This document shows, piece after piece, positions 1 to 57,531 of a stretch of 57,531 bases of DNA. A program made the translations under genes and the position numbers. The stretch lies in NCBI GenBank assembly GCA_016188005.1, contig JACPIQ010000016.1:1-57531 (forward strand), read 5' to 3'. Every line of letters begins with the position of its first letter. Positions within the stretch are counted from its first letter, which is position 1. The notes below the pieces were generated by a model, which worked only from the letters and a program-made list of their open reading frames with translations, was not told the DNA's origin and did no database searches. This stretch comes from Candidatus Rokuibacteriota bacterium. Lineage in GTDB: Bacteria > Methylomirabilota > Methylomirabilia > Rokubacteriales > CSP1-6.

Positions 1-649
1 GGGCGATGGGGAAGATCTGGGTGCCGCGGGCCACGTACTCCTTGATGGGGTCGTTCTGGACCTGGAGCGTGAACCGCCCCGGATCGATGCCGCGCTTGCG
101 GCAGAGCGCGATGATCCAGGCCAGGAAGATCGGCCCGATGGCGTTGGCGGTGGTGAAGACGTGCCCCGCCTGCTCGACGTCGATCCCGTCGAAGAGCCGC
201 TCGACATCCGCCAGCGAGGAGAGGGCCACGCCCACGCGCCCGACCTCTCCCTGGGCCATCGGGTGGTCGGAATCGAGCCCGATCTGCGTCGGCAGGTCGA
301 GCGCCATGGAGACGCCGCCCGTGGCGCCCTGCTCGAGGAGGAACCGGTATCGCCGGTTGGCCTCCTCGGCCGAGCCGAAGCCGGCGTAGAACTCCCAGTG
401 CCAGAAGGCGTTGCGATAGCCGGCGGCATCGCGCCCGCGCGTGTAGGGGTACTCCCCGGGCAGCCCCAGGTCGGCGAGGTAGCCCCAGCCGGCCTCCGCC
501 ATCTCGGCGGGCGTGTACACGGGGCGCAGGTCGAAGCCGCTCGGCGTCGTGAAGCGGGGCTTCCGCCCGGCGCCCAGCGTCTCTCGGTTGTAGCGCTCCC
601 ACTGCTCGATCCGCTCCCGGATCTCCCTCAGCGTCTCCTCGTTCGACAT
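1..649 (-). CDS. Acyl-CoA mutase large subunit (methylmalonyl-CoA mutase-like), N-terminal part
   Basis: This is the first 216 residues of a B12-dependent acyl-CoA mutase large chain; the gene runs off the left edge. The visible part carries the family signatures GEYPYTRG, FAGFGSAEEANRRYRFLLEQ (written by the family as substrate-barrel wall), DLPTQIGLDSDHP and EGVGRVGV-like segments, and ends near QNDPIKEYVARGTQIFP. These belong to the TIM barrel that surrounds the acyl-CoA. The cobalamin domain may be a separate gene, as usual for the split mutases, and is not visible. ATG at 649 is preferred over the in-frame ATG at 655 because GGAGAGGAG lies just upstream of it. It is the most distal visible gene of the leftward operon. 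Whether the substrate is methylmalonyl-, isobutyryl- or another acyl-CoA cannot be told from this part. Confidence 0.85.
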   Translation of the reverse strand, partial: MSNEETLREIRERIEQWERYNRETLGAGRKPRFTTPSGFDLRPVYTPAEMAEAGWGYLADLGLPGEYPYTRGRDAAGYRNAFWHWEFYAGFGSAEEANRRYRFLLEQGATGGVSMALDLPTQIGLDSDHPMAQGEVGRVGVALSSLADVERLFDGIDVEQAGHVFTTANAIGPIFLAWIIALCRKRGIDPGRFTLQVQNDPIKEYVARGTQIFPIA

Positions 650-676
650 GCGCATCTCCTCTCCGGGCGCCTCGGC

Positions 677-1069
677 CTAACCCGGCGCGGGCCGGAACTG
701 GAAGACTGCTGTCCCGCCGGGCCGGGCCGGCGCCACGGTCAGCTCGACGGCCATCCCCGGCGCCGCTGTCCCCTCCTCCGGCAGGACGCCCGTGATCGGG
801 CAGAAGACGATCGGTCCCTCCGCGAGCTCCACGAGCGCGACGATGTACGGCGGCTCGAAGCCGATGGGGGCGTGGTGGACCACCGCGCTCGATCGGATGC
901 GGCCGCGGCGCCCGACGGCCACCTCGTCGACCGGCTCGGCCCCGCAGCCGCCGCACACCGGGCGCGCCGGGAACGAGATGAAGCCGCAGGCGCGACACCG
1001 GCTGCCAACCAGATGCGGCGGCTCCCCGGGGGGCTGGCGATACACGCCGGCGCCGGGTGCGGCCGTCAT
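677..1069 (-). CDS. DUF35 OB-fold / zinc-ribbon protein, thiolase partner
   Basis: A 130-residue protein with an N-terminal zinc ribbon (CRACGFISFPARPVCGGCG, about residues 27-45) followed by a DUF35 OB-fold. Proteins of this family bind a neighbouring thiolase or HMG-CoA synthase and help channel acyl-CoA; BbsA/BbsB of benzylsuccinate degradation is one studied pair. The ATG overlaps the stop of the upstream thiolase gene as ATGA, which fixes the start and implies translational coupling and a 1:1 complex. The next gene downstream is the mutase, after a 27-bp gap. Confidence 0.85.
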   Translation of the reverse strand: MTAAPGAGVYRQPPGEPPHLVGSRCRACGFISFPARPVCGGCGAEPVDEVAVGRRGRIRSSAVVHHAPIGFEPPYIVALVELAEGPIVFCPITGVLPEEGTAAPGMAVELTVAPARPGGTAVFQFRPAPG

Positions 1070-2232
1070 CGGGCGAGCACCGTGGCCACACCCGCCGCCG
1101 AGTCCCCCTCGAGCCACCCGCCGCTGTTCTGGGCCAGGGCCACCCGGGCCCTGGCGATCTGCCGCCCCTGGGCCTCGCCGCGGAGCTGCCACACGGCCTC
1201 GGCGATCTGCGCGAGTCCTGTGGCGCCGACGGGATGGCCGCGGGAGGTCAGCCCGCCGCTGGGGTTGAAGGGGATCCGCCCCGTGTGGCAGGTGTCGCCA
1301 GCCTCGAGGAGGCGAGCCGCCTCGCCCGCCTTGCAGAAGCCGAGATCCTCATAGTACAGGAGCTCGCCCGGCGAGGTGGCGTCGTGGCACTCGACCATGT
1401 CGATGTCCTCGGGCCCGAGCCCCGCCTGCTCGTAGGCGGCCTGGACGGTGCGCGACGCCGTGGAGAGCTGGCCCTCGCGGCCCGCGCCGAGCGCGCCCGA
1501 GCGGAGCTGGCAGGCCAGCACCCGGATGGCGTCGGCCCGCGCCCGCCGGCGCGCGACCTCGGCGCTGCAGAGCAGCGCCGCCGCGGCCCCGTCGCTGATC
1601 GACGAGCACATGAGGAGCCGGATCGGCCCCGCGATCGGGCGCGAGGCGAGGACTTCCTCGGCCGTGACGTCCTTCCGGTGCTGCGCGTACGGGTTCAGCC
1701 GCCCGTGCCGGTGGCTCTTCACGGTGACCTCGGCGAGGTGACGCAGGGCGAGGCTCCCGCTCGCCAGCCGCGCCTGGATCCGCATGGCGTAGATCGCGGT
1801 GAACTGCAGCCCCATGTCGTGCGTCAGCTCCACGTCCGCCGAGGCGGCCAGCGCGCGCAGCGTCTGGCCCGTGTCGCCCACGAACATCTTCTCGGCGCCG
1901 ACGGCCAGCGCGACGTCGCAGGCCCCGGCACTCACCGCGAGGACAGCCTGGTGGAAGGCCGTGGCGCCGCTGGCGCAGGCGTTCTCGACATTCACCACGG
2001 GCACGCCGGCGATCCCGGCCTCGCGCAGCGCGATCTGGCCGCGGATCGACTCCTGCCCGGTCAGGAGCCCCCCGAGGGCGTTGGCGAAGAACGCGGCCTG
2101 CACCTCCCGCGGGCCGACGCCGGCGTCGCGGAGGGCCGCCCGGGCGGCGGTCCCGGCCAGCGCCCGCAGCGGCGTGTCGGGAAACCGCCCGAAGGGATGC
2201 ATGCCCACGCCCAGGACGACGACCTCACGCAT
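1066..2232 (-). CDS. Thiolase family protein (SCP-x/acetyl-CoA acetyltransferase type)
   Basis: A 388-residue thiolase. The nucleophile is Cys86 in NVENACASGATA, and the catalytic His is near residue 333 in SRGHPVGATG. The second Cys of classical biosynthetic thiolases is replaced in the C-terminal stretch QNSGGWLEGD, as in the SCP-x/lipid-transfer subgroup, which usually works with a DUF35 protein. That partner follows directly with an ATGA overlap. In this operon it most likely cleaves a 3-ketoacyl-CoA made from the acid activated by the CoA ligase encoded further upstream. It has no signal peptide or membrane segment and should be cytoplasmic. Its start lies 10 bp after the stop of the substrate-binding protein gene. 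Confidence 0.85.
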   Translation of the reverse strand: MREVVVLGVGMHPFGRFPDTPLRALAGTAARAALRDAGVGPREVQAAFFANALGGLLTGQESIRGQIALREAGIAGVPVVNVENACASGATAFHQAVLAVSAGACDVALAVGAEKMFVGDTGQTLRALAASADVELTHDMGLQFTAIYAMRIQARLASGSLALRHLAEVTVKSHRHGRLNPYAQHRKDVTAEEVLASRPIAGPIRLLMCSSISDGAAAALLCSAEVARRRARADAIRVLACQLRSGALGAGREGQLSTASRTVQAAYEQAGLGPEDIDMVECHDATSPGELLYYEDLGFCKAGEAARLLEAGDTCHTGRIPFNPSGGLTSRGHPVGATGLAQIAEAVWQLRGEAQGRQIARARVALAQNSGGWLEGDSAAGVATVLAR

Positions 2233-2242
2233 GCGGAAGTCC

Positions 2243-3790
2243 TCAGCGCTCCAGCCAGGCGCGCGTGAGCCCGCCGCCGGCGAAGTTCAGGTATCCGCCC
2301 ACGTTGGTCTCGAACCCCTTCAGCGCGTTCGTCCAACCGAGGCTGGTCTCCGGGATGTTCGTCCAGATCAGGGGTGCCTCGTCGATGACCGTCTGGAGCA
2401 CCTGCGCGTAGATCTTCTTTCGCTCGCCGGGGTCCCGGGTCGTGGCCGCCAGCTCCAGCGACCGGTCGAGCGCCGGCGTCTTGAAGCCGGAGCGGTTGTT
2501 GCTCGCCTCCTCCGCGGAGTGGAACATCCGGCGGTAGAAGTCGTCCGGATCATACCGCGCGCTGTACCAGAGATAAAACAGGTTGAAGTCGCGCTTGTTC
2601 ACGCGGGCCACCCACGTGGCGAGGTCGGTGACGTCCAGCTTCAGCGTGATGCCGATCTTCTTGAGCTGGGACTGCAGGACCTGCCCGCCCGCGACGAACT
2701 CCGCCCAGCCGGTCGACACGAGGATGGGCACCTCGAGCCCGCCGGCGAGGCCGGCCTCCGCCATCAGCTTGCGGGCCCGGGCAAGGTCGTGCTCGCGCTC
2801 CCGGACCTCGAGGTGCCAGGGCGAGTCCTTGGGGAAGGGCTGGTTCGTCGCCTGGGCATGGCCCCAGAGGTGCCCGTCGATCAGCGCCTTCTTGTCCACC
2901 GCGTGGGCGATGGCCTGCCGCACCCGCGGGTCGTCGAAGGGGGGCTTCCGCGTGTTGAAGACGATGTACGAGGGGAAGGAGCCGGGGCCCGTGTAGATTG
3001 TGATGTTCCTCGCGCCGCCACGGAGTCCGTCCACGTCCTTGAAGGGCACGTCCTGGATGACGTCGAGGTCGCCGGCGCGCAGACCCGCGAGACGCGTGTT
3101 GCCGTCGGCGATCGGACGGACGACCACCTCGTCGATGTGCGGCAGTCCCTTCTCACGGTAGCCCTTGAACCGCCGGAGGCGGACGTACTCGTTGGTCTTC
3201 CACTCGACCAGTTCCCAGGGGCCGGTCCCCACCGCCCGGCTCACGCCGCCTTCCGCCGGCAGCGTGCTGGCGGGGAGGATCGGCACGCGGACGGTGGCGA
3301 CCTTCGTGAGGAACGGCGCGAAGGGTTGCTTGAGCACGATTCTCACGCGCTGGGGATCGACGGCGGTGATGCCCTGGACCAGGGCGAAGTCGCTCCGCTG
3401 GGCGGACGCGGTCCTGGGGTTCATGATCCGCTCCAGCGACGCCTTGACGTCCTCGGCGGTCAGGCGCTGGCCGTTGTGGAACTGCACCCCCGGCCGCAGG
3501 TTGAAGAGGTACTCGAGGCCGCTGCCGGAGACCTGCCACGACTCGGCCAGCGCGGGCTTCAGCTCGAAGTTCTTCCCGACGTCGGTGAGGCCGTCGAGGC
3601 AGAGCGTGAACAGGTTGAAGTTCGTGATCGAGCGGTACTTGTGCGGGTCGGGATCGTCGAGGGCCGTCGACAGGGCGACGCGCAGGGTCCCCCCCGCCTT
3701 CGGCGCCTGCTGGGCCGCCGCCGTTCCTCGCAGACCCGCGACCATCACCGCCGCCCCAGCCCCCCTCAGCACCTCTCGCCGACTGACCAT
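2243..3790 (-). CDS. ABC transporter substrate-binding protein, family 5 (peptide/nickel type)
   Basis: A 515-residue periplasmic binding protein of the DppA/OppA class. The start at 3790 follows GGAGGAGAGATC; a longer reading frame upstream has no ribosome site. The N-terminus MVSRREVLRGAGAAV has a twin-arginine-like signal and no lipobox, so export through Tat is likely. Family features include TLRVALSTALDDPDPHKY near the mature start, LRPGVQFHNGQRLTAEDVK, and VRQAIAHAVDKKALI. Two permease genes precede it, and it is followed by the thiolase gene. Family-5 binders take up peptides, but also opines, oligosaccharides and organic acids, so the operon context makes an organic acid or conjugate plausible. 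Confidence 0.88.
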   Translation of the reverse strand: MVSRREVLRGAGAAVMVAGLRGTAAAQQAPKAGGTLRVALSTALDDPDPHKYRSITNFNLFTLCLDGLTDVGKNFELKPALAESWQVSGSGLEYLFNLRPGVQFHNGQRLTAEDVKASLERIMNPRTASAQRSDFALVQGITAVDPQRVRIVLKQPFAPFLTKVATVRVPILPASTLPAEGGVSRAVGTGPWELVEWKTNEYVRLRRFKGYREKGLPHIDEVVVRPIADGNTRLAGLRAGDLDVIQDVPFKDVDGLRGGARNITIYTGPGSFPSYIVFNTRKPPFDDPRVRQAIAHAVDKKALIDGHLWGHAQATNQPFPKDSPWHLEVREREHDLARARKLMAEAGLAGGLEVPILVSTGWAEFVAGGQVLQSQLKKIGITLKLDVTDLATWVARVNKRDFNLFYLWYSARYDPDDFYRRMFHSAEEASNNRSGFKTPALDRSLELAATTRDPGERKKIYAQVLQTVIDEAPLIWTNIPETSLGWTNALKGFETNVGGYLNFAGGGLTRAWLER

Positions 3791-3847
3791 GATCTCTCCT
3801 CCTTGTCCCGTCAGGCGCACGCCAGCCGCGCCCGCCTCCGGCACGCT

Positions 3848-4795
3848 TCACGCGACACGGACCCTCGGATCGAGTGCCGAGTACAGCACATCGACTGCGG
3901 TGTTGATCACGACGAAGAGCACGCCGACCACGAGCGTGACCCCCTGCACCACCGGGTAGTCCCGGGCGAAGATGGAGTGGACGACCAGCCAGCCGATCCC
4001 CGGCCAGCTGAAGACCTGCTCGACGACCACCGCGCCGCCCAGCAGGGTCCCGAACTGCAGCCCCACCACGGTGACAGTCGGGATGAGCGCGTTCTTGAGC
4101 GCGTGCTTCCAGACGACGCCGCGCTCGCTGAGGCCCTTGGCCCGGGCCGTCCGCACGTAGTCCTGCCCGATGGCCTCGAGGACCGACGAGCGCACCATGC
4201 GGGTGACGACGCCGGCCATCGCGAGCCCGAGCGTGAGGGCGGGCAGGACGAGGTACTGCAGGGCCTCTCCGGGATGCGTGATGAGGCTCGCGTACCCCTG
4301 GGAGGGGAGCCACCCGAGCCCGAGCGCGAAGCCGAGGACGAGGAGGATGCCGAGCCAGAAGTTCGGCACGGACACGCCCAGGAGAGCGATGACCATCGCG
4401 GCGTAGTCGGCGGCCGTATTGCGCCGGACGGCCGCCACGATGCCGAGCGGCAGCGCCACCGCCAGCGCCACCAGCGCGCTGGCGGTGGCCAGCAGCAGCG
4501 TCTTCGGCAGCTTGTCCGCGATGAGCGCCAGGACGCTCTCGCGGTTCCGCACCGAGCGGCCGAGGTCGCCGCGCCCCACCCGCCCGACCCACCGGAGGTA
4601 CTGGTGCGGCAGGCTCAGGTCGAGGCCCAGCTCGTGGCGCAGCGCCTGGCGGGCCTCGGCGTCCACCTGATCGGAGCCCATCATGACGTCCACCGGGTCG
4701 CCGGGGATGAGGCGCAGCACTCCGAAGACGATGACGGACATGAGGAAGAGCACCGGGATCAGCACGAGGACGCGGCGCGCCAGGAACTCGATCAT
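3848..4795 (-). CDS. ABC transporter permease, DppB type
   Basis: A 315-residue inner-membrane permease with the DppB-type N-terminus (FLARRVLVLIPVLFLMSVIVF forms membrane segment 1), then RLIPGDPV, which is diagnostic of this family. Five further hydrophobic segments follow, with an EAA-like loop around RTARAKGLSERGVVWKHALK that contacts the ATPase. It pairs with the DppC-type permease whose stop overlaps its start (ATGA at 4795-4792). A 57-bp gap separates it from the binding protein gene. No ATPase gene lies in the visible part of the operon. Confidence 0.9.
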   Translation of the reverse strand: MIEFLARRVLVLIPVLFLMSVIVFGVLRLIPGDPVDVMMGSDQVDAEARQALRHELGLDLSLPHQYLRWVGRVGRGDLGRSVRNRESVLALIADKLPKTLLLATASALVALAVALPLGIVAAVRRNTAADYAAMVIALLGVSVPNFWLGILLVLGFALGLGWLPSQGYASLITHPGEALQYLVLPALTLGLAMAGVVTRMVRSSVLEAIGQDYVRTARAKGLSERGVVWKHALKNALIPTVTVVGLQFGTLLGGAVVVEQVFSWPGIGWLVVHSIFARDYPVVQGVTLVVGVLFVVINTAVDVLYSALDPRVRVA

Positions 4796-5673
4796 CGCCC
4801 GCCCCTGGCGGGCGCCAGCGCCATGGCGCCGCCCGCGCTGCGGCCCAGCTCGGAGCGCAGCCGCGGGTCGAGAGCATCGCGCAGCCCGTCGCCCATCAGG
4901 TTGAAGCCGAGGACGGCCAGGCAGATGGCGAGGCCGGGAAAGATCGCCACCAGCGGCGCCCGCTCGAGGAAGCCCCGCGCCTCGAAGAGCATGGTGCCCC
5001 AGCTCGGCGTCGGGGGCGGCATCCCGACCCCGATGAAGCTCAGGCTCGACTCGATGATGATGGCCTGCGCGAAGCTCGCGCTGGCCTGCACCAGGAGCGG
5101 CGCCCAGCAGTTGGGCAGGATCTCGCGGGTGAGGACGGCGAAGCCCGACTGGCCGAGCGCCTTCGCCGCGACCACGTACTCCTTCTCGCGCTCGGCGAGG
5201 GCGGCCGCCCGGGCGATGCGCGCGAAGATCGGCGCGTAGCGGACGCCGATGGCGATCATCACGTTGGTGATGTCCGGACCGAGCGCGGCGACGATGGCCA
5301 GCGCGAGCAGGATGGCGGGAAACGCCAGGATGGCGTCCATGATCCGCATCGCGACGTGGTCGAACATCCCCCCGAGGAAGGCGGCGGCCGCCCCGAGGGG
5401 GAGACCGAGGGCGAACCCGATGGCCACCGCCACCAGGCCGACCTGCACCGAGATGCGGGCGCCGTGGAGAATCCGGGCGAGCAGGTCGCGGCCGAACTGG
5501 TCCGTCCCGAGGGCGTGCTTGCCGCTCGGCGTCTGCAGCCGGGCGCCGAGGTCCATCGCCAGCGGGTCCTGGGTGCTCAGGACGGGCCCCACCGTGGCCG
5601 CCGACACCACCAGCAGCACGACGACCGCCCCGCCCAGGGCCAGGCGGTTGTGGGCGAACAGCCGCAGGGTCAC
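4792..5673 (-). CDS. ABC transporter permease, DppC type
   Basis: A 293-residue permease with an N-terminal membrane anchor (residues 10-30), a periplasmic loop containing HALGTDQFGRDLLARIL, typical of DppC, and then the five-helix core with the EAA loop around YVVAAKALGQSGFAVLTREI. The GTG start at 5673 overlaps the stop of the preceding small gene as GTGA, the same coupling used throughout this operon. It should form a heterodimer with the DppB-type subunit. The longer open frame that reaches back to 6432 is only a reading through the other genes. Confidence 0.88.
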   Translation of the reverse strand: MTLRLFAHNRLALGGAVVVLLVVSAATVGPVLSTQDPLAMDLGARLQTPSGKHALGTDQFGRDLLARILHGARISVQVGLVAVAIGFALGLPLGAAAAFLGGMFDHVAMRIMDAILAFPAILLALAIVAALGPDITNVMIAIGVRYAPIFARIARAAALAEREKEYVVAAKALGQSGFAVLTREILPNCWAPLLVQASASFAQAIIIESSLSFIGVGMPPPTPSWGTMLFEARGFLERAPLVAIFPGLAICLAVLGFNLMGDGLRDALDPRLRSELGRSAGGAMALAPARGGR

Positions 5674-5996
5674 GGGGCCTCGGGCAACTCGATCGTCATG
5701 TCGAGCAGCAGACAGCTGAGCGCCTTGCCGTGGATGTCGAGCATGAGTGTGCGGGTCACGCCGCCGCCGAGGGCGTCCTTCAGCAGGACGTTGAAGGCGC
5801 CGAGCGCAGGGGCGTCGTAGCGCACGACCTCGCCCCGCACGAGCGCGCTGCAGTGCGCCTTGATGCGCTCCGGCGTCAGGACGCGCGCCAGCAGCGGGTA
5901 GTGCTCGCGCTTCCAGGGGATGATCGAGACCATCGCGTCGCGCCCCTTGTCCCCCGAGCGGGCGTGAGCGATCTCGCGCAGGCGCACCGTGGCCAT
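5670..5996 (-). CDS. AtuA-like small partner (ferredoxin-fold domain)
   Basis: A 108-residue protein matching the short C-terminal domain that is either fused to AtuA-family proteins or encoded next to them. The N-terminal signature is LREIAHARSGDKGRDA. It starts 6 bp after the stop of the AtuA-like gene and ends in a GTGA overlap with the permease gene. The split arrangement suggests that the two chains form one enzyme. The biochemical role of this domain is not established. Confidence 0.8.
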   Translation of the reverse strand: MATVRLREIAHARSGDKGRDAMVSIIPWKREHYPLLARVLTPERIKAHCSALVRGEVVRYDAPALGAFNVLLKDALGGGVTRTLMLDIHGKALSCLLLDMTIELPEAP

Positions 5997-6002
5997 CGCC
6001 TG

Positions 6003-7346
6003 TCAGCTCTCCGTCCACGTCAATCGGGTCTCGACGCGCTCGCGCGGCACCAGCGACGAGTAGACGGCGACGACGGGCCGGACCACCTTGCGCGCACCAC
6101 CCCCGCCCACGGGGCCCCACACGTACAGGCTCTCCACCTCGTCGCCCACCATGGCAGCGGCCGCCTCCGTCCGGGCGCGGCCGGCGACGCGCAGGCGCAC
6201 CTCGTACGGGGCGGGCGCCCAGGCGGGGGTGGCCGGACCGTGGACGGCGTCGAGTCCGATGAGATCCACCCGGAGCTCCTCGAGCTCGGCCTTGCGCATC
6301 TCGAGCCGCTGCCGGACGACCTCGCCCGCCAGCCGGGCGCGGTCGACGGCCCCGCTGCCCGCGTAGGAGATCTCTCCCTCGCCGATGAAGCCCTCGTGCA
6401 CGCCCACGCTCACCTTGAGCTCGGGCGGCCACGGCCGGGCCGTCACCCCGCTCACGCGGACCCGATCGCGCCCCGCCGCCTCGACGCGGGCCGCGCTGAA
6501 GTCGGCGACGCCGTCGGGCGTGATGTACGCCGCGGGATCATGCACCTCGTGGAGGATCTGCTCGAGCACGATGTCGGGGGTGACGAGGCCGCCCGTGCCC
6601 TCGAGCTTCGTGATCACGGCGGTGCCGTCCGGCGCCACCTCGGCCAGCGGGAACCCGGCCGCCGCGAGACCGGGGACCACCTTGTGCGGGGGATCGGCGT
6701 AGAAGCCGCCGGTGACGAGCGCGCCGCACTCGAGCAGGTGCCCCACGCCGATCCCGGCGCCGATCCGCGGCCAATCGTCGGCGGCCCACCCGTGCCCGTG
6801 GCGCAGGCAGGCGAGGTAGAGCGCCGGATCCGACACGCGCCCGCCGAGGACCACCTGGGCCCCGAGCCCGAGCGCCTGCACCAGCCCGTCGGCACCGATG
6901 TGGGCGTTCGCGGAGACGATCCGACCGGGGAGGGCACGGACCGGCAGGCCCGTCTCGGCCACCACCAGGTCCAGCGCGTCGAGCCGCGCCAGGAGATCGT
7001 CGCCCTCGAGGGCGGCGATGCGCACGCCCGTGAGGCCCTGCTCGCGCAGCACCGACGCGGCCCGGTCGGCGGCGCCCGCCGGATCGGCGGCGCCCATGTT
7101 GGAGACGATGCGCGCCCCGCGTGCCAGCGCGAGGGGCACGATCTGGCGGAAGCGTTCCTCCAGCCACGGGTCGAAGCCAGGCCCCTGGCGCAGGCGTCTG
7201 ACCTGGGCGAGCGCCAGCGTCCGCTCGGCGAGGCACTCGAAGACCAGGTAGTCGAGGTCGCCACGCGCGGCCATGTCGACACCGGGATCGATCCGATCCT
7301 CGGAGTAGGCGGCGCCGGTGCCGATCCGAACGGGGCGAGTCGTCAC
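6003..7346 (-). CDS. AtuA family protein (acyclic terpene utilisation A / DUF1446)
   Basis: About 447 residues, with the family landmarks GTGAAYSEDRI near the start, FECLAERTLALAQ, RIVSNMGAADP and IVSANAHIGADGLV. AtuA is required for acyclic terpene (citronellol/geraniol) catabolism in Pseudomonas, but its exact reaction is unresolved; related clusters process various branched or hydroxylated acids. GTG at 7346 overlaps the upstream stop as GTGA and is preferred; another GTG at 7361 is in frame. The gene sits between MmgE/PrpD and the ABC importer, so it probably acts on the imported acid or its CoA ester. No enzyme for geranyl-CoA carboxylation is visible, so terpene use itself is not supported. 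Confidence 0.85.
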   Translation of the reverse strand: MTTRPVRIGTGAAYSEDRIDPGVDMAARGDLDYLVFECLAERTLALAQVRRLRQGPGFDPWLEERFRQIVPLALARGARIVSNMGAADPAGAADRAASVLREQGLTGVRIAALEGDDLLARLDALDLVVAETGLPVRALPGRIVSANAHIGADGLVQALGLGAQVVLGGRVSDPALYLACLRHGHGWAADDWPRIGAGIGVGHLLECGALVTGGFYADPPHKVVPGLAAAGFPLAEVAPDGTAVITKLEGTGGLVTPDIVLEQILHEVHDPAAYITPDGVADFSAARVEAAGRDRVRVSGVTARPWPPELKVSVGVHEGFIGEGEISYAGSGAVDRARLAGEVVRQRLEMRKAELEELRVDLIGLDAVHGPATPAWAPAPYEVRLRVAGRARTEAAAAMVGDEVESLYVWGPVGGGGARKVVRPVVAVYSSLVPRERVETRLTWTES

Positions 7347-8698
7347 GATCGCACGCAACACTGGATCAGGGCCTTGACGGTCACGGCGCCGTCGATCGCG
7401 AGCGCCTCGTCGACCAGGCGGCGGACCTGGGCGGCGGGGAGGGGGATCTCGGGGGTCAGGGCGGTCACGAGGGCCACCGCCTCGGCCCGGTCGAAGTGGA
7501 GCCCGGCGCCGGGCTCGGAGGCGGCCTCGAGCCGGCGGCCGTCGGTGGTCGTGACGACCACGCGCGCCGAGAGCGGCGTCCGGTCCGGCTCGCCGTGGAG
7601 CATCACGCGGCGGGCGAGGCCCTGCCGGGTCGGATCGCTCGTGTCGAGGAGATCACGCCACACGATCGTGCCCGCCTGGAGCGCGGTCGCCACGCAGTAC
7701 TGCAGGCTCATCAGGGCCGCGCCGGGACCGCCGAAGGGGCCCGGGTTGTCCACGGCGGGGTAGCGCCGCTCGAAGTCGTTGATGGTGACCTCGACCCGCG
7801 CGATCGCCTCGGGCGCCAGCGGCTGGCGGGCGCGGATCTCGAGCGCGGTGCGCACGGGCACCTGGCTGATGCCGCTCACGGGGAGCCGCTTGAAGGTGTT
7901 CTCGAGGATCCGCCAGCGCCGGCCGAGGCCCAGTAGGGCGGCGTCGCCGCTGACCTCCCGGCCAGCGAATGCGCGATAGAACCCGCGCGGCCCCTCGAGC
8001 GCTGCGCTCGCTCCTGGCATCCCCTCGGCGGCCAGCTGGGCGGCCAGGAACCCGGTGCGCGAGGCGAGCCCCACCTGGATGTCCCACTCCGGCGTGCCCT
8101 CGAGCCAGGCCTGCGTGAGCCCGCCGGCCAGCGAGGCGCTGATCGCGATCGCATGCCCCAGGCGGTCGGCAGGCAGCCCGAGGATGCGCCCGACGGCCGC
8201 CGCCGCCCCGAACGGCCCGAAGATCCCGGTCGAGCGAAAGCCCCGCGGCGTGGTGTGCTCCGAGAACCCCTCGCCCACCGCCGCCATCACCTCGTAGCCC
8301 GCCACGACGCCCGCCACGAGATCCTCGCCGGAGGCCCCCGTCAGCTCGCTCGCCGCCAGGGCGGCCGGGATGATGACGGCGCCGAGGTGCGCGTTGGCGC
8401 CGGAATAGAAGTCGTCCTGCGTCCGGATGTGCATGAGGCAGGCGTTGGCGAAGCTCGCATCGGGCGCGGGCACGCGCCGGCCGTCGACGAGCAGGGTGGC
8501 GCCATCCGGGACCTCGGGCATCCGCCGCGCGAGGTCCATGGGCGGCAACGGCGGCCCCCACCCGGCCAGCGCGACCGCGAGGTCGTGCAGGACGACGAGT
8601 CGCGCGCGCTCGAGGACCGCCGGCGGGAGGTCGCGGGCCCGCACGGACGCGGCGAAGGCACCCAGCGCGGCGCTCAGCGAGGGGCGGGAGGCGCTCAC
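7343..8698 (-). CDS. MmgE/PrpD family protein (2-methylcitrate dehydratase-like)
   Basis: About 451 residues of the PrpD/MmgE fold: an all-helical N-terminal domain with HDLAVALAGWG, ANACLMHIRTQDDF, the central GAFGAAAA-like loop, and a C-terminal domain with TAEVEVTINDF-like sequence. Known members dehydrate 2-methylcitrate, act as cis-aconitate decarboxylases or epimerise iminodisuccinate, so the fold alone does not fix the reaction; dehydration of a hydroxy-polycarboxylic acid is the most economical guess. GTG at 8698 gives a GTGA overlap with the stop of the dehydrogenase gene; the adjacent GTG at 8701 is equally possible. Confidence 0.85.
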   Translation of the reverse strand: MSASRPSLSAALGAFAASVRARDLPPAVLERARLVVLHDLAVALAGWGPPLPPMDLARRMPEVPDGATLLVDGRRVPAPDASFANACLMHIRTQDDFYSGANAHLGAVIIPAALAASELTGASGEDLVAGVVAGYEVMAAVGEGFSEHTTPRGFRSTGIFGPFGAAAAVGRILGLPADRLGHAIAISASLAGGLTQAWLEGTPEWDIQVGLASRTGFLAAQLAAEGMPGASAALEGPRGFYRAFAGREVSGDAALLGLGRRWRILENTFKRLPVSGISQVPVRTALEIRARQPLAPEAIARVEVTINDFERRYPAVDNPGPFGGPGAALMSLQYCVATALQAGTIVWRDLLDTSDPTRQGLARRVMLHGEPDRTPLSARVVVTTTDGRRLEAASEPGAGLHFDRAEAVALVTALTPEIPLPAAQVRRLVDEALAIDGAVTVKALIQCCVRS

Positions 8699-9849
8699 CA
8701 CGCTGCCTCGTAGACGGCCTCGATCTCGGCCGGGCTCTCGACCCGCCGCGGGTTGTAGTAGACGTCGCGATCGAGGAAGGCGTGCTCGGCCAGCGCCCGG
8801 AGGTCCTCGCGCGGCACCCCGAGATCCCGCAGCCGCCGCGGCGCGCTCACGCGGTCGGCGAGGTCGCGCACCGCGGCGATCGCCGCCGCCGGGGCGCCCT
8901 CACGCCCGAAGGCGCGCGCCACCCGGGTGAGCGGGTCGCCCGCCGCGGGGCGGTTGAACTCCATGGCGTGCGGGAGCATCACCGCGTTGGCGAAGCCGTG
9001 GGGGATCCCGTAGCGGGCGCCGAGCACGTGGCACATGGCGTGGTGCACGCACACCTTGGCGTTCGTCAGCGCGAGCCCCGCCATGGCCGAGGCGATCAGC
9101 AGCCGGCCCCGCGCCTCGAGGTCTCCGGGAGCGGCCACCGCGCGCGGGAGCCACTCCGCGACCAGCGCGATCGCGCCCAGCGCGAGGGCGTCGGCGATCG
9201 GCTGCGCGTAGCGCGAGTAGAGCGCCTCGACGCCGTGGGCGAGGCAATTCAGGGCGGAACCGGCCAGCAAGTCCGGCGGGAAGCCGAGCGCGAGCCGCGG
9301 GGCGAGCACGGCGACGCGCGGCGCGAGCTGGGGCGCCGAGAAGACGTACTTGCTGTGGCGCTCGTGGCCCCGGATGCCGCCGCCCGCATTGACCTCCGCC
9401 CCCGAGAAGGTCGTGGGGAGGGCGACGTGCGGGAGCATCGGTCGCGTGAAGGTCTTGTAGACGATGGTGTCGGGGGGCGTGAAGCGGATGCGATGCTCCT
9501 CGAGCGTCCCGCCCTCGGCGTGCAGCAGCACGATCGCCTTCGCGGTGTCGATCGCGCTCCCACCCCCGAGCGAGACGACGGCGTCGGGTGCCGCCGCCCG
9601 CAGCCGGGCCACCCCCGCGTCGACCACCTCGACGGAGGAATGAGGCACCACCTCGTCGAAGACGTCGACGAGCCGTGAGCCGAGGGCCGCGCGGGTCAGC
9701 TCGAACGCCTCCGACTTGCGCACGGTGGTCCCGCAGACGAGGAAGAGCCGCCGGGCCCCGAGGGCGTCGAGCTCGGCCCCGAGCGGCTCGAGCCCCGCGG
9801 GCGCGAAGACGACCTTGCTCGGCGTGAAGTGCTGGAAGGCGCGCGTCAT
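8695..9849 (-). CDS. Iron-containing alcohol dehydrogenase / maleylacetate reductase-like
   Basis: A 384-residue group III dehydrogenase. The NAD(P) loop is VSLGGGSAIDTAKA (about residues 93-106), and metal or metal-replacing positions lie in CLAHGVEALYS and CHVLGARYGIPHG. The sequence FTRPMLPHVALPTTFSGAEV is typical of maleylacetate reductases. These reduce maleylacetate to 3-oxoadipate with NADH in aromatic degradation, while close relatives oxidise alcohols. The ATG at 9849 overlaps the CoA-ligase stop (ATGA). No aromatic ring-cleavage gene is present nearby, so a general hydroxy/oxo-acid role remains open. Confidence 0.82.
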   Translation of the reverse strand: MTRAFQHFTPSKVVFAPAGLEPLGAELDALGARRLFLVCGTTVRKSEAFELTRAALGSRLVDVFDEVVPHSSVEVVDAGVARLRAAAPDAVVSLGGGSAIDTAKAIVLLHAEGGTLEEHRIRFTPPDTIVYKTFTRPMLPHVALPTTFSGAEVNAGGGIRGHERHSKYVFSAPQLAPRVAVLAPRLALGFPPDLLAGSALNCLAHGVEALYSRYAQPIADALALGAIALVAEWLPRAVAAPGDLEARGRLLIASAMAGLALTNAKVCVHHAMCHVLGARYGIPHGFANAVMLPHAMEFNRPAAGDPLTRVARAFGREGAPAAAIAAVRDLADRVSAPRRLRDLGVPREDLRALAEHAFLDRDVYYNPRRVESPAEIEAVYEAAW

Positions 9850-11390
9850 GGGCCGGCTCCGGGGACGACCCGGGCGCCCAGGAGCTTCCGCAGCTCCTGG
9901 CGCAGCACCTTGCCGTAGGGGTTCTTCGGGAGCTCGGGAAGGAACGTGATCGCCTTGGGCCGCCGGAACCCCAGCGCGGGCTTGCAGAACTCCAGCAGCT
10001 CGGCCTCGGTGGCCGTCGCGCCCGGGCGCAGCGCCACGCAGGCGTGGACGGCCTCGCCCCAGGTGCCGTCCGGCACGCCGATCACGGCCGCCTCGGAGAC
10101 GGCCGCGTGGTGGTGGAGCACTTCCTCCACCTCGCGCGGGGCGATGTTGAAGCCGCCGCTGATGATCATCTCGTCGCGGCGGCCGAGCAGGTAGATGTAG
10201 CCGCGCTCGTCGACGGTCGCCATGTCGCGGGTGTGGACGGCTCCGTCGCGCAGCACCTCGAGCGTGAGCTCGGGCCGGCGCCAGTACCCGGCCATCACGT
10301 GCTCGCTTCGGACCACGACCTCCCCCGGCTCGCCGGGCGCCACGGCCTCGCCGTTCGCGGCGAGCACCTGCACATCGACGGAGAGGAACGGGCGGCCGGC
10401 GGAGGCCAGGCGGCGCACCTCGTCGGCCGTCCCCTGCGGCCGATGGTCCTGCGGGGGCAGCACGGTGATCGTCACCGGCGCCTCTGCCTGACCGTAGATC
10501 TGCACGAAGACCGGGCCGAAGCGGTCCATCGCCTCCCGGAGCTTCTCCACCGGCATGGGCGAGGCGCCGTACATGATGGCGCGCACCGCGCCGAGCTCGC
10601 GCGCGCCGGCCCGCGTCCCCTCGAGGAGCTTGATCAGCATCGTGGGGATGAGCTTGACGAAGGTGATGCGCTCGCGGGCGCAGGTCCCGACCACCTCCTC
10701 CGGATCGAAGCGGTCGAGGATCACCGAGCAGGCCCCGCGCATGAACGCCGGCAGCATGAAGAAGCCGCTGCCGTGGCTCAGCGGCTGCAGGAGGAGGACG
10801 CGGTCCTGGCGGTCGATCGTGAAGCCGTCGAGGAGGAGGTTCGTGGCGACCCGGGCGATGACCCGATGGGTGTGCATGACGCCCTTCGGCTTGCCCGTGG
10901 TCCCCGAGGTGTAGAAGAGCGAGTGGAGGTCCCCCGGGGCGTTGGCGACGGTGGGAGCCGCGGCCTGCTGGGCGGCGAGCCAGCGCTCGTACCCGTCTCC
11001 CCCGCCCACAGGGATCCAGTGGCGGATCGCGGGGAACTCCCCGCGGAGGACCTCGGCGGCGTCGGCAAAGTCCGCACTGTGGACGACGGCACGGACGTCG
11101 GCGTCCTCCAGCGTGACGCGTTGGTCACCGGCCGCGAGCCGCGCGTTCAGCGCCACCCTGACGAAGCCCCCCTTGGCCAGGCCGAAGTCGACCTCCATGT
11201 ACTCCGCGCAGTTCTTGAGCAGGAGCGCCACGCGGTCCCCCCGGCGCAGGCCGAGCGCCGCCAGGCCGTTGGCGACGCGATTCGCGCGTGCGTCCACTTC
11301 CCCGAGCGTCCGTCGTACCGGCCCGCACACCACCGCCTCGCGCTCCGGATACAGCCGGGCCGCGCGCGCTACGAGCCGGCCGACGTCCAT
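9846..11390 (-). CDS. AMP-forming acyl-CoA ligase
   Basis: A 514-residue ANL-superfamily ligase. The P-loop-like motif YTSGTTGKPKG lies near residue 160; later come the adenine-binding YGQAEAP region, the hinge aspartate in RDMATVDERGYIYLLGR, and the C-terminal catalytic lysine in PKNPYGKVLRQEL. It activates a carboxylic acid to its CoA thioester with ATP, probably the first intracellular step after uptake. ATG at 11390 lies 22 bp inside the end of the IclR gene; the frame remains open further upstream but only through the regulator. The substrate cannot be inferred from the motifs. Confidence 0.88.
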   Translation of the reverse strand: MDVGRLVARAARLYPEREAVVCGPVRRTLGEVDARANRVANGLAALGLRRGDRVALLLKNCAEYMEVDFGLAKGGFVRVALNARLAAGDQRVTLEDADVRAVVHSADFADAAEVLRGEFPAIRHWIPVGGGDGYERWLAAQQAAAPTVANAPGDLHSLFYTSGTTGKPKGVMHTHRVIARVATNLLLDGFTIDRQDRVLLLQPLSHGSGFFMLPAFMRGACSVILDRFDPEEVVGTCARERITFVKLIPTMLIKLLEGTRAGARELGAVRAIMYGASPMPVEKLREAMDRFGPVFVQIYGQAEAPVTITVLPPQDHRPQGTADEVRRLASAGRPFLSVDVQVLAANGEAVAPGEPGEVVVRSEHVMAGYWRRPELTLEVLRDGAVHTRDMATVDERGYIYLLGRRDEMIISGGFNIAPREVEEVLHHHAAVSEAAVIGVPDGTWGEAVHACVALRPGATATEAELLEFCKPALGFRRPKAITFLPELPKNPYGKVLRQELRKLLGARVVPGAGP

Positions 11391-12214
11391 CGCTCCGGCT
11401 CCGCGGCCTTGCCGTTCCGAGTGGGTCTGGTGGACCAGAAGGACAGGGGCACGCGCGGCACCTCCCGCTTGAGGATCTCCACGCAGCGCGCCTGCTCGCG
11501 TCCGACGAGGCGGGTGTCGGGGGACAGGACGCTGACGGCGGCGACGACGTGCTCCTCGGCATCCAGCACCGGCACCGAGATCGCGGAGGCCCCGATGACG
11601 CGCTCGCCGGACGAGAACGCGTATCCGAGACGGCGCACGTGCGCCAGCTCCGCCTCCAGCCGGTCGAGGCTCGTGATGCTCCGCTCGGTGATCCTGACCA
11701 GCCCGAGCTGGCGCAGCAACCCCTTCCGCTCGTCGTGGGGGAGGAACGCCAGCAACACCTTGCCGGCGGACCCGATGTGCAGGGGGACGCGCTGCCCGAC
11801 ACCGGCCCGGTAGGCGATGGGCTGCGGGCTCTCGAGCTCGTCGACGCACACGCGGTCGGTCCCCACCCGCACGTGCACCGTCACCGTCTCGCCGGTGGCC
11901 GCGCGGATGCGCTCGAGGGCGCCACGCAGGAACCCGACCAGGCGACGATGGCCCCCCAGCTGGCGGGCGGCGAGCCGGAGGACGGCCGGCCCGAGGAGAT
12001 AGCGGTCACGCTCGTCGCGCTCCACGAGCCCCGCGTCCATGAGCGAGGCGAGGAGCCGGGTGACCGTCGCCTTGTGCAGGTCGAGGCGCTCGGCGAGGTC
12101 CACCAGGCGCAGATCCTCGGCGCCGAGGGCCGTCAGGATGCTGACGGCGCGCGCCACCGCCCGCACCGGCGGCATCGCGGTCCTGGTCTGTCGTCGCTTC
12201 GGGGTCAGTTTCAT
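11369..12214 (-). CDS. IclR family transcriptional regulator
   Basis: A 281-residue regulator with an N-terminal winged HTH (about residues 17-75; RLVDLAERLDLHKATVTRLL is the recognition region) and a C-terminal effector domain with PLHIGSAGKVLLAFLP and SISVPVLDAEEH-like motifs. It is the first gene of the leftward catabolic operon and diverges from the TRAP transporter genes, so it probably senses the imported acid and controls both transcripts. A 15-bp palindrome lies 5 bp upstream of its start codon. The C-terminal tail overlaps the CoA-ligase start. Confidence 0.92.
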   Translation of the reverse strand: MKLTPKRRQTRTAMPPVRAVARAVSILTALGAEDLRLVDLAERLDLHKATVTRLLASLMDAGLVERDERDRYLLGPAVLRLAARQLGGHRRLVGFLRGALERIRAATGETVTVHVRVGTDRVCVDELESPQPIAYRAGVGQRVPLHIGSAGKVLLAFLPHDERKGLLRQLGLVRITERSITSLDRLEAELAHVRRLGYAFSSGERVIGASAISVPVLDAEEHVVAAVSVLSPDTRLVGREQARCVEILKREVPRVPLSFWSTRPTRNGKAAEPERWTSAGS

Positions 12215-12218
12215 CCAG

Positions 12219-12233
12219 TGAAACCATGTTTCA
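12219..12233. promoter_or_regulatory. Putative IclR operator palindrome
   Basis: TGAAACCATGTTTCA is a perfect 6-3-6 inverted repeat just upstream of the iclR-type gene in the 192-bp divergent spacer. Known IclR boxes are 15-bp palindromes of the form TGGAAATNATTTCCA, so the length and half-sites fit. Its position next to the regulator start suggests autorepression. Binding itself is inferred. Confidence 0.6.
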
Positions 12234-12321
12234 AGGTCCCGCCTACGCTATGCGCGGCCGCCGGGCTTGTCAAGGCCCCCCGCGCTCCCAGGGTCCGCAG
12301 ACGGGGCCCCCGACTTCGGGC

Positions 12322-12351
12322 TTGACGGCCTCGCGGCCGCCGGTGTATCAG
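12322..12351 (+). promoter_or_regulatory. Possible promoter of the TRAP transporter genes
   Basis: TTGACG (12322-12327) and TATCAG (12346-12351) are separated by 18 bp and lie 55 bp before dctP. The -10 element is imperfect and the sequence is otherwise very GC-rich, so this is only a candidate sigma-70-type promoter. Confidence 0.4.
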
Positions 12352-12406
12352 GGGCCATGCCCCGCGGCCTTCCCGCGCGCTCCGAATTCCCGAGAGGAGA
12401 AGAGCC

Positions 12407-13453
12407 ATGCGCCAGCCCTCGACGCTCGCGCGGGTAGCGCTCGCCGCCGCGCTGATCGCCGCCGTCCTCCTGCCGGCGCCGGCCCCGGCGCGCGCGCAGG
12501 AGAAGACCTTCTCGCTCAAGTTCTCCTCCTGGGTCCCGCCGGCGCACGGCATGCACCCGACCATCAAGGAGTGGGGCGAGTCGATCTCCCGGGCCACCAA
12601 CGGCACGGTCAAGGTCACGCTCTACCCGGCGCAGCAGCTCGGCAAGGCCGACGACCACTACGACATGGCCCGCGACGGCATCGCGGAGCTGACCTACATC
12701 GCGCTGGGCTATCAGGCCGGCCGGCTGCCCATGGGCGAGGGGATCAACCTGCCCTTCCTCATGACCAACGCCGACGGCGGCTCCCGGGCGGTGGACGAGT
12801 GGTACCGCAAGTACCACGTCAAGGAGATGACCGACGTGAAGATGTGCCTGGCCTTCGTCCACGACCCGGGCGCGCTGCACGCGAAGAAGAAGATCACCCG
12901 GCCCGAGGACATCAAGGGCATGAAGATCCGCTCGGCCCACGGCACCATGGCCGACTTCGTCACCTCGCTGGGCGGCACCAACGTGCGGGTGTCGGCGCCG
13001 GAGGCCCGCCAGGCCCTGGAGTCGGGCGTCGCCGACGCCATCACCTTCCCCTGGAAGTCGATCCTCCTCTTCGGCATCGACAAGGTCGTCTCCTACCACA
13101 TGGACCTGCCCTTCTACGTGGCGAGCTTCGCCTGGCTCATGAACAAGGCGACGTACGAGCAGATGTCGCCGGCGCAGAAGCGGGCCATCGACGCGCATTG
13201 CTCCACCGAGTGGGCGAGCAAGGTGGGCAAGGCCTGGGGCGACTACGAGGCAGCGGGACGCGCGGAGATGCGCGCGCTGGCCGGCCACACGGTCTACACG
13301 CTGACCCCCGCCGAGGTGGCCGCCTGGCGCCGAGCCGCGGAGCCCGTGAACAAGAAGTGGGCCGCGGCGGCCGCCAAGACGGGGTTCAACCCCGACCAGG
13401 CGCTGTCGGAGCTGCGCGCCCTGCTCAAGAAGTACAACGCCGACTTCCGCTGA
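12407..13453 (+). CDS. dctP: TRAP transporter substrate-binding protein DctP
   Basis: A 348-residue periplasmic binding protein with a Sec signal peptide (cleavage expected after ARAQ, about residue 31). Mature sequence FSLKFSSWVPPAHGMHP and the conserved IRSAHGTMADFVTSLGGT region, where family members have the carboxylate-binding arginine, mark the DctP family. It captures an organic anion for the DctQM permease encoded next. GAGAGGAGAAGAGCC precedes the ATG. Its divergence from the catabolic operon suggests that the same acid is the ligand, though the operon carries a second importer as well. Confidence 0.92.
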   Translation: MRQPSTLARVALAAALIAAVLLPAPAPARAQEKTFSLKFSSWVPPAHGMHPTIKEWGESISRATNGTVKVTLYPAQQLGKADDHYDMARDGIAELTYIALGYQAGRLPMGEGINLPFLMTNADGGSRAVDEWYRKYHVKEMTDVKMCLAFVHDPGALHAKKKITRPEDIKGMKIRSAHGTMADFVTSLGGTNVRVSAPEARQALESGVADAITFPWKSILLFGIDKVVSYHMDLPFYVASFAWLMNKATYEQMSPAQKRAIDAHCSTEWASKVGKAWGDYEAAGRAEMRALAGHTVYTLTPAEVAAWRRAAEPVNKKWAAAAAKTGFNPDQALSELRALLKKYNADFR

Positions 13454-13506
13454 CGCGCGCCCGGCGCGCGCCGCAGCGGACGACGACATCAGGGCCGGGC
13501 CGGCTC

Positions 13507-13986
13507 ATGGAACGGGTGGTGCTCTGGGTGGAGCGCGTCGCGGGGGCCTCCCTCGCCGCGGTCGCGCTCCTCGTCTTCGTGTCCGTCATGCTGCGGGACC
13601 TCTTCTCGCTGGATCTGCCGGACAGCTTCGACTTCTCCCGCTACCTCCAGGGCATCGCCATCTTCTGGGGGCTCGCGGTGGCGACCTACCGCAACGCCCA
13701 CATCACCGTCGACGTGGTCTGGGAGCTCTCGGGCAACGCCTGGCGCCGGGCCATCGACCTCGTCGCGGCCGTCGTGAACCTGCTCTTCATGGGCCTGTTC
13801 GCCTACATGCTGGTGGAGCGCTTCACGGTCGTCCAGCGCGCGCATCAGCTCACCAGTGACCTCAAGCTGCCCATCTGGCCCTTCTACGCCATCCTCAGCG
13901 CCGGGATCGTGGCCACGGCGGCGGTGGGGCTCATCCGCGTCGCCGAGCTCGTCCGCGGCACCGCCGCGGACCAGCGCACAGGCTGA
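13507..13986 (+). CDS. dctQ: TRAP transporter small permease DctQ
   Basis: A 159-residue membrane protein with four hydrophobic helices (about residues 10-30, 50-65, 88-108 and 128-148), the normal DctQ layout. The motif FWGLAVATYRNAHITVDVVW near residue 55 is typical. It lies between dctP and dctM in the usual P-Q-M order. The start at 13507 is 53 bp after dctP; the stop is 6 bp before the dctM start. Confidence 0.9.
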   Translation: MERVVLWVERVAGASLAAVALLVFVSVMLRDLFSLDLPDSFDFSRYLQGIAIFWGLAVATYRNAHITVDVVWELSGNAWRRAIDLVAAVVNLLFMGLFAYMLVERFTVVQRAHQLTSDLKLPIWPFYAILSAGIVATAAVGLIRVAELVRGTAADQRTG

Positions 13987-13992
13987 CCCGGC

Positions 13993-15294
13993 GTGGACAG
14001 CGATCTCGTCGCCGTGGGCGGGTTCGTGGCGCTCTTCGTCCTGATGGCGCTGCGGGTGCCCGTGGGCATCGCCATGGGCATCGTGGGCGTGGTGGGGTTC
14101 GCGCTGGTGAACAACGTCACCTCCGCACTCGGGCTGCTCGCGCGGTCGCCCATCTCCACCGTCACCGACTTCAACTTCAGCATCATCCCCATGTTCATCC
14201 TCATGGGGTCCTTCGCCTCGGCCGCCGGGATGAGTGCCGACCTCTTCCGCGCCTCTCGGGCCTGGCTCGGTCACCTGCGGGGCGGGCTGGCCATGTCGAC
14301 CATCGCGGCCTGCGGGGGCTTCGCCGCCATCAACGGCTCGTCGGTCGCGACGGCCGCCACCATGACCCACGTGGCGCTGCCCGAGCTGCGCCGGGCCGGC
14401 TACAGTCCGGGGCTCTCCACCGGCGTCATCGCCGCGGGGGGCACGCTCGGCATCATGATCCCGCCGTCAGTGATCTTCGTGCTCTACGGCATCATGACCC
14501 AGGCCGACATCGGCAAGCTCTTCATCGCGGGCATCGTGCCCGGCGTGCTGGGCATGCTCATGTACATGCTCACGCTCCGGATCCTGGGCTGGCGCGATCC
14601 CGCGCACCTGCCCCGGGATGAGCGGCACTCTCTCCCCGAGCGCCTCCGCGCCGTCAAGGACGTCTGGGAGTCACTGCTCCTGTTCCTGTTCGTGATCGGG
14701 GGAATGTACGGGGGCTGGTTCACCGTCACCGAGGCCGCGAGCATGGGCGCGGTGGGAGCGCTCGTGATCGGCGTGCTCCAGCGACGCCTGACGTCCGCGC
14801 TCGTCATGCGCTGCCTGGTGGAGGCCCTGCGCACCACCGCGGCGATCTTCATGATCGTGATCGGCGCCTTCCTGTTCGGCTACTTCCTCACGATCACGCA
14901 GACCACGCAGAAGATGATCGAGTTCCTGGTGGGGCTGCCGGTGGGGCCGTACGGGGTGCTCGCGATCATCCTCGTCGTGTACTTCATCCTGGGCGCCATC
15001 ATGGACGAGCTGGCGATGATCCTGCTCACGGTCCCCATCGTCTTCCCGGCGATGATGCAGCTCGGCTTCGATCCGATCTGGTTCGGCGTCATCATCGTGA
15101 TGGCGGTGACCCTCGGGCTCATCTGCCCGCCCGTCGGGATGAACGTCTTCGTCATCAACTCGATCGCGCGCGACGTGAGCCTCGGCACCATCTACCGGGG
15201 TGTCTCGCCCTTCATCCTCTGCGACCTCGTGCGCCTGACCATCCTCTGCGCCTTCCCGGCGCTCGCGCTTTTCCTGCCCCGCTCGATGGGCTGA
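13993..15294 (+). CDS. dctM: TRAP transporter large permease DctM
   Basis: A 433-residue polytopic permease with about 12 hydrophobic segments that drives sodium-coupled uptake. Family landmarks are RVPVGIAMG, PMFILMGSFAS, GGFAAINGSSVATAATMT, GGTLGIMIPPS and the C-terminal GLICPPVGMNVFV. The GTG at 13993 is the start. It ends the TRAP operon, and a long inverted repeat follows 10 bp downstream. Confidence 0.92.
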   Translation: MDSDLVAVGGFVALFVLMALRVPVGIAMGIVGVVGFALVNNVTSALGLLARSPISTVTDFNFSIIPMFILMGSFASAAGMSADLFRASRAWLGHLRGGLAMSTIAACGGFAAINGSSVATAATMTHVALPELRRAGYSPGLSTGVIAAGGTLGIMIPPSVIFVLYGIMTQADIGKLFIAGIVPGVLGMLMYMLTLRILGWRDPAHLPRDERHSLPERLRAVKDVWESLLLFLFVIGGMYGGWFTVTEAASMGAVGALVIGVLQRRLTSALVMRCLVEALRTTAAIFMIVIGAFLFGYFLTITQTTQKMIEFLVGLPVGPYGVLAIILVVYFILGAIMDELAMILLTVPIVFPAMMQLGFDPIWFGVIIVMAVTLGLICPPVGMNVFVINSIARDVSLGTIYRGVSPFILCDLVRLTILCAFPALALFLPRSMG

Positions 15295-15304
15295 CGCCGG
15301 CCGA

Positions 15305-15433
15305 GGCGGGGGGCCTCCCCGCGGAACCGTGGCTTCTGCGCGCCGCCGGAGCCGAGACCCTGTGTCTCGTGGCACCTTCTGCACCGCGGCTGCGCGTTGC
15401 GACTCAGCGTGTTCCGCGGGGAGGCCCCCCGCC
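15305..15433. repeat. 129-bp interrupted palindrome with perfect 23-bp arms
   Basis: Arm 15305-15327 (begins GGCGGGGGGCC) is the exact reverse complement of arm 15411-15433. The 83-bp interior holds a small GAGAC/GTCTC hairpin. It fills the space between the convergent dctM and MFS genes, so it may act as a bidirectional transcription barrier or be a miniature repeat element. No poly-T tract follows either arm. Confidence 0.75.
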
Positions 15434-15493
15434 CCTGCCGGCGCTGCGTGTCAATGAACTCCAGCAGACCGCGAAGACGCTCCCGGGCCTTCT

Positions 15494-16717
15494 TCAGCGG
15501 CCACCCAGCGCGCGCACGCGGAGCACGGTGAGTGCCGTCACCACCATGAGCGCGGCAGAGATGGCGAACACGGCGCGCGGCGCCCCGCGGTCGAGGAGAA
15601 GGCCGAAGGCGAGCGGCGTCACCGTGGAGCCGAGGTCGAGCCCGGAGTAGACGAAGCCGAAGACCTTCCCGGCCGCGCGGATCGGGGTGGCCGCGCGCAC
15701 GATCAGGTCGCGCGAGGGCTGGGTCAGGCCCATGCAGAACCCCGTGGCGCCCATCAGGAGCGGCAGCCATCCGCCGGGCGCCACGGCGGCGGCCAGCACC
15801 AGCGCGAGCAGCGCAGCCAGCCCCATGCCCGCCACCGCCACGACCTCGTGCCTGCGGACGCGGTCGGCGAGGGCGCCGCCCGCGACGATGCCCGCCGCAT
15901 TGCCGAGGAGATACCCCGTCAAGGCGCTGGCGGCGAACGGCACCGCCACTCCGTAGACCACCACCATGGCCGGCACGCCGAAGGTCTTCAGCCCCACGAT
16001 CGACATGGACAGGAAGGCGAAGTACGCGAAGGCCATGAGGATGGGCGCGGTCGCCAGGATCCGCAAGCCGGCGGCTGACCCTGCAGCTCCGGCCGCATCG
16101 GCGGCGGCCTCCTCGCGGTGATCGGGCAGGGTGCCTGTGGGTGAGGCCAGCAGCGCGGCGGCGACCACGCCGGCCAGGCCCACGGTGAGCAAGGCGCCGC
16201 GCCACCCCAGCTGGCTCGCAAGCGGGATGATCACCGCCGGGGCCAGGATCCAGCCGATATTGCCGCACAGGCTGTGGACGCTGTACGCGCGCCCCAGCCG
16301 CGCCCGGCTCACGCCTGCGTTGAGCAGCGCGTAGTGGGCGGGGTGGAAGGCGCAGTTGCCCAGCCCGCCGAGCACCGCCACGGGGAGGAGCATCCAGTAG
16401 GCCGTGGCCGTGGAGGCCAGCGCCATCGCCGACGACACGCAGGCCAGGCCGGTCAGCATCACGACACGCGCGCCGACCCGGTCGACCACGAAGCCCGCCG
16501 CCGTCTGGCCGACGGCCGAGACGCTGTAGAACACGCTCATGATGAGCCCCAGGGCCACATAGGGCACCCCGAGCTCGTCGCGGAACACGGGGAACAGCGG
16601 CGGCAGCACGAGCTGGTAGAAGTGGCTGAGGGCATGGGGAACGCTCACGAGCCCGATCGTCCGGGCATCCCGCCGCAGGCTGGCTGCCGCACTCACCCGC
16701 GAGGTCAGCGTCAGCAT
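15494..16717 (-). CDS. MFS transporter
   Basis: A 407-residue major facilitator with 12 predicted helices in two halves. The loop 2-3 region reads GFVVDRVGARVVMLTGL and the matching loop in the second half reads GGALADRVRRHEVV, both close to the family G-x-x-x-D-R-x-G pattern. A central loop separates the halves near residue 200. ATG 16717 follows AGGAG with 7-bp spacing; an upstream in-frame extension lacks support. The substrate is unknown. It lies 165 bp downstream of the small lipoprotein gene in the same direction. Confidence 0.85.
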   Translation of the reverse strand: MLTLTSRVSAAASLRRDARTIGLVSVPHALSHFYQLVLPPLFPVFRDELGVPYVALGLIMSVFYSVSAVGQTAAGFVVDRVGARVVMLTGLACVSSAMALASTATAYWMLLPVAVLGGLGNCAFHPAHYALLNAGVSRARLGRAYSVHSLCGNIGWILAPAVIIPLASQLGWRGALLTVGLAGVVAAALLASPTGTLPDHREEAAADAAGAAGSAAGLRILATAPILMAFAYFAFLSMSIVGLKTFGVPAMVVVYGVAVPFAASALTGYLLGNAAGIVAGGALADRVRRHEVVAVAGMGLAALLALVLAAAVAPGGWLPLLMGATGFCMGLTQPSRDLIVRAATPIRAAGKVFGFVYSGLDLGSTVTPLAFGLLLDRGAPRAVFAISAALMVVTALTVLRVRALGGR

Positions 16718-16882
16718 GTCAGCGCTCCTGAGTGCGGGATCACGGGCTCGGCGTGAGGGAACCACGCCGCCACAGTCTACACGCAATCGTCTCGAGCATC
16801 GTGAGGTGATCCTCGACGGGCCCGTCGAGGCCTTGCGGGAGAACCGGAACGTGCGAGAGCGCTGCCCGGGCGCGACGGGGCG

Positions 16883-17161
16883 CTACTTCTTCTCCGATCC
16901 GCCGGCGGCCTGGAGCGTGACGCGGTCGCCCACGATGACGAAGACCACCTGCCCGTTGGAGGCGCGGTAGGTCCACTGCTCGACGGGGCCGAGCTTGGTG
17001 ATGTCGCTCGGCTTGCCCAGGGTCTTCTCGAGCTCGGCCCGGGTCGAGACCTCTCGCGCCTTGCGCACGAGATCCTCCTTCGAGGGATCCCCGCAGCCGG
17101 CCAGCACCAGGACGACCGCCGCGGCCACGATACCGCGCGCCGCCGTGCTCCGGTAACTCAT
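16883..17161 (-). CDS. Small lipoprotein of unknown function
   Basis: A 92-residue protein with a lipoprotein signal: a hydrophobic stretch of residues 9-20 ending in LVLAGC, Cys24 or so being the lipidated residue. The mature part, with KTLGKPSDITKLGPVEQW, resembles the short BamE/SmpA-like outer-membrane lipoprotein fold, but similarity is limited to a pattern I recognise by eye. It starts 23 bp after the kelch protein gene and may be co-transcribed with it. Confidence 0.7.
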   Translation of the reverse strand: MSYRSTAARGIVAAAVVLVLAGCGDPSKEDLVRKAREVSTRAELEKTLGKPSDITKLGPVEQWTYRASNGQVVFVIVGDRVTLQAAGGSEKK

Positions 17162-17184
17162 CGCGGCTTCCCTCCTCGCAGCGC

Positions 17185-18153
17185 TCAGGGCGTGAAGGCC
17201 TCGAGCACGTCGGTGCGCCCCGGACCGGGGCGCGTGGCCCCGGCCGGGAGGTAGACCTGCCCGCCCACCACGGCGGCGCCCATCCCGTGCCGCGGGGTGG
17301 GCATCGGCGCCCGGGCCGTCCAGCGGTCGGCGGCGGGATCGTACGCCTCGACGGCTTCGACGATGCGGAAGGACAGTTCCCCGCCGAAGACCAGCACCCT
17401 GCCGGCGGCCGCGGCCGCGGCGAGCCCGCCGCGCGGCAACGGCAGCGGCTGGCCCGTGCGCCACGAGTCGGTGGAGGGATCGTAGATCTCGAGGCTCCCG
17501 TACTGCTCGCCGAGGAATGACGCGCGCCCACCGATCACATAGACCTTGCCGCCCAGGGCGGTCGCAGCCAGGTGGTCGCGGGCGGTAGGCATGGGGTTGG
17601 CGCGACTCCACCGGTCCGTCGCCGGGTCGTACACCTCGTGGGCGCTCACGGGGCGTTCGGCTGCGCCCCCGAGGGCGTGGATCCTGCCGCCGAGGGCCAC
17701 GGCAACCAGCCCGCCGCGGGCGGTGGGCATCGAGGCGCGCTCCCGCCACGCATTGGTGGCCGGATCGTATTCGAAGAGCGCGTCGGAGGCCGTCCAGGAG
17801 ACGCGGCCGCTGTAGCCGCCCATCACGTAGATCTTCCCGCCGACGCTCGCGGCCGCCGGGTGGTGGAGCGGCGCGGGGAGCGGCGCCCGGCCCTCCCAGC
17901 GCTTCGCGACGGGATCGTAGGCCTCGACGACGTCGCTGGCCTCGAACGCCTCGCCGAACCCGCCGATCACGTACACCTTGCCGCCGGCCTCGGCCACCGC
18001 CACCTCCTGGCGCGCCGTGGGCATCGGCGCCAGCGTGGTCCAGCCGCCGGGAGAGGAGTCCTCTGGGGCCGGGGACGACGTCGTGATGCCGCAGCCTCCC
18101 AGCACGGCGAGCAGCAGGCCCCAGCGGAGTATGCGATCGAGCAAACCCTTCAT
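17185..18153 (-). CDS. Kelch-repeat lipoprotein (beta-propeller)
   Basis: A 322-residue exported protein. The signal ends in AVLGGC, so it is probably lipid-anchored. At least six kelch repeats of about 48 residues follow, each with the GGKVYVIGG core, a downstream YDPATDRW strand and a PMPTAR turn, enough for one six-bladed propeller. Such propellers bind partners or glycans in the periplasm or outside; no catalytic residues stand out. It is upstream of the small lipoprotein gene in the same direction and diverges from the HAF-repeat gene. Confidence 0.85.
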   Translation of the reverse strand: MKGLLDRILRWGLLLAVLGGCGITTSSPAPEDSSPGGWTTLAPMPTARQEVAVAEAGGKVYVIGGFGEAFEASDVVEAYDPVAKRWEGRAPLPAPLHHPAAASVGGKIYVMGGYSGRVSWTASDALFEYDPATNAWRERASMPTARGGLVAVALGGRIHALGGAAERPVSAHEVYDPATDRWSRANPMPTARDHLAATALGGKVYVIGGRASFLGEQYGSLEIYDPSTDSWRTGQPLPLPRGGLAAAAAAGRVLVFGGELSFRIVEAVEAYDPAADRWTARAPMPTPRHGMGAAVVGGQVYLPAGATRPGPGRTDVLEAFTP

Positions 18154-18347
18154 GGTCGATCCCCAACGATTCTACTCCACGTCCACCGCTGTCAGCGACG
18201 CCTGTCAGCGCCCTGACGAGGGCGGCGCGGCGGCGATGGAGGGCGTCCCGACTTTCCGGCCACTTGTCGGTGTCCGCCACCTGGCAAGCCGATCGCAATG
18301 TGGGAATGCCAGGACGCGCCATGAGCTCCCCCAAGGAGGACACCGCG

Positions 18348-20183
18348 ATGTCAGCGCTCTCGATACCGGCAGTTCCTGCGCACTCGCCCCGCCGGCGCGG
18401 TGCGGCCCGCGTGATGGTCCTGCTCTTCCTCGTGCTCGCGCTGCCCATGGCCGCGCTCGCCGGCCCGCCCGTCATCACCGACCTCGGCACGCTTCCCGGA
18501 GGGATCATGAGCCTGGCCGGAAGCATGAACGCCCAGGGGCAGGTCGTGGGAGCCGGCGACACCACCCCGGGCGCCGACCTCCGCGCCTTCCTCTGGGATC
18601 CGGCGGCCGGCATGCAGAGCCTGGGAACCCTCGGGGGCGACAGCCACGCGCACGGGATCAACGGCGCGGGCCAGGTGGTCGGGAGCGCGAAGAACGCGCT
18701 GCGCCGCAACCGGGCGTTCATCTGGGACGCGGCATCGGGCATGGCAGACCTCGGCACACTACCCGACGGCTCCATCAGCGCCGCGCACGGGATCAACTCC
18801 CTCGCCCAGGTGGCTGGCGAGTCCAACCTCGGGGGGGGCGCCACCTTCCACGGCTTCCTGTGGAGCGCGGGCGGCGGCATGCAGGATCTCGGCACGCTGC
18901 CCGGCGGCAGCTACAGCGTGGCCTACGCGGTCAACGACGCGGGGCAGGTCGTCGGCGAGGCCGATGCGCCGGATGCCGCGACGGGCGACCTCATCACGCG
19001 CGCATTCCTCTGGGATCCGGTGAGCGGCATGCGGGATCTGGGCACGTTGCCCGGCGGGCGCTCCTCCGTGGCGCGGTGGATCAACGCCGACGGCCAGGTC
19101 GTCGGCTGGAGCGAGACGGCCGCCGGCGGCCTGCGCGCCTTCCTCTGGGACGCGGTCTCGGGCATGCAGGACCTCGGCACGTTGCCCGGCGGCACCGAGA
19201 GCCGCGCTTACGGCGTGAACGAGGCAAGCCAGGTGGTGGGCGAAGCCGTGCTGTCCGACGGTCTCACGACCGTGGCCTTCTTGTGGGACCGGACGGGTGG
19301 CATGCAGGCTCTGGGAACGCTGCCTGGCGGCCGCCGGAGCGCAGCGTACGCGATCAACGACGCCGGACAGGTCCTGGGCCAGGCCGATACCCCGGTCGGG
19401 ACCGATCGCGCCGTGCGCTGGCAGCTCAACCGGCCGCCGTCCGCGAGCAGCCAGGCCGTGACCACGCTGCAGGAGACGCCGGTTCAGATCGGGCTCACCG
19501 CCACCGATCCCGACGGTGATGCATTGACCTTCACGGTGCTCGCAGCGCCAGCCCACGGCAGCCTCGCCGGCACGCCGCCGACCGTCACCTACACGCCGGC
19601 GCCCGGATACTCGGGCAGCGACGGCTTCACCTTCGGCGTGAGCGACGGGCTCTCGACAAGCGACGTCGCCACGGTCAGCATCACGGTGAGCCCTGGCGCC
19701 CCGGCGCCGTCCCCACCGGGGCGCATGCATGGGGAGGGATACGTCGAGTCCGACGGCATGCGCCATCACTTCGAGTTCAGCGTTCGGACGGGCGCCGCGG
19801 GGGAGCCGTCAGGGCGGCTGCGCTACCGCGCCCATCCGCGCCGCCACGGCGGGACGCACGGGGTCGAGCCGGCATCCGTGGGCGCGCGGGGCAACCGCTT
19901 CGTGGTGACGGCCGTCGCCGCCGCGACATTCTCCAACGACCCCGCTTTCAGGCCGGGGCGCCGGCCGGAGCCCGCGGCGGACACGGTCGTGTTCAGCGGG
20001 ATCGGCAGCTGGAACGGCGTGCCCGGTCACACGTTCGAGGCGAGGGCCACGGATGCAGGCGAGCCGGGACGCGCGCGGGATACCTTCGCGCTCACCATCA
20101 CCGCCCCCGACGGCTCCGTCGTCGCCAGCCTCGGCGGCACATTGGCGGGTGGGAACATCCAGTCGAAGCGACCGAAGCGGTAG
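18348..20183 (+). CDS. HAF-repeat exported protein with Ig-like domain
   Basis: A 611-residue secreted protein. The signal peptide lies around residues 22-39 (MVLLFLVLALPMAALAG). Seven HAF repeats of about 48 residues follow, each with DLGTLPGG, INDAGQVVGEA and AFLWD, reaching about residue 360. Then comes a cadherin/VCBS-like Ig domain (TATDPDGDALTF and YTPAPGYSGSDGFTF), and a C-terminal domain with GEGYVESDGMRHHFEFSVR and FSGIGSWNGVPGH. AAGGAGGA precedes the start at 18348; two upstream in-frame ATGs lack such a site. The role is unknown; surface or extracellular location is inferred. The repeated DNA is prone to recombination. Confidence 0.85.
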   Translation: MSALSIPAVPAHSPRRRGAARVMVLLFLVLALPMAALAGPPVITDLGTLPGGIMSLAGSMNAQGQVVGAGDTTPGADLRAFLWDPAAGMQSLGTLGGDSHAHGINGAGQVVGSAKNALRRNRAFIWDAASGMADLGTLPDGSISAAHGINSLAQVAGESNLGGGATFHGFLWSAGGGMQDLGTLPGGSYSVAYAVNDAGQVVGEADAPDAATGDLITRAFLWDPVSGMRDLGTLPGGRSSVARWINADGQVVGWSETAAGGLRAFLWDAVSGMQDLGTLPGGTESRAYGVNEASQVVGEAVLSDGLTTVAFLWDRTGGMQALGTLPGGRRSAAYAINDAGQVLGQADTPVGTDRAVRWQLNRPPSASSQAVTTLQETPVQIGLTATDPDGDALTFTVLAAPAHGSLAGTPPTVTYTPAPGYSGSDGFTFGVSDGLSTSDVATVSITVSPGAPAPSPPGRMHGEGYVESDGMRHHFEFSVRTGAAGEPSGRLRYRAHPRRHGGTHGVEPASVGARGNRFVVTAVAAATFSNDPAFRPGRRPEPAADTVVFSGIGSWNGVPGHTFEARATDAGEPGRARDTFALTITAPDGSVVASLGGTLAGGNIQSKRPKR

Positions 20184-20192
20184 GGCGGCCTG

Positions 20193-20495
20193 CTACGGCG
20201 TCGAGATGGCCTGGGCGGCCTCGGCCTGGGCCTGCGCCGCCTTGGCCTTCCACATGGCGTTGGCGTGGTCGATCTTGGCCCTGGCGTCGCTGTGATGCGC
20301 CTTCGACTGCGCGACGAGCTTCTTCGCCTCATCCACGAGGGCCCGGGCCTCCGGCGAGAGCTTCATGGCCTCGGCCCGCTTGATCGCGTCCTCCGCGCCC
20401 TTGACCTGCACCGGGCAGTTCCAGGCCTCGGCCGGGCCGAGGCTTCCCGCCATCACGACGGCAACGATGCCGGCAGCTGTCGCCACACGCTTCAT
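20193..20495 (-). CDS. Small exported helical protein, unknown
   Basis: A 100-residue protein with a signal peptide (residues 1-24, ending SLGPAEA) and a charged helical mature region rich in Ala, Lys and Glu with a single Cys after WN. I do not recognise the family. The ATG overlaps the stop of the Phd-like gene as ATGA, so the two could be coupled, although their roles look unrelated. It converges with the HAF-repeat gene, with 9 bp between stops. Confidence 0.6.
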   Translation of the reverse strand: MKRVATAAGIVAVVMAGSLGPAEAWNCPVQVKGAEDAIKRAEAMKLSPEARALVDEAKKLVAQSKAHHSDARAKIDHANAMWKAKAAQAQAEAAQAISTP

Positions 20496-20806
20496 GCACT
20501 CCTCCTCGGCGGGGCGCCGCGGCCGGCGCGGCGTCGCGGCCTGTCGAGCCGGGAACCGGTCCAGGTCGAGCGCAGTGCTTCCCGGTCCTTCGCGTCCAGC
20601 ACCGGAGACACGACATCCCCCCTGATTCGCCCGCTGGACTTCAGGGCTCCCAACCAGCGTTCCGGCGGGCGCCCGGCCGAGGGAGGCACCACTTCGGCGA
20701 CCGCCTCTCCGAACCGAGTGATGAGGACCGGCTTCCGCGTCCCGCGAACGCGATCGAGGACGGCGAGACAGGTCGTCTTGAACTTCGAGATCGAGATTTC
20801 CTCCAC
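20492..20806 (-). CDS. Phd/YefM-type antitoxin with atypical C-terminus
   Basis: A GTG-started 104-residue protein. The N-terminal fold EISISKFKTTCLAVLDRVR plus KPVLITRFGEAVAEVVP is a clear Phd/YefM DNA-binding domain. Normal members end soon after the conserved DxVSPVL/EALR segment, which here is at about residues 65-80; the last 24 residues are Arg-rich and look like read-through into neighbouring sequence. No PIN or Doc toxin follows, so the antitoxin is an orphan or a relic. It starts 22 bp after the HEPN-like gene. Confidence 0.7.
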   Translation of the reverse strand: MEEISISKFKTTCLAVLDRVRGTRKPVLITRFGEAVAEVVPPSAGRPPERWLGALKSSGRIRGDVVSPVLDAKDREALRSTWTGSRLDRPRRRAGRGAPPRRSA

Positions 20807-20828
20807 GCGCAGGCCCCCCTGGGGTCTG

Positions 20829-21197
20829 TCAGAGCCTGGGCACCACGAAGTCTCGGATCTTCACCATCTCGTCACGCAGGTCTACAACATCAGCCCCGGT
20901 CGGCTTCCACATGTCGTAGCGGGCTGACCGGGAGTCATCCTTGAGTTGCCTGTACGAGTCGTGAACGTCTGTGCTGCTCTTCAAGACTGAGAGTCGCTCG
21001 AACGCCTTGTCCATGTCACCGTATCCCGAGATGTTCGTGTACCCGTACCTCGCCATCAACGCCCGCAGGTAGTGCAAGGCCGAGTAGAAGGCGGCGGTAG
21101 CAGCCCAGTCCAAGTACGGGGACTGGGCCAGGTCAAAGGTCGCGAGATACGCCTCGTTGTGCTGTGCCTGTTGAAGGTGCTGCTCCTTCGTGGGCAT
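20829..21197 (-). CDS. HEPN-like small protein
   Basis: A 122-residue all-helical protein with the pattern QAQHNEAYLATF, PYLDWAATAAFYSALHYL, and a late YRQLKDDSRSARYDMW segment seen in small HEPN-domain proteins. The classical RNase motif R-x4-6-H is not present; the R-SARY position has no His, so catalysis is uncertain. HEPN proteins often act as toxins or as defence modules. It sits between an unknown gene and a Phd-type antitoxin gene, all leftward. Confidence 0.6.
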   Translation of the reverse strand: MPTKEQHLQQAQHNEAYLATFDLAQSPYLDWAATAAFYSALHYLRALMARYGYTNISGYGDMDKAFERLSVLKSSTDVHDSYRQLKDDSRSARYDMWKPTGADVVDLRDEMVKIRDFVVPRL

Positions 21198-21215
21198 CCC
21201 AGGCGGAAGCCAGCA

Positions 21216-21695
21216 CTATTCTTCCGGGCGGTACATCACCACCCGGCCTTGCAGGTCATCCGGGACCAGCGCTCCAGCCCCGCTTTGGTCGAGCGCGACG
21301 ACGTTGAAGTCGAAAGTCATGTCCGGGTACTGCGCCATCAGGGCTCGCTCTCTCGCGTAGATCGCCTTGCGGACAACCTTGTCGCGGTGCCTGATGAATG
21401 TCCACACCAAGTTGGAATGGGGCTCCTTCGCGTGGGTCACGGCGACAACATCCGGAACCCCGAGGACGCTCCGTGCAAAGTCAACCAGTGCGGACTCCGC
21501 GTCGTTTGGCTGCGCGTGCGTGGCCGCTGGATGCGCGACAACGCCGCAGAAGTCGGAGGCCCCGATGGGCCGATAAGTCGACGGTAGGGCCTGGAGGATG
21601 TCCTCCTCGCCTGAAGACGTGGCGGTTACTCGCCGGGCGAACACGAAGCCGATGCTGTCAATGGCTCGGTGTTCGCAAGTGGCGTCGGTGCTCAT
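21216..21695 (-). CDS. Unknown protein, 159 residues
   Basis: I do not recognise this protein. It is soluble, with mixed alpha/beta character, a central block VVAVTHAKEPHSNLVWTFIR and DMTFDFNVVALDQ near the C-terminus; this resembles the layout of small proteins that handle user-annotated 'hypothetical' partners in defence-like clusters but gives no function. Its ATG overlaps the stop of the upstream DUF6941-like gene (ATGA), so the two are co-translated. The HEPN-like gene follows after 18 bp. Confidence 0.6.
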   Translation of the reverse strand: MSTDATCEHRAIDSIGFVFARRVTATSSGEEDILQALPSTYRPIGASDFCGVVAHPAATHAQPNDAESALVDFARSVLGVPDVVAVTHAKEPHSNLVWTFIRHRDKVVRKAIYARERALMAQYPDMTFDFNVVALDQSGAGALVPDDLQGRVVMYRPEE

Positions 21696-22084
21696 TTCTC
21701 GCCTCGCTTCTGGAGGAACAAGGCCCCTCTCATGATGTCCCTGTCGTTGTAGCGCAAGACGAGCGCGTACTCCCCGTCGGCCGGGAACTCAACCGCGGAG
21801 AGCGTGTAAGTCCCTTGCATCGAGTGGACGGCCTCACGTCCTGACTCGATTGGCTCTAGCTCCATCAGGCCGGTTCCATCCGGCTTGAGAAGTCTGAGTC
21901 CGACACGCCCTGGACCCGGAATCTGACACTTCCAGTAGATCGACAGCATCGGATGGACTGCTGGGAACTGAGCCGCCCAGATCCGGTCAAAGATCCCGTA
22001 CAGCGTGATTTTCCCGCTCGGATCGCGGGCAACAGCGTCACATGTCAGGAGGGCCTGTCCGACGGGCTCATTCGCCATGCCCAT
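21692..22084 (-). CDS. DUF6941-like protein
   Basis: A 130-residue beta-rich protein. The motifs ALLTCDAVARDPSGKITLYG and FDRIWAAQFPAVHP resemble the DUF6941 family of unknown function, whose members read like a C2/Ig-type sandwich. Two ATGs (22084 and 22078) are possible; neither has a strong ribosome site. It is the first gene of the leftward string that leads to the HEPN-like and Phd-like genes and lies close to the IS21 insertion, which may have cut off its original promoter region. Confidence 0.55.
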   Translation of the reverse strand: MGMANEPVGQALLTCDAVARDPSGKITLYGIFDRIWAAQFPAVHPMLSIYWKCQIPGPGRVGLRLLKPDGTGLMELEPIESGREAVHSMQGTYTLSAVEFPADGEYALVLRYNDRDIMRGALFLQKRGEK

Positions 22085-22493
22085 TCACCGTACCAGAATT
22101 GGGGGTTCCCCCCAACACATGTCCCTGCGTTTCGCGGAACCACCTGTCGGCTGTCCGTGGGAGCATAGCTCTCTCAACCGGGCTTCGCAACGGGGCCACC
22201 GCCTGATCGCACGGGCGCGCCACCTGCCCGCGCTCACTCTCTGGTGGAGCTTGTCCTCTAGGCTGTCCCCACGGGAGTGTCTCGAACCGGATACACCCGG
22301 CGCCCGTCTCCTGCCGCGACGCGCCTCCCTCCTCCTTTCGCAGGAACAGCCGAGAGGCCGCCCCGAGCGCCGCCCCGCCCCCACCCACCGCGGCGCCGTC
22401 CAGCTTCGCCCCGTGCTCCACGGCCTGGAGATAGCCGAACACTTCCGGACGGGTGACGTACTGCCGGCCCCCAAATGACGACCGGTAGGCCGG
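22068..22493 (-). pseudogene. Possible gene remnant cut by the IS21 element
   Basis: This 409-bp gap before the IS has one leftward frame that reads like protein directly up to the IS end: VTRPEVFGYLQAVEHGAKL, then a Gly/Ala stretch and RLFLRKEEG. It has no start codon before the IS boundary at 22494, and its tail overlaps the DUF6941-like gene. I read it as the C-terminal end of a disrupted gene of unknown type. Chance openness in GC-rich DNA is a real alternative. Confidence 0.3.
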
Positions 22494-22553
22494 TGTCGGT
22501 TTTCAGAAGGTAGGGACCCTTTCGGCGTGAATTGTTCAGAAGTATGGGACCCC
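22494..22553 (+). repeat. IS21 left end: two terminal repeats
   Basis: Outer repeat 22494-22519 starts TGTCGGTTTTCAG and ends GGGACCC. Inner repeat 22533-22553 reads TGTTCAGAAG then TATGGGACCCC. Both share TTCAGAAG..GGGACCC, the likely IstA binding sites. Confidence 0.85.
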
Positions 22554-22650
22554 GAGATCTGAAGATTTTCAAAAGCATTCCCCCCCTTGCGTGACCTTCG
22601 GGCTATGACCCTCTCGGCCCCCGCTGGGCCTGGACTATCGCGAGGTCACG

Positions 22651-24194
22651 ATGCTCGAGGTCAAAGAGGTCCTGCGGCTCTGGCTGACCGGCGTCCGCAA
22701 GAAGCGGATCGCCGCGTCAAAACGGTCCGGCGGTACCTGCGCGCCGCGCAGGAGCATGGGCTGACGATCGCCGCCAGTCCCGACCAGCTGGACGACGGCC
22801 TGCTCGCCGCCGTTGTCAGCACGGTCCAGCCGGGTACGGGGCGCCCCCATGGCGACGGCTGGGCCGCGTGCGCGGCCCAACGCGACGTCATCGAGCGGTA
22901 CTTGCGCGCCGACGTGCGGCTGTCCAAGATCCGCACGCTGCTCCGGCGCCAGGGCGTGATGATCAGTTACCCGACGCTCCGGCGCTTCGCCATGGAGGAA
23001 CTCGGCTGGGGCCGCGCCGCGCCGACAATCCCCCTGGCGGACTGCGGCCCCGGTGAAGAGGTCCAGCTCGACACCGGCTGGATGACGCACATCGCGCCCG
23101 ACGCGCTGGGCCGGCGCCGGCGCTTCCGGGCGTGGATCTTCACCGCGGTCCTGTCCCGCTACCGGTTCGTCTATCCCGTATGGCGCGAGACCACCGAAAC
23201 AGCGATCGAGGCCTGCGAGGCCGCCTGGGCGTTCTTCCACGGCGTCTACCGCGTCCTGATCCCCGACAACACGAAGACGATCGTCCAGCGCGCGGATCCC
23301 CTCGAGCCTCGGCTCACCCCCGCCTTTCTGGAGTACGCCCAAGCGCGCGGCTTCGTCATCGACCCCACACGCGTGCGTCGGCCGCGGGACAAGGCCCGCG
23401 TGGAGCGCGCGGTGCCGACCGTCCGCGACGACTGCTTCGCCGGGGAAGTGTTGCTCGATCTCGCCCAGGCGCGCGCGCATGCCGTGCAGTGGTGCCGCGA
23501 GGACTATGGCCTGCGGCGCCACAGTCGCACGCTGCGCCCCCCGCGCGAGCACTTCGAGGCCGTCGAGCAGCCCGCGCTGCGCCCGGCCCCCACCACGGTC
23601 TACGACATCCCGCTCTGGTGCGAGCCCAAGGTCGGTCGGGATCAGCATGCCCAGGTGGCCCGCGGGCTGTACTCGCTGCCGACCCCGTATGTCGGCCATA
23701 CCCTGCGGGCCCGCGCCGACGCCACCACCGTCCGCTTCTACGTCGGCGCGGTCTGCGTCAAGGTCCACCCCCGCGTCGCGCCGGGCCAGCGCGCCTTCGA
23801 TCGCGCCGATTTCCCCGTCGACAAGACGATCTACGCCCTGCGTGACGTCGAGAGCCTGGCCCGCCGGGCCGAGGGCCACGGCCCCGCTGTCGGCCAGTTC
23901 GCCCGCGCCCTGCTGGCCGGGGACTTGCCCTGGACCCGGATGCGCCAGGCCTACGCCCTCCTCGGCTTGGTGCGGCGCTATGGCGACGCGCGTGTCAACG
24001 CCACGTGTGAGACCGCGCTCGCCGCCGAGATGCTCAGCGTCCACCGCCTCGCCCGGCTCCTCGCACTCGCGACGCCGCCCACCCCGCCGCCCCCGGCGCG
24101 CGTGCTGCCGCTCGCGCGGTATCTGCGCCCCGCCACCCACTACGCCCTGTCGCCCCCTGCCGCGGAGCGGCGGGAAGAAGGAGATCCCGCATGA
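22651..24194 (+). pseudogene. istA: istA transposase, frameshifted near the N-terminus
   Basis: The start at 22651 follows GAGG, and the first 22 codons read MLEVKEVLRLWLTGVRKKRI, the normal IstA beginning. At about 22711-22716 the frame breaks: the first frame stops at 22764, while the rest of IstA continues in another frame from RVKTVRRYLRAAQEHGL to the end. The gap falls in the helix-turn-helix, where a few codons seem to be missing. The DDE core is otherwise intact, with VQLDTGWM, a central Asp in VLIPDNTKT and a later Glu in KARVERAVP, and the C-terminal beta-barrel follows. The frame that runs back to 22587 encodes a spurious leader. The stop overlaps istB (ATGA). A sequencing error would also explain the break. 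Confidence 0.75.
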
Positions 24195-24976
24195 CCCCCG
24201 ATCCGATCTCGACCGACCTGAAGACCGTGCTGCGTCGCCTCCGGCTCTCGCGCGTCCTCGACACGCTCCCTGAGCGCCTCATCCTCGCGCGCCAGCAGCC
24301 GCTGCCCCACCAGGACTTCCTCCTCCTCATCCTCACCGACGAGGTCACGCGCCGGGACGGCCTGGCCGCCACGCTACGGGCGCAACGGGCCGGCCTCGAC
24401 CCCGGCGCCCAGCTCGAGCACTGGGACGCCACGGCCCACGTCACCTTCGATCGCGCCCTCCTCGCCGAGCTCGTCACCCTCCGCTTCCTGGAGGCGCATC
24501 ACCACGTCGCCCTCGTCGGGCCCGTCGGCGTCGGCAAGAGCTTTCTCGCCCACGCCCTGGGCCACATCGCCTGTCGCCGCGGCCACTCCGTCCTCGCCCT
24601 CCGCACGGACGCCATGCTCAAGACTCTCAAGCACGCCCGTCTCACCCAGAGTCACGAGGCCGAACTCCGCAAGCTCCTCGCCGTCGACCTCCTGATCCTC
24701 GATGACTTTGCCCTCGATGCCATGGAGGCCCAGGAGAGCCGTGACGCCTATGAGGTCTTCCTCGAACGGGACCGCGCCGGCTCGCTCATCGTCGCCAGCA
24801 ACCGCGGGCCCGATGAATGGCTCGCCACCTTCGCCGACCCCGTCCGCGCACAGAGCGCCCTCGATCGCTTCACCAGCCGCGCCTTCGACCTCGTCATCGA
24901 GGGCGAGTCCTACCGCACCCGGCTCAAGCCCAGCCTGCCGGCCCCTGCGCGGAAGGGCCCGGCCGCCCACGGATGA
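24191..24976 (+). CDS. istB: IstB, IS21 transposition helper ATPase
   Basis: A 261-residue AAA+ ATPase related to DnaC. The Walker A motif is GPVGVGKS near residue 114, Walker B is LLILDDFALD near residue 175, and sensor sequence IVASNRGPDEW follows. IstB assembles on target DNA and stimulates IstA. It is full-length and appears intact, so it could serve related IS copies in trans. Its ATG overlaps the istA stop. Confidence 0.93.
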   Translation: MTPDPISTDLKTVLRRLRLSRVLDTLPERLILARQQPLPHQDFLLLILTDEVTRRDGLAATLRAQRAGLDPGAQLEHWDATAHVTFDRALLAELVTLRFLEAHHHVALVGPVGVGKSFLAHALGHIACRRGHSVLALRTDAMLKTLKHARLTQSHEAELRKLLAVDLLILDDFALDAMEAQESRDAYEVFLERDRAGSLIVASNRGPDEWLATFADPVRAQSALDRFTSRAFDLVIEGESYRTRLKPSLPAPARKGPAAHG

Positions 24977-25211
24977 TCTCGGCCCCCCACCGTGACCCCA
25001 CAAAAACCGTCCCCCAGGGGGATACGCAGATATGGCCCGACCTCTCCATCGCGCTCTGAGAGGCTCGTAGGCCCTGCCGCGCCTCACCGCCTCCCGCTCA
25101 CCAGCGGAGAAAGGAGTTGCATCACCCCGCGCTCCCGCTCTACAACCATCCTACGGTCGGCACCCCCGGCCGGGGTCCACCCTAACTCGTCACGTGAGGG
25201 GACGGCTCCCG

Positions 25212-25262
25212 GGGGTCCCATGTTTCTGAACAGGCCGGGTCCCATACTCCTGAAAATCGACA
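25212..25262 (-). repeat. IS21 right end: two terminal repeats
   Basis: Outer repeat 25237-25262 ends CTGAAAATCGACA and is the imperfect reverse complement of the left outer repeat. Inner repeat 25212-25232 (GGGGTCCCATG then TTTCTGAACA) matches the left inner repeat. Between istB and this end lie about 235 bp of noncoding DNA. Confidence 0.85.
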
Positions 25263-25924
25263 ACAGCCCCCGGTCACCCGCAGGGCCGGAACGAAGTGGA
25301 GGACCCCGGAGGGCGAAGCCCGGAGGGGTTGACGGGGGCGGAAGGGGCGGTACGCTGAGACATGCTGGGGACGGGCGGAACGGTTGTCTCGACGCGGGCT
25401 CGCTGGCCCGTCGGCGCGCGCGTGGTGACAGCGGCTCCGCGGCGTTGACCGCGGCCGAGCCGTGCGCGGGAGCGAGCGCGCTGGAAGCTACCGGAGAGCG
25501 TGCACGGCGACGGCCGCGGCGGAGACCGTCAGCATCACCTCACGCGCACCTTGCCTCGCGCGTGACCGCGGCCGAGGCGTGCTGCTCCACCCTGCACGCC
25601 GAAGGCCGCGCCTGAAACCGAAAGATCAACCGCGCGCGCAGCTCGCCACGCGCGAGACCGGGGCCGAGGCGTGCGGCGGAACATGCACGACGAAGGCCCC
25701 GACGCATCAAGAGACTGCCCGGGATCTACGGACATGGGTCCACCTGATGCACGGGCTCGTGGGTCTCCGGTGTGACGGTCGCCTCCGCTTGGGGGCCGCC
25801 ATCGAGGATCCCCTCTTCTCGTAAGGGACAGGGACGAGAAGGAGCGCGCCGGGCTTGGCGTTGCTCCGAGCGGCGCCACTGCTCTTGAGTTCTGGAGCGC
25901 CTCACGGAATGTGATCTGGAAAGC
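25263..25924. other. Gene-free stretch with degenerate repeats
   Basis: I find no convincing gene here. Related blocks containing ACCGCGGCCGAGGCGTGC occur near 25446, 25563 and, with changes, 25656; the second and third are also followed by similar GCACG(C/A)CGAAGGCC sequence. They look like old, diverged direct repeats of roughly 90-115 bp, perhaps debris of a mobile element. Confidence 0.4.
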
Positions 25925-26029
25925 GCCCTGACCTTCTGCTTCGCCGGGCACGAACAACACGGTCACCGGCCCCCACGGGACCCGAATCTCCAGTGGGCGG
26001 CCTTCCTGGGCGAAGCGGGTCAGGGGCAT
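25925..26029 (-). pseudogene. Fragment related to the element gene at 38908-39363
   Basis: From 26029 leftward the sequence encodes MPLTRFAQEGRPLEIRVPW and VTVLFVPGE, closely matching MPLDQYARDGAPLEVRVPW and ETVWFVPDD of the unknown protein at 38908-39363. Only about 35 residues match; similarity stops on both sides, on the right directly at the end of the aminotransferase gene. It is a truncated copy and probably not expressed as a functional protein. Confidence 0.65.
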
Positions 26030-26048
26030 GGAAAGCAGGTGGTGTGGT

Positions 26049-27416
26049 TCAGACATCGACCAGGGCGTCTGCCACATCAAGCGCCCGGTCCAATCCCCGC
26101 ACACCCTCTGCGATCGCTTCCTCAGCGATGATCAACGGAGGCGCGACAACGAGGTGGTTGATCCACCCCATTACGTAGACACCCTGCCGCATCGCCTCAG
26201 CAACGACCGCGTTAACGACTATGGGTCTACCGGAAGCCTTGTCTGCCCGCGTGTTGAATGGCTGCCGCTGCGACCGGTCCTTGGTCAGTTCAATCGCCCA
26301 AAACAGTCCGATCCCTCGGACGTCACCGATGGACGGATGCGCCCGCTCAAGCGTGCGGAGCTGCTCGCCGAGGTAAAGCCCAAGCTGTCGCGCCCGGCCA
26401 ATCAGGTTCTGAGTCTGATACTCGCGGATCGCGGCGATCGCCGCGGCGAGCGCAACCGGGTGGCCCTCGTATGTGTGCCCGTGAGGGAGCGCGTGGTCAT
26501 CGAAGTACGCCGCGACGTCGCGCGACACGGCCGTTACGCCGAGAGGTACGTACGCGCCCGTCACCCCCTTGGCGGTGGTAAGGATGTCGGGAACCACGCC
26601 CCAGTGGTTGACCGCGAACCACTCGCCCGTGCGCCCCCAGCCCGTCATCACCTCGTCCGCGATCAGGAGAACCCCGCGGCGGGTGCAGATCTCTCGCAGC
26701 CTCGCGAGGTACCCCTCGGGTGGAACCAGCACACCGTTGGTCCCAACGACCGGCTCCACCACGACCGCCGCGATATCCCCCTCGTGCTCGATCATGTACT
26801 CCACGTACTTCGCGCACGCGAGATCGCACGCCGGGTAGTGCCAGCCGAACGGACACCGGTAACAGTACGCATCCGGGGCGAACCGCACCCCCGCCGCGAT
26901 GCCTGAAGGATCCGCGCCCCACCGGCGATGGTCTCCCGTCGCGGCAATCGAGCCTGCCGTTGATCCGTGATAGGAGTGGTAGCGGGAGATGATCTTCGAG
27001 CGCCCCGTAACCGCGCGCGCAATCTTGAACGCAGCCTCATTCGCCTCCGTCCCGGACGTGGAGAAGAAGAACCGGTCCAGCCTGCCGGGCATCACTGCCG
27101 CGACGCGCCGCCCGGCCTCGGCACGAACCTCCATGGCAAACGCGGGGCTGAGGTACGCGCCCCGGCGCGCCTGCTCGGCGATCGCCTCGGCAATGGCGGC
27201 ATTCCCGTGGCCGAGGTTGCTGCACACGAGCTGTGACGAGAAGTCGAGGTACCGCCGACCCGCCGCGTCGACGAAGTGGCACCCCTCGGCCTGTACCACG
27301 TGTAGTGGTGTCCAGTCCCGCTGCTTGCTCCAGGTGGCGAACGTGTAGGCCGCCGTGGCGGCCCCGGTGTCCGCGGACGGTGTACACATCGAGGACGTCC
27401 CCTCGCGATCGTTCAT
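26049..27416 (-). CDS. Class-III PLP aminotransferase (omega-amino acid/pyruvate type)
   Basis: A 455-residue fold-type I aminotransferase. The PLP phosphate-binding segment is FFFSTSGTEANEAAFKIAR, the aspartate that contacts the pyridine is in LLIADEVMTGWGRTGEW, and the Schiff-base lysine is in TTAKGVTGAYVPLG. Relatives convert beta-alanine, taurine or other omega-amino acids with pyruvate or 2-oxoglutarate. In the reductive pyrimidine route the last step is exactly such a transamination of beta-alanine. The ATG at 27416 overlaps the stop of the hydrolase gene (ATGA); the longer open frame is rejected. An unusual Cys cluster, CYRCPFGWHYPACDLAC, lies mid-protein. Confidence 0.87.
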   Translation of the reverse strand: MNDREGTSSMCTPSADTGAATAAYTFATWSKQRDWTPLHVVQAEGCHFVDAAGRRYLDFSSQLVCSNLGHGNAAIAEAIAEQARRGAYLSPAFAMEVRAEAGRRVAAVMPGRLDRFFFSTSGTEANEAAFKIARAVTGRSKIISRYHSYHGSTAGSIAATGDHRRWGADPSGIAAGVRFAPDAYCYRCPFGWHYPACDLACAKYVEYMIEHEGDIAAVVVEPVVGTNGVLVPPEGYLARLREICTRRGVLLIADEVMTGWGRTGEWFAVNHWGVVPDILTTAKGVTGAYVPLGVTAVSRDVAAYFDDHALPHGHTYEGHPVALAAAIAAIREYQTQNLIGRARQLGLYLGEQLRTLERAHPSIGDVRGIGLFWAIELTKDRSQRQPFNTRADKASGRPIVVNAVVAEAMRQGVYVMGWINHLVVAPPLIIAEEAIAEGVRGLDRALDVADALVDV

Positions 27417-28057
27417 GGCGAGCGGAACGCGCGCCACTCGCTCACCAGCGCGTCGGCCCGGGTCACCGTCGCGAAGTACCGCGCAAGCGTTTCGAGCGCC
27501 GACGCGTGAAGATGGCGAATACTCGCGGCTACGCAATCCTCCGGGATGAGCACGAAGTAGTCCCGCATGAATGCCGCGCGCGCGGTTGAGTCCACGCAGA
27601 CGTTGGTCGACATCCCGCTGAGAACGACCGTCTGGATTCCCAGCGCGCGGAGCCGACAGTCCAGATCCGTGTTGAGAAAGCCGTCGAACCGTGTCTTCTC
27701 GAGGACTATGTCCTCGGCGCGGGCATCCAGCTCAGGGGCCAGCGCCGCACCCCAGCTTCCCTTCCAGACGACCGGCACGCGGTCCCGACCCTGTTCACCT
27801 CGCTTTTCCAGGATCGGCGGGGACGACGCGTCGTCGCTGTTCACATGCCGAACGTAGATGATCTTCACGCCCTCCTGACGCGCGTCGGCGACCAACCGGA
27901 CTGCCCGCCGGAGCATCTCGCGCAGCGGGGCCAGGTCAACACCAAGCCGGGCCAGCCCACCCGCCGGGCTCACGAAATCGTTCTGGAGGTCGATCACGAG
28001 CAATGCGCTGTGTCGAGGATCGTACTTCACGTGTCTCACGGTGGGCTTCACGGACAC
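27413..28057 (-). CDS. Isochorismatase-type cysteine hydrolase
   Basis: A 214-residue alpha/beta hydrolase of the isochorismatase/N-carbamoyl hydrolase family. The catalytic triad is visible as Asp in LLVIDLQNDF, Lys in LEKTRFDGF and Cys in GMSTNVCVDSTARAAF. Close relatives split N-carbamoylsarcosine, ureidoacrylate (RutB) or biuret, all ureido or amide C-N bonds, which fits this operon. GTG 28057 has GAGG upstream; TTG 28078 and GTG 28051 are alternatives. The stop overlaps the aminotransferase start. Confidence 0.82.
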   Translation of the reverse strand: MSVKPTVRHVKYDPRHSALLVIDLQNDFVSPAGGLARLGVDLAPLREMLRRAVRLVADARQEGVKIIYVRHVNSDDASSPPILEKRGEQGRDRVPVVWKGSWGAALAPELDARAEDIVLEKTRFDGFLNTDLDCRLRALGIQTVVLSGMSTNVCVDSTARAAFMRDYFVLIPEDCVAASIRHLHASALETLARYFATVTRADALVSEWRAFRSP

Positions 28058-28067
28058 TTCAGCCGCC

Positions 28068-29114
28068 TCACGCTTCAACGGCCCACTCCATGGTGTCGTC
28101 GCCGGTAAACAGGCTCTTCGTCCGCACGACGCGGATCGCCGGATTGAAACCCCTGCCGATCCCCACCTCCATCAGGCCGAAGAGCTCATCGAACTCCCGA
28201 AGGCGTGCCGGTGCCAGCTTCATCTCGAGGAAAGTCTCCAAGAATGGGTAGCGGGTGGCGCGGAACATCCAACGTTTCTGCCTCTGTTCGATCAAGCGAA
28301 CATAGGGCAGGCGCAACCAGAATGCGTGGGCCAAGTCGGACAGGGAGTTTCCGCTGGCGCGTCGCGCCAAGAGCGCGCCTTCATCCCTGAAGTTGTCGCC
28401 CCGGACAACCGCCGCGATCTCCGCCACCGAACACCCCCGTAATGCCTCCCAGCGTTCAGCCGCCAACACGAAGTCGAGGAAGTGTCGGGCTCTCAGCCGC
28501 TTGAAGAGGGGGAAGCAGTCGTCGCATTGAGGATGGGGCAACTTCGGGCTCACCGGCGGGATCGGCCCGGGCCCCCGCTGGTCGGCCTGGCCGGCGGTGA
28601 TGGCCACATCGCCACTCTCGACATGGACCCACCGGCAGGTGCGGTCGCCGTGCATCAGGTTGGTTGGCTGGACGACCCTCACCTGCGAGTTGAAGCCGGT
28701 GACCGTCTGCTGGTCCGCGATGCATGTCAACTCGCTCAACCGTCTGAGGCGATCGCCGGATACGCCGATATCGATGAGGCCGTCATAGAACGCGCAGCCG
28801 GTCGCTTCCACCACCATGAGGCCCGGACGGCGCTCCACCCTCCGGACGTTCGGGAACCGCGCCCAGTAGAGCCGATGAAACGTGTCGAGGTCTTGGTCGG
28901 GAGCCGCGGCCGCCATCAGTAAGCCCCGCGTGTGCGCCGATTCGAGACGAATGCGACGGGCCACGTCCCAAGGATCGGCCTCCTGCCGGTCGAGCGCGTG
29001 CAGAAGATCCACGAAGTCGGCGAAATAGCGAGCAGCCAGCCACGCGTACGTGGCCAGGGCCGGACAGGCCGGACACTCAGGGAAACGCAACGCCGCGGGG
29101 CTCACCAGCGTCAC
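28068..29114 (-). CDS. Tandem L-2-amino-thiazoline-4-carboxylate (ATC) hydrolase-like protein
   Basis: A 348-residue protein made of two similar halves. Half one (about 1-165) ends with GFNSQVRVVQPTNLMHGD and CRWVHVE; half two (about 190-348) ends with GFNPAIRVVRTKSLFTGDD and MEWAVE. This ending is characteristic of the ATC-hydrolase family, whose founding member opens the ring of L-ATC to N- or S-carbamoylcysteine in pseudomonads. Typical family members are single domain, so the fusion is unusual, and the halves have diverged. Both keep a Cys-containing N-terminal stretch (CPACPALATYAW and CDDCFPLFKRL). A carbamoyl product would suit the adjacent ureido-type hydrolases. The GTG start overlaps the nitrilase stop as GTGA. 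The function is inferred from a family resemblance. Confidence 0.7.
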   Translation of the reverse strand: MTLVSPAALRFPECPACPALATYAWLAARYFADFVDLLHALDRQEADPWDVARRIRLESAHTRGLLMAAAAPDQDLDTFHRLYWARFPNVRRVERRPGLMVVEATGCAFYDGLIDIGVSGDRLRRLSELTCIADQQTVTGFNSQVRVVQPTNLMHGDRTCRWVHVESGDVAITAGQADQRGPGPIPPVSPKLPHPQCDDCFPLFKRLRARHFLDFVLAAERWEALRGCSVAEIAAVVRGDNFRDEGALLARRASGNSLSDLAHAFWLRLPYVRLIEQRQKRWMFRATRYPFLETFLEMKLAPARLREFDELFGLMEVGIGRGFNPAIRVVRTKSLFTGDDTMEWAVEA

Positions 29115-29950
29115 GTTGCCACGCTCGATGGTTCCAGGCTTAGAGCGCCTGTCAGCACGTGGTACGCAGCGGGACGGATGTCCTCCATGACGGGGAATTC
29201 CTGCCGGAGTCTCCGGACACGCGCCAGGTCGACCCGAGCAACAGCGATCCCTGGGTCCTCGCCGGCGTTGGCAATCACAGCGCCCCAGGGGTCAACAACC
29301 ACGGAGTTGCCGAGATAGCGGCGGCCGTTGACGGTTCCCGCGAAGTTTGCAGCGGCCAGGTACACTTGGTTCTCGACGGCGCGTGCCCGGGTGAGAATCT
29401 GCCAGTGCTCGAGACGCGGGTATGGCCAAGCAGAGGGGACAGCGAGGACTTCTGCGCCGGCCGCGGTCAGAGCCCGGCATGCCTCGGGGAAGCGGAGGTC
29501 GTAGCAAATCGCCAGTCCGATGCGACCCAGCGGGGTATCGACCACCGTCAGGCTCCGTCCCTCCTGAAACACCCCCCGCTCGCGGGAGCCGTAGCTGTTG
29601 AATAAGTGGACCTTCCGGTACTTGCCGAGAAGGGTTCCGGTCGGCCCAATCAACACCGTGGTATTGAAGAGCGCCGCGCCGTCGCGCTCGACGAGGCTGC
29701 CACAGCACAGGACGATGCTACGCGCTGCGGCGGCCTCCGCGAGGCGATCGACGGTCGGACCAGGAATCGGCTCGGCGATTTCCGGGTAGCGCGCGTAGGC
29801 GCCGGCGGCCGTGAACACCTCGGGAAGCACGACGAGCGCCGGAGCTGGCGGTGCCTCGGCGAGCCAGGCAAGGGCGAGATCCAGGTTCCCCTCCTTCTCG
29901 CCGGGAGTCGGCTGGAACTGCACCACGGCCACCGTGAAAACCTTCGTCAC
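29111..29950 (-). CDS. Carbon-nitrogen hydrolase (nitrilase superfamily)
   Basis: A 279-residue enzyme with the Glu-Lys-Cys triad in LVVLPEVF, GKYRKVHLF and GLAICYDLRFPE. The sequence falls in the amidase/omega-amidase and N-carbamoyl-amino-acid amidase part of the family; beta-ureidopropionase is a relative. It probably hydrolyses the ureido or amide product of the dihydropyrimidinase. The start is GTG 29950 because GGAGGTGGAGC sits immediately upstream; the longer frame to 29971 lacks this. A second, unrelated amide hydrolase is encoded two genes downstream. Confidence 0.88.
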   Translation of the reverse strand: MTKVFTVAVVQFQPTPGEKEGNLDLALAWLAEAPPAPALVVLPEVFTAAGAYARYPEIAEPIPGPTVDRLAEAAAARSIVLCCGSLVERDGAALFNTTVLIGPTGTLLGKYRKVHLFNSYGSRERGVFQEGRSLTVVDTPLGRIGLAICYDLRFPEACRALTAAGAEVLAVPSAWPYPRLEHWQILTRARAVENQVYLAAANFAGTVNGRRYLGNSVVVDPWGAVIANAGEDPGIAVARVDLARVRRLRQEFPVMEDIRPAAYHVLTGALSLEPSSVAT

Positions 29951-29972
29951 GCTCCACCTCCGTTCGCGCAAG

Positions 29973-31343
29973 TCACCACCCGTGGCGGTCCATTCTCACG
30001 AACGTCCCGCTCCCGCTCGTGCCGACAACCTGCCCGCCCTCCATTACTACCTCGCCACGGACCATCGTCAGGCGAGGCCAGCCCCGAACCCGGCGACCGG
30101 CGAACGGCGTGAAGTCCGACGTCCCGACGAAGCCCCGGGGGTCGATCTCGCGCTCCTCCTCCGGGTCGACGAGGACCAAGTCGGCGTCGGCCCCGACCGC
30201 GATCGTCCCCTTCCGCGGGTAAAGGCCGTAGAGCCGCGCCGTGTTCGTGCTGAGAAGCGCCACGAGTTGCTCGAGACGGAGGCGGCCAGCCAGGACGCCC
30301 TCCGTGATCAAGAGCGGAAGCATCGTCTCAAGACCGGGAAACCCGGGCCGAGTGCTCCAGATGTCGTCCCCAAGCTTCCCCGAGAGGTGGTTGGAACAGT
30401 GGTCACTGCCCAGACTCTCGATCGTTCCATCACCCAGCGCCGCCCAGAGTGCTGCCTGGTCATGGACGCCCTTGATCGCCGGCGTGATCTTGGCAAGCAA
30501 AGGGTGGGACTGGGAAGCCCCATCCGAACTCAGGAGCAGGTAGTGCGGACAGGTCTCCCCACTGATCCTGACACCTCGCGCGCGAGCCGCTGCGAGCGTT
30601 CGGACGCCCAGCGCCGAACTGATGTGCAGGACGTGGACCGGCGCCCCAACAACGCCGGCGAGGAATGCGACCCGCTGGATACTTTCCGCCTCGATGAAGT
30701 CCGGACGCGCATCCGCCCAGCCTTGCAGGTCCCGACGCCCCCTCGCGCGGTGGAGCAGAAGTTCGGCGAGATCTCCGTTCTCGGCATGGACAAGCACGAG
30801 CCCGTCCAGCGCCCGCGCAGCCTCAAGCGTCTCAAACAGGACGGCGTCGTTGGCCGAGGTAATACCGAGGCGCTTGCCGTCCTCTCCTCGGTACGCCATG
30901 AAAACCTTGAACGTCCGCACGCCGGCGGCCACGAGCGCGGGCAGTTCCAGCACGTGGTCTCGGTTCATGACTGCGACGTGAAAGCCGACGTTCACCAGGG
31001 CACTGGCTTCGACTTCGGCGGCGCATCGCTTCAGTACGGGCATCGCCGCGCCCGCCTCGATCACGAAGCTAAGCAGGGTCGTGACCCCTCCTGCGACGGC
31101 CGCTCTCGTCTCCGTCTCGCAGTCCCGCTCGAACGGCAGTACGAGGCCCAAGTGGACGTGCGGATCGATCATGCCGGGCAGAAGCCACTGCCGCTTCGCG
31201 TCAATCGTCCGGCGCGCCCTCGGCAGGCTCGTGTCGCCGCCGACAGCCGTGATACGACCACCGGCAACCGCGACACCACCGGACACGACGCCCCCCGGCG
31301 TGACCATCTGCGCGTTACGGATGACGCAATCCGCCATGCTCAT
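29973..31343 (-). CDS. Dihydropyrimidinase / hydantoinase
   Basis: A 456-residue metal-dependent cyclic amidohydrolase. Zinc ligands are seen in DPHVHLG, the carbamylated Lys in VRTFKVFMAY, His in LVHAENGD and LHISSALG, and the metal Asp in LGSDHCSNH. The enzyme opens hydantoin, dihydrouracil or allantoin rings. It is translated from an ATG at 31343 that overlaps the stop of the dehydrogenase gene (ATGA); the open frame upstream is read-through. The pairing of a PreA-like reductase with this enzyme is the core of the reductive pyrimidine pathway. D-hydantoinase or allantoinase specificity cannot be excluded. Confidence 0.88.
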   Translation of the reverse strand: MSMADCVIRNAQMVTPGGVVSGGVAVAGGRITAVGGDTSLPRARRTIDAKRQWLLPGMIDPHVHLGLVLPFERDCETETRAAVAGGVTTLLSFVIEAGAAMPVLKRCAAEVEASALVNVGFHVAVMNRDHVLELPALVAAGVRTFKVFMAYRGEDGKRLGITSANDAVLFETLEAARALDGLVLVHAENGDLAELLLHRARGRRDLQGWADARPDFIEAESIQRVAFLAGVVGAPVHVLHISSALGVRTLAAARARGVRISGETCPHYLLLSSDGASQSHPLLAKITPAIKGVHDQAALWAALGDGTIESLGSDHCSNHLSGKLGDDIWSTRPGFPGLETMLPLLITEGVLAGRLRLEQLVALLSTNTARLYGLYPRKGTIAVGADADLVLVDPEEEREIDPRGFVGTSDFTPFAGRRVRGWPRLTMVRGEVVMEGGQVVGTSGSGTFVRMDRHGW

Positions 31344-32605
31344 GTGGCCGAGCCGACCGGTGCCTCGTCGGCTGCTCGCGCCAACTGCCACGCATCGGTG
31401 GGGCAGTTCACCACGCAGAGGTTGCATCCCGTGCACAGCGCTTTGTCGAGGACCAATCGCTGTCCCGTGATCGACAACGCCATGCATGTCGTCTCGGCAC
31501 AGATCCCGCACAGCGTGCACTTGTTCTCCTCGAGCAGGGGGTACGCGCGTGCGAAATCGTCGTACTCCACCTCCCCGATATACCGATGGCTCGCGCCAAC
31601 GAGCTCCTCGACCGAGCCGAACTCCTGCTCTTCCAAGTACCGCTGAAGGAAGCTCTTCGAGTGGCGGATCAGCTTCACGCCGCGCCAGAGGATCCCCGAG
31701 GAGAACTGCACCGTCCGGGCCCCCAACAACATCGCCTCAACGGCATGCTCCGGGTCCAGGATCCCCCCCACCGCTGACACGGGAATCCGGACGTGCAACG
31801 AGATGGCGGCGACAAACTTGTACATGAGAAAGCGATCCCACGGGCCAAAGGCCGCGGAGAAGTTGAACCGCTTGGTAAAGGGATAGGCCGACCGCCCCCG
31901 CGTCCGCAGGTCGGGTGGGGCGATCGAGACCGGCGCGTTAATGGCCGAAATGGCGTCGGCCCCTGCGTCCCTGATGCCCTGGGCCACATGAATCAACTGG
32001 GGGTAACCGATCTCGGGTGTCATCTTCACCATAACCGGCACATCCACGGCCTTCTTGACCGCGCGGGTGATCTCCCGCAGCAGCGACGGAACCTGACCTA
32101 CGAGGAACCCTGGAGCACGGGGAAACTCGCCGTCTCCATCGAACTCGCCGGCGCTGAGCGGGCACGACGTGTCGAGCTCGAGCATGTTCGCGCCCTCGGC
32201 CACCATCTCCCGCGCGATCGACGCCCACGTCGCCGGGTCGGCGGACCCCCCCATCACGTTGGCGATGATGGGCACACCGATTCCTCGGAGGCGGTACAGC
32301 AGCTCGAGTCCAAAGTCCCGATTGCAGAGGTTCTTCACGTTCAGCGCGAGCCCGAAGAGGCCGATCTGGTGGAAGGGTGGCCGGCCACGCGCCGCGATCA
32401 TCCGGCGGGCAGGCTGCATCCGGGATCCGTCGGAGCCGGGTAAGGACAGGATACAGGGGGTGCAGACTGCCCCGGCTCCCGCGTCCACATGACGTCGCAA
32501 GAGGTCGGCCATGCCCTGCGGGTCGACCCGGGACACCGACACCTGCGACGCGACGAAAAAGGGGTTGTCGAAGTGAATCCCGCAGAAGTCGACCGCCAGG
32601 CTCAT
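31340..32605 (-). CDS. preA: PreA-like dihydropyrimidine dehydrogenase with 2x[4Fe-4S] tail
   Basis: A 421-residue protein: an FMN-binding dihydroorotate-dehydrogenase barrel (about 1-330) and a ferredoxin tail with CTLCGICAETTC and CTGCNLCVVNCP. This is the architecture of E. coli PreA, the pyrimidine-reducing subunit. The barrel keeps PFFVASQVSVS near the start, LELDTSCPLSAG at the active-site loop and SAVGGILDPEHA at the phosphate site. AAGGAG precedes the ATG. PreA normally needs the NAD(P)H-oxidising partner PreT; no such gene is in this window, so electrons may come from a ferredoxin or a distant partner. Confidence 0.88.
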   Translation of the reverse strand: MSLAVDFCGIHFDNPFFVASQVSVSRVDPQGMADLLRRHVDAGAGAVCTPCILSLPGSDGSRMQPARRMIAARGRPPFHQIGLFGLALNVKNLCNRDFGLELLYRLRGIGVPIIANVMGGSADPATWASIAREMVAEGANMLELDTSCPLSAGEFDGDGEFPRAPGFLVGQVPSLLREITRAVKKAVDVPVMVKMTPEIGYPQLIHVAQGIRDAGADAISAINAPVSIAPPDLRTRGRSAYPFTKRFNFSAAFGPWDRFLMYKFVAAISLHVRIPVSAVGGILDPEHAVEAMLLGARTVQFSSGILWRGVKLIRHSKSFLQRYLEEQEFGSVEELVGASHRYIGEVEYDDFARAYPLLEENKCTLCGICAETTCMALSITGQRLVLDKALCTGCNLCVVNCPTDAWQLARAADEAPVGSAT

Positions 32606-32649
32606 CTACCAACTCCTTGGAAGGCGTCTCGCCCGATCCGGCCTCACCA

Positions 32650-33321
32650 TCAGAAGGACGGCGGGGTGATGACCCAGATGGAGGTCGCGGGCTCGTCCCC
32701 CGGGTTGTTGTACCAGTGCGGAATGACGCTCTGGTAGGAGATGCTGTCGCCGGTTTCGAGGACGTAGGTTTCGTCCCCGAGATGCACCTCAAGCCTCCCG
32801 GACAGCAGCACGCCGCATTCCTCGCCCTCGTGCGAAAACGGCTGTTCCTTGTTTGACGACATGTGGGGGGGCAGTTCCACGTACACGACTTCCAGCTTCC
32901 GGTAAACATCGGGTGTCAGCAACTCGTAGATCGGTCCCTCGACCGCCGCCGCGTCCCTGGGAATGAGCCGCTTGCGCTCGTGGCGCCGCACCACAACCCC
33001 CTCCGTCCGTGGCCCTTCGAAGAACGTCCCGATCGGCACGTCGAGGGCATAGGCGATTTTTGCAATCGTGAGGAACGAAGGGTTGCCGACACCACGCTCG
33101 AGCTGGCTCAGGAGCCCTGCCGAGAGACTCGCCTTCTCGGCTAGCCCCTCCAGGGAAAACCCTCGCGCCGCGCGAAGCTCCTGGAGCTTCGCGGCGAACT
33201 TCGCGAGGACTGCCGTCGCTCCCCCGGGATCAGGCAGGCGCCCGGCGCCTGGGGCCTTCCGCCCCTCGACGTCCTCAACCCCCTTTCCCGTCGCTGAAGA
33301 TTCCTGCCCCTCGTTGCTCAT
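32650..33321 (-). CDS. XRE-cupin transcriptional regulator
   Basis: A 223-residue regulator: an acidic, Gly/Ala-rich leader of about 35 residues, an XRE helix-turn-helix (about 42-97; FSLEGLAEKASLSAGLLSQL), and a C-terminal cupin (about 140-220; HEGEECGVLLSGRLEVHLGD). PuuR-type regulators share this build and bind a small ligand in the cupin. It is inside the catabolic operon, starting in the amidohydrolase stop (ATGA), so it is made with the enzymes it probably controls. A palindrome over the operon promoter (37931-37946) is a candidate target. Confidence 0.9.
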   Translation of the reverse strand: MSNEGQESSATGKGVEDVEGRKAPGAGRLPDPGGATAVLAKFAAKLQELRAARGFSLEGLAEKASLSAGLLSQLERGVGNPSFLTIAKIAYALDVPIGTFFEGPRTEGVVVRRHERKRLIPRDAAAVEGPIYELLTPDVYRKLEVVYVELPPHMSSNKEQPFSHEGEECGVLLSGRLEVHLGDETYVLETGDSISYQSVIPHWYNNPGDEPATSIWVITPPSF

Positions 33322-34679
33322 CGAGCCTGAGGCCCTTCCCCCGTCATCGCCCGTCGTGTCACGTCCCGCAGTCCGCGTTCCCCGGTGATCCTCCTCATCC
33401 GCGCGATTAGGTCGTCGATCCGGACCCCCTCCACGGTGCCGCCGCTCACGATCGCCTCACCATCGACGAACACATCGTCAACGTCCTGCCCGGTGCAGCA
33501 ATACACTAGGTTGCCGTAGGGGTTGTTCCAGGGCTGTACGTGGAGACTGCGTGTCCTGATCGTGATGACGTCGGCGCGCTTCCCCACCTCCAGGCTGCCA
33601 ATTCGCTGTTCAAGCCCGAGCACCTGCGCTGCCTTGCTCGTCGCCAATCGGACGACTTCCTCGGCTGGCAGGAACATCGGATCGGCGCTCTGCACCTTGC
33701 CCAACAGGGCGGCGCACCGCATCTCTTGGAAGAGGTCCATGCCGTTATTCGATGGCGCGCAATCCGTGCCAAGCGCCATGGAGACACCCGCGCGGACCAT
33801 CTCGTCAACCGGCGCGATCCGCGCCTCGATCTTCGCGTTGCTGACAGGACAATGCGCGACGTGCGTTCCAGTCCCGGCGAGCAAGGAGACTTCCTCCGTC
33901 GTCACGTAGAGGCAGTGGGCGGCGATCACGTCCGGGCCGAGGAAGCCAATGTCATACAGGTAGGAGACCGCGCCCATGGCTCCGCGAGCCCTGACGGCAT
34001 CCACTTCCTCCTGCGACTGCGCCACGTGGATGAACATCTTGGCACCCGTATCGTCGGCCAAGCGCCGGATCGTCCGGAGAAGCTCGGTCGAGCACGTGTC
34101 GGTTGCGTGGGGACCGAACCCCGCGCTGATGCGGTTCTCGCCGGTCACCCCCCAGCGGCTGATAAGCGCCTCCGCCTTGTCGAGCTCCGGTCTCCGCCCT
34201 ACATCAAGCAACGACGTCGTCACGACCGCGCGGATACCACTTTCCACGAAGGCATCCACGATCGCGTCCATGTGCGCGTAGCGGTCGGCCACGCACGTAA
34301 CGCCGTTGCGCAGCATCTCGTAGCACGCCGCCAGCGCAGCGGTTTTCAAATCGTCTGGCGTCACCCGTGCGTCGAGGGGCCAGATGTAATCCGATAGCCA
34401 CGTTCCGCGCGGGGCATCGTCGGCCAACCCCCGGAACAGGTTCATGCAGGCGTGCGTATGAACATTGACGAGCCCGGGCATGACGACGTGATCGCGGACG
34501 TCGCGGATCTCCGCGTCGATGATCTCCGGGGCTCCCTCCTGAGGCCCCACGTAGGCGATGCGAGAACCCTCCATGAGCAGGGCACCCGGATCGAAGATGT
34601 CGCCCGAGGCGTTCATCGTCATGACCGTTCCGCCCCTCAGCACCCGCCACATCCTGTGCCCCTTGCTCCCACCGCTCAT
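33318..34679 (-). CDS. Amidohydrolase, ATZ/TRZ-MtaD type (deaminase/chlorohydrolase family)
   Basis: About 453 residues in the Zn/Fe amidohydrolase barrel. Metal sites are in VNVHTHACMN, FIHVAQSQEE, IAAHCLYV and LGTDCAPSNNGMD. The family deaminates or dechlorinates N-heterocycles, such as guanine, cytosine, S-adenosylhomocysteine and s-triazines. First in enzyme order after the importer, it could remove an exocyclic amino group from the incoming compound before ring reduction. ATG 34679 is chosen; ATG 34652 has a somewhat better ribosome site (AAGGGG) and is a real alternative. The stop overlaps the regulator start. Confidence 0.85.
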   Translation of the reverse strand: MSGGSKGHRMWRVLRGGTVMTMNASGDIFDPGALLMEGSRIAYVGPQEGAPEIIDAEIRDVRDHVVMPGLVNVHTHACMNLFRGLADDAPRGTWLSDYIWPLDARVTPDDLKTAALAACYEMLRNGVTCVADRYAHMDAIVDAFVESGIRAVVTTSLLDVGRRPELDKAEALISRWGVTGENRISAGFGPHATDTCSTELLRTIRRLADDTGAKMFIHVAQSQEEVDAVRARGAMGAVSYLYDIGFLGPDVIAAHCLYVTTEEVSLLAGTGTHVAHCPVSNAKIEARIAPVDEMVRAGVSMALGTDCAPSNNGMDLFQEMRCAALLGKVQSADPMFLPAEEVVRLATSKAAQVLGLEQRIGSLEVGKRADVITIRTRSLHVQPWNNPYGNLVYCCTGQDVDDVFVDGEAIVSGGTVEGVRIDDLIARMRRITGERGLRDVTRRAMTGEGPQAR

Positions 34680-34698
34680 CGCCACGCCACCGACCCCC

Positions 34699-35655
34699 TC
34701 ATGCCTTGAGCCCGGACAGCGCCACCCCTTTGATGAACTGACGCTGACCGACAAGGAAGATGAGGAAGATCGGCAGCGAGGTGATGACGGCAGCCGCCAT
34801 CAGCAGATGCCAGTCTGCAAAGTACTGGTCTTTGTAACTGCTCAGACCCAGCTGGAGTGTCCGCATCTCAGGTTTGGTCGTCAGGATCAGCGGCCACAGA
34901 AATGCATTCCACGACTCCGTAAACGTGAACATGCCCACCGTCGCGAGCGCTGGCTTGGCCAGCGGGAGATAGACGCGACAGAAGGCCTGGAACTCCGAAC
35001 ATCCATCGATCCGCGCCGCGTCCAGCAGATCCGGGGGCAGCATGCTGAAGAATTCACGCATGATGTACACTCCCAATGTCGTCGCCATCCCCGGAAAGAT
35101 CAGGGCACTATACGTGTCGATCAGACCCGTCCCACCGGTGCCCAAGAGGTCGTTCCCGCCCGCCAGCGGAACCGCGCGGAACATGATAAACAGCGGGATC
35201 ATCGTCACCTGCACGGGGATCATCACCGTCCCGAGAATGAAGGAGAACAGCACGCCGCGTCCCGGGAAGCGCAGCCGCGCGAAGGCATACCCGGCAAGTG
35301 AGTCCAGGATCAAGACGCTCAGTGTCGAGACGCCTGCCACGATAAGGCTATTAATGAAGTACCGCGAGAAGTCGAGCTTGACCAGCGCCTCCCGGTAGTT
35401 GTCAACGCGCAGGGCGCTGGGGATCAGCCGCGGAGGCCAGGCGAACACCTCGGCGGCGGGCGTGACCGATGTCGAGAGCATCCACATGAACGGGCTCACC
35501 ATCACGACCGCCCCGCCCATGAGTACGACGTAGAGCAGGAGCCGGCCAATACGCTTGAGCACGAGGGGCCTGAGCGCGACGCAGCGCGAATGCTGCCCGT
35601 GCCCGTCCGCCAGCACGAGAATGTCGGGCCGTCCCGGGCCCGTCACGCCAGTCAT
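34699..35655 (-). CDS. Carbohydrate-type ABC permease (MalG-like)
   Basis: A permease of about 318 residues with six membrane helices and the EAA loop DAARIDGCSEFQAFCRVYLP. The C-terminal GQRQFIKGVALSGLKA is standard for this subunit. ATG 35655 has GGGGAG six bases upstream; ATG 35661 is in frame two codons earlier. The soluble N-terminal 30 residues are long for the family. It pairs with the MalF-like subunit, 13 bp upstream. Confidence 0.88.
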   Translation of the reverse strand: MTGVTGPGRPDILVLADGHGQHSRCVALRPLVLKRIGRLLLYVVLMGGAVVMVSPFMWMLSTSVTPAAEVFAWPPRLIPSALRVDNYREALVKLDFSRYFINSLIVAGVSTLSVLILDSLAGYAFARLRFPGRGVLFSFILGTVMIPVQVTMIPLFIMFRAVPLAGGNDLLGTGGTGLIDTYSALIFPGMATTLGVYIMREFFSMLPPDLLDAARIDGCSEFQAFCRVYLPLAKPALATVGMFTFTESWNAFLWPLILTTKPEMRTLQLGLSSYKDQYFADWHLLMAAAVITSLPIFLIFLVGQRQFIKGVALSGLKA

Positions 35656-35668
35656 GCGCATCTCCCCG

Positions 35669-36556
35669 CTAGTACCGAAACGCCCGCGCCGACAGGCGGA
35701 GGCTCAGAAGCGAGGCGGTGAGGATGATCGCGAAGAGCACGAACGCCATGGCCGACGCGTAGCCCATCTTGAAGTACTGAAACCCGTTCCGGTAGATCTC
35801 GAACACCACGGATGTCGTCGCATCGGCAGGGCCGCCCGCCGTCAGCACGAAGATCTGGTCGAACACCTGCAGGGCAAAGATCCCGGTCATCAGCCAGATC
35901 AGCAACGTGGTCGGCAGCAGAAGGGGCCACGTGACGCTCCAGAACCGCCGCCATGCATTCGCGCCGTCGACACGGGCGGCTTCGTAGAGATGAGCGGGGA
36001 TCCCCTGGAGACCCGCCAGGTAGATGACGATGTTATAGCCCAGGTTCTTCCAGATCCCAATGAGGATGATGCTGGGCAGCGCAAGCGCGGGATCATCGAG
36101 CCAGCCCTGGCGTGGAATGCTGAGGAGGCTCAGGGCGTAGTTCAGCACGCCGAACTGCGCGTTGAAGATGTAGAGCCAGATCATCGAGACCGTAACCATC
36201 GATGCGACGGCGGGGATGTAGTAGGCCGTGCGGAAAACCGCCAGCCCCTTGATCTTCTGGTCGAGCATCATCGCGAACACCAGCGCCAGCACGGTGGCCG
36301 GGAATACGGTGCCCACCGTGTAGAGGACTGTGTTCCAGACCGCGCGGCGGAAGATGTCGTCGTCGAGGAGCCTCAGGTAGTTCGCCAACCCGACCCACCG
36401 CGGCGCGTCCGTGATCGAGTATTCAGTGAAGCTGAGGTAGAGGGCCCCGAGGGCCGGCACCACGCGCACCACGAGGAACAGCGCCACCATCGGCAGCACA
36501 AAGGCGAGTCCCGCCAGCGCCTCGGGCTTCCGTCGCAGTTCTCGCGCAAGACTCAT
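35669..36556 (-). CDS. Carbohydrate-type ABC permease (MalF-like)
   Basis: A permease of about 295 residues with six membrane helices and the EAA loop EAARVDGANAWRRFWSVTWP. The first helix begins near residue 17 (LAGLAFVLPMVALFLVVRVV). ATG 36556 is supported by GGAAGGA; GTG 36580 is also in frame. It follows the binding-protein gene and forms the membrane pore with the MalG-like subunit. No ATPase is encoded in the operon, so a shared MsmX/UgpC-type ATPase elsewhere would be needed. Confidence 0.88.
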   Translation of the reverse strand: MSLARELRRKPEALAGLAFVLPMVALFLVVRVVPALGALYLSFTEYSITDAPRWVGLANYLRLLDDDIFRRAVWNTVLYTVGTVFPATVLALVFAMMLDQKIKGLAVFRTAYYIPAVASMVTVSMIWLYIFNAQFGVLNYALSLLSIPRQGWLDDPALALPSIILIGIWKNLGYNIVIYLAGLQGIPAHLYEAARVDGANAWRRFWSVTWPLLLPTTLLIWLMTGIFALQVFDQIFVLTAGGPADATTSVVFEIYRNGFQYFKMGYASAMAFVLFAIILTASLLSLRLSARAFRY

Positions 36557-36605
36557 CCGCGATGGTCCTTCCACCCGCACGGTCAGGTACGGTCGCTATG
36601 CGCGC

Positions 36606-37898
36606 TTACTGGGCGAGCAGATTGTTGACCTTCTGCGCCGCCGCGTCGAGGGCGTCCTTCGCAGACCGTCCTTTGAGGTAGACCTCATCGAGCGCGGAGG
36701 TCAGGATGCGAGAGATTTCCGCCCACTTCGGATGCTTCGGCAGTGGGCGCCCGACCTTCGCGACTTCGAGGAACTGCGACACCCACGGATTCGTCCGGAC
36801 GTAGTCCGACGTCATGGCCGCCTTCAGCGCGGGCAGCGTGTCCTCTCCGGCGAGGAACTGGACCACGATGTCCGTGTTCATGGTCATGAACCTCAGGAGT
36901 TTCAGCGCCTCGACCGGGTACTTGGTCCCCTTCGAGATCCCGAACATCTCGCCCGACAATTCCATCGCGGGGACTTTGTTGATCGGCGGCACCGCGATCC
37001 CGATGCTGTCCCGCAGCTGGGGCGCGTCGCGCATAACCCCGCGCGTCGCGTTATTCGAAACGAGCATCGCGACCTTGCCTTGCATGAAGTCAACAGGGTC
37101 GTTCTTGATGCTGCCCGGCTTGTCCACTTTGTACCTGTTCAAGAAGTCGGCGAGGAACTCGACGGAGGCGACGCCCTCTTGACTGTTGAAGGTCGCCTTC
37201 TTCCCGGCGGCATCGAAAACGTCGCCCCCATTGGACCAGAGGAAGGCGAGCCACATCTGCACCGTCTTGTACGGATGACTCGTTGGAATCCAGAAGCCGA
37301 CCCGTTCGATGTTGCCCGATGCGTCCCGCTTGACCAGCTTCTGCGCGTACTGGCGCAAGTCGTCCCATGTCCGCGGCGCGCGGTCGTATCCCGCCTCCTT
37401 CAGGAAGTCCTTTCGGTAGAAGAACGGGCGCGGGCGCATTGCCCAGGGGATCGCATACACGCGGTTGTCCCAGACACCGCTGTCGAGCGCGTTCTCGGCA
37501 AAGTCGGCGCGGTTGATGTGTTGGTCGAGAGGAGCGAGGATTCCGTGAACGGCCCAGGCCGCGACGTCCACACTATAGAAGCTGAGGACGTCAGGTCCGG
37601 CACCCCCGGCAAACGCCGTCAGGATCTTCTGCTGGTACACCGTCCAGTCGAGTGTGAGCGCCTCGACCTTGATCCCGGGATTCGCCTCCTCGAAGCGCTG
37701 CACCACTCCCGGCAAGACCCGCTGGTGGTACGGACCTGACACCCAGAGCTTGAGGGTCACTGGCTTTGCCTGAGCGACTCTCACGTCGAACGCGCTAGGC
37801 GCACCCTGCGACGTCCCCACGCCCACGGCAAGAAACATCCCCAGCAGTCCTACAAACAGAAGACCCGCAAGTACCATCGCTCGACGTGCATTGCTCAT
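36606..37898 (-). CDS. ABC substrate-binding protein, family 1 (sugar type)
   Basis: A 430-residue exported binding protein. AGGAGG with 7-bp spacing fixes ATG 37898. The signal peptide covers about residues 8-33, and the mature part starts near VAQAKPVTLKLWVSGPYHQ. Family-1 features are RFEEANPGIKVEALTLDW and GAGPDVLSFYSVDVAAW. Family 1 binds oligosaccharides, glycerol phosphates or nucleoside-like ligands. The operon suggests a nucleobase, nucleoside or other cyclic ureide here. It is the promoter-proximal gene, which gives high expression of the binder. Confidence 0.88.
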   Translation of the reverse strand: MSNARRAMVLAGLLFVGLLGMFLAVGVGTSQGAPSAFDVRVAQAKPVTLKLWVSGPYHQRVLPGVVQRFEEANPGIKVEALTLDWTVYQQKILTAFAGGAGPDVLSFYSVDVAAWAVHGILAPLDQHINRADFAENALDSGVWDNRVYAIPWAMRPRPFFYRKDFLKEAGYDRAPRTWDDLRQYAQKLVKRDASGNIERVGFWIPTSHPYKTVQMWLAFLWSNGGDVFDAAGKKATFNSQEGVASVEFLADFLNRYKVDKPGSIKNDPVDFMQGKVAMLVSNNATRGVMRDAPQLRDSIGIAVPPINKVPAMELSGEMFGISKGTKYPVEALKLLRFMTMNTDIVVQFLAGEDTLPALKAAMTSDYVRTNPWVSQFLEVAKVGRPLPKHPKWAEISRILTSALDEVYLKGRSAKDALDAAAQKVNNLLAQ

Positions 37899-37930
37899 CG
37901 CCAGTCCCTCCTGCCCGGTTTCTGTAGCGT

Positions 37931-37946
37931 CTTCATTATAGTGAAG
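37931..37946. promoter_or_regulatory. Operator-like palindrome before the catabolic operon
   Basis: CTTCATTATAGTGAAG is an inverted repeat with one mismatched pair, centred about 40 bp upstream of the binding-protein start and just downstream of the promoter -10 element. A bound regulator would block initiation or clearance. The XRE-cupin protein of the operon is the natural candidate. Confidence 0.5.
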
Positions 37947-37961
37947 AAGCGTCAAGGGGAA

Positions 37962-37989
37962 AATATATTGAAGGCTTTTCACTTGTCAA
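37962..37989 (-). promoter_or_regulatory. Sigma-70-like promoter of the catabolic operon
   Basis: On the minus strand TTGACA (37989-37984), a 16-bp spacer and TATATT (37967-37962) form a good promoter 64 bp before the first gene. The surrounding 60 bp are strikingly AT-rich compared with the rest of the window. Confidence 0.65.
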
Positions 37990-37993
37990 TCGG

Positions 37994-38020
37994 AAAAAAA
38001 ACAGGCAGGGTCCGCCTGCC
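37994..38020 (-). terminator. Rho-independent terminator, minus strand
   Basis: Read leftward, GGCAGG/CCTGCC forms a 6-bp GC stem with a 5-base loop (38004-38020), followed by TGTTTTTTTT (to 37994). It would end leftward transcription from the mobile element just before the catabolic operon promoter and so insulate the two units. Confidence 0.7.
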
Positions 38021-38150
38021 GGTCGCGGCGCCGCCGAGTCCAAGCTGGCAGCCGGGGTCCCCCACGTGGGGCCCCGCTCGGCCCGGCGCCGCGCGGCCGA
38101 GGGGCCGTCAACGGCGCTGGTGCCTCTTGCACGCTCAACAAACCGAATCG

Positions 38151-38847
38151 TCATATCCCCCGCCCAAGGTAGGCGTCCATGACGTCGGCCCAGCGGGTGC
38201 GCCGGGCGAAGTCGATCTCGCGGTAGTGGAAGGCCGGGTTTCGGAATGCCGGGAGGTGGATGGAGAGCCCGCGCGCGGGGTCTACCCGCGATCCGGTGTG
38301 CGCCTCGGCGAACAGCGGGCTCCGCGCGGCTCTGCCCTCTATGGCCCGTCGCAGGTCCTCGCACCCGTGACGGATTCTCCGGCGATCGGTCGAGCGCGCC
38401 AGCTCCGTGGCGAAGTGGTGAAGATCCACGTAGGCGTCGTCGAAGAAGCGCAGCGTGCGGTGCCAGGCCAAGCGGAGGGCAGCGACCATGCCAGCCCTGC
38501 GGAGGCCCGCGAGCAGCGCCAGCGCGAGGGCACATCCATCGCCTCCACCAAGTCGTCGATCTGGTCGAGATCGATGGCGGACTGGGTGGCATCCAGGCCG
38601 GTGCCCTCGTAGGACTCGATGTAGCGGCGGACGATGGTGCGCCCAGCTCCTCGGGGCCCACGGTGGGCTTCGCGGCGAGGTCGCCGAGGATCGCCGCGTC
38701 GGGCCAGCCGGCGCCGGGCTCGATCTCCTCCGAGCCCATGAGGATCTGGGCGTGGTCGCGGAGCTGGTAGGCCACCTCGATCATGGTCATGAGACAGGCG
38801 TCCATGCCGACCAGGTCCACCTTCGGGCCGAGGAGGCGCGGTCGGTG
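38151..38847 (-). pseudogene. C11 (clostripain-like) peptidase remnant
   Basis: This stretch encodes the C-terminal half of a protein closely similar to the intact peptidase at 42919-44316, but in three frames. Frame one holds VDLVGMDACLMTMIEVAYQL through the GPEELG segment; a one-base loss near 38640 shifts to TIVRRYIESYEGTG; a second shift near 38545 leads to GMVAALRLAWHRTLRFFDDA and the end DFARRTRWADVMDAYLGRGI. The N-terminal half with the catalytic His is absent. It is a decayed duplicate. The nearby intact copy keeps the same residues in one frame. Confidence 0.8.
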
Positions 38848-38907
38848 TCTACGGGCGGCGGCAGCGGCTCAGATTCCGACACCGACCAACGCCGCCCGGC
38901 CAGCAAG

Positions 38908-39363
38908 TCACGGTAGCCTTTGCCGACGGCCGCGCCCGTCAGGGTCTCCGCGATCGCGGGCCGAGACCTCCACGAGGTGGCCGTCCATGGTCAGCTTGGC
39001 GATCGAGATGGTCGGGACCATGCCGCGGTTCGCCACGGGCATTACATGCAGTAGCTCCTCGGCCGTCCAGATTCGCCCGCGGCTCACGTCGTCTCGTACC
39101 AGCGCCTCAGCCTGCCGGTCATCGGGCACAAACCAGACCGTCTCGCCATGCCAGGGCACCCGGACCTCGAGCGGCGCGCCGTCGCGCGCGTACTGATCAA
39201 GGGGCATACCGACCAGGCGGGCCACGGCCGCGGCGAAGCCCGGGTCGCCGGCGCGGAGCACCGGTGGCGGCGCCTCCACCTGGGTCGGAGCCTGCCCGGC
39301 GGGGCGTCCGGCCCTGGACAGGGTCCCCAGCAGCCGCTCGATCTGGGGCTTCAGGTCGGCCAT
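38908..39363 (-). CDS. Unknown mobile-element protein
   Basis: A 151-residue protein with no assigned function. Its centre reads MPLDQYARDGAPLEVRVPW, ETVWFVPDD and VSRGRIWTAEELLHVM; I have the impression that this combination recurs in hypothetical proteins next to replication genes of integrated elements. The last 15 residues are Arg-rich and look degraded. A fragment of a second copy lies at 25925-26029. The start at 39363 gives MADLKPQIERLL, a likely helical beginning; no strong ribosome site is seen. It is downstream of the replication protein gene, separated by a repeat cluster. Confidence 0.6.
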   Translation of the reverse strand: MADLKPQIERLLGTLSRAGRPAGQAPTQVEAPPPVLRAGDPGFAAAVARLVGMPLDQYARDGAPLEVRVPWHGETVWFVPDDRQAEALVRDDVSRGRIWTAEELLHVMPVANRGMVPTISIAKLTMDGHLVEVSARDRGDPDGRGRRQRLP

Positions 39364-39398
39364 CGGAGGGGCCCGCTTCCTGCCTTTTCGTGCAGAAA

Positions 39399-39543
39399 CC
39401 GGTGACAACCGGTGCAAGCGGTGACACGCCAGTATTCATGCGGGTTGTCACCGCTTCTGCACTGAGCGTCCCGGCTCGATGCACGAAGTGGTGACACGCC
39501 GCTATTCATGCGGGTTGTCACCGCTTGCACCGGTTGTCACCGG
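39399..39543. repeat. Palindromic repeat cluster, 145 bp
   Basis: Outer arms 39399-39426 and 39516-39543 are perfect 28-bp inverted repeats (outer ends CCGGTGACAACC and GGTTGTCACCGG). Within and overlapping them are two 37-bp direct repeats at 39420-39456 and 39490-39526 that differ at two bases; each is itself bounded by GGTGACA and TGTCACC. The cluster spans the last codons of the replication protein gene and the space before the next gene. Such nested repeats next to a primase/helicase gene can be an origin or a transcript-folding element. Confidence 0.75.
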
Positions 39544-42087
39544 ATTGGAGCCGGAAAAGGTGGATGAGGTGGTGCCGTCGGGCTCCTCGGCGGCGTCGGC
39601 CGACCCGCCGGACCGGGCCCGGAGGTCGGCGAGCTGCTCGGCCTGGAGGGCATAGCACCAGCGGCGCCGGTCGCCGGCGCGCACCTGCTGGCGCACGATC
39701 CCAAGGGGGTTCAGGAGGCCGGCCAGCCGGCGGGTGCTCTTCAGCCACTCCCACCCGGAACGGGCCCGGAGGGCCTCGAGTAGCTCGGCGGGGGTGGGCG
39801 TCTCGCCGATCTTCGCCCGGAGCGCCTCCAGCGCCTCCAGCAGCCGGGCCGTGGTCCCCGCCTCGGCGTCGGCGTCCCTCACGGTCCCCAGGTCGCGAGC
39901 CAGGTCGAGGAGTTGCCGGGTGCGGCTGCCGTCGTCCTCGGCGTCGGCGACCAGGGTGATGGCGACGAGCGGCGACCAGAGGTCGACGGCGCGGTCGTCG
40001 ATCCCCTCCTGCTCCAGGAGGGTCGGGGCGCCGTCGTAGGCGGTGAGGACGTTCTGGATGTGCGTGAGGCAGGCGAGGGCGCACTGGTCGCGGAGGCTCT
40101 GGGCGTCGGTGTCCGTGGAACGACCGAGCCGCGCGACGGGCTCCGAGCGGCGCCGGCGCAGCATGAAGAGGGGCAAGGCCCGGTCCTCGAGCGTGTCCTT
40201 GAGGCCCATGATGCCGGCCAGGACCCGCGGGGCATAGACCTCGTAGGGCTCCTCCACGAAGCGCTCGCCCCGCTTCTCGAGCCGCGTCACCACCCCGCCC
40301 CGCTCGAAGCCGACGTTGAGCACGCTGATCAGCGCGTCGAAGCGGTCCTTGTCGCCCCGGAGCGTCTCCACCTCGTCGAGGAGCTGGGCGCCCCCGGTCC
40401 GGGCGGCCGAGCGGTAGAGCTGCGCTTCCGTCGGGTGGGCGGTGACCGGTGAGGCGTTGAAGCAGACGCGGGCCAGGAGCCCGAGGAGCCGGCTCTTGCC
40501 GCACCGCTTCTCCGCTGACCGGATCGAGAGGTACGGGAAGACGCGGAAGGCCCGGTAGCACCACGTGGCGAGCGTCCACGCGGCGATCCAGAGCGCCGTG
40601 CGCCGGTCCCGGAGGACGACGTAGCGGGGGAAGAAGTCCGCGAGGGCATCGAGCGCGCGGGCGATCGAGCCCGACTCGCCGGTGGTGAGCCAGCGGACGG
40701 CCGCCTCGCGGCTCACGGTGGAGGGCCCGGGCTCGGCGTGGCGGAGCCCGAGTCCCGTGGGCAACTGGTCCGCGCGGTATGCCTGGCGCGTGGACGCGAT
40801 GACGACGAGGGCCTTGTCGACTGGGAGCCCGTACCAGAGCACGCCGTCGGCGACGTCCTGCGCGGGATGGAGCACGCGAACCGCATCGACCCGCTCGAGG
40901 AGGTCGAGCGCGGTCCCTTCGGCGCCGGCCTCGTCGGGTTCCTCCTTTCGCTTCACCCAGCCGCGCCACCATGCGCTCGTCCGGCTGAAGGCCGCGTGCT
41001 TCAGCACGAGCCGGGGGAGGGCGGTGAAGGCATCGAGCGGCTGCGCGCAGAGGTAGTCGTCGAGGCCGACCTTGGCGCCGTCCGGGCCGGACGGGAGCTT
41101 CAGCACGCTGACCCTGGCACCGCGCCCCTCGATCTCCTTGCCGAGGGCGAAGACCGGCTGCAGGAGATCCGGGCGCGTCCAGACATCCGAGTCCGGGACG
41201 ATCCCCGTCTCGCGCTCGCACCAGTCGATGCGGTCGAGGTCCGCGATCGGCCGGCCGCCGTGCTGCCAGTTCCAGAGTCCGCCGACCGCCATGCAGGCGA
41301 GGCCGTCCTGATTCGCCTTGAGCGCCTTCTTCTCGCCCTCCGTGATCAGAAGCGGGACGGTCGGATCGGCAAGGGCCGCGTGGGCGCGCGCCGGGATGTA
41401 GAGCCTGGGCGGCGTCCCCGCGCGCTGGTAGTAGCGCATCGTGTGGCCCTGGCCGTCGGGGACAGGAGGGAAGAGCTTGCAGCGGAGGAAGGCGTTATCG
41501 CGGCGTCGGGGCCCACCGCCGGAGCCGCCGCTGTCGAGGGAGCTGCTGTTGCCGTGTGAGGCGGCGCCGCCCTCCGGCGCAGCGCTCGGGCGAGAGGCGG
41601 CGCTCGCGCGCGGGGCGCCGCATCCCAGCGAGGCCCCCTCGTAGGGAAAGACGAGGACGTGCCGGACCTTCTCGGCGAGCCGGGGGCCGAGCAGTCGCGC
41701 GAGATCGCCGGGCGGCGGCGTGTGGAGGCCGGCCTCGATGATCGTGGCATCGGAGAGTCCTGATCGGCGCAGATCATCGAGGGCCTCCGTGTGGAGAGAC
41801 AGCGCGCTCGTGGCTCGCGCGGCTGGCTGCGCGGGCTCCGGCGCGCCGTGCGGGGTCGGATCCCCGGCGTCGGGTCCGGGCAGACTCCCGGGCGCATCTC
41901 CTCGCGCGAGGCCAGACGTCATGCTCGGCCCCGGCACCTCACGCGGGTCCAGCCCGTCGCCCGCGCCCGGCGTGGCGGGCGGGGCCAGCCCGTCCAGCGA
42001 GCCCGGCGTGTCGCGCGGGGTCGAACCCGCGGCCACGGGCGGGCCCACTTGCTCGGCCTCATCTCGAAACGCTCGGCCGACCGTCAT
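39502..42087 (-). CDS. Replication protein: Toprim-like DUF3854 plus DUF3631-like ATPase
   Basis: An 861-residue protein. After a Gly/Pro-rich leader of about 80 residues comes a Toprim-like DUF3854 region with LLITEGEKKALKANQDG (about 245) and a late KVGLDDYL; then an ATPase region with Walker A RSAEKRCGKSRLL (about 529) and Walker B-like QLLDEVETLRGD; the C-terminal part resembles DUF3631. Such primase/helicase-like proteins replicate plasmids, phages and integrated satellites. The ATG at 42087 overlaps the nuclease stop (ATGA). The last codons run into a palindromic repeat cluster. Primase activity is inferred, not shown. Confidence 0.8.
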   Translation of the reverse strand: MTVGRAFRDEAEQVGPPVAAGSTPRDTPGSLDGLAPPATPGAGDGLDPREVPGPSMTSGLARGDAPGSLPGPDAGDPTPHGAPEPAQPAARATSALSLHTEALDDLRRSGLSDATIIEAGLHTPPPGDLARLLGPRLAEKVRHVLVFPYEGASLGCGAPRASAASRPSAAPEGGAASHGNSSSLDSGGSGGGPRRRDNAFLRCKLFPPVPDGQGHTMRYYQRAGTPPRLYIPARAHAALADPTVPLLITEGEKKALKANQDGLACMAVGGLWNWQHGGRPIADLDRIDWCERETGIVPDSDVWTRPDLLQPVFALGKEIEGRGARVSVLKLPSGPDGAKVGLDDYLCAQPLDAFTALPRLVLKHAAFSRTSAWWRGWVKRKEEPDEAGAEGTALDLLERVDAVRVLHPAQDVADGVLWYGLPVDKALVVIASTRQAYRADQLPTGLGLRHAEPGPSTVSREAAVRWLTTGESGSIARALDALADFFPRYVVLRDRRTALWIAAWTLATWCYRAFRVFPYLSIRSAEKRCGKSRLLGLLARVCFNASPVTAHPTEAQLYRSAARTGGAQLLDEVETLRGDKDRFDALISVLNVGFERGGVVTRLEKRGERFVEEPYEVYAPRVLAGIMGLKDTLEDRALPLFMLRRRRSEPVARLGRSTDTDAQSLRDQCALACLTHIQNVLTAYDGAPTLLEQEGIDDRAVDLWSPLVAITLVADAEDDGSRTRQLLDLARDLGTVRDADAEAGTTARLLEALEALRAKIGETPTPAELLEALRARSGWEWLKSTRRLAGLLNPLGIVRQQVRAGDRRRWCYALQAEQLADLRARSGGSADAAEEPDGTTSSTFSGSNPVTTGASGDNPHE

Positions 42088-42494
42088 CCTCGGCCCCAGA
42101 GCCCGCGCCGCGCCTCCCGGGCCTCGCGCTGGAGATTCAGGAAGCGCCGCTGGTACTTCACGTTCGGCGGGATCGTCATGACCTGGGCGTAGCCCAGGCG
42201 GACCATCTCCGCGTTCGCGATCACACGCTTCTTCGCCTGCTCGACCCACACGTAGGCGAGGAGGCGCCCATATCCATCACGGCGGACCGTATCAAGCTCC
42301 AGGCGCACGTCCCGCCCGGCCACGAGCCGCTGATTGACCTCGCGGGCCCGGGCGCCTCCCTCGCGCCAGCCGCGGGCTTGAGGATGCGGGATCTCCGGGG
42401 CGTTGACGCCGATGTAGCGCACCTTCTCGAGCCGCTGGCCGACTTGCACGTGGATCGTATCCCCGTCCACGACCCAGACCACGCGGCCCCTCAT
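42084..42494 (-). CDS. Staphylococcal nuclease-like (thermonuclease) protein
   Basis: A 136-residue OB-fold nuclease. WVVDGDTIHVQ, VRYIGVNAPEIPHP and RRDGYGRLLAYVW match the Asp, Arg/Glu and Arg sites of the SNase family. No signal peptide is present, so it probably acts inside the cell or the start is further upstream. The ATG overlaps the stop of a protease gene fragment (ATGA-like junction at 42491-42494), and its own stop overlaps the replication protein start. In plasmids and integrative elements SNase genes often accompany replication genes. Confidence 0.85.
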   Translation of the reverse strand: MRGRVVWVVDGDTIHVQVGQRLEKVRYIGVNAPEIPHPQARGWREGGARAREVNQRLVAGRDVRLELDTVRRDGYGRLLAYVWVEQAKKRVIANAEMVRLGYAQVMTIPPNVKYQRRFLNLQREAREARRGLWGRG

Positions 42495-42633
42495 CGAGGC
42501 TCGTGGTTCCGTTCCGCGCCGGGATGCGCGCCGAGAAACTCCGCCCACGCCGTCCGCCGGGCGAAGTCCAGCTCTTGGTAGTGGGCGGAGGAGTCGCGGT
42601 ATGCCGGGACGTGGAGCGAGAGCCCGCGGCCAG
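42491..42633 (-). pseudogene. C-terminal fragment of a second C11 peptidase copy
   Basis: About 45 codons read GLSLHVPAYRDSSAHYQELD then FARRTAWAEFLGAHPGAE, matching the end of the intact peptidase (GLSIYFPAYRNPSVQYQALD). Nothing of the upstream part remains; the Fis-type HTH gene ends about 10 bp before it. Its stop overlaps the nuclease start. Confidence 0.7.
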
Positions 42634-42643
42634 GGCGGCAAGC

Positions 42644-42922
42644 TCACCGCGGGCCCGTGATCCCGAAGTCGCGCATCAGGCGGAGCAGATAGGTCCGCTG
42701 GAGCCCGAGTGTCCGCGCCGCCCGCGTGCGGTTGCCGCCGCTCTGGCGCAGCGCGCCCGCGATCAGGCCCCGCTTGAAGCCGAGAATGGCCGCATGCCAG
42801 GTCTCCGCTGCGGCCGGCGAGGCCAGCGCCGCCGAAGGCCGCTCCGGCAGCAATGTGCGCGTCGGCGGTGAGGTGCGCGGTGAAGTCAGCCACAGGGCCG
42901 CGACGGTCGGCATGGTCGTCAT
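42644..42922 (-). CDS. Fis-type helix-turn-helix protein
   Basis: A 92-residue protein. After a Pro/Thr-rich leader it has FKRGLIAGALRQSGGNRTRA followed by ARTLGLQRTYLLRLMRDFGI, the Fis-type HTH found at the C-terminus of NtrC-like activators, here standing alone. It probably binds DNA and may regulate the element. The ATG overlaps the peptidase stop (ATGA). Confidence 0.78.
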   Translation of the reverse strand: MTTMPTVAALWLTSPRTSPPTRTLLPERPSAALASPAAAETWHAAILGFKRGLIAGALRQSGGNRTRAARTLGLQRTYLLRLMRDFGITGPR

Positions 42923-44316
42923 CTCCCTTCTCCCAGATAGGCCTCGAGGAACTCCGCCCAGCGGGTGCGCCGGGCGAAGTCGAGCGCCTGGTACTGCACG
43001 GACGGGTTCCGGTAGGCCGGGAAGTAGATGGACAGCCCCCGCGCCGGGGCCATCCGCGGGCCGGCATAGGCCTCGGCGATGAGGGGGCTCTCTGCGCCCT
43101 GGCCCTCGATGGCACGGCGCACGGCGCCGCAGGCCTGACGGATGATGCGCGCGTCGGTGGCCCGGCCAAGCTCCACGGCGAAGTGGTGGAGGTCCACATA
43201 CGCGTGCTCGAAGAAGTGAAGCGCGCGGCGCCAGGCCAGATGTAGCGCCGTGGCGACATGCGCGCGACGCACGTCGCGGAGCAGCGCCCGCGCGAGGCCA
43301 TCCACCGCCTCCACCAGATCGTCGAGCCGGCCGAGATCGACGGCGGACTGTGTCGCCTCCTCGGCGCCGTGCCGGTAGGACTCGACGTAGCGCTGGACGA
43401 TGGTGGCGCCGAGCTCGGCGGGCGTCATCGTCGGGTTCTTCGTGAGGTCGCCAAGAATGGCCGAGTGGGGCCAGCCGGGGCCGGGCTCGAGCTCCTCGGA
43501 GCCCACCAGGACCTGGGCGTGGTCCCGGAGTTGGTAGGCGACCTCGATCATGGTCATGAGGCAGGCGTCCATGCCGACCACCTCCACCTTGCGCCCGAGG
43601 AGGCGGTGGGCCCGGGCCAGCAGGCGCTTGAGCTCCTGGTTGTCGAGGCAATCGCCGGAGGTGTCGTCGTAGGCAATGCCGCGGCTGATCGGCGGCTGCT
43701 GCTGGAGCTGCTCGCGGGTGGTGTGGAAGAGCGGGCGCTTCCGCCGGCGCCGCCGAGGCTCGGTGGCCGGAGACGGGCCGCCGCGCTCCCGCCTGTCGGT
43801 GCCCCGCGACAGCATCTCCGGCGGCACGTAGAAGCCGGAGCCGTGGTTCATGAGGATCAGCGCGGTCCTCTCGGCCGGGTAGCGCTCGACGCCGAAGCCG
43901 ATGAAGCCCTCCAGCACTCGCGCGTCGCCGGTGTTGGTCGGGCCGAGATCGGCCAGGAGCCGGGAGTGGATCCGCCGCGGATCCTCTCCCCGCGTCACGT
44001 AGTAGCGCCGCGTGCCATGCCAGTTCCCCTTGGAAGCGTCGTGGCCGGGGGAGCGGTCCACCTGCGCGAGGACCTCGACCGCGCCGGGCGTGGACCCCAC
44101 CCGTTCCATCTCGGCGAGGTCGGCGAGGAGTTCGCCCTCGAGATCGTTGTCCGCCGCCATGTAGGCCAGGATCAGCCACTCGGCGGTGGGCCGGCCGGCG
44201 TCGGAGGACTTGTCGTGCGGCGGGAGGCCCGGCCGGGGGCCGGGCTTGCCGCGGGAGTTGCGCCCTCCGCGGGGGTGGAAGAGGAACGGGCGCTTGCCGG
44301 GGACCGGGTCGGCCAT
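42919..44316 (-). CDS. Clostripain-like (family C11) cysteine peptidase
   Basis: A 465-residue CD-clan protease. The dyad is visible as His158 in LILMNHGSGFYV and Cys252 in VEVVGMDACLMTM, with the following QVLVGSEELEPGPGW typical of C11. The N-terminal DNDLEGELLADLAEME is the usual family opening. A Lys/Arg-rich loop at residues 174-194 (RRERGG..RRRRRKR) could be the internal activation site, as clostripain-like enzymes cut after Arg/Lys. No signal peptide is present, so the protein is cytoplasmic. GGAGGAG precedes the ATG. It lies 11 bp after the alpha/beta-hydrolase gene, and two broken copies lie downstream. Intracellular proteases of this clan in operons with membrane proteins can be defence effectors, which is only an inference here. 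Confidence 0.88.
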   Translation of the reverse strand: MADPVPGKRPFLFHPRGGRNSRGKPGPRPGLPPHDKSSDAGRPTAEWLILAYMAADNDLEGELLADLAEMERVGSTPGAVEVLAQVDRSPGHDASKGNWHGTRRYYVTRGEDPRRIHSRLLADLGPTNTGDARVLEGFIGFGVERYPAERTALILMNHGSGFYVPPEMLSRGTDRRERGGPSPATEPRRRRRKRPLFHTTREQLQQQPPISRGIAYDDTSGDCLDNQELKRLLARAHRLLGRKVEVVGMDACLMTMIEVAYQLRDHAQVLVGSEELEPGPGWPHSAILGDLTKNPTMTPAELGATIVQRYVESYRHGAEEATQSAVDLGRLDDLVEAVDGLARALLRDVRRAHVATALHLAWRRALHFFEHAYVDLHHFAVELGRATDARIIRQACGAVRRAIEGQGAESPLIAEAYAGPRMAPARGLSIYFPAYRNPSVQYQALDFARRTRWAEFLEAYLGEGR

Positions 44317-44327
44317 GGGGTCTCCTC

Positions 44328-45584
44328 CTACGAGGTGCGGAAGGGTGAGAGCCGCCGCGGCCTCGCGCCGGCGGGGCTCCCCTCAAGCAGGCCCGCCGCC
44401 AGCAGCACGAGCGTCGCGATCTCGGCGTGGTAGATGTCGCGATGGGCCCCGATCAGCCACTCCGTCCGCGTCACGATGCGGGAGCCGTCCACGTTGATCG
44501 CGGGACATCGGGGCAGGCCGCTGCGCTGCACGTCCACCAGGTCGAGGTCGGGCGCCCCCACCCCCCGCGCGCCCACGGCGCCCATGGCGCTCCGGACCAC
44601 CGCCTCGCGCGCCCGGCCGAGCCAGCCAGGGGGCGCCGCGACGCGATCGATCTGGTCGCCGCCTGTCACCGCGGGGTAGAGGCTGTGAAGCGCGCGATCG
44701 TGGACCGAGCGCAGGGCGACGAGGGGGCCGGTGAGGCGCCGCCCGGCGAGCACCGGGCGGTAATGGCCCGGTCGGTGCGTGCCCGGGACCTCGTCGGCGA
44801 AGGCGAAGGCGGAGAAGGCGGCCAGCAGCAGGACCAGGCTCTGGGGGCCGAGCCCGCCCATCACCGCCGAGGCCAGGAGCTTCGCGCCGAAGGAATGCCC
44901 GATCAGGTGAAGCCGGGGCGCCTTGTCGCCGAGGGCCGCGAAGAGCGGCGCCACAAGCTCCCGGCCGAGGCGCTCCCCCACCTGCCCCGCGCGGCGCTTC
45001 ATGAGCCAGAACGACAGCGCGTGAAGCGGCGAGAGGAGGGCGCCGCCACGGCCGCTGTCGCCCCGGGTCGCGCCGTCGGGCGCGGCCCCGTCGCGCCAGG
45101 CGCCCACGGCCCGCGCGCCGTCGCGGATGCGGCGCAAGAGGGCGTCCAGCTCCAGCTCCTCCTCGGGGCCGAGCGGCACCTCGGTTTCGATGAGCCCTGC
45201 CACGAGCCTGCCGAGCAGCCCGGGCTGGCTGCGCGCGAGGTCTCCGAGGCCCCTCAGCAGCTCGGGTCGAAGCGCCTCTGCCGGGTTGCGGGCTCCCGCC
45301 TCGGGCTCGGCGAAGGACTTCGAGGGCCAGTGGACAGCGACGCGCAGCGCGGCGACCCGATCCCCCAGCGGGCGGAGTGCGCCGTCCAGATGGGCGAAGA
45401 ACCGCTCGGCGTCAGCCCGGGCCTCGGCCTCGTCACAAAGCCAGCCGTGGCAGAAGAGGAAGCAGTCGCTGGCCGCCGGGAGGCGCCCCTCGAGGGCGTC
45501 CAGCCCTCGCGGCTGCGCCGGCCGGCCATCGCGCGTGAGCGGGATGAGGATCATCTCCCGGCCGCGAGGGCGCAGGCTCGTCAC
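44328..45584 (-). CDS. Alpha/beta hydrolase with GHSFG serine motif
   Basis: A 418-residue protein with an FLFCHGWLCDEAEA oxyanion region near residue 45, the nucleophile elbow HLIGHSFGAK (Ser231), and a probable catalytic His near the C-terminus in GAHRDIYHAEIATLVL. The central 100 residues are an inserted helical lid rich in Leu, Arg and Glu. It could be a lipase or esterase; no signal peptide is present. GTG 45584 overlaps the stop of the small membrane-protein gene (GTGA); ATG 45554 is also possible. It is cotranscribed with the C11 peptidase. Confidence 0.78.
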   Translation of the reverse strand: MTSLRPRGREMILIPLTRDGRPAQPRGLDALEGRLPAASDCFLFCHGWLCDEAEARADAERFFAHLDGALRPLGDRVAALRVAVHWPSKSFAEPEAGARNPAEALRPELLRGLGDLARSQPGLLGRLVAGLIETEVPLGPEEELELDALLRRIRDGARAVGAWRDGAAPDGATRGDSGRGGALLSPLHALSFWLMKRRAGQVGERLGRELVAPLFAALGDKAPRLHLIGHSFGAKLLASAVMGGLGPQSLVLLLAAFSAFAFADEVPGTHRPGHYRPVLAGRRLTGPLVALRSVHDRALHSLYPAVTGGDQIDRVAAPPGWLGRAREAVVRSAMGAVGARGVGAPDLDLVDVQRSGLPRCPAINVDGSRIVTRTEWLIGAHRDIYHAEIATLVLLAAGLLEGSPAGARPRRLSPFRTS

Positions 45585-45802
45585 GGCCCTGCCACCTTGA
45601 GCGCGCGGGCGATCTGCTCGAGGAGCTGGATGATGCGGTCGAGCTTGGCGCCGAGCGCCTGGGTGAGCCACAGCACGAGATACAGCGAGATCGCCCCCGG
45701 CACCCCCACCAGCCCCAGGAGCCGGCCCCAGCCATTGAGGCCGTTGGTGCCGTTCTGGGCGCCGCTCGGCGGGGGCGCGCAGGGCGGCTCGGGGCGGCTC
45801 AC
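45581..45802 (-). CDS. Small single-span membrane protein
   Basis: A 73-residue protein with a Pro-rich leader, a membrane helix at about 28-48 (LLGLVGVPGAISLYLVLWL) and an amphipathic tail with IIQLLEQIARALK. The family is unknown. GTGA overlaps at both ends tie it tightly to the 61-residue gene upstream and the hydrolase downstream. A holin-like or effector-anchoring role is imaginable but unproven. Confidence 0.6.
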   Translation of the reverse strand: MSRPEPPCAPPPSGAQNGTNGLNGWGRLLGLVGVPGAISLYLVLWLTQALGAKLDRIIQLLEQIARALKVAGP

Positions 45803-45984
45803 TCGCCTTCTCCGTGAACCACGACGGCCACCGCGAGCCAGAGGGCCCGCAGGCTGTGCTCGGACATCGCCACGTTAATGCTCTCCTGGCCGTGGACCAG
45901 GGCGAGCACGGGGCCGGTGGGCGTGCGCATGATCGTGGGATCGCACAGGCCATGCCGGAAGTCGCATTCGATGCGGGTCGTCAT
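45799..45984 (-). CDS. Small protein, unknown
   Basis: A 61-residue protein with MTTRIECDFRHGLCD at the start and LRALWLAVAVVVHGEGE at the end. I do not recognise it. Its place between coupled genes, one base after the preceding stop and with a GTGA overlap at its own end, supports its being real. Confidence 0.5.
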   Translation of the reverse strand: MTTRIECDFRHGLCDPTIMRTPTGPVLALVHGQESINVAMSEHSLRALWLAVAVVVHGEGE

Positions 45985-45985
45985 G

Positions 45986-46195
45986 TCAGACGCCGCTCCG
46001 CGCCCGCCGGAGCTGGTGCAGCTCCTGGGGGGTCAGCTTCACCTTGAGCGCCGCCGCCTCGTGCTTGTACTGCTCCGCCCTGTGCCTGGCCCCGGCGATC
46101 TCCGCCATGCCGCTCTCGTACGTCGAGCGGTAGCCGGCGGCGCGCCCCTCGAGCTGGAGAATCTTCCGCACCTTGTCCGATCGGCACTCGTCCAT
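45986..46195 (-). CDS. Small coiled-coil protein, paralogue A
   Basis: A 69-residue highly charged helical protein with DKVRKILQLEGRAAGY, and a C-terminal LTPQELHQLRRAR. AGGAG with 8-bp spacing supports ATG 46195; GTG 46213 overlaps the upstream stop. It resembles the gene directly upstream in RKVRKIL.LE.RA and LT..QL.EL.R, so the two arose by tandem duplication. The role is unknown. Confidence 0.6.
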   Translation of the reverse strand: MDECRSDKVRKILQLEGRAAGYRSTYESGMAEIAGARHRAEQYKHEAAALKVKLTPQELHQLRRARSGV

Positions 46196-46209
46196 GGGGG
46201 TCTCTCCTC

Positions 46210-46491
46210 TCACTGCGATGTGGTGGTGGGACTGCTGGGGGGCGTGGCCGCGGCGTCACCAGCCCTGGGCCGCGGCCCCGGCTCGGCCCGGCCGCGGTGA
46301 AGCTCGGCGAGCTGGCCGCCCGTGAGCGTCCACTCGATGCCCTGGGCCCGGTCGAGCAGTCGGTGTACCTCGGTCTTCGCCCGCGTCGCCCGATCGCGCG
46401 CCCGCTCGTAGCGCGTCAGGAGGCGGCGAGCGCGCGCCTCGAGCGCGAGGATCTTCCGCACCTTCCGCGAGCGGATCGGTGCCGGGGTCAT
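46210..46491 (-). CDS. Small coiled-coil protein, paralogue B
   Basis: A 93-residue protein with SRKVRKILALEARARRLL, a long Arg/Ala/Glu helix, LTGGQLAELHRGR and a Pro/Thr/Ser-rich tail. The first 65 residues parallel those of the gene that follows it. The ATG at 46491 has no strong ribosome site, but the spacing within the operon fits. Function unknown. Confidence 0.58.
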   Translation of the reverse strand: MTPAPIRSRKVRKILALEARARRLLTRYERARDRATRAKTEVHRLLDRAQGIEWTLTGGQLAELHRGRAEPGPRPRAGDAAATPPSSPTTTSQ

Positions 46492-46585
46492 GGCGTCAGA
46501 TCGGCCGCGTGAGCCCGGCGGGATCCACGGGGCGCGTCGGCTGCGGGGTGGCTGAGGGCGTGGGAGACTTCTCGGGCGGGCCGCA

Positions 46586-46951
46586 TCAGTCGAGCGTCCC
46601 CTCGAGCCACTCGCTGTCGGCGGCGAGGATCCCGTCCCGCATGGCCAGCCCCGCCGTCTCGATCCGGCCCCGCACCTCGGCGAGCTTCTCCTCGGTGAGG
46701 GCCGCCAGCTTGGCCGGCACGCGAACGCCCTGCTCCGTCACCTCGCCGCGCTGCTGGCCCACGAGGAGCCGCCACTCCGCCCACTGCCCCCAGCCCCCAT
46801 CGGCCGTCACGACGACCCAGCAGCCGTAGCGAGGGATGCCAGAACCCTCGGGGTTGCGCTGGATCATCGCCGCGACGCGCACCCCGTCGAGCTTCCCCTG
46901 CTCTTTCACCTCGGTGAGCAGCGCGCTCAGCGAGCCGTGGATGATCTTCAT
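46586..46951 (-). CDS. Unknown protein, first gene of the element's leftward operon
   Basis: A 121-residue protein with MKIIHGSLSALLTEVKEQGK, a mid-section RYGCWVVVTADGGWGQWAEW that looks like beta-strands, and an acidic tail. GGAGG with 5-bp spacing fixes ATG 46951. I do not recognise the family, though the layout is close to small phage and plasmid hypothetical proteins. It opens the leftward operon that contains the protease and hydrolase. Confidence 0.65.
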   Translation of the reverse strand: MKIIHGSLSALLTEVKEQGKLDGVRVAAMIQRNPEGSGIPRYGCWVVVTADGGWGQWAEWRLLVGQQRGEVTEQGVRVPAKLAALTEEKLAEVRGRIETAGLAMRDGILAADSEWLEGTLD

Positions 46952-47142
46952 GACGCCCTCCTCGGCACGGGATCGTTTCAACTGCGGCGCCGACGGGAGG
47001 GGAGAAGAGCAGGAGGGATGCCACGTGGAGGAAGGGCGTCGCAGCTGCGAGCGAAGTGCCTGCGAGCGCTGCGCGATCCAGCGGCTCGTCCCGCGCCGGA
47101 GTCTATCCCACGCTCGTGTCCGTTCGGCGCGCGCCGGGCCCC

Positions 47143-47356
47143 TTGTCGATTAGTTGTCGATTACTTGTCGATTGCGGCGCTGTCTTGTCGATTACGGGCC
47201 CGCTCCAGCGGTCTCGCGTGTCGATTCGAGGGGTATTCCCCGACGCGTGAGAGAGACCCGCGAGCCTGCCACGACACACTTCGCCTGCGTTGTCGCGGAG
47301 TTCCGCGTCTCGGCGAATCGACAAGCGGCTTCGCGGAATCGACAACTAATCGACAA
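47143..47356. repeat. Array of eight TTGTCGATT sites (iteron-like)
   Basis: Four exact TTGTCGATT copies lie at 47143, 47154, 47165 and 47185 (forward), one variant GTGTCGATT at 47218, and three exact reverse copies (AATCGACAA) at 47316, 47337 and 47348. Forward copies step by 11, 11 and 20 bp and reverse copies by 21 and 11 bp, close to whole helical turns. The array occupies the divergent space 46952-47525 between the leftward operon and the AlpA/integrase side, which has no gene. It could be a replication origin, an Xis/Int accessory-site array or a shared operator. Confidence 0.8.
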
Positions 47357-47525
47357 CCCCTCCCTCGATGTGACCGGGGCCCCGGAGGAGATCTGGTCGG
47401 GCGTCGCAAAGAACATCGTGCACTTCCAGGCCCTGGGAGAGCGCAGCGCTGTCGGGCACGCTCCTTGCGCTTCAGGAGCGTCAATGCGATTCAGGAGCGG
47501 CAATCCTCACAAGGAGGCGACGCCA

Positions 47526-47714
47526 GTGGACCGATTGTTGACCCTCAAGGTGATCGCGGCTCAGACGGGAACCTCCCAGGCCTTCTGGCGCAAGCTCGCC
47601 GCGCGGCGGGAGATCCCCGTCGTCAGGCTCGGGCGCGCCTGTCGCGTGCGCGAGGCAGACCTCGAGCGCTTCCTTGCCGAGCGGTGCCGGGGGGTGCGGG
47701 AGACGCCGCAGTGA
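47526..47714 (+). CDS. AlpA/excisionase-like DNA-binding protein
   Basis: A 62-residue MerR/HTH_17-type protein: LTLKVIAAQTGTSQAFWRKL is the helix-turn-helix and IPVVRLGRACRVREADLERF the wing and following helix. GGAGG lies 8 bp before the GTG at 47526; the longer open frame crosses the repeat array and is rejected. Such proteins act as Xis factors or activators of integrase expression. It lies between the TTGTCGATT array and the XRE/integrase genes, all plus strand. Confidence 0.78.
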   Translation: MDRLLTLKVIAAQTGTSQAFWRKLAARREIPVVRLGRACRVREADLERFLAERCRGVRETPQ

Positions 47715-48027
47715 GGCGGAGCCCCATCACGGCAGGCGCACGGCCCCCGGGGCCCGGTCGGCGATGCAGGCCGACCTCGTCGGAGCGCCTGGGGGCCAGG
47801 CGGGTGCGCGATGTGACGGAGGCGGGTGACCCCGGGCAACGCCCTGTCCCCTTCACTGGCCCTGAGCGCCGGCGGCGCCGGCATCCGGGGACCCGCCGCT
47901 CGGCCCCGTCTCCGTGACCCGCGGATCCGCGCGGGGCTGCTCCATCGCGCCCGGCGCCGTTCCCCCTCGGGCCCTGCGTGCGCATCCCCCTTGACAGGGC
48001 GGTGTCTCATACGATATCAGTAAGGGC
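47715..48027 (+). promoter_or_regulatory. Spacer with candidate promoter for the XRE-integrase pair
   Basis: This 313-bp gap holds no convincing gene. TTGACA at 47991-47996 is followed by AT-rich CATACGATATCAGTAAG up to the XRE start. A -10 match is not exact (ATATCA after 17 bp, or TACGAT with short spacing). The central GATATC lies in a weak palindrome that might be an XRE operator. Confidence 0.4.
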
Positions 48028-48246
48028 ATGAGCCTCCTTCTCCGCCACTGGCGGGAGCGCCGGGGGTACTCGGTCCGCGAGCTGGCCCAACGGGCGGGCG
48101 TCGGCCACGTCACTGTCGTCAGGATCGAGAACCACCACCTCTCCCCCACGGTTCGCATGCTGGAGAAGCTGGCCAAGGCGTTGGAGATCACGGTGCGGGA
48201 CTTCTTCCCGGCCGCGCGACGGCGGGGGAAGCGGAGGGCGCGATGA
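48028..48246 (+). CDS. XRE family regulator of the element
   Basis: A 72-residue Cro/C1-type HTH protein: SVRELAQRAGVGHVTVVRIE is the HTH, followed by LSPTVRMLEKLAKALEITV and a basic tail. The stop overlaps the integrase ATG (ATGA), so integrase synthesis is coupled to it. A lysogeny-repressor-like or autoregulatory role fits. Confidence 0.85.
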   Translation: MSLLLRHWRERRGYSVRELAQRAGVGHVTVVRIENHHLSPTVRMLEKLAKALEITVRDFFPAARRRGKRRAR

Positions 48247-49403
48247 CCAAGCGGGGACGGAAGGTCAGGGGCGTGTTCGAGCGGGACGGGCAGTGGTGGA
48301 TCCGGTGGTCCTGCTCCCTGGGCCACGACCACCGGCAGCCGAGCGGGGAGTCGAAGACGGCCGCCGGGGAGGAGCACAAGGCCAAGCGCGCCGAGGTGCG
48401 GGACGCCCGCAAGGCGGGGCGCCAGTGCTGCCCCAAGCTCGTTCACCGCGAGCGGCCGGCCCTGTTCGAGCAGATCCTGGCCGACTACATGGAGCATAGC
48501 CGGCGCAACAAGCGCTCTCATGCCAGCGACAGGCCCAAGGAGGAGCGGTTCACAGCGCTGTTCAGGGGCCGCCTCGCCTCCGACATCACCTCGAAGGAGA
48601 TCGAGGACTTCAAGGCGGCCTTCCTGCAGGAGCCCCGCAAGCCCAGGCCGCGCAAGGCGGGGGCCCGCCGCTCGCGCCGCCGCCGCGCCCAAGCCCAGGA
48701 GACGGGCCCCCGCACCGTCGCCACGGTGAACAGTTACCTGAAGTTCCTCAAGGCCGTCTTCAACCGCGCCATCCGTCAGGGGCGGCTGACCTATAACCCC
48801 GTGAAGGCCGTCAAGCTGTATCGGGAGAATAACGCCCGGAGCCGGTGCCTGAGCCAGGGGGAGGAGCGGCGCCTCCTGGAGGCCCTCCCCGAGCGGCTCC
48901 GGCCCTTCGTGACGCTGGCCCTCCACACGGGGATGCGGCGGGGCGAGCTGCGGGCGCTCAAGTGGGAGGACGTGGACTTCTCGACCGGCGCGATCCACGT
49001 CAAGCAGGACAAGGCCGGCGATGGCCGGTGGGTCACCGTGAACAGCGTGGCACGGGAGGCCCTGCTCTCCGTCAAGCGCGAGCAGAAGATCCTGAGCCCC
49101 TGGGTGTTCTGCTCCCCCGAGGGGAAATTCCTCCACAACTTCGAGCGCGACTGGCGCCCCGCCCTTGAGGCCGCGAAGATCCCCGACTTCCGCTTCCACG
49201 ACACCCGGCACACCTTCGCCTCGCGGCTGGCGATGGCCGGCGTGGACCTCTACACGGTCCAGCGGGCGGGGGGCTGGAAGACCCAGGTGATGGTCCAGCG
49301 CTACGCGCACCTGAGCCCCGACCACATGCGGGCGGCGGTGGAGCGGCTGGCGAACGCCGCACGCCAGGGCGCCACGGGCAGCAAGACCGGGACTGCGTCC
49401 TGA
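48243..49403 (+). CDS. Tyrosine recombinase / integrase
   Basis: A 386-residue site-specific recombinase. The N-terminal arm-type domain is followed by a core-binding domain interrupted by a basic insertion near residues 135-160 (KPRPRKAGARRSRRRRAQ). Catalytic residues are Arg in TGMRRGELRALKW (about 232), Lys in VKQDKAGDGRWV, His-x-x-Arg in FHDTRHTFASR (about 319), the late GGWKTQ and the nucleophile Tyr in QRYAHLSPDHM (about 354). It faces the tRNA-Arg gene 1.5 kb away, a common integration target, but two genes lie between them. Confidence 0.93.
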   Translation: MTKRGRKVRGVFERDGQWWIRWSCSLGHDHRQPSGESKTAAGEEHKAKRAEVRDARKAGRQCCPKLVHRERPALFEQILADYMEHSRRNKRSHASDRPKEERFTALFRGRLASDITSKEIEDFKAAFLQEPRKPRPRKAGARRSRRRRAQAQETGPRTVATVNSYLKFLKAVFNRAIRQGRLTYNPVKAVKLYRENNARSRCLSQGEERRLLEALPERLRPFVTLALHTGMRRGELRALKWEDVDFSTGAIHVKQDKAGDGRWVTVNSVAREALLSVKREQKILSPWVFCSPEGKFLHNFERDWRPALEAAKIPDFRFHDTRHTFASRLAMAGVDLYTVQRAGGWKTQVMVQRYAHLSPDHMRAAVERLANAARQGATGSKTGTAS

Positions 49404-49690
49404 TGACGGTGATGCGCGACGGGGGCCCGAGAGACGATGGGGCGCGGCCGGCACCCCGCTGGGGCCCCCTGCGATGCCGAGGCGACGTTCTGGGCTGCTC
49501 GGTTCGGGTGAGGTGGCTCAAGGCCAGGTGGCCTGGATGGGCGCATGACGGTGGCACACCATCGGCCCTTGGACCGTTCGAGAGCCTCCTGAGGTAAACT
49601 CCAGCCGGGGGGAATGCCATCATCAAGGCTCGGAGGCATCCAACGATCGAGACGGGCCGGGATCCCAGGGAGATCCCCGCCTACGGGGTC

Positions 49691-50341
49691 ATGGACGCGG
49701 CAAGGTATCTTCGCATGCCCGCGGCGACCCTGAGGTCGTGGGTTCTCGGACGGTTCTACCCGACCGCCAGGGGCCGGGAGTTCTTCAGACCCGTCATCCA
49801 CCTACCCCAGCCAGAGTGGCCGGTGCTGTCCTTCGTCAATCTGGTGGAGGCTCACATCCTCGAGGCCATCCGTCGCCGGCACGAGATCCCCCTTCGCAAG
49901 GTGCGCTCGGCGGTGGCGTTCCTCGAACGGCATTACACCTCCAGGCATCCGCTCGCCGAATACCGGTTCGAGACAGACGGCCTGGATCTCTTCATCGACA
50001 AGGCGGGCCTGCTCATCAACTTGACGCAGGACGGGCAGCTGGCGATGCGCGAGCTGGTGAGGGCTTACCTCCGCCGCATCGATTGGGATCTGAAGGGGCT
50101 GCCCATTCGCCTCTTTCCCTTCATCAGGAAGCGCGAGCCGGAAGAGCCGAGGGCCATCGTGATCGATCCGTTCGTCTCCTTTGGACGCCCGGTGTTGACG
50201 GGGACGGGAATCGCAACGGCAGTGATCGCGGAGCGCTTCAAGGCGGGGGAATCGGTCGACGACCTCGCCCGGGACTACGACCGAGGTCCCCTTGAGATCC
50301 AGGAAGCCCTCCGCTGCGAGCTCCCGCTCGAAGCCGCCTAG
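49691..50341 (+). CDS. DUF433-type antitoxin with N-terminal HTH-like domain
   Basis: A 216-residue protein. The N-terminal AARYLRMPAATLRSWVLGRF is a MerR-like HTH; the C-terminal 55 residues, PFVSFGRPVLTGTGIATAVI and AGESVDDLARDYDRGPLEI, are a DUF433 (VapB-like) domain. Coding-like sequence continues upstream of the ATG to about 49600 (GRDPREIPAYGV) with no start codon, so the natural start may be lost or non-canonical. A PIN-like toxin gene overlaps its end, as usual for this family. Confidence 0.8.
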   Translation: MDAARYLRMPAATLRSWVLGRFYPTARGREFFRPVIHLPQPEWPVLSFVNLVEAHILEAIRRRHEIPLRKVRSAVAFLERHYTSRHPLAEYRFETDGLDLFIDKAGLLINLTQDGQLAMRELVRAYLRRIDWDLKGLPIRLFPFIRKREPEEPRAIVIDPFVSFGRPVLTGTGIATAVIAERFKAGESVDDLARDYDRGPLEIQEALRCELPLEAA

Positions 50342-50750
50342 CCAGCCGCCACCTCTCTTCATCGATCGGTCCCTCGGCCGACACGCCATCCCCGACGCCC
50401 TCCGGATGCAGGGTATCGAGGTCCACGTCCACGATGACCACTTCCCTCAGGACGCTCGAGACGAGGAGTGGCTTCCTGAAGTCGGGCGGCGGGGATGGGC
50501 GGTAATCACCAAGGACGCGAAGATCCGGTACCGCCTCACTGAACAGGCGGCTCTCATCGCCGGTGGCGTCCGTGCGTTCGTCCTGACCCGTGGCGATCTG
50601 ACTGGTCCCGAGATGGCGGCGACCGTGGTGGCCGCCTTGCCCCACATCGCCAGGTTTTCCATCCGACACGAGCCGCCATTCATTGCAAGGATCGCCCGCT
50701 CCGGCAGAGTCCAGATGCTCTTCAAGCCCCGAGGGCCCCGACGAGCCTGA
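50292..50750 (+). CDS. PIN-like toxin (VapC45-type)
   Basis: A protein of up to 152 residues. LFIDRSLGRHAIPDAL, then HDDHFPQDARDEEWLPEVG and GWAVITKDAKIRYRL, show the acidic residues of a PIN-like RNase. The reading frame starts with TTG at 50292, 50 bp inside the antitoxin gene; no better start is visible before the domain begins. It should be neutralised by the DUF433 protein encoded upstream. Confidence 0.75.
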   Translation: MRSRKPSAASSRSKPPSQPPPLFIDRSLGRHAIPDALRMQGIEVHVHDDHFPQDARDEEWLPEVGRRGWAVITKDAKIRYRLTEQAALIAGGVRAFVLTRGDLTGPEMAATVVAALPHIARFSIRHEPPFIARIARSGRVQMLFKPRGPRRA

Positions 50751-50881
50751 TGGCCTCTCCCGTGCGCGCATGCGCGCCCGCCGGCGAGCGAAGAGCAATC
50801 CCGAGGGCGCAACCGGCACTAAAACCGGCACTCAGGCCTGGCGGCGTGGAAGGCGCCGCGGTGGAAGTCCCTGAAAGACAA

Positions 50882-50958
50882 TGGCGCGCCCGGCAGGATT
50901 CGAACCTGCGACCCTCGGCTTAGAAGGCCGATGCTCTATCCAGCTGAGCTACGGGCGC
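50882..50958 (-). tRNA. tRNA-Arg: tRNA-Arg (anticodon TCT)
   Basis: A 77-nt tRNA with a 7-bp acceptor GCGCCCG/CGGGCGC, the D arm GCTCAGCTGGATAGAGC, anticodon stem TCGGC/GCCGA around loop CTTCTAA (anticodon TCT, codon AGA), T loop TTCGAAT, and an encoded CCA end at 50882-50884. It looks intact. The 3' end faces the integrase side. A duplicate of its 5' half and upstream DNA begins at 52886. Confidence 0.95.
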
Positions 50959-51154
50959 GCAAGGACCTACGCGACAGCCGAGGCCAGTCTACACGGCCTT
51001 GGCGGATCTTGTGCTGGACCGAGCGCGGCACCTTCCGAGGATCGCGCCCCCCGTCAACCTCGCGGGGGCGAAATCCGAGGTTGACACCCCCCGGGCCAGG
51101 CGTTATCCGTTGTGCGACGTGGCGAACGCGGCGGCGCCGGTGAGCGGCGCCGAC
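50920..51154. repeat. Direct repeat copy 1: tRNA-Arg 5' half plus upstream region
   Basis: This 235-bp block is repeated at 52886-53119 with about ten differences. It begins in the anticodon loop of tRNA-Arg (TTAGAAGG) and runs through the 5' half of the tRNA into its upstream DNA. It contains a 10-bp perfect inverted repeat, GTCAACCTCG (51053-51062) and CGAGGTTGAC (51076-51085). Confidence 0.92.
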
Positions 51155-51665
51155 TGTGGCATCATCTACAGCTCGGACATCAGTTCAGAGGCCATCGAGA
51201 CATTCTGTGGCATCGGCTCTGTGGCATCGACTCCTGGGCTCCTGGGGCGGCCAGCGTCCGAATCTGGCTGTTGTGTCAAGCGGCGCCCCACCCGACGGCG
51301 CCGCCCCGGCCTCGGCCGCACCCGCCCCCCGACACCCATTGTGTTAGCTACGCTCCCTTCTTGTCGACGTCGACGCCAATATGGTCCATGGCTGGCCTCT
51401 CCTCTCTGCGCCGTTGAGCGCGAGTAGCTCTTGTGGGGCAGTCTATGCCACCACGTCGAGCGAGAGGCCAGCCGCTTCATGACATCTACGCTCGCGACGT
51501 GGTGCGCTCCGGGTGACCCGCGCGGGCGGGAGGTTCCGAGGGATAAGGCGGGCGCCGGGGTGCGCCCCTATCGCAGCGGCGGACGGCTTGCGCCCCCGTG
51601 GCCGGGCCGGATATCGCCGATGCACCGGTGTTGCCGATTCACCTCGTACCGAGTAACCTGGAAGC
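51155..51665. other. Noncoding stretch
   Basis: No convincing gene is seen. A block at 51206-51264 (TGTGGCATCGGCT to GCGGCCAGCGTCCGAAT) is similar to 52416-52460. The 60 bp before 51666 probably hold the promoter of the toxin-antitoxin pair, but no clear -35/-10 pair stands out. Confidence 0.4.
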
Positions 51666-51884
51666 ATGTTGGACCGGATCTCCGTTGACCCTCGGGTCTG
51701 TGATGGCAAGCCCACCATCCGCGGGATGCGCATCACGGTGGACTTTGTGCTGAAGCTGCTCGGCGACGGCTACACGGCCGACGAGATTGTCAAGGAGTAT
51801 CCCGAACTGGAGAAGGAGGACGTCTACCAGGCCGCCAAGTACGGCGCCTGGCTGGCGAGTGAGACGACCTCGGCGATTGCATGA
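51666..51884 (+). CDS. DUF433 antitoxin
   Basis: A 72-residue protein consisting only of the DUF433 fold: ISVDPRVCDGKPTIRGMRIT, then LKLLGDGYTADEIVKEYPEL and DVYQAAKYGAWLA. It binds DNA and the partner toxin. The stop overlaps the toxin ATG (ATGA). The stand-alone form contrasts with the larger DUF433 protein at 49691. Confidence 0.88.
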   Translation: MLDRISVDPRVCDGKPTIRGMRITVDFVLKLLGDGYTADEIVKEYPELEKEDVYQAAKYGAWLASETTSAIA

Positions 51885-52246
51885 GGCTCCTCGCCGACAT
51901 GCACATCTCGCCGCGCACCGTGCGATCTCTGCAGGCCCGTGGCCATGACGTGGCGCGCATCAACGAGATCATGCCGGCGACCTCGGCGGACGAGGCCATT
52001 GTCGCCCGCGCCATCCAGGACGACCGTGTCATCCTCACCCAGGATCTCCGCTTCTCGGCGATCCTGGCGTTCGCAGGAGGACGGGCGCCGTCGCTCATCT
52101 CGTTGCGCCTCTCCTCTTCGCGCATCGAGCTCGTTGACGCCATCCTCGAGCGCGTCCTGCCGAGCCTCGAGTCCGACGCCAAGGCTGGGGCGATTATCAC
52201 CGTCGAGGACACCCGTATCCGGATTCGCCGCCTGCCGGTCCGGTAG
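51881..52246 (+). CDS. DUF5615 PIN-like toxin
   Basis: A 121-residue PIN-like protein: MRLLADMHISPRTVRSLQAR, ADEAIVARAIQDDRVILTQD and DLRFSAILAF carry the conserved acidic residues of the DUF5615 group. It is probably an RNase held inactive by the DUF433 protein. The module is complete and lies inside the 2-kb segment bounded by the tRNA-Arg duplication. Confidence 0.88.
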   Translation: MRLLADMHISPRTVRSLQARGHDVARINEIMPATSADEAIVARAIQDDRVILTQDLRFSAILAFAGGRAPSLISLRLSSSRIELVDAILERVLPSLESDAKAGAIITVEDTRIRIRRLPVR

Positions 52247-52885
52247 CGCACCGGTCCGCGACGCCGCCCCTTGACAACCCGGGTGGCTTCAAGGCCAGCG
52301 TCGGCGCCGGGCAGGCGGGTCGCGCGACCGCAGGAAACGGCGTTGACAGGGCGCGATGCGGGATTACCATGGCGCGCGCCTGTCCCGGGGCGCGGCGCAG
52401 GGCACCCGGCAGCACTGTGGCATCGGCTCCTGTGGTTCCTGGCGCGGCCAGCGTCCGAATTTGGGAGATCATGTCATGGGGACGGGGACCCCGGACGGGG
52501 CGCGCGCCGCCGAAGGGGGCCAGAGTTGGCTACGCTTGCACCATCGATCGGCTGCAAGTGTCCGGCGCGCACCCGATCCCGGTGCGTTGAGGGTCACCGG
52601 AGAGGGCAGAATTCGCGACCGGCTGGCGCACAACCGGCGGTCAAGCCTCGGGCCGCTCAGAGGTTTACGCGATGGTCTACGGCGGGCAATGAGCGAGCGG
52701 CAGTCGGAACCGGGAGCAAAGCGACGCGAAGTTTTCTCGAAGTGCGGTGACTCGCTTGCGCCCCCTCCGTATCGCTCCCGCTCATGGCGCTGTCTCGCCA
52801 ATCGCAGCGGAAGGCCGCGTGAACAGAGGGCGATAGCTCCGCCGCGTGAGCGAGAGGGACACCACGCAACACGCGTCTAGGCACT
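52247..52885. other. Noncoding stretch before repeat copy 2
   Basis: No convincing gene is found in these 639 bp. A block at 52416-52460 repeats sequence from 51206-51264. The right end joins directly to the truncated tRNA-Arg copy. Confidence 0.45.
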
Positions 52886-53119
52886 TTAGAAGGCCGATGC
52901 TCTATCAAGCCGAGCTACGGGCACGCAAGGACCTACGCGACAGCCGAGGCCAGTCTACACGGCCTTGGCGGATCTTGTGCTGAACCGAGCGCGGCACCTT
53001 CCGAGGATCGCGCCCCCCGTCAACCTGCGGGGGCGAAATCCGGGGTTGACACCCCCCGGGCCAGGCGCTATCCGTTGCGCGACGTGGCGAACGCGGCGGC
53101 GTCGGTGAGCGGCGCCGAC
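52886..53119. repeat. Direct repeat copy 2: truncated tRNA-Arg and upstream region
   Basis: Matches 50920-51154 at roughly 96 percent by eye. It starts inside the anticodon loop and has substitutions in the D arm and acceptor (TATCAAGCCGAGC for TATCCAGCTGAGC, GGGCACGC for GGGCGCGC), so this tRNA half is a pseudogene. The inverted repeat of copy 1 is kept in shortened form (GTCAACC/GGTTGAC). Its right edge at 53119 is followed after 42 bp by an exported-protein gene. Confidence 0.92.
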
Positions 53120-53161
53120 CGGCTGCGAGGCAACCGACCATCGAGGAGAGAGGAGAGCCCC

Positions 53162-53572
53162 ATGAGAAGGATCTGGACAGTGGCCGTGGGCTTCATGCTC
53201 GTGTCCGCCCTGGGCGTCATGCTGGGGGGCGCCGCGCTCGCGCAGGAGAAGGCAAAGCAGGAGAAGGCAAAGAAGGAGCCGGTGCGCTTCGCGGTGGTCA
53301 ACACCTTCGAGCCCGGCTTCCCGGGGATCGAGAAGGCCCAGCTCATTCAGTTCGAGATGGATCCCGGGGCAGCCGTGAAGGACATCAAGGTGGGGTCCAC
53401 CGAGATCCTCTGGGTGACAAAGGGCGTCTTCACCTACAAGTACGGGGACAAGGTCGCGGAGAAGAAGACGGGTGAGAGCTGGCTCCATCAGGAGGGGATC
53501 GTGCTCGACGTGTCCAACAAGGGCAAGGGCGTCGCCACCCTGCGGGGCATTCAGTTCCTCAAGAAGAAGTAG
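53162..53572 (+). CDS. Small exported cupin-like protein
   Basis: A 136-residue protein with a signal peptide (about 1-26, ending GGAALAQ), a short Lys/Glu/Gln-rich linker (QEKAKQEKAKKEP) and a domain with beta-strand pattern IQFEMDPGAAVKDIKVG and EILWVTKGVFTYKYGD that resembles a single cupin barrel. The metal-binding His residues of active cupins are not evident. GAGAGGAG lies upstream of the ATG. A second cupin gene begins 2 bp after its stop. Confidence 0.7.
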   Translation: MRRIWTVAVGFMLVSALGVMLGGAALAQEKAKQEKAKKEPVRFAVVNTFEPGFPGIEKAQLIQFEMDPGAAVKDIKVGSTEILWVTKGVFTYKYGDKVAEKKTGESWLHQEGIVLDVSNKGKGVATLRGIQFLKKK

Positions 53573-53574
53573 CG

Positions 53575-54138
53575 ATGAGCTATCCGGGTTTCGAAGACGC
53601 GTTGCGGCGGGTCATCACCGGGGACGACGCGAAGGGGCAGTCGGTCATCATCGTCGACGGTCCGCCCTCCGCCGTGATGGCCGAGGCCGGGCTCGGCGGC
53701 CTGTTCGAGATCTGGGCCGACGCCGCCTCGGGGCCCCTGGATCCGCGCGAGGGCGCGGACCGGGGGCCGAAAGGGGCGCCGGTCCTGTCGCCGGCACGCG
53801 GGGAGGTGAAGGTGCGCTGGTTCATCGTCGAGCCGCCGCCGCCCGGCGCGCCGAAGGCGGCCCTGGACGCGGCCGCCAAGGCGGCCTTCGCGCGCATGGG
53901 CGCGGCCGCCCACGTGCAGGACCAGACGCGGCATCACGCGATGCACGAGACGCACACCCTCGACGTCATCTGCCTCCTGAAGGGGGATGCGTCGCTGATC
54001 CTCGAGAGCGGCGAGACGCGGCTGAGACCCGGCCAGATCGTGATCCAGCGCGGCACCAGCCACGCCTGGGCGGCCCATGGTGGACCGGCGCTGTTCCTCG
54101 CCGTGCTCATCGATCGCCCGATCACGCCGCGGATTTGA
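53575..54138 (+). CDS. Cupin-domain protein
   Basis: A 187-residue cytoplasmic protein. Residues 120-180 form a cupin with HHAMHETHTLDVICLLKGDA and LRPGQIVIQRGTSHAW, which keeps the two motifs and metal-type His residues. The N-terminal part contains FEIWADAASGPLDPREGADR and a strand-rich segment, and may be a second, degenerate barrel. Such proteins bind or oxidise small organic molecules. It is coupled to the exported cupin gene. Confidence 0.8.
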   Translation: MSYPGFEDALRRVITGDDAKGQSVIIVDGPPSAVMAEAGLGGLFEIWADAASGPLDPREGADRGPKGAPVLSPARGEVKVRWFIVEPPPPGAPKAALDAAAKAAFARMGAAAHVQDQTRHHAMHETHTLDVICLLKGDASLILESGETRLRPGQIVIQRGTSHAWAAHGGPALFLAVLIDRPITPRI

Positions 54139-54510
54139 CCGGCACCGGCGCCTCCAGCTTCAGCTCGCGCTCTCGGCCGCATCCGCCGCTTGACCGGGCC
54201 TCCGTCGCCGAAGCGATATCGCTCCCGGCGGAACCGGCACCCCGAGCGGTCCTGGTCGCCGTTCAGCCGGCGGGCCCGCGCCCGCAGGGGATGCCAAACC
54301 ACGCGGAGGAGGACCCGGAGCGCGCCACGTCCCTCGCCGACACAGGGAGGCCACACGTGCCGCTCCGCCACTGGGGGCTCACCCTGCCGTGGCGGTTGCG
54401 CGACCGCCTGGCGGGGGACCATGCGGTGTGTCGCGCGGTCTCGCGGGGCGAGGACGGCGTGATACAAGAGCACGTTGGCCGCCGGCACCGCGCGGCGACA
54501 GCCTTGGGGG
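54139..54510. other. Noncoding stretch
   Basis: These 372 bp between the convergent cupin and membrane-protein genes show no gene that I can support. No stem with a T-tract is evident either. Confidence 0.45.
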
Positions 54511-55626
54511 TCAGCTCTCGCCCTGGTCCTCGACGCGAGCAGGTTTCTGGGGCGCCGAGCTGGGCTTGAGGGAGCCCGTCACGGCCGTCAGCAGGCGGTC
54601 CAGCGCGGTGAAGAGCAGCTCCACGCTGTAGCCGCCGATGAAGGCGAGGACGACGGGGGTGATGCCGCCGGGTATCGTCCCGCTGTCGCGCACAAAAATC
54701 CACTGGAGCGTAATCCCGCTGAGCATGCCGAGGAAGATCCGCACGACGAACTCCCCGGTCTGTCGCGGGTCGAAGCTCCGCTGGACCATCTGGGCGTAGA
54801 TCGCCCGGAGGATGTAGGCCAAGGTTCCGAGCGCGCCGTAGAGCACGGGCAGGATGAAGCCCCCGAGGATCATCGCGATCGGGAAAATCACGTTCCGCAG
54901 CTCGGCCCAGTCCACCACGCGCACGAAGCGGCCGAGGGTGGCGTAGCCCTGGTCGATTCGCTGCTCGAGGCCGATCTGCTGCTCGCGCAGGTGGGCGAGC
55001 CGGGCATCCAGCTCCTCGCGCTGCTTGATCAGGCTCGCGCGCACGACGCCCGGAGACTGGCTCTGGCGGCCCAGCTCGGCGTCGAGCGCCTTGATTTGTT
55101 CGCCGAGCAGCCGGAGGGCGAGCCGCCCCGTGCGCATCTCCTCCCGCACCTTCACCAGCTCGTCCTGGCTGGTGATGATCGCGGTGACGAAGGTGCGCGT
55201 CCACTCGCACGTGCCGATCACGAGCAGCAGGAAGAGCGCGAGGAGGCCGAACCGGAACGAGACAACCTGGGCGTCGGAGGTCGAGCGGAGCCGGAGGAGC
55301 CGCGGGAGGAGCGAGCGGCTGTCCTCGTGGCGGCTCGTGGCGCGGAGCGTGGCCACCGTCACCGGCGCAACCATGACGGCCAGGCGCGAGTAGGCGCCGA
55401 GGAAGGCGCTCTCGTCGGCCGGCGACACGGGCTCGCCCCCGGTGACCGCGGCCCGCGTCTTGATGATCGGGTCGCGGATCGCAGGCTCGACCGTTCTCCC
55501 GGCGGCGACCGCGTGATAGAGCAGCGCGCTGGCGTCGCCCACCACCTCCGACAGGGGCTTCAGGTTCTCGAGGCTGGCCGCTGGGAGGCTCGCGCCGCGG
55601 GCGCTCCCGGTATTGGGCTCGCTCAC
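54511..55626 (-). CDS. Multispan membrane protein with central coiled coil, unknown
   Basis: A 371-residue protein. A soluble N-terminal part of about 120 residues is followed by membrane helix FGLLALFLLLVIG, a periplasmic or cytoplasmic coiled coil of about 100 residues (KVREEMRTGRLALRLLGEQI to LREQQIGLEQRIDQGY), and then three more hydrophobic segments (NVIFPIAMILGGFILPVLYG, VRIFLGMLSGITLQWIF, and VVLAFIGGYSVELLFTAL). I do not recognise the family. GTG 55626 overlaps the stop of the exported-protein gene (GTGA), so they probably act together at the envelope. Confidence 0.7.
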   Translation of the reverse strand: MSEPNTGSARGASLPAASLENLKPLSEVVGDASALLYHAVAAGRTVEPAIRDPIIKTRAAVTGGEPVSPADESAFLGAYSRLAVMVAPVTVATLRATSRHEDSRSLLPRLLRLRSTSDAQVVSFRFGLLALFLLLVIGTCEWTRTFVTAIITSQDELVKVREEMRTGRLALRLLGEQIKALDAELGRQSQSPGVVRASLIKQREELDARLAHLREQQIGLEQRIDQGYATLGRFVRVVDWAELRNVIFPIAMILGGFILPVLYGALGTLAYILRAIYAQMVQRSFDPRQTGEFVVRIFLGMLSGITLQWIFVRDSGTIPGGITPVVLAFIGGYSVELLFTALDRLLTAVTGSLKPSSAPQKPARVEDQGES

Positions 55627-56315
55627 GGGATCATGCGGACGCGAAAAGAGCAGCGCTGGTCGTCCCACGTGCAGATGCGGTCAGGCCCGTAGGCGATCTC
55701 GGCGATCCAGTTGCCGGGCGTGAGCCTCGCCGGGATCACCACCCGAAGGGGCAAGGCGCTCGCCTTGAACGCGCGGTCGGTCTTCAGGTCCTCGCGCAGC
55801 ACCGGGCTGGCCCCCGGATCGAAGTACCAATAGAGACTCAGTGGGATCTCGCTCTCGCCGAACGAGGCAAGCTGGGCCCGGCACGCTTCGGGGCAGCGCA
55901 GGTCGACCCAGACCCAGACGTTCTGGCCCATCCGGAAGGATGTCAGGTTGAGGAGCGGGGGCTTGCTGTCCTGGTCGGTGAACAGAACCTTGCTCAGGTG
56001 GACCACGGGACCCTCGCGCTCGTCACCGCGTGGGACCCCGCGGGTGGCTGGTGGCGGCTCTTGCCGGACCGAGCCACCGCAAGGGCACGAGGACACCCCG
56101 CCCTTGCAGCACACGGCACGGCCTGCCCGACAGCCGCATACACCGCCGCCGAAGTGGCAGCACCCACCGTCCGCGGCCTCGGCGCGGCCGGCGCCGAGCA
56201 CGCGGCCCGCGCACTCGGACGCCCACCGGTCCGGCGCGAACGCCTCGGGGTGACTCGAGGCAGCCGGGAGGAGGAGGCCGAGCAGCAAGACGAGCCAACG
56301 GACACCATGCGCCAT
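55623..56315 (-). CDS. Exported Cys-rich protein, unknown
   Basis: A 230-residue protein with a signal peptide (about 1-20, LVLLLGLLLPAASS). A compact Cys-rich segment follows at about residues 50-83 (GGCCHFGGGVCGC then VCCKGGVSSCPCGG), with ten Cys in 30 residues, which suggests a disulphide or metal knot. The C-terminal part has a beta-sandwich-like pattern (NVWVWVDLRCPEACRAQLAS, GNWIAEIAYGPDRIC). It is the first gene of a two-gene leftward unit with the membrane protein. Function unknown. Confidence 0.68.
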   Translation of the reverse strand: MAHGVRWLVLLLGLLLPAASSHPEAFAPDRWASECAGRVLGAGRAEAADGGCCHFGGGVCGCRAGRAVCCKGGVSSCPCGGSVRQEPPPATRGVPRGDEREGPVVHLSKVLFTDQDSKPPLLNLTSFRMGQNVWVWVDLRCPEACRAQLASFGESEIPLSLYWYFDPGASPVLREDLKTDRAFKASALPLRVVIPARLTPGNWIAEIAYGPDRICTWDDQRCSFRVRMIP

Positions 56316-56743
56316 GCCAGCACCTCGCGCCCGGGCTCTGTTCGCCCCGAGGGGTGAACGGTGAGCCGAGCCCATTGGTCTCCGCGGACCTTATCGCGTA
56401 CGCCACGGGCATGTCAAGCAGCAGCGCGGAGGAGCAGCGTGAAGCGGCGGGGCCTGCACCTGCGTCAGAGCCGGGCGGTCTCGGCTCCAGGGAGAGGGCT
56501 CCGGGGCCGGCGGCTCGACGACGCTGGGGTCTTTCAGGGGGTACTGGAGGCCCGCTAAATGGGGCCGCTGCCGGTGTCGCGAGCCCCGGGAGGCGGATCG
56601 GCGCCGGCCGCCCGGGCCGATTGACGGCGCCTCACGGGATGATATAGATGAAGCTGCGGGAGAAGGCCGTCAGGCGTCGGCGGATCCAGGACGGCGCGCG
56701 ACGGAGTCGTGTTCACCATTCCCTGCAGGAGGTTTCCGAGCGC
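56316..56743 (+). promoter_or_regulatory. Divergent spacer with promoter for the CoA synthetase gene
   Basis: The spacer has no supported gene. TTGACG (56621-56626), a 16-bp spacer and TATAGA (56643-56648) form a fair sigma-70-type promoter for the rightward gene. The transcript would have a leader of about 90 bases. An in-frame ATG at 56648 overlaps the -10 element, so it is unlikely to be the start. Confidence 0.55.
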
Positions 56744-57531
56744 ATGAGCGAGTTCCTCTGGACACCCACACCGGAACTGATCGCGCAGAGCACCCTCACC
56801 GCCTTTCTCCGGCGCGCCGGCTGCGCGGACTACGACGCGCTCGTGCGCCGCGCCGACGCCGACCCGGCCTGGTTCTGGGGCGAGGTGATCCGCTTCTTCG
56901 ATCTGCGCTTCTACCGTCCCTACGAGCAGGTCCTGGACCTGTCAAAGGGGCTGCCCTGGGCGCGCTGGTGCGTGGGCGGCACCACCAACATGGTGCTCAA
57001 CTGTCTCGACCGGCACCGCGGCACGCCGGTCTGGGACCGGACCTACCTCGTCTGGGAAGGGGAGACCGGCGCCCGGCGCACCCTCAGCTATCGCGACTTC
57101 GACGCCGAGGTGTGCCGGCTCGCCAACGCGCTGCGCTCGCTGGGCATCGGGCGCGGAGATGCGGTGGGGATCTTCCTGCCCAACCTGCCCGAGGCCTTCG
57201 CCGCCTTCTTCGCCATCGTCAAGGTCGGCGGCATCGTGATGCCGCTCTTCTCCGGCTTCGGGCCCGAGCCGCTGGCGCTCAGGCTGGCCGACGGCGGCGC
57301 CCGGGCGGTGATCACCTCCGATGGGGCCTGGCGTCGCGGCAAGCCCGGCGCCATGAAGGCCGTGCTCGACGAGGCGCTCAGGAACGTGCCCTCGGTCGAG
57401 CACGTCATCGTCGTGCGCTACCTGGGCGAGGGCGTCGAGACGCCGATGACGCCCGGGCGCGATCACTGGTGGCATGAGGGGGTGGGGCCGCAGCCGCCGG
57501 AGGCCCCGACCGAGGAGATGGGCGCCAGCGA
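56744..57531 (+). CDS. Acyl-CoA/acetyl-CoA synthetase-like protein, N-terminal part
   Basis: The first 262 residues of an AMP-forming synthetase that continues past the right edge. The N-terminal cap region (TAFLRRAGCADYDALVRR and PWARWCVGGTTNMVLNCLDR) is typical of acetyl-/propionyl-/acetoacetyl-CoA synthetase-like proteins, and the ligase fold follows with LSYRDFDAEVCRLANAL and GIFLPNLPEAFAAFFAIVKV. The catalytic ATP loop is not yet reached. AGGAGG lies 10-16 bp before ATG 56744, while the longer in-frame start at 56648 has no such site. Confidence 0.85.
   Translation, partial: MSEFLWTPTPELIAQSTLTAFLRRAGCADYDALVRRADADPAWFWGEVIRFFDLRFYRPYEQVLDLSKGLPWARWCVGGTTNMVLNCLDRHRGTPVWDRTYLVWEGETGARRTLSYRDFDAEVCRLANALRSLGIGRGDAVGIFLPNLPEAFAAFFAIVKVGGIVMPLFSGFGPEPLALRLADGGARAVITSDGAWRRGKPGAMKAVLDEALRNVPSVEHVIVVRYLGEGVETPMTPGRDHWWHEGVGPQPPEAPTEEMGAS

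Follow-up and report, generated by a model that had tools for sequence, protein, structure and literature searches.

ATC hydrolases are known from a three-step route in which DL-ATC is converted to cysteine by a racemase, a hydrolase and an amidohydrolase, as set out in the cited part of the account (PMC10821248). In Sinorhizobium meliloti, a single-domain member of the ATC_hydrolase family (PF14196) is encoded on pSymA, flanked by an Asp/Glu racemase-family gene on one side and an M20 hydrolase on the other, and these neighbours fit the route as outlined there (PMC10821248). According to the cited section of one study, the archaeal domain MetOD1 resembles domains of the HNOB, V4R and ATC hydrolase types and has a group of three conserved cysteines in common with the last two (PMC5847659). 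The DmpR sensor domains are described as an interlocked homodimer with Zn bound by Cys151/Glu172/Cys177/Cys185 (excerpted in PMC7264223). For Asgard TRAPPC3, which has the same fold, the cited passages state that two N-terminal helices make the dimer, that the cysteines bind Zn as in PoxR, with Zn tying the sheet to a helix and shaping the cavity, and that the protein resembles the eukaryotic TRAPPC3/C6 heterodimer; the Zn site is replaced in mouse TRAPPC3, and Zn in this fold can be structural and dispensable (PMC10933270).

The DNA analysed here (hereafter the window) is a stretch of 57,531 nucleotides from a Candidatus Rokuibacteriota contig (JACPIQ010000016.1), and it encodes a protein in which two such domains stand in tandem (Table 1). 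The gene is a single uninterrupted frame with 348 codons from a GTG start and 407 codons from stop to stop, and its GC content by codon position (0.66/0.48/0.81) reflects a coding-type codon bias.

Table 1. Features of the tandem gene and of the surrounding gene run, in window coordinates.
Feature	Position	Strand	Match or basis
Class III aminotransferase	26049..27536	(-)	PF00202, 5.7e-94
Isochorismatase-fold amidase	27413..28078	(-)	PF00857, 8e-48; best matches RutB/biuret-hydrolase-like, below cut-off
Tandem ATC_hydrolase protein (P0001), predicted V4R fold, 348 aa	28068..29114	(-)	
C-half, residues 177-348, none of the three family cysteines kept	28071..28586	(-)	family profile, BLASTP
CxxC of C-half (CDDC, residues 197-200)	28515..28526	(-)	
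N-half, residues 1-176, all three family cysteines kept	28587..29114	(-)	PF14196 match 51-161, family profile
C160, family cysteine 3 (24/24 relatives)	28635..28637	(-)	
C131, family cysteine 2 (region Cys in 23/24 relatives)	28722..28724	(-)	
C107, family cysteine 1 (24/24 relatives)	28794..28796	(-)	
CxxC of N-half (CPAC, residues 14-17)	29064..29075	(-)	
Carbon-nitrogen hydrolase (nitrilase superfamily)	29111..29971	(-)	PF00795, 5.6e-62
Dihydropyrimidinase/hydantoinase-like amidohydrolase	29973..31520	(-)	NCBIfam dihydropyrimidinase, 1.9e-103, below cut-off
PreA/dihydroorotate-dehydrogenase-like flavoprotein with C-terminal 4Fe-4S ferredoxin part	31340..32605	(-)	
XRE-cupin regulator	32650..33321	(-)	
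TRZ/ATZ-type deaminase/amidohydrolase	33318..34754	(-)	
Two permeases and a solute-binding protein (36606..37982) of an ABC importer	34699..37982	(-)	

The two halves of the protein are clearly related to each other. BLASTP between them gave 67.8 bits and 32% identity over 163 columns (E = 2e-19 in a one-sequence search), the alignment spans almost the full length of both, and their local alignment score of 249 was not reached by any of 1000 shuffles (57.6 +/- 10.7). The first-pass annotation had pointed to a shared ending, GFN..(I/V)RVV.....F/M.GD, and to a Cys-containing start in both halves. Both features are present in the translation, the ending as GFNSQVRVVQPTNLMHGD (residues 140-157) in the N-half and GFNPAIRVVRTKSLFTGD (residues 322-339) in the C-half, and the similarity lies far above that of the shuffles. 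The CxxC carried by each half is absent from all 24 single-domain relatives as cut, one of which (L013) is a fragment without its start. A real internal duplication within a known superfamily, with clearly asymmetric halves, is well supported at the level of sequence.

PF14196 is the sole Pfam match in the tandem and passes its curated cut-off of 28.1 bits when the whole protein is searched (30.7 bits, E = 6.3e-7, residues 51-161), whereas the match falls below that cut-off in the whole-genome version of the search (25.9 bits) and for the cut-out N-half (25.6 bits). The cut-out C-half has no PF14196 match in the Pfam search. A profile of 18 single-domain members made without the tandem (L008, L010, L018, L019, L027 and the fragment L013 omitted) gave 27.9 bits for the C-half and 14.0 bits for the N-half, with 8.3 bits as the best of 2000 shuffles. 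When BLASTP was run on a small local set, the C-half matched the single-domain member L004 (3.8e-9), whereas L022 was matched by the N-half (8e-6). In the reverse direction, a profile of the two halves alone (E <= 0.01) retrieved single-domain proteins in 7 of the 93 other genomes of the class, and every place that it matched is also matched by PF14196. The possibility raised beforehand, that profiles would place only one half in the family, therefore applies to Pfam alone, which recovers the N-half only, but not to the family profile, BLASTP or the reverse profile, which place both. Both halves belong to the PF14196 superfamily by these searches, and the proposed tandem duplication of an ATC-hydrolase-family domain is borne out, since both exceed the 2000 shuffles with the family profile and the reverse profile finds PF14196 proteins. 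Among solved structures, sequence searches found no PF14196 relative (best E = 0.29), and the members of this family carry an annotation named after one reaction.

PF14196 is found in 18 of the 95 genomes of the class, own genome included, at 21 places with one match per frame. The family had been described as normally single-domain, which agrees with the 20 places in 17 other class genomes, each with one match per frame, and with four further members of 161-175 aa. Together these make up the 24 relatives: the 20 class places that lie outside the window, three proteins encoded on named plasmids (two of Azospirillum, one of Sinorhizobium), and L027 from a viral contig. Their starts were chosen by hand, and L021 was trimmed at its start. 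Pfam searches with nine of them returned PF14196 in 9/9 and additionally DUF6125 in two.

In a maximum-likelihood tree of 25 rows (L013 omitted), the N-half and the C-half are sisters (support 99/98) on a common stem of 1.68, indicating that the tandem arose by duplication within its own lineage; a fusion of two old paralogues is ruled out by this grouping. The branches of the two halves are long (1.72 for the N-half and 0.99 for the C-half), and the deeper placement of these rows is left unresolved by the tree. Only the own genome, one of 95 in the class, has a full-length match to the tandem, two other matches being single-domain proteins; a phylum-level search covers the same 95 genomes. 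We found no tandem orthologue, which could have shown selection for the pattern, in the plasmid searches, one of which gave a single match at E = 3, nor in viral contigs, nor in genome contigs by two pattern scans, which require exact short peptides and may omit the own genome, so that distant tandems could escape them. The literature searched for the family or for the tandem held no description of a tandem ATC_hydrolase protein.

The halves differ in their cysteines. Two cysteine columns are invariant among the single-domain relatives (24/24 each), and 23 of the 24 have a third Cys somewhere between these two, L014 being the exception. The column of this second cysteine shifts by subtype, with 14/24 in a fixed column and 22/23 counted by region without L008; L008 has LSC, which brings the count to 23/24. 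The N-half keeps 3/3 of the conserved cysteines and the C-half 0/3, with Y289, G313 and M342 in their places. The C-half retains the canonical R288, E293, P325 and R331, positions at which G, D, S and Q stand in the N-half. Among 29 columns conserved at >=90% in 12 canonical members, seven are kept by the N-half alone, two by the C-half alone, two by both and 18 by neither; among 17 columns conserved at >=70% in the 24 relatives, the corresponding numbers are six, three, three and five. The canonical signature of the 12 members (TRCRYAE, LSCxRD, GFNP and RTQTxMxGAxxCDFR) is kept in neither half. With 18 of the 29 canonical columns gone from both, we do not regard either half as a canonical ATC hydrolase, and the tandem is unlikely to catalyse the ATC reaction, in which L-ATC is hydrolysed to S-carbamoyl-L-cysteine.

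The suggestion that one half is catalytic and the other structural is supported indirectly. It is favoured by the cysteine count, but the canonical motif is in neither half and metal in this fold can be structural or lost. Likewise, since this fold can do without its Zn site, which may be structural, as the cited part of the TRAPPC3 work reports (PMC10933270), the loss of cysteines is no proof of an inert C-half. The halves might instead build one active site across the pair, with cysteines from the N-half and an arginine/glutamate side (R288, E293, R331) from the C-half. The positions R101, E106, P134 and R140 (L027 numbering), kept in the C-half only, and C102, C122, D125 and C151, kept in the N-half only, are in line with such an arrangement, but over all conserved columns the complementarity of losses is at chance level (Fisher p = 0.63 for the 17 columns and 0.92 for the 29 columns), which makes a composite site doubtful. 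Two separate working sites, acting on two different or pseudo-symmetric substrates, seem more improbable still: GFN and a subsequent Gly are retained in both halves, and Azospirillum has two divergent PF14196 paralogues with cysteines in one gene run, but the C-half has none of the three cysteines, which almost all 24 relatives retain. For the pseudo-symmetric substrate that had been put forward as the other option, we found nothing in favour, and the one-sided cysteine loss argues against two equal sites.

The tandem gene lies in a run of 11 genes on the minus strand whose frames mostly abut or overlap (Table 1), and we infer a single operon whose genes serve a single pathway. The true start of the aminotransferase is likely to be near 27416, as inferred from its translation. 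Motifs expected for their families are present in the nitrilase-type, isochorismatase-fold and hydantoinase-type proteins, and we take these to be the catalytic ones. On its gene content, the run (26049-37982) looks built for the breakdown of nitrogen-ring compounds. No importer ATPase gene is present among its frames, and racemase, carbamoyl-amidohydrolase (M20) and PreT-like genes are all absent from the 11 genes.

Two described pathways were considered for the run and rejected. None of the NCBIfam matches listed for it (the best 25 for four proteins) reached the curated cut-off. The PreA match has 170.5 bits against a cut-off of 335, and the dihydropyrimidinase matches have 346.7 against 647 and 323.8 against 393; with these listed matches below their cut-offs and no PreT-like partner, a strict reductive uracil/pyrimidine catabolism operon was rejected. 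Among the matches listed, the PreA-like protein is 27-29% identical to plasmid PreA proteins. An ergothioneine-type hydantoin pathway was discarded as well (231 bits against a cut-off of 650).

The run differs from most of its surroundings in base composition. GC is 0.63-0.68 at 25-38 kb, compared with about 0.69-0.76 to the left and 0.70-0.76 at 38-49 kb; it is low at 49-53 kb as well (0.66-0.68). Third-position GC of the run genes is 0.78-0.87, below that of most frames listed left of 20 kb. An IS21-type pair is located at 22587-24976, not far from the run. Collinearity of the same-genus genome G090 with the window extends over 11600-20565 (89-93% identity), is interrupted near 15.3-15.5 and 16.7-18.1 kb, and ends there. 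Two other same-genus genomes, compared with the DNA at 26000-38100 (E <= 1e-10), match only within the aminotransferase gene, at other places, and the PreA-like gene occurs in 1 of 95 class genomes at E <= 1e-30. Horizontal acquisition of the run is the simplest reading of these compositional and comparative data. It could be asked whether the tandem is merely a duplicate decaying after such a transfer, with no defined job. The full-length match in the own genome only (among 95 class genomes), the long branches (1.72 and 0.99) and the many changes at conserved columns would be expected of a decaying gene, but the frame is uninterrupted with coding bias and the neighbours have their expected motifs, so that we regard decay as highly improbable.

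Several other elements were observed in the window. At 38148-43605, two diverged copies of a clostripain-like (Peptidase_C11) region (74-83%) flank a 915-aa gene with DUF3854/DUF3631, and a further clostripain-like copy is located on another contig (G000:C4). The frame at 38151-38489, for which Pfam gave no match, resembles a remnant. A pair of 41-nt direct repeats is found inside a larger inverted repeat at 39373-39569, next to the 3' end of the 915-aa gene, which is on the minus strand. Moreover, an element of ~150 bp with inverted ends (15295-15452) is dispersed over many contigs of the own genome and of two same-genus genomes. Adjoining the IS21-type pair, genes at 20832-22084 encode a HEPN-domain protein, an unmatched protein and a DUF6941 protein; this trio is possibly, as a guess, a toxin-antitoxin or defence-type unit. 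A Kelch-repeat gene (17185-18153) is missing at the collinear place of G090 (window 16681-18138).

For the fold, AlphaFold2 on the tandem alone gave a pLDDT of 37, which is not usable for a pocket in either half. A canonical member, that of L027, was modelled from an alignment whose only extra rows were the two halves, and reached a pLDDT of 81.3 and a pTM of 0.71; two of its five models were good (81.3 and 78.4) and three poor (51-55). With this canonical-relative model, all 14 Foldseek matches at E <= 0.001 were V4R sensor domains of MopR/PoxR. VIA-align gave Z scores up to 11.3 for Bet3/TRAPP, 10.8 for DmpR and 10.3 for PoxR, and H-NOX matches at 6.5-7.8, too weak to use alone; by the tool's own note, mostly helical folds can score near 13-14 without kinship, through their arrangement alone. 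The modelled V4R/Bet3 fold of the canonical relative agrees with the sequence argument made for MetOD1 in the cited section (PMC5847659).

These structural matches also bear on a non-catalytic reading, in which the tandem would be a V4R-like pseudo-dimer with a ligand-binding or sensory role, holding or sensing an intermediate of the pathway, and would have lost hydrolysis. The closest solved folds (MopR, PoxR, DmpR and Bet3) are ligand sensors and non-enzymes, and the 18 of 29 canonical columns gone from both halves point the same way. However, the tandem sits within an enzyme gene run that already has an XRE-cupin regulator, and Pfam detects no effector or DNA-binding domain in it. We regard a purely binding role as possible, though on the unlikely side.

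Our best reading of the tandem is a pseudo-dimer in one chain, of which only one half bears metal, a reading that draws on the model of the relative and on analogy. In the explanation that we prefer, with a probability of roughly 0.5, a single homodimeric domain of the ATC_hydrolase family (V4R/Bet3 fold) would have been duplicated head to tail to give this one-chain pseudo-dimer. The N-half would be the working half, with its three-cysteine, predicted metal site kept, while the C-half, its site lost, would mainly be the dimer partner that shapes or closes the N-half cavity. The protein may then act as an enzyme or substrate-binding partner in a hydrolytic operon for an imported N-heterocycle. 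Such a pathway could proceed by deamination, PreA-like reduction, ring opening by the hydantoinase, decarbamoylation or deamidation by the nitrilase-type and isochorismatase-fold enzymes, and transamination. By analogy with ATC hydrolase, the substrate of the tandem would most likely be a cyclic amidine or ureide-like intermediate, which it would hydrolyse; an enzymatic role is unproven.

A bolder version appears unlikely and is offered as speculation. The pair of CxxC motifs might meet at the pseudo-twofold axis as a four-cysteine metal clasp (Zn or Fe-S), with the three-cysteine site in the N-half only; this two-metal architecture would be new to the ATC-hydrolase/V4R superfamily, and the protein might open a non-ATC ring in an unrecognised N-heterocycle breakdown pathway. 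A natural one-chain pair with the three family cysteines in one half only offers a direct test of which half needs them, of the role of the partner, and of catalytic versus structural cysteines. It also draws attention to a gene cluster with no obvious substrate.

Compared with the single-domain members (S. meliloti pSymA, Azospirillum and L027), both tandem halves are homologous to them and the N-half keeps the three cysteines, whereas the tandem has two domains, a CxxC in each half and most of the canonical signature gone. The S. meliloti neighbourhood is similar in including a hydrolase (M20), together with a racemase-family gene, but the tandem is accompanied by hydantoinase-, nitrilase- and isochorismatase-type genes. 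The closest parallel to two family members standing together is Azospirillum L026, where two different PF14196 members (2760-3272 and 7962-8465) occur in one plasmid gene run and surround an ABC importer whose annotation is of the branched-chain amino acid type. However, each is a gene of its own, the two differ in subtype and both have cysteines, and on the tree neither falls with a tandem half, so that a split tandem is ruled out for this pair. The V4R domains of MopR/PoxR/DmpR share the fold modelled for the canonical relative of the tandem, and a cysteine metal site and dimerisation are reported for them in the portions cited above; unlike them, the tandem is without an AAA+ or DNA-binding domain, and its cysteine spacing (107/131/160) differs from that of the DmpR ligands. 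In TRAPP heterodimers, an occupied pocket is carried by only one subunit. Bet3-Trs33 and TRAPPC3-C6 are, moreover, pairs of unequal subunits of one fold, as described in the cited passages (PMC10933270), but the tandem is bacterial, has no trafficking role, and would hold both partners in one chain.

Follow-up and report, generated by a model that had tools for sequence, protein, structure and literature searches.

NtrC-, NifA- and PspF-type UASs consist of several activator sites about 100–150 bp upstream of a -24/-12 promoter and include sites for divergent promoters; most characterised sigma-54 activators bind inverted repeats as dimers with a Fis-type HTH. Control of excision in integrative elements is generally attributed to repressors and RDFs acting on sigma-70 promoters. 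Sigma-54 UASs have been described at least 100 bp upstream of their promoters, which are reached by looping, and DVU0151 orthologs are sigma-54 activators whose DNA-binding domain is predicted to be a winged helix (PMC4641369). RDF sites take the form of direct repeats spaced by one turn, and binding between divergent promoters is another property of Apl (PMC7498355); RDF and BldC-type proteins both bind direct repeats with one-turn spacing (PMC7498355, PMC11963761).

Here we analysed a window of 57,531 nucleotides (the whole stretch of DNA considered), which is one complete contig (G000:C16) of a draft genome with 140 contigs and carries a repeat array that resembles each of these systems in part. 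The array shares with the NtrC/NifA/PspF-type UASs the multiplicity of sites, their distance from -24/-12 elements and the service of divergent promoters, but its 9-bp direct repeats follow 11-bp steps and form two groups that mirror each other, it lies in an integrative element, and its candidate reader is a winged-HTH (wHTH) rather than a Fis-HTH protein. With the Apl sites of coliphage 186 and the arrays of other wHTH RDF-type proteins (RdfS, Cox, BldC) it has in common one-turn direct repeats between the divergent promoters of a mobile element; in contrast to these, arrays of this type were not found at the attachment site and track sigma-54-like promoters and activators, not the HTH_17 gene. 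The island activators described below resemble the DVU0151 orthologs in their domain type, but they have no sensor domain and their genes lie beside integrases or defence genes (a CBASS operon in genome G048). Judging from the sequence, the array probably represents paired UASs for the divergent sigma-54 promoters of an integrative element.

The repeat array and its surroundings

The features of the control region and the genes flanking it are as follows.

46586..46951, minus strand: OrfA (121 aa), which opens the leftward operon; no match in Pfam, NCBIfam or PADLOC
47008..47023, minus strand: TGGCATCCCTCCTGCT, sigma-54-like -24/-12 site for the leftward operon (OrfA); an equivalent site lies 61–80 bp before OrfA in 9/9 loci
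47143..47193, plus strand: putative UAS group 1, exact TTGTCGATT four times, at 47143, 47154, 47165 and 47185 (steps 11, 11, 20)
47218..47226, plus strand: variant copy GTGTCGATT, one mismatch to TTGTCGATT, in the same helical phase as group 1
47316..47356, minus strand: putative UAS group 2, exact TTGTCGATT three times, at 47316, 47337 and 47348; inverted, toward the HTH_17/integrase operon
47454..47469, plus strand: GGGCACGCTCCTTGCG, sigma-54-like -24/-12 site for the rightward operon (HTH_17, XRE, integrase); top-scoring site of the window on both strands
47526..47714, plus strand: HTH_17/excisionase-family protein, 62 aa
48028..48246, plus strand: XRE-type HTH protein, 72 aa
48243..49403, plus strand: tyrosine integrase, 386 aa

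The array is a real, non-random feature. It spans 214 bp and holds seven exact copies of TTGTCGATT and one variant in two opposed groups, and the coordinates given by the initial annotation, which had described steps of about 11 and 21 bp, were confirmed. The steps are 11, 11, 20 and 33 bp on the plus strand and 21 and 11 bp on the minus strand, and successive offsets within each group (0, 11, 22, 42, 75 and 0, 21, 32) all fall near whole helical turns. A perfect 20-bp inverted repeat, TTGTCGATTAGTTGTCGATT, is found at both array ends, its arms 174 bp apart. When up to one mismatch to TTGTCGATT was allowed, the window had 15 matches against 3.75 expected, a count reached in none of 100 shuffles. 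The genome-wide search for the 9-mer that had been proposed as a check showed that it is not scattered: the 5.37-Mb genome has 12 exact copies, of which seven are in the array and five are isolated. Among 95 genomes of the phylum, the tandem form (up to two mismatches) occurs at only five loci; three of these are OrfA loci, and the other two (L111 and L112) lie in unrelated contexts. A host-wide regulon was considered and rejected, as the other five genomic copies are all single; one of them, in our reading, begins an IclR-type gene.

OrfA, whose start codon is at 46951 on the minus strand, and the HTH_17 gene, which begins with GTG at 47526 and is preceded by AAGGAGG, flank the array. The placement of the array between an Xis-like gene and a leftward operon, with no gene overlapping it, holds: the ORFs listed over the array are mechanical, and none is a supported gene. 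On the minus strand, leftward, OrfA is followed by small ORFs, a hydrolase-like gene (read by us as alpha/beta-hydrolase-like, with no match in Pfam), a clostripain-family protease and a DUF3854/DUF3631 primase-helicase-like protein; rightward, the HTH_17, XRE and tyrosine integrase genes are followed by tRNA-Arg. An AF2 model of OrfA has a pLDDT of 77 (moderate confidence), and a known DNA-binding fold was not supported, as Foldseek gave no PDB match at E <=0.001 with this model. No OrfA homologs were found in phages, plasmids or viral contigs. A degenerate second copy of the clostripain-family gene lies outside the primase end of the element (window 38148–38838) and is 74–83% identical to 42916–43605.

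Sigma-54-like promoter sites in the window and in related loci

Each group of the array lies about 100–130 bp upstream of its own sigma-54 (-24/-12) promoter-like site. The right-hand site, GGGCACGCTCCTTGCG, provides the strongest check: it is the sole site scoring 13.5 in 57.5 kb, and it lies 72 bp upstream of the start of HTH_17 and about 100 bp away from group 2, which is inverted. In the intergenic region (46900–47560), a sigma-70-like promoter was looked for and not found. The two flanking sites had been overlooked in the initial annotation, and as predicted promoters they explain the geometry of the array. A 19-bp direct repeat, TGCGmTTCAGGAGCGkCAA, occurs twice at and just past the right-hand -12 element (window 47466–47503) and may be a repressor operator.

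We compared the window with all OrfA loci recovered, nine in total: the window itself, seven homologs in five other genomes of the family, and L057, whose OrfA is 69% identical and whose MAG is titled as Gemmatimonadetes, another phylum. Aligning the leaders revealed a block, TGGCAyNNNNyTGCT, 61–80 bp before OrfA, which is the -24/-12 signature of sigma-54 promoters. In 9/9 loci no other sigma-54-like site within the region upstream (up to 700 bp) scored higher than this block, which in the window tied with one other. By resampling from the window, the chance per locus was at most 0.02, with several values near or below 0.1% and the lowest under 5e-5, the loci being related rather than independent so that the product is not readable as a probability, and the score having been written by us from the textbook consensus after the leaders were viewed. 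The right-hand promoter, together with L120, L147 and L054, was tested later with the score unchanged. A -24/-12 (GG-N10-GC) promoter 80–200 bp downstream of the repeats, as expected of UASs, is thus found on both sides of the window array and in 9/9 OrfA loci, one of which, G048:C9, has a weak match (11.5) and a differently placed array with 21–22-bp steps.

A short-repeat array is present upstream of OrfA at every one of these loci, and its word varies. TTGTCGATT is found in the window, G024:C44 and L057; TTGTCGTTT in G048:C270 and G024:C41, the latter additionally having TTGCGGwTT; a TTGCGATTC-like word in G049; TTGyGrTGG in G031, where OrfA is truncated; GAAAGCGGTCAT in G048:C9; and in G029 a different word in the opposite orientation, GTCTGGAAT. 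The proximal group lies 179–242 bp before OrfA in 7/9 loci, in the same orientation and mostly with 11 (or 12)-bp steps, so that a TTGyCGwTT-like group with 11-bp steps stands about 105–140 bp upstream of the promoter-like site in these seven; the place, orientation and step of group 1 are matched in six other OrfA loci. The G049 locus repeats the two-sided arrangement of the window, with an inverted distal group like group 2 and TGGCATCGCGATTGCC before the HTH gene. The independent arrays are few (about ten), and their words were compared by eye except for one computed comparison. In the literature, we found no paper on such arrays or on wHTH sigma-54 activators in islands.

Together, the promoter-like sites on both sides of the window array, the site in 9/9 OrfA loci and the 11-bp-step group in 7/9 argue for paired UASs. 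Group 1 would serve the sigma-54 promoter of the leftward OrfA/hydrolase/clostripain/primase operon, and the inverted group 2 that of the rightward HTH_17-XRE-integrase operon. We infer that an activator would occupy neighbouring 9-bp direct repeats, with one repeat for each turn of the helix, and loop to the sigma-54 polymerase at the -24/-12 element, where ATP would be spent on promoter opening, and that the genes for excision would in this way be switched on jointly with those for cargo or replication. If this is true, a low-leak sigma-54 switch with an ATP-driven activator would represent another regulatory principle by which an island stays silent before it is triggered, and a single signal would tie excision to replication and to a possible conflict module (the clostripain-family protease and the hydrolase).

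Candidate readers of the array

The genome of the window (G000) encodes a single rpoN and has 46 PF00158 matches, and it therefore has both the sigma factor and the AAA+ activators that UASs would need. We examined the tails at 30 of the 46 loci; nearly all read as Fis-type, and one activator instead carries a C-terminal DeoR-like winged HTH and has no N-terminal sensor. The genome has three wHTH activators in all, two of which (contigs C80 and C139) look frame-shifted. The intact one is on contig C4, in a tRNA-Sec island, where it is accompanied by an array, a sigma-54-like site, an HTH_17 gene and an integrase; the motif beside it is TTGCGTTTT, not TTGTCGATT. No sigma-54 activator is present on the window's own contig.

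In islands other than that of the window, wHTH activators and arrays are physically linked. Two of these islands show the gene order wHTH activator, TTGCG-TTT array, sigma-54 site (CGGCACGGGCCTTGCC, TGGCATAGCCGTTGCC), HTH_17 and integrase. In G048, the array that directly follows a wHTH-activator gene is identical at 34/35 positions to an OrfA array on another contig of this genome, the flanks being different. The array of G046 shares GGAGTTTCCTTGCGGTTTC with G024:C41, L147 and the OrfA array of G024:C41 having 19 consecutive bases in common. A homolog of the activator (52%) is found on the contig of OrfA in G048:C9; the activator of G046:C378 adjoins an integrase, and that of G048:C309 adjoins a CBASS-like pair (SMODS nucleotidyltransferase and patatin). 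Searching with a profile of seven sequences gave strong matches (E of about 2e-16 or less) in 7/57 genomes of the family, four of them among the six genomes with OrfA, a co-occurrence with a hypergeometric probability of about 1e-3, worked by hand from these counts. The same profile gave no strong match in the L057 genome, which has a TTGTCGATT array, nor in G029 or G031; the links were seen in G048 and the two other islands, and no wHTH activator matched to TTGTCGATT was found in G000 or G095. A search of phages and plasmids with the activator was little informative, as among the matches listed most covered the AAA+ domain only.

The most likely reader of such arrays, acting in trans, is in our view a sensorless PF00158 AAA+ activator with a C-terminal DeoR-like wHTH, to which we give close to an even chance, if anything slightly under it. 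These data support the wHTH activator as a general array reader, and for TTGTCGATT in particular such a reader is putative: the intact G000 copy stands next to a different word, and the profile gave no strong match in the genome of L057. The wider proposition, that a family of integrative and defence islands, in our data mostly from one uncultured lineage, possesses a sigma-54 circuit of its own, with a sensorless wHTH AAA+ activator, rapidly diversifying 11-bp-phased arrays and joint firing of excision and cargo, is tentative, and we rate it somewhat below even. That the same enhancer is read by a Fis-type activator of the host or by some other protein, which would be a sub-case of paired UASs and not exclusive of them, we regard as unlikely. 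The abundance of Fis-type tails among the 46 PF00158 matches and the TTGTCGATT arrays of G000 and the L057 genome without a matched wHTH activator would suit such a reader, but the array motif differs between islands of one genome, and just five single copies of TTGTCGATT occur elsewhere in the genome; both observations suggest an island-borne reader.

At L144 (9086–14375), a wHTH activator stands by a CBASS-like operon (SMODS nucleotidyltransferase and patatin) and is preceded by a small zinc-ribbon-like ORF; in L120 and L146, too, the activator is preceded by a similar small ORF. Downstream of the L144 array, a typical -24/-12 site was looked for and not found.

Alternative explanations of the array

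The initial annotation had expected cooperative binding by an initiator, Xis/AlpA or a regulator. A regulator bound cooperatively and in helical phase in the divergent control region of a mobile element agrees with our results, and the other two options fare less well. Mechanistically, the strongest rival is the 62-aa HTH_17 protein (excisionase/BldC-like), since direct repeats with one-turn spacing are what RDF and BldC-type proteins bind: it would bind the 9-bp repeats head-to-tail and repress or switch the divergent promoters, as Apl does in phage 186. Its gene adjoins the array, and direct repeats about one turn apart do lie beside an RDF-type gene. Nevertheless, near-identical arrays occur on contigs without an HTH_17 match (G048:C309 and G024:C44), and where HTH_17 proteins accompany near-identical arrays they are only 27% identical, so the motif does not track the RDF protein. 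Exact TTGTCGATT is also absent within 3 kb of the tRNA-Arg at 50882, where only single copies with one mismatch are found, and the fixed distance to the sigma-54-like sites would be left without explanation. We therefore consider the Xis/AlpA option decidedly unlikely. With its paired direct repeats, its two opposed groups and an integrase gene nearby, the array might also consist of arm-type sites of the tyrosine integrase in an intact attP. However, the array does not flank an attachment-site core; that place is held by pairs of AGTGCCGGTT, which occur by the tRNA-Arg half-site of the window and, in the G004 element, at either end, and which make arm sites in the array the least probable of the readings. 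In detail, GGTGCCGGTTTT pairs stand beside both tRNA-Arg half-sites around the 74%-identical integrase of G004 (L037), and the same pair in the window, AACCGGCACTAA (50811–50834), stands beside tRNA-Arg. This latter pair likely represents the arm-type sites of the integrase.

The initiator option, in which the repeats would be iterons for the DUF3854/DUF3631 primase-helicase of the element, is very improbable. Helically spaced repeats in an element with its own primase are suggestive of it, as are iteron-like TTGTCGrTT repeats inside a phage replication-type gene in L115, yet G048:C270 has the same type of array with a DnaD/DnaC-like pair instead, and TTGTCG arrays lie beside unrelated replication genes in L051 and L053, so the repeats do not track an initiator. 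Moreover, both the window and L051 have a different iteron-like array at the 3' end of the primase gene. In the window (39397–39542) it comprises six copies of TGTCACCGsTT, oriented both ways and partly contained in a direct repeat of 41 nt, and at the equivalent place in L051 (16048–16200) the word is TGTCGACGsTT; the window array at 39397–39542 is a candidate replication origin.

Viral matches to the array were set aside, some lying in replication-type coding sequence (L115 and L119) and others in unrelated sequence. In L115 (11320–11390), the linker of the phage replication-type gene encodes TTGTCGrTT at 11–12-bp steps, which resembles iterons within an initiator gene. Lastly, a direct repeat of about 235 bp (95–96% identity; window 50920–51154 and 52886–53119) begins in the anticodon loop of tRNA-Arg and brackets a DUF433/PIN-like pair; it looks like a second small insertion or a tandem event at this tRNA.
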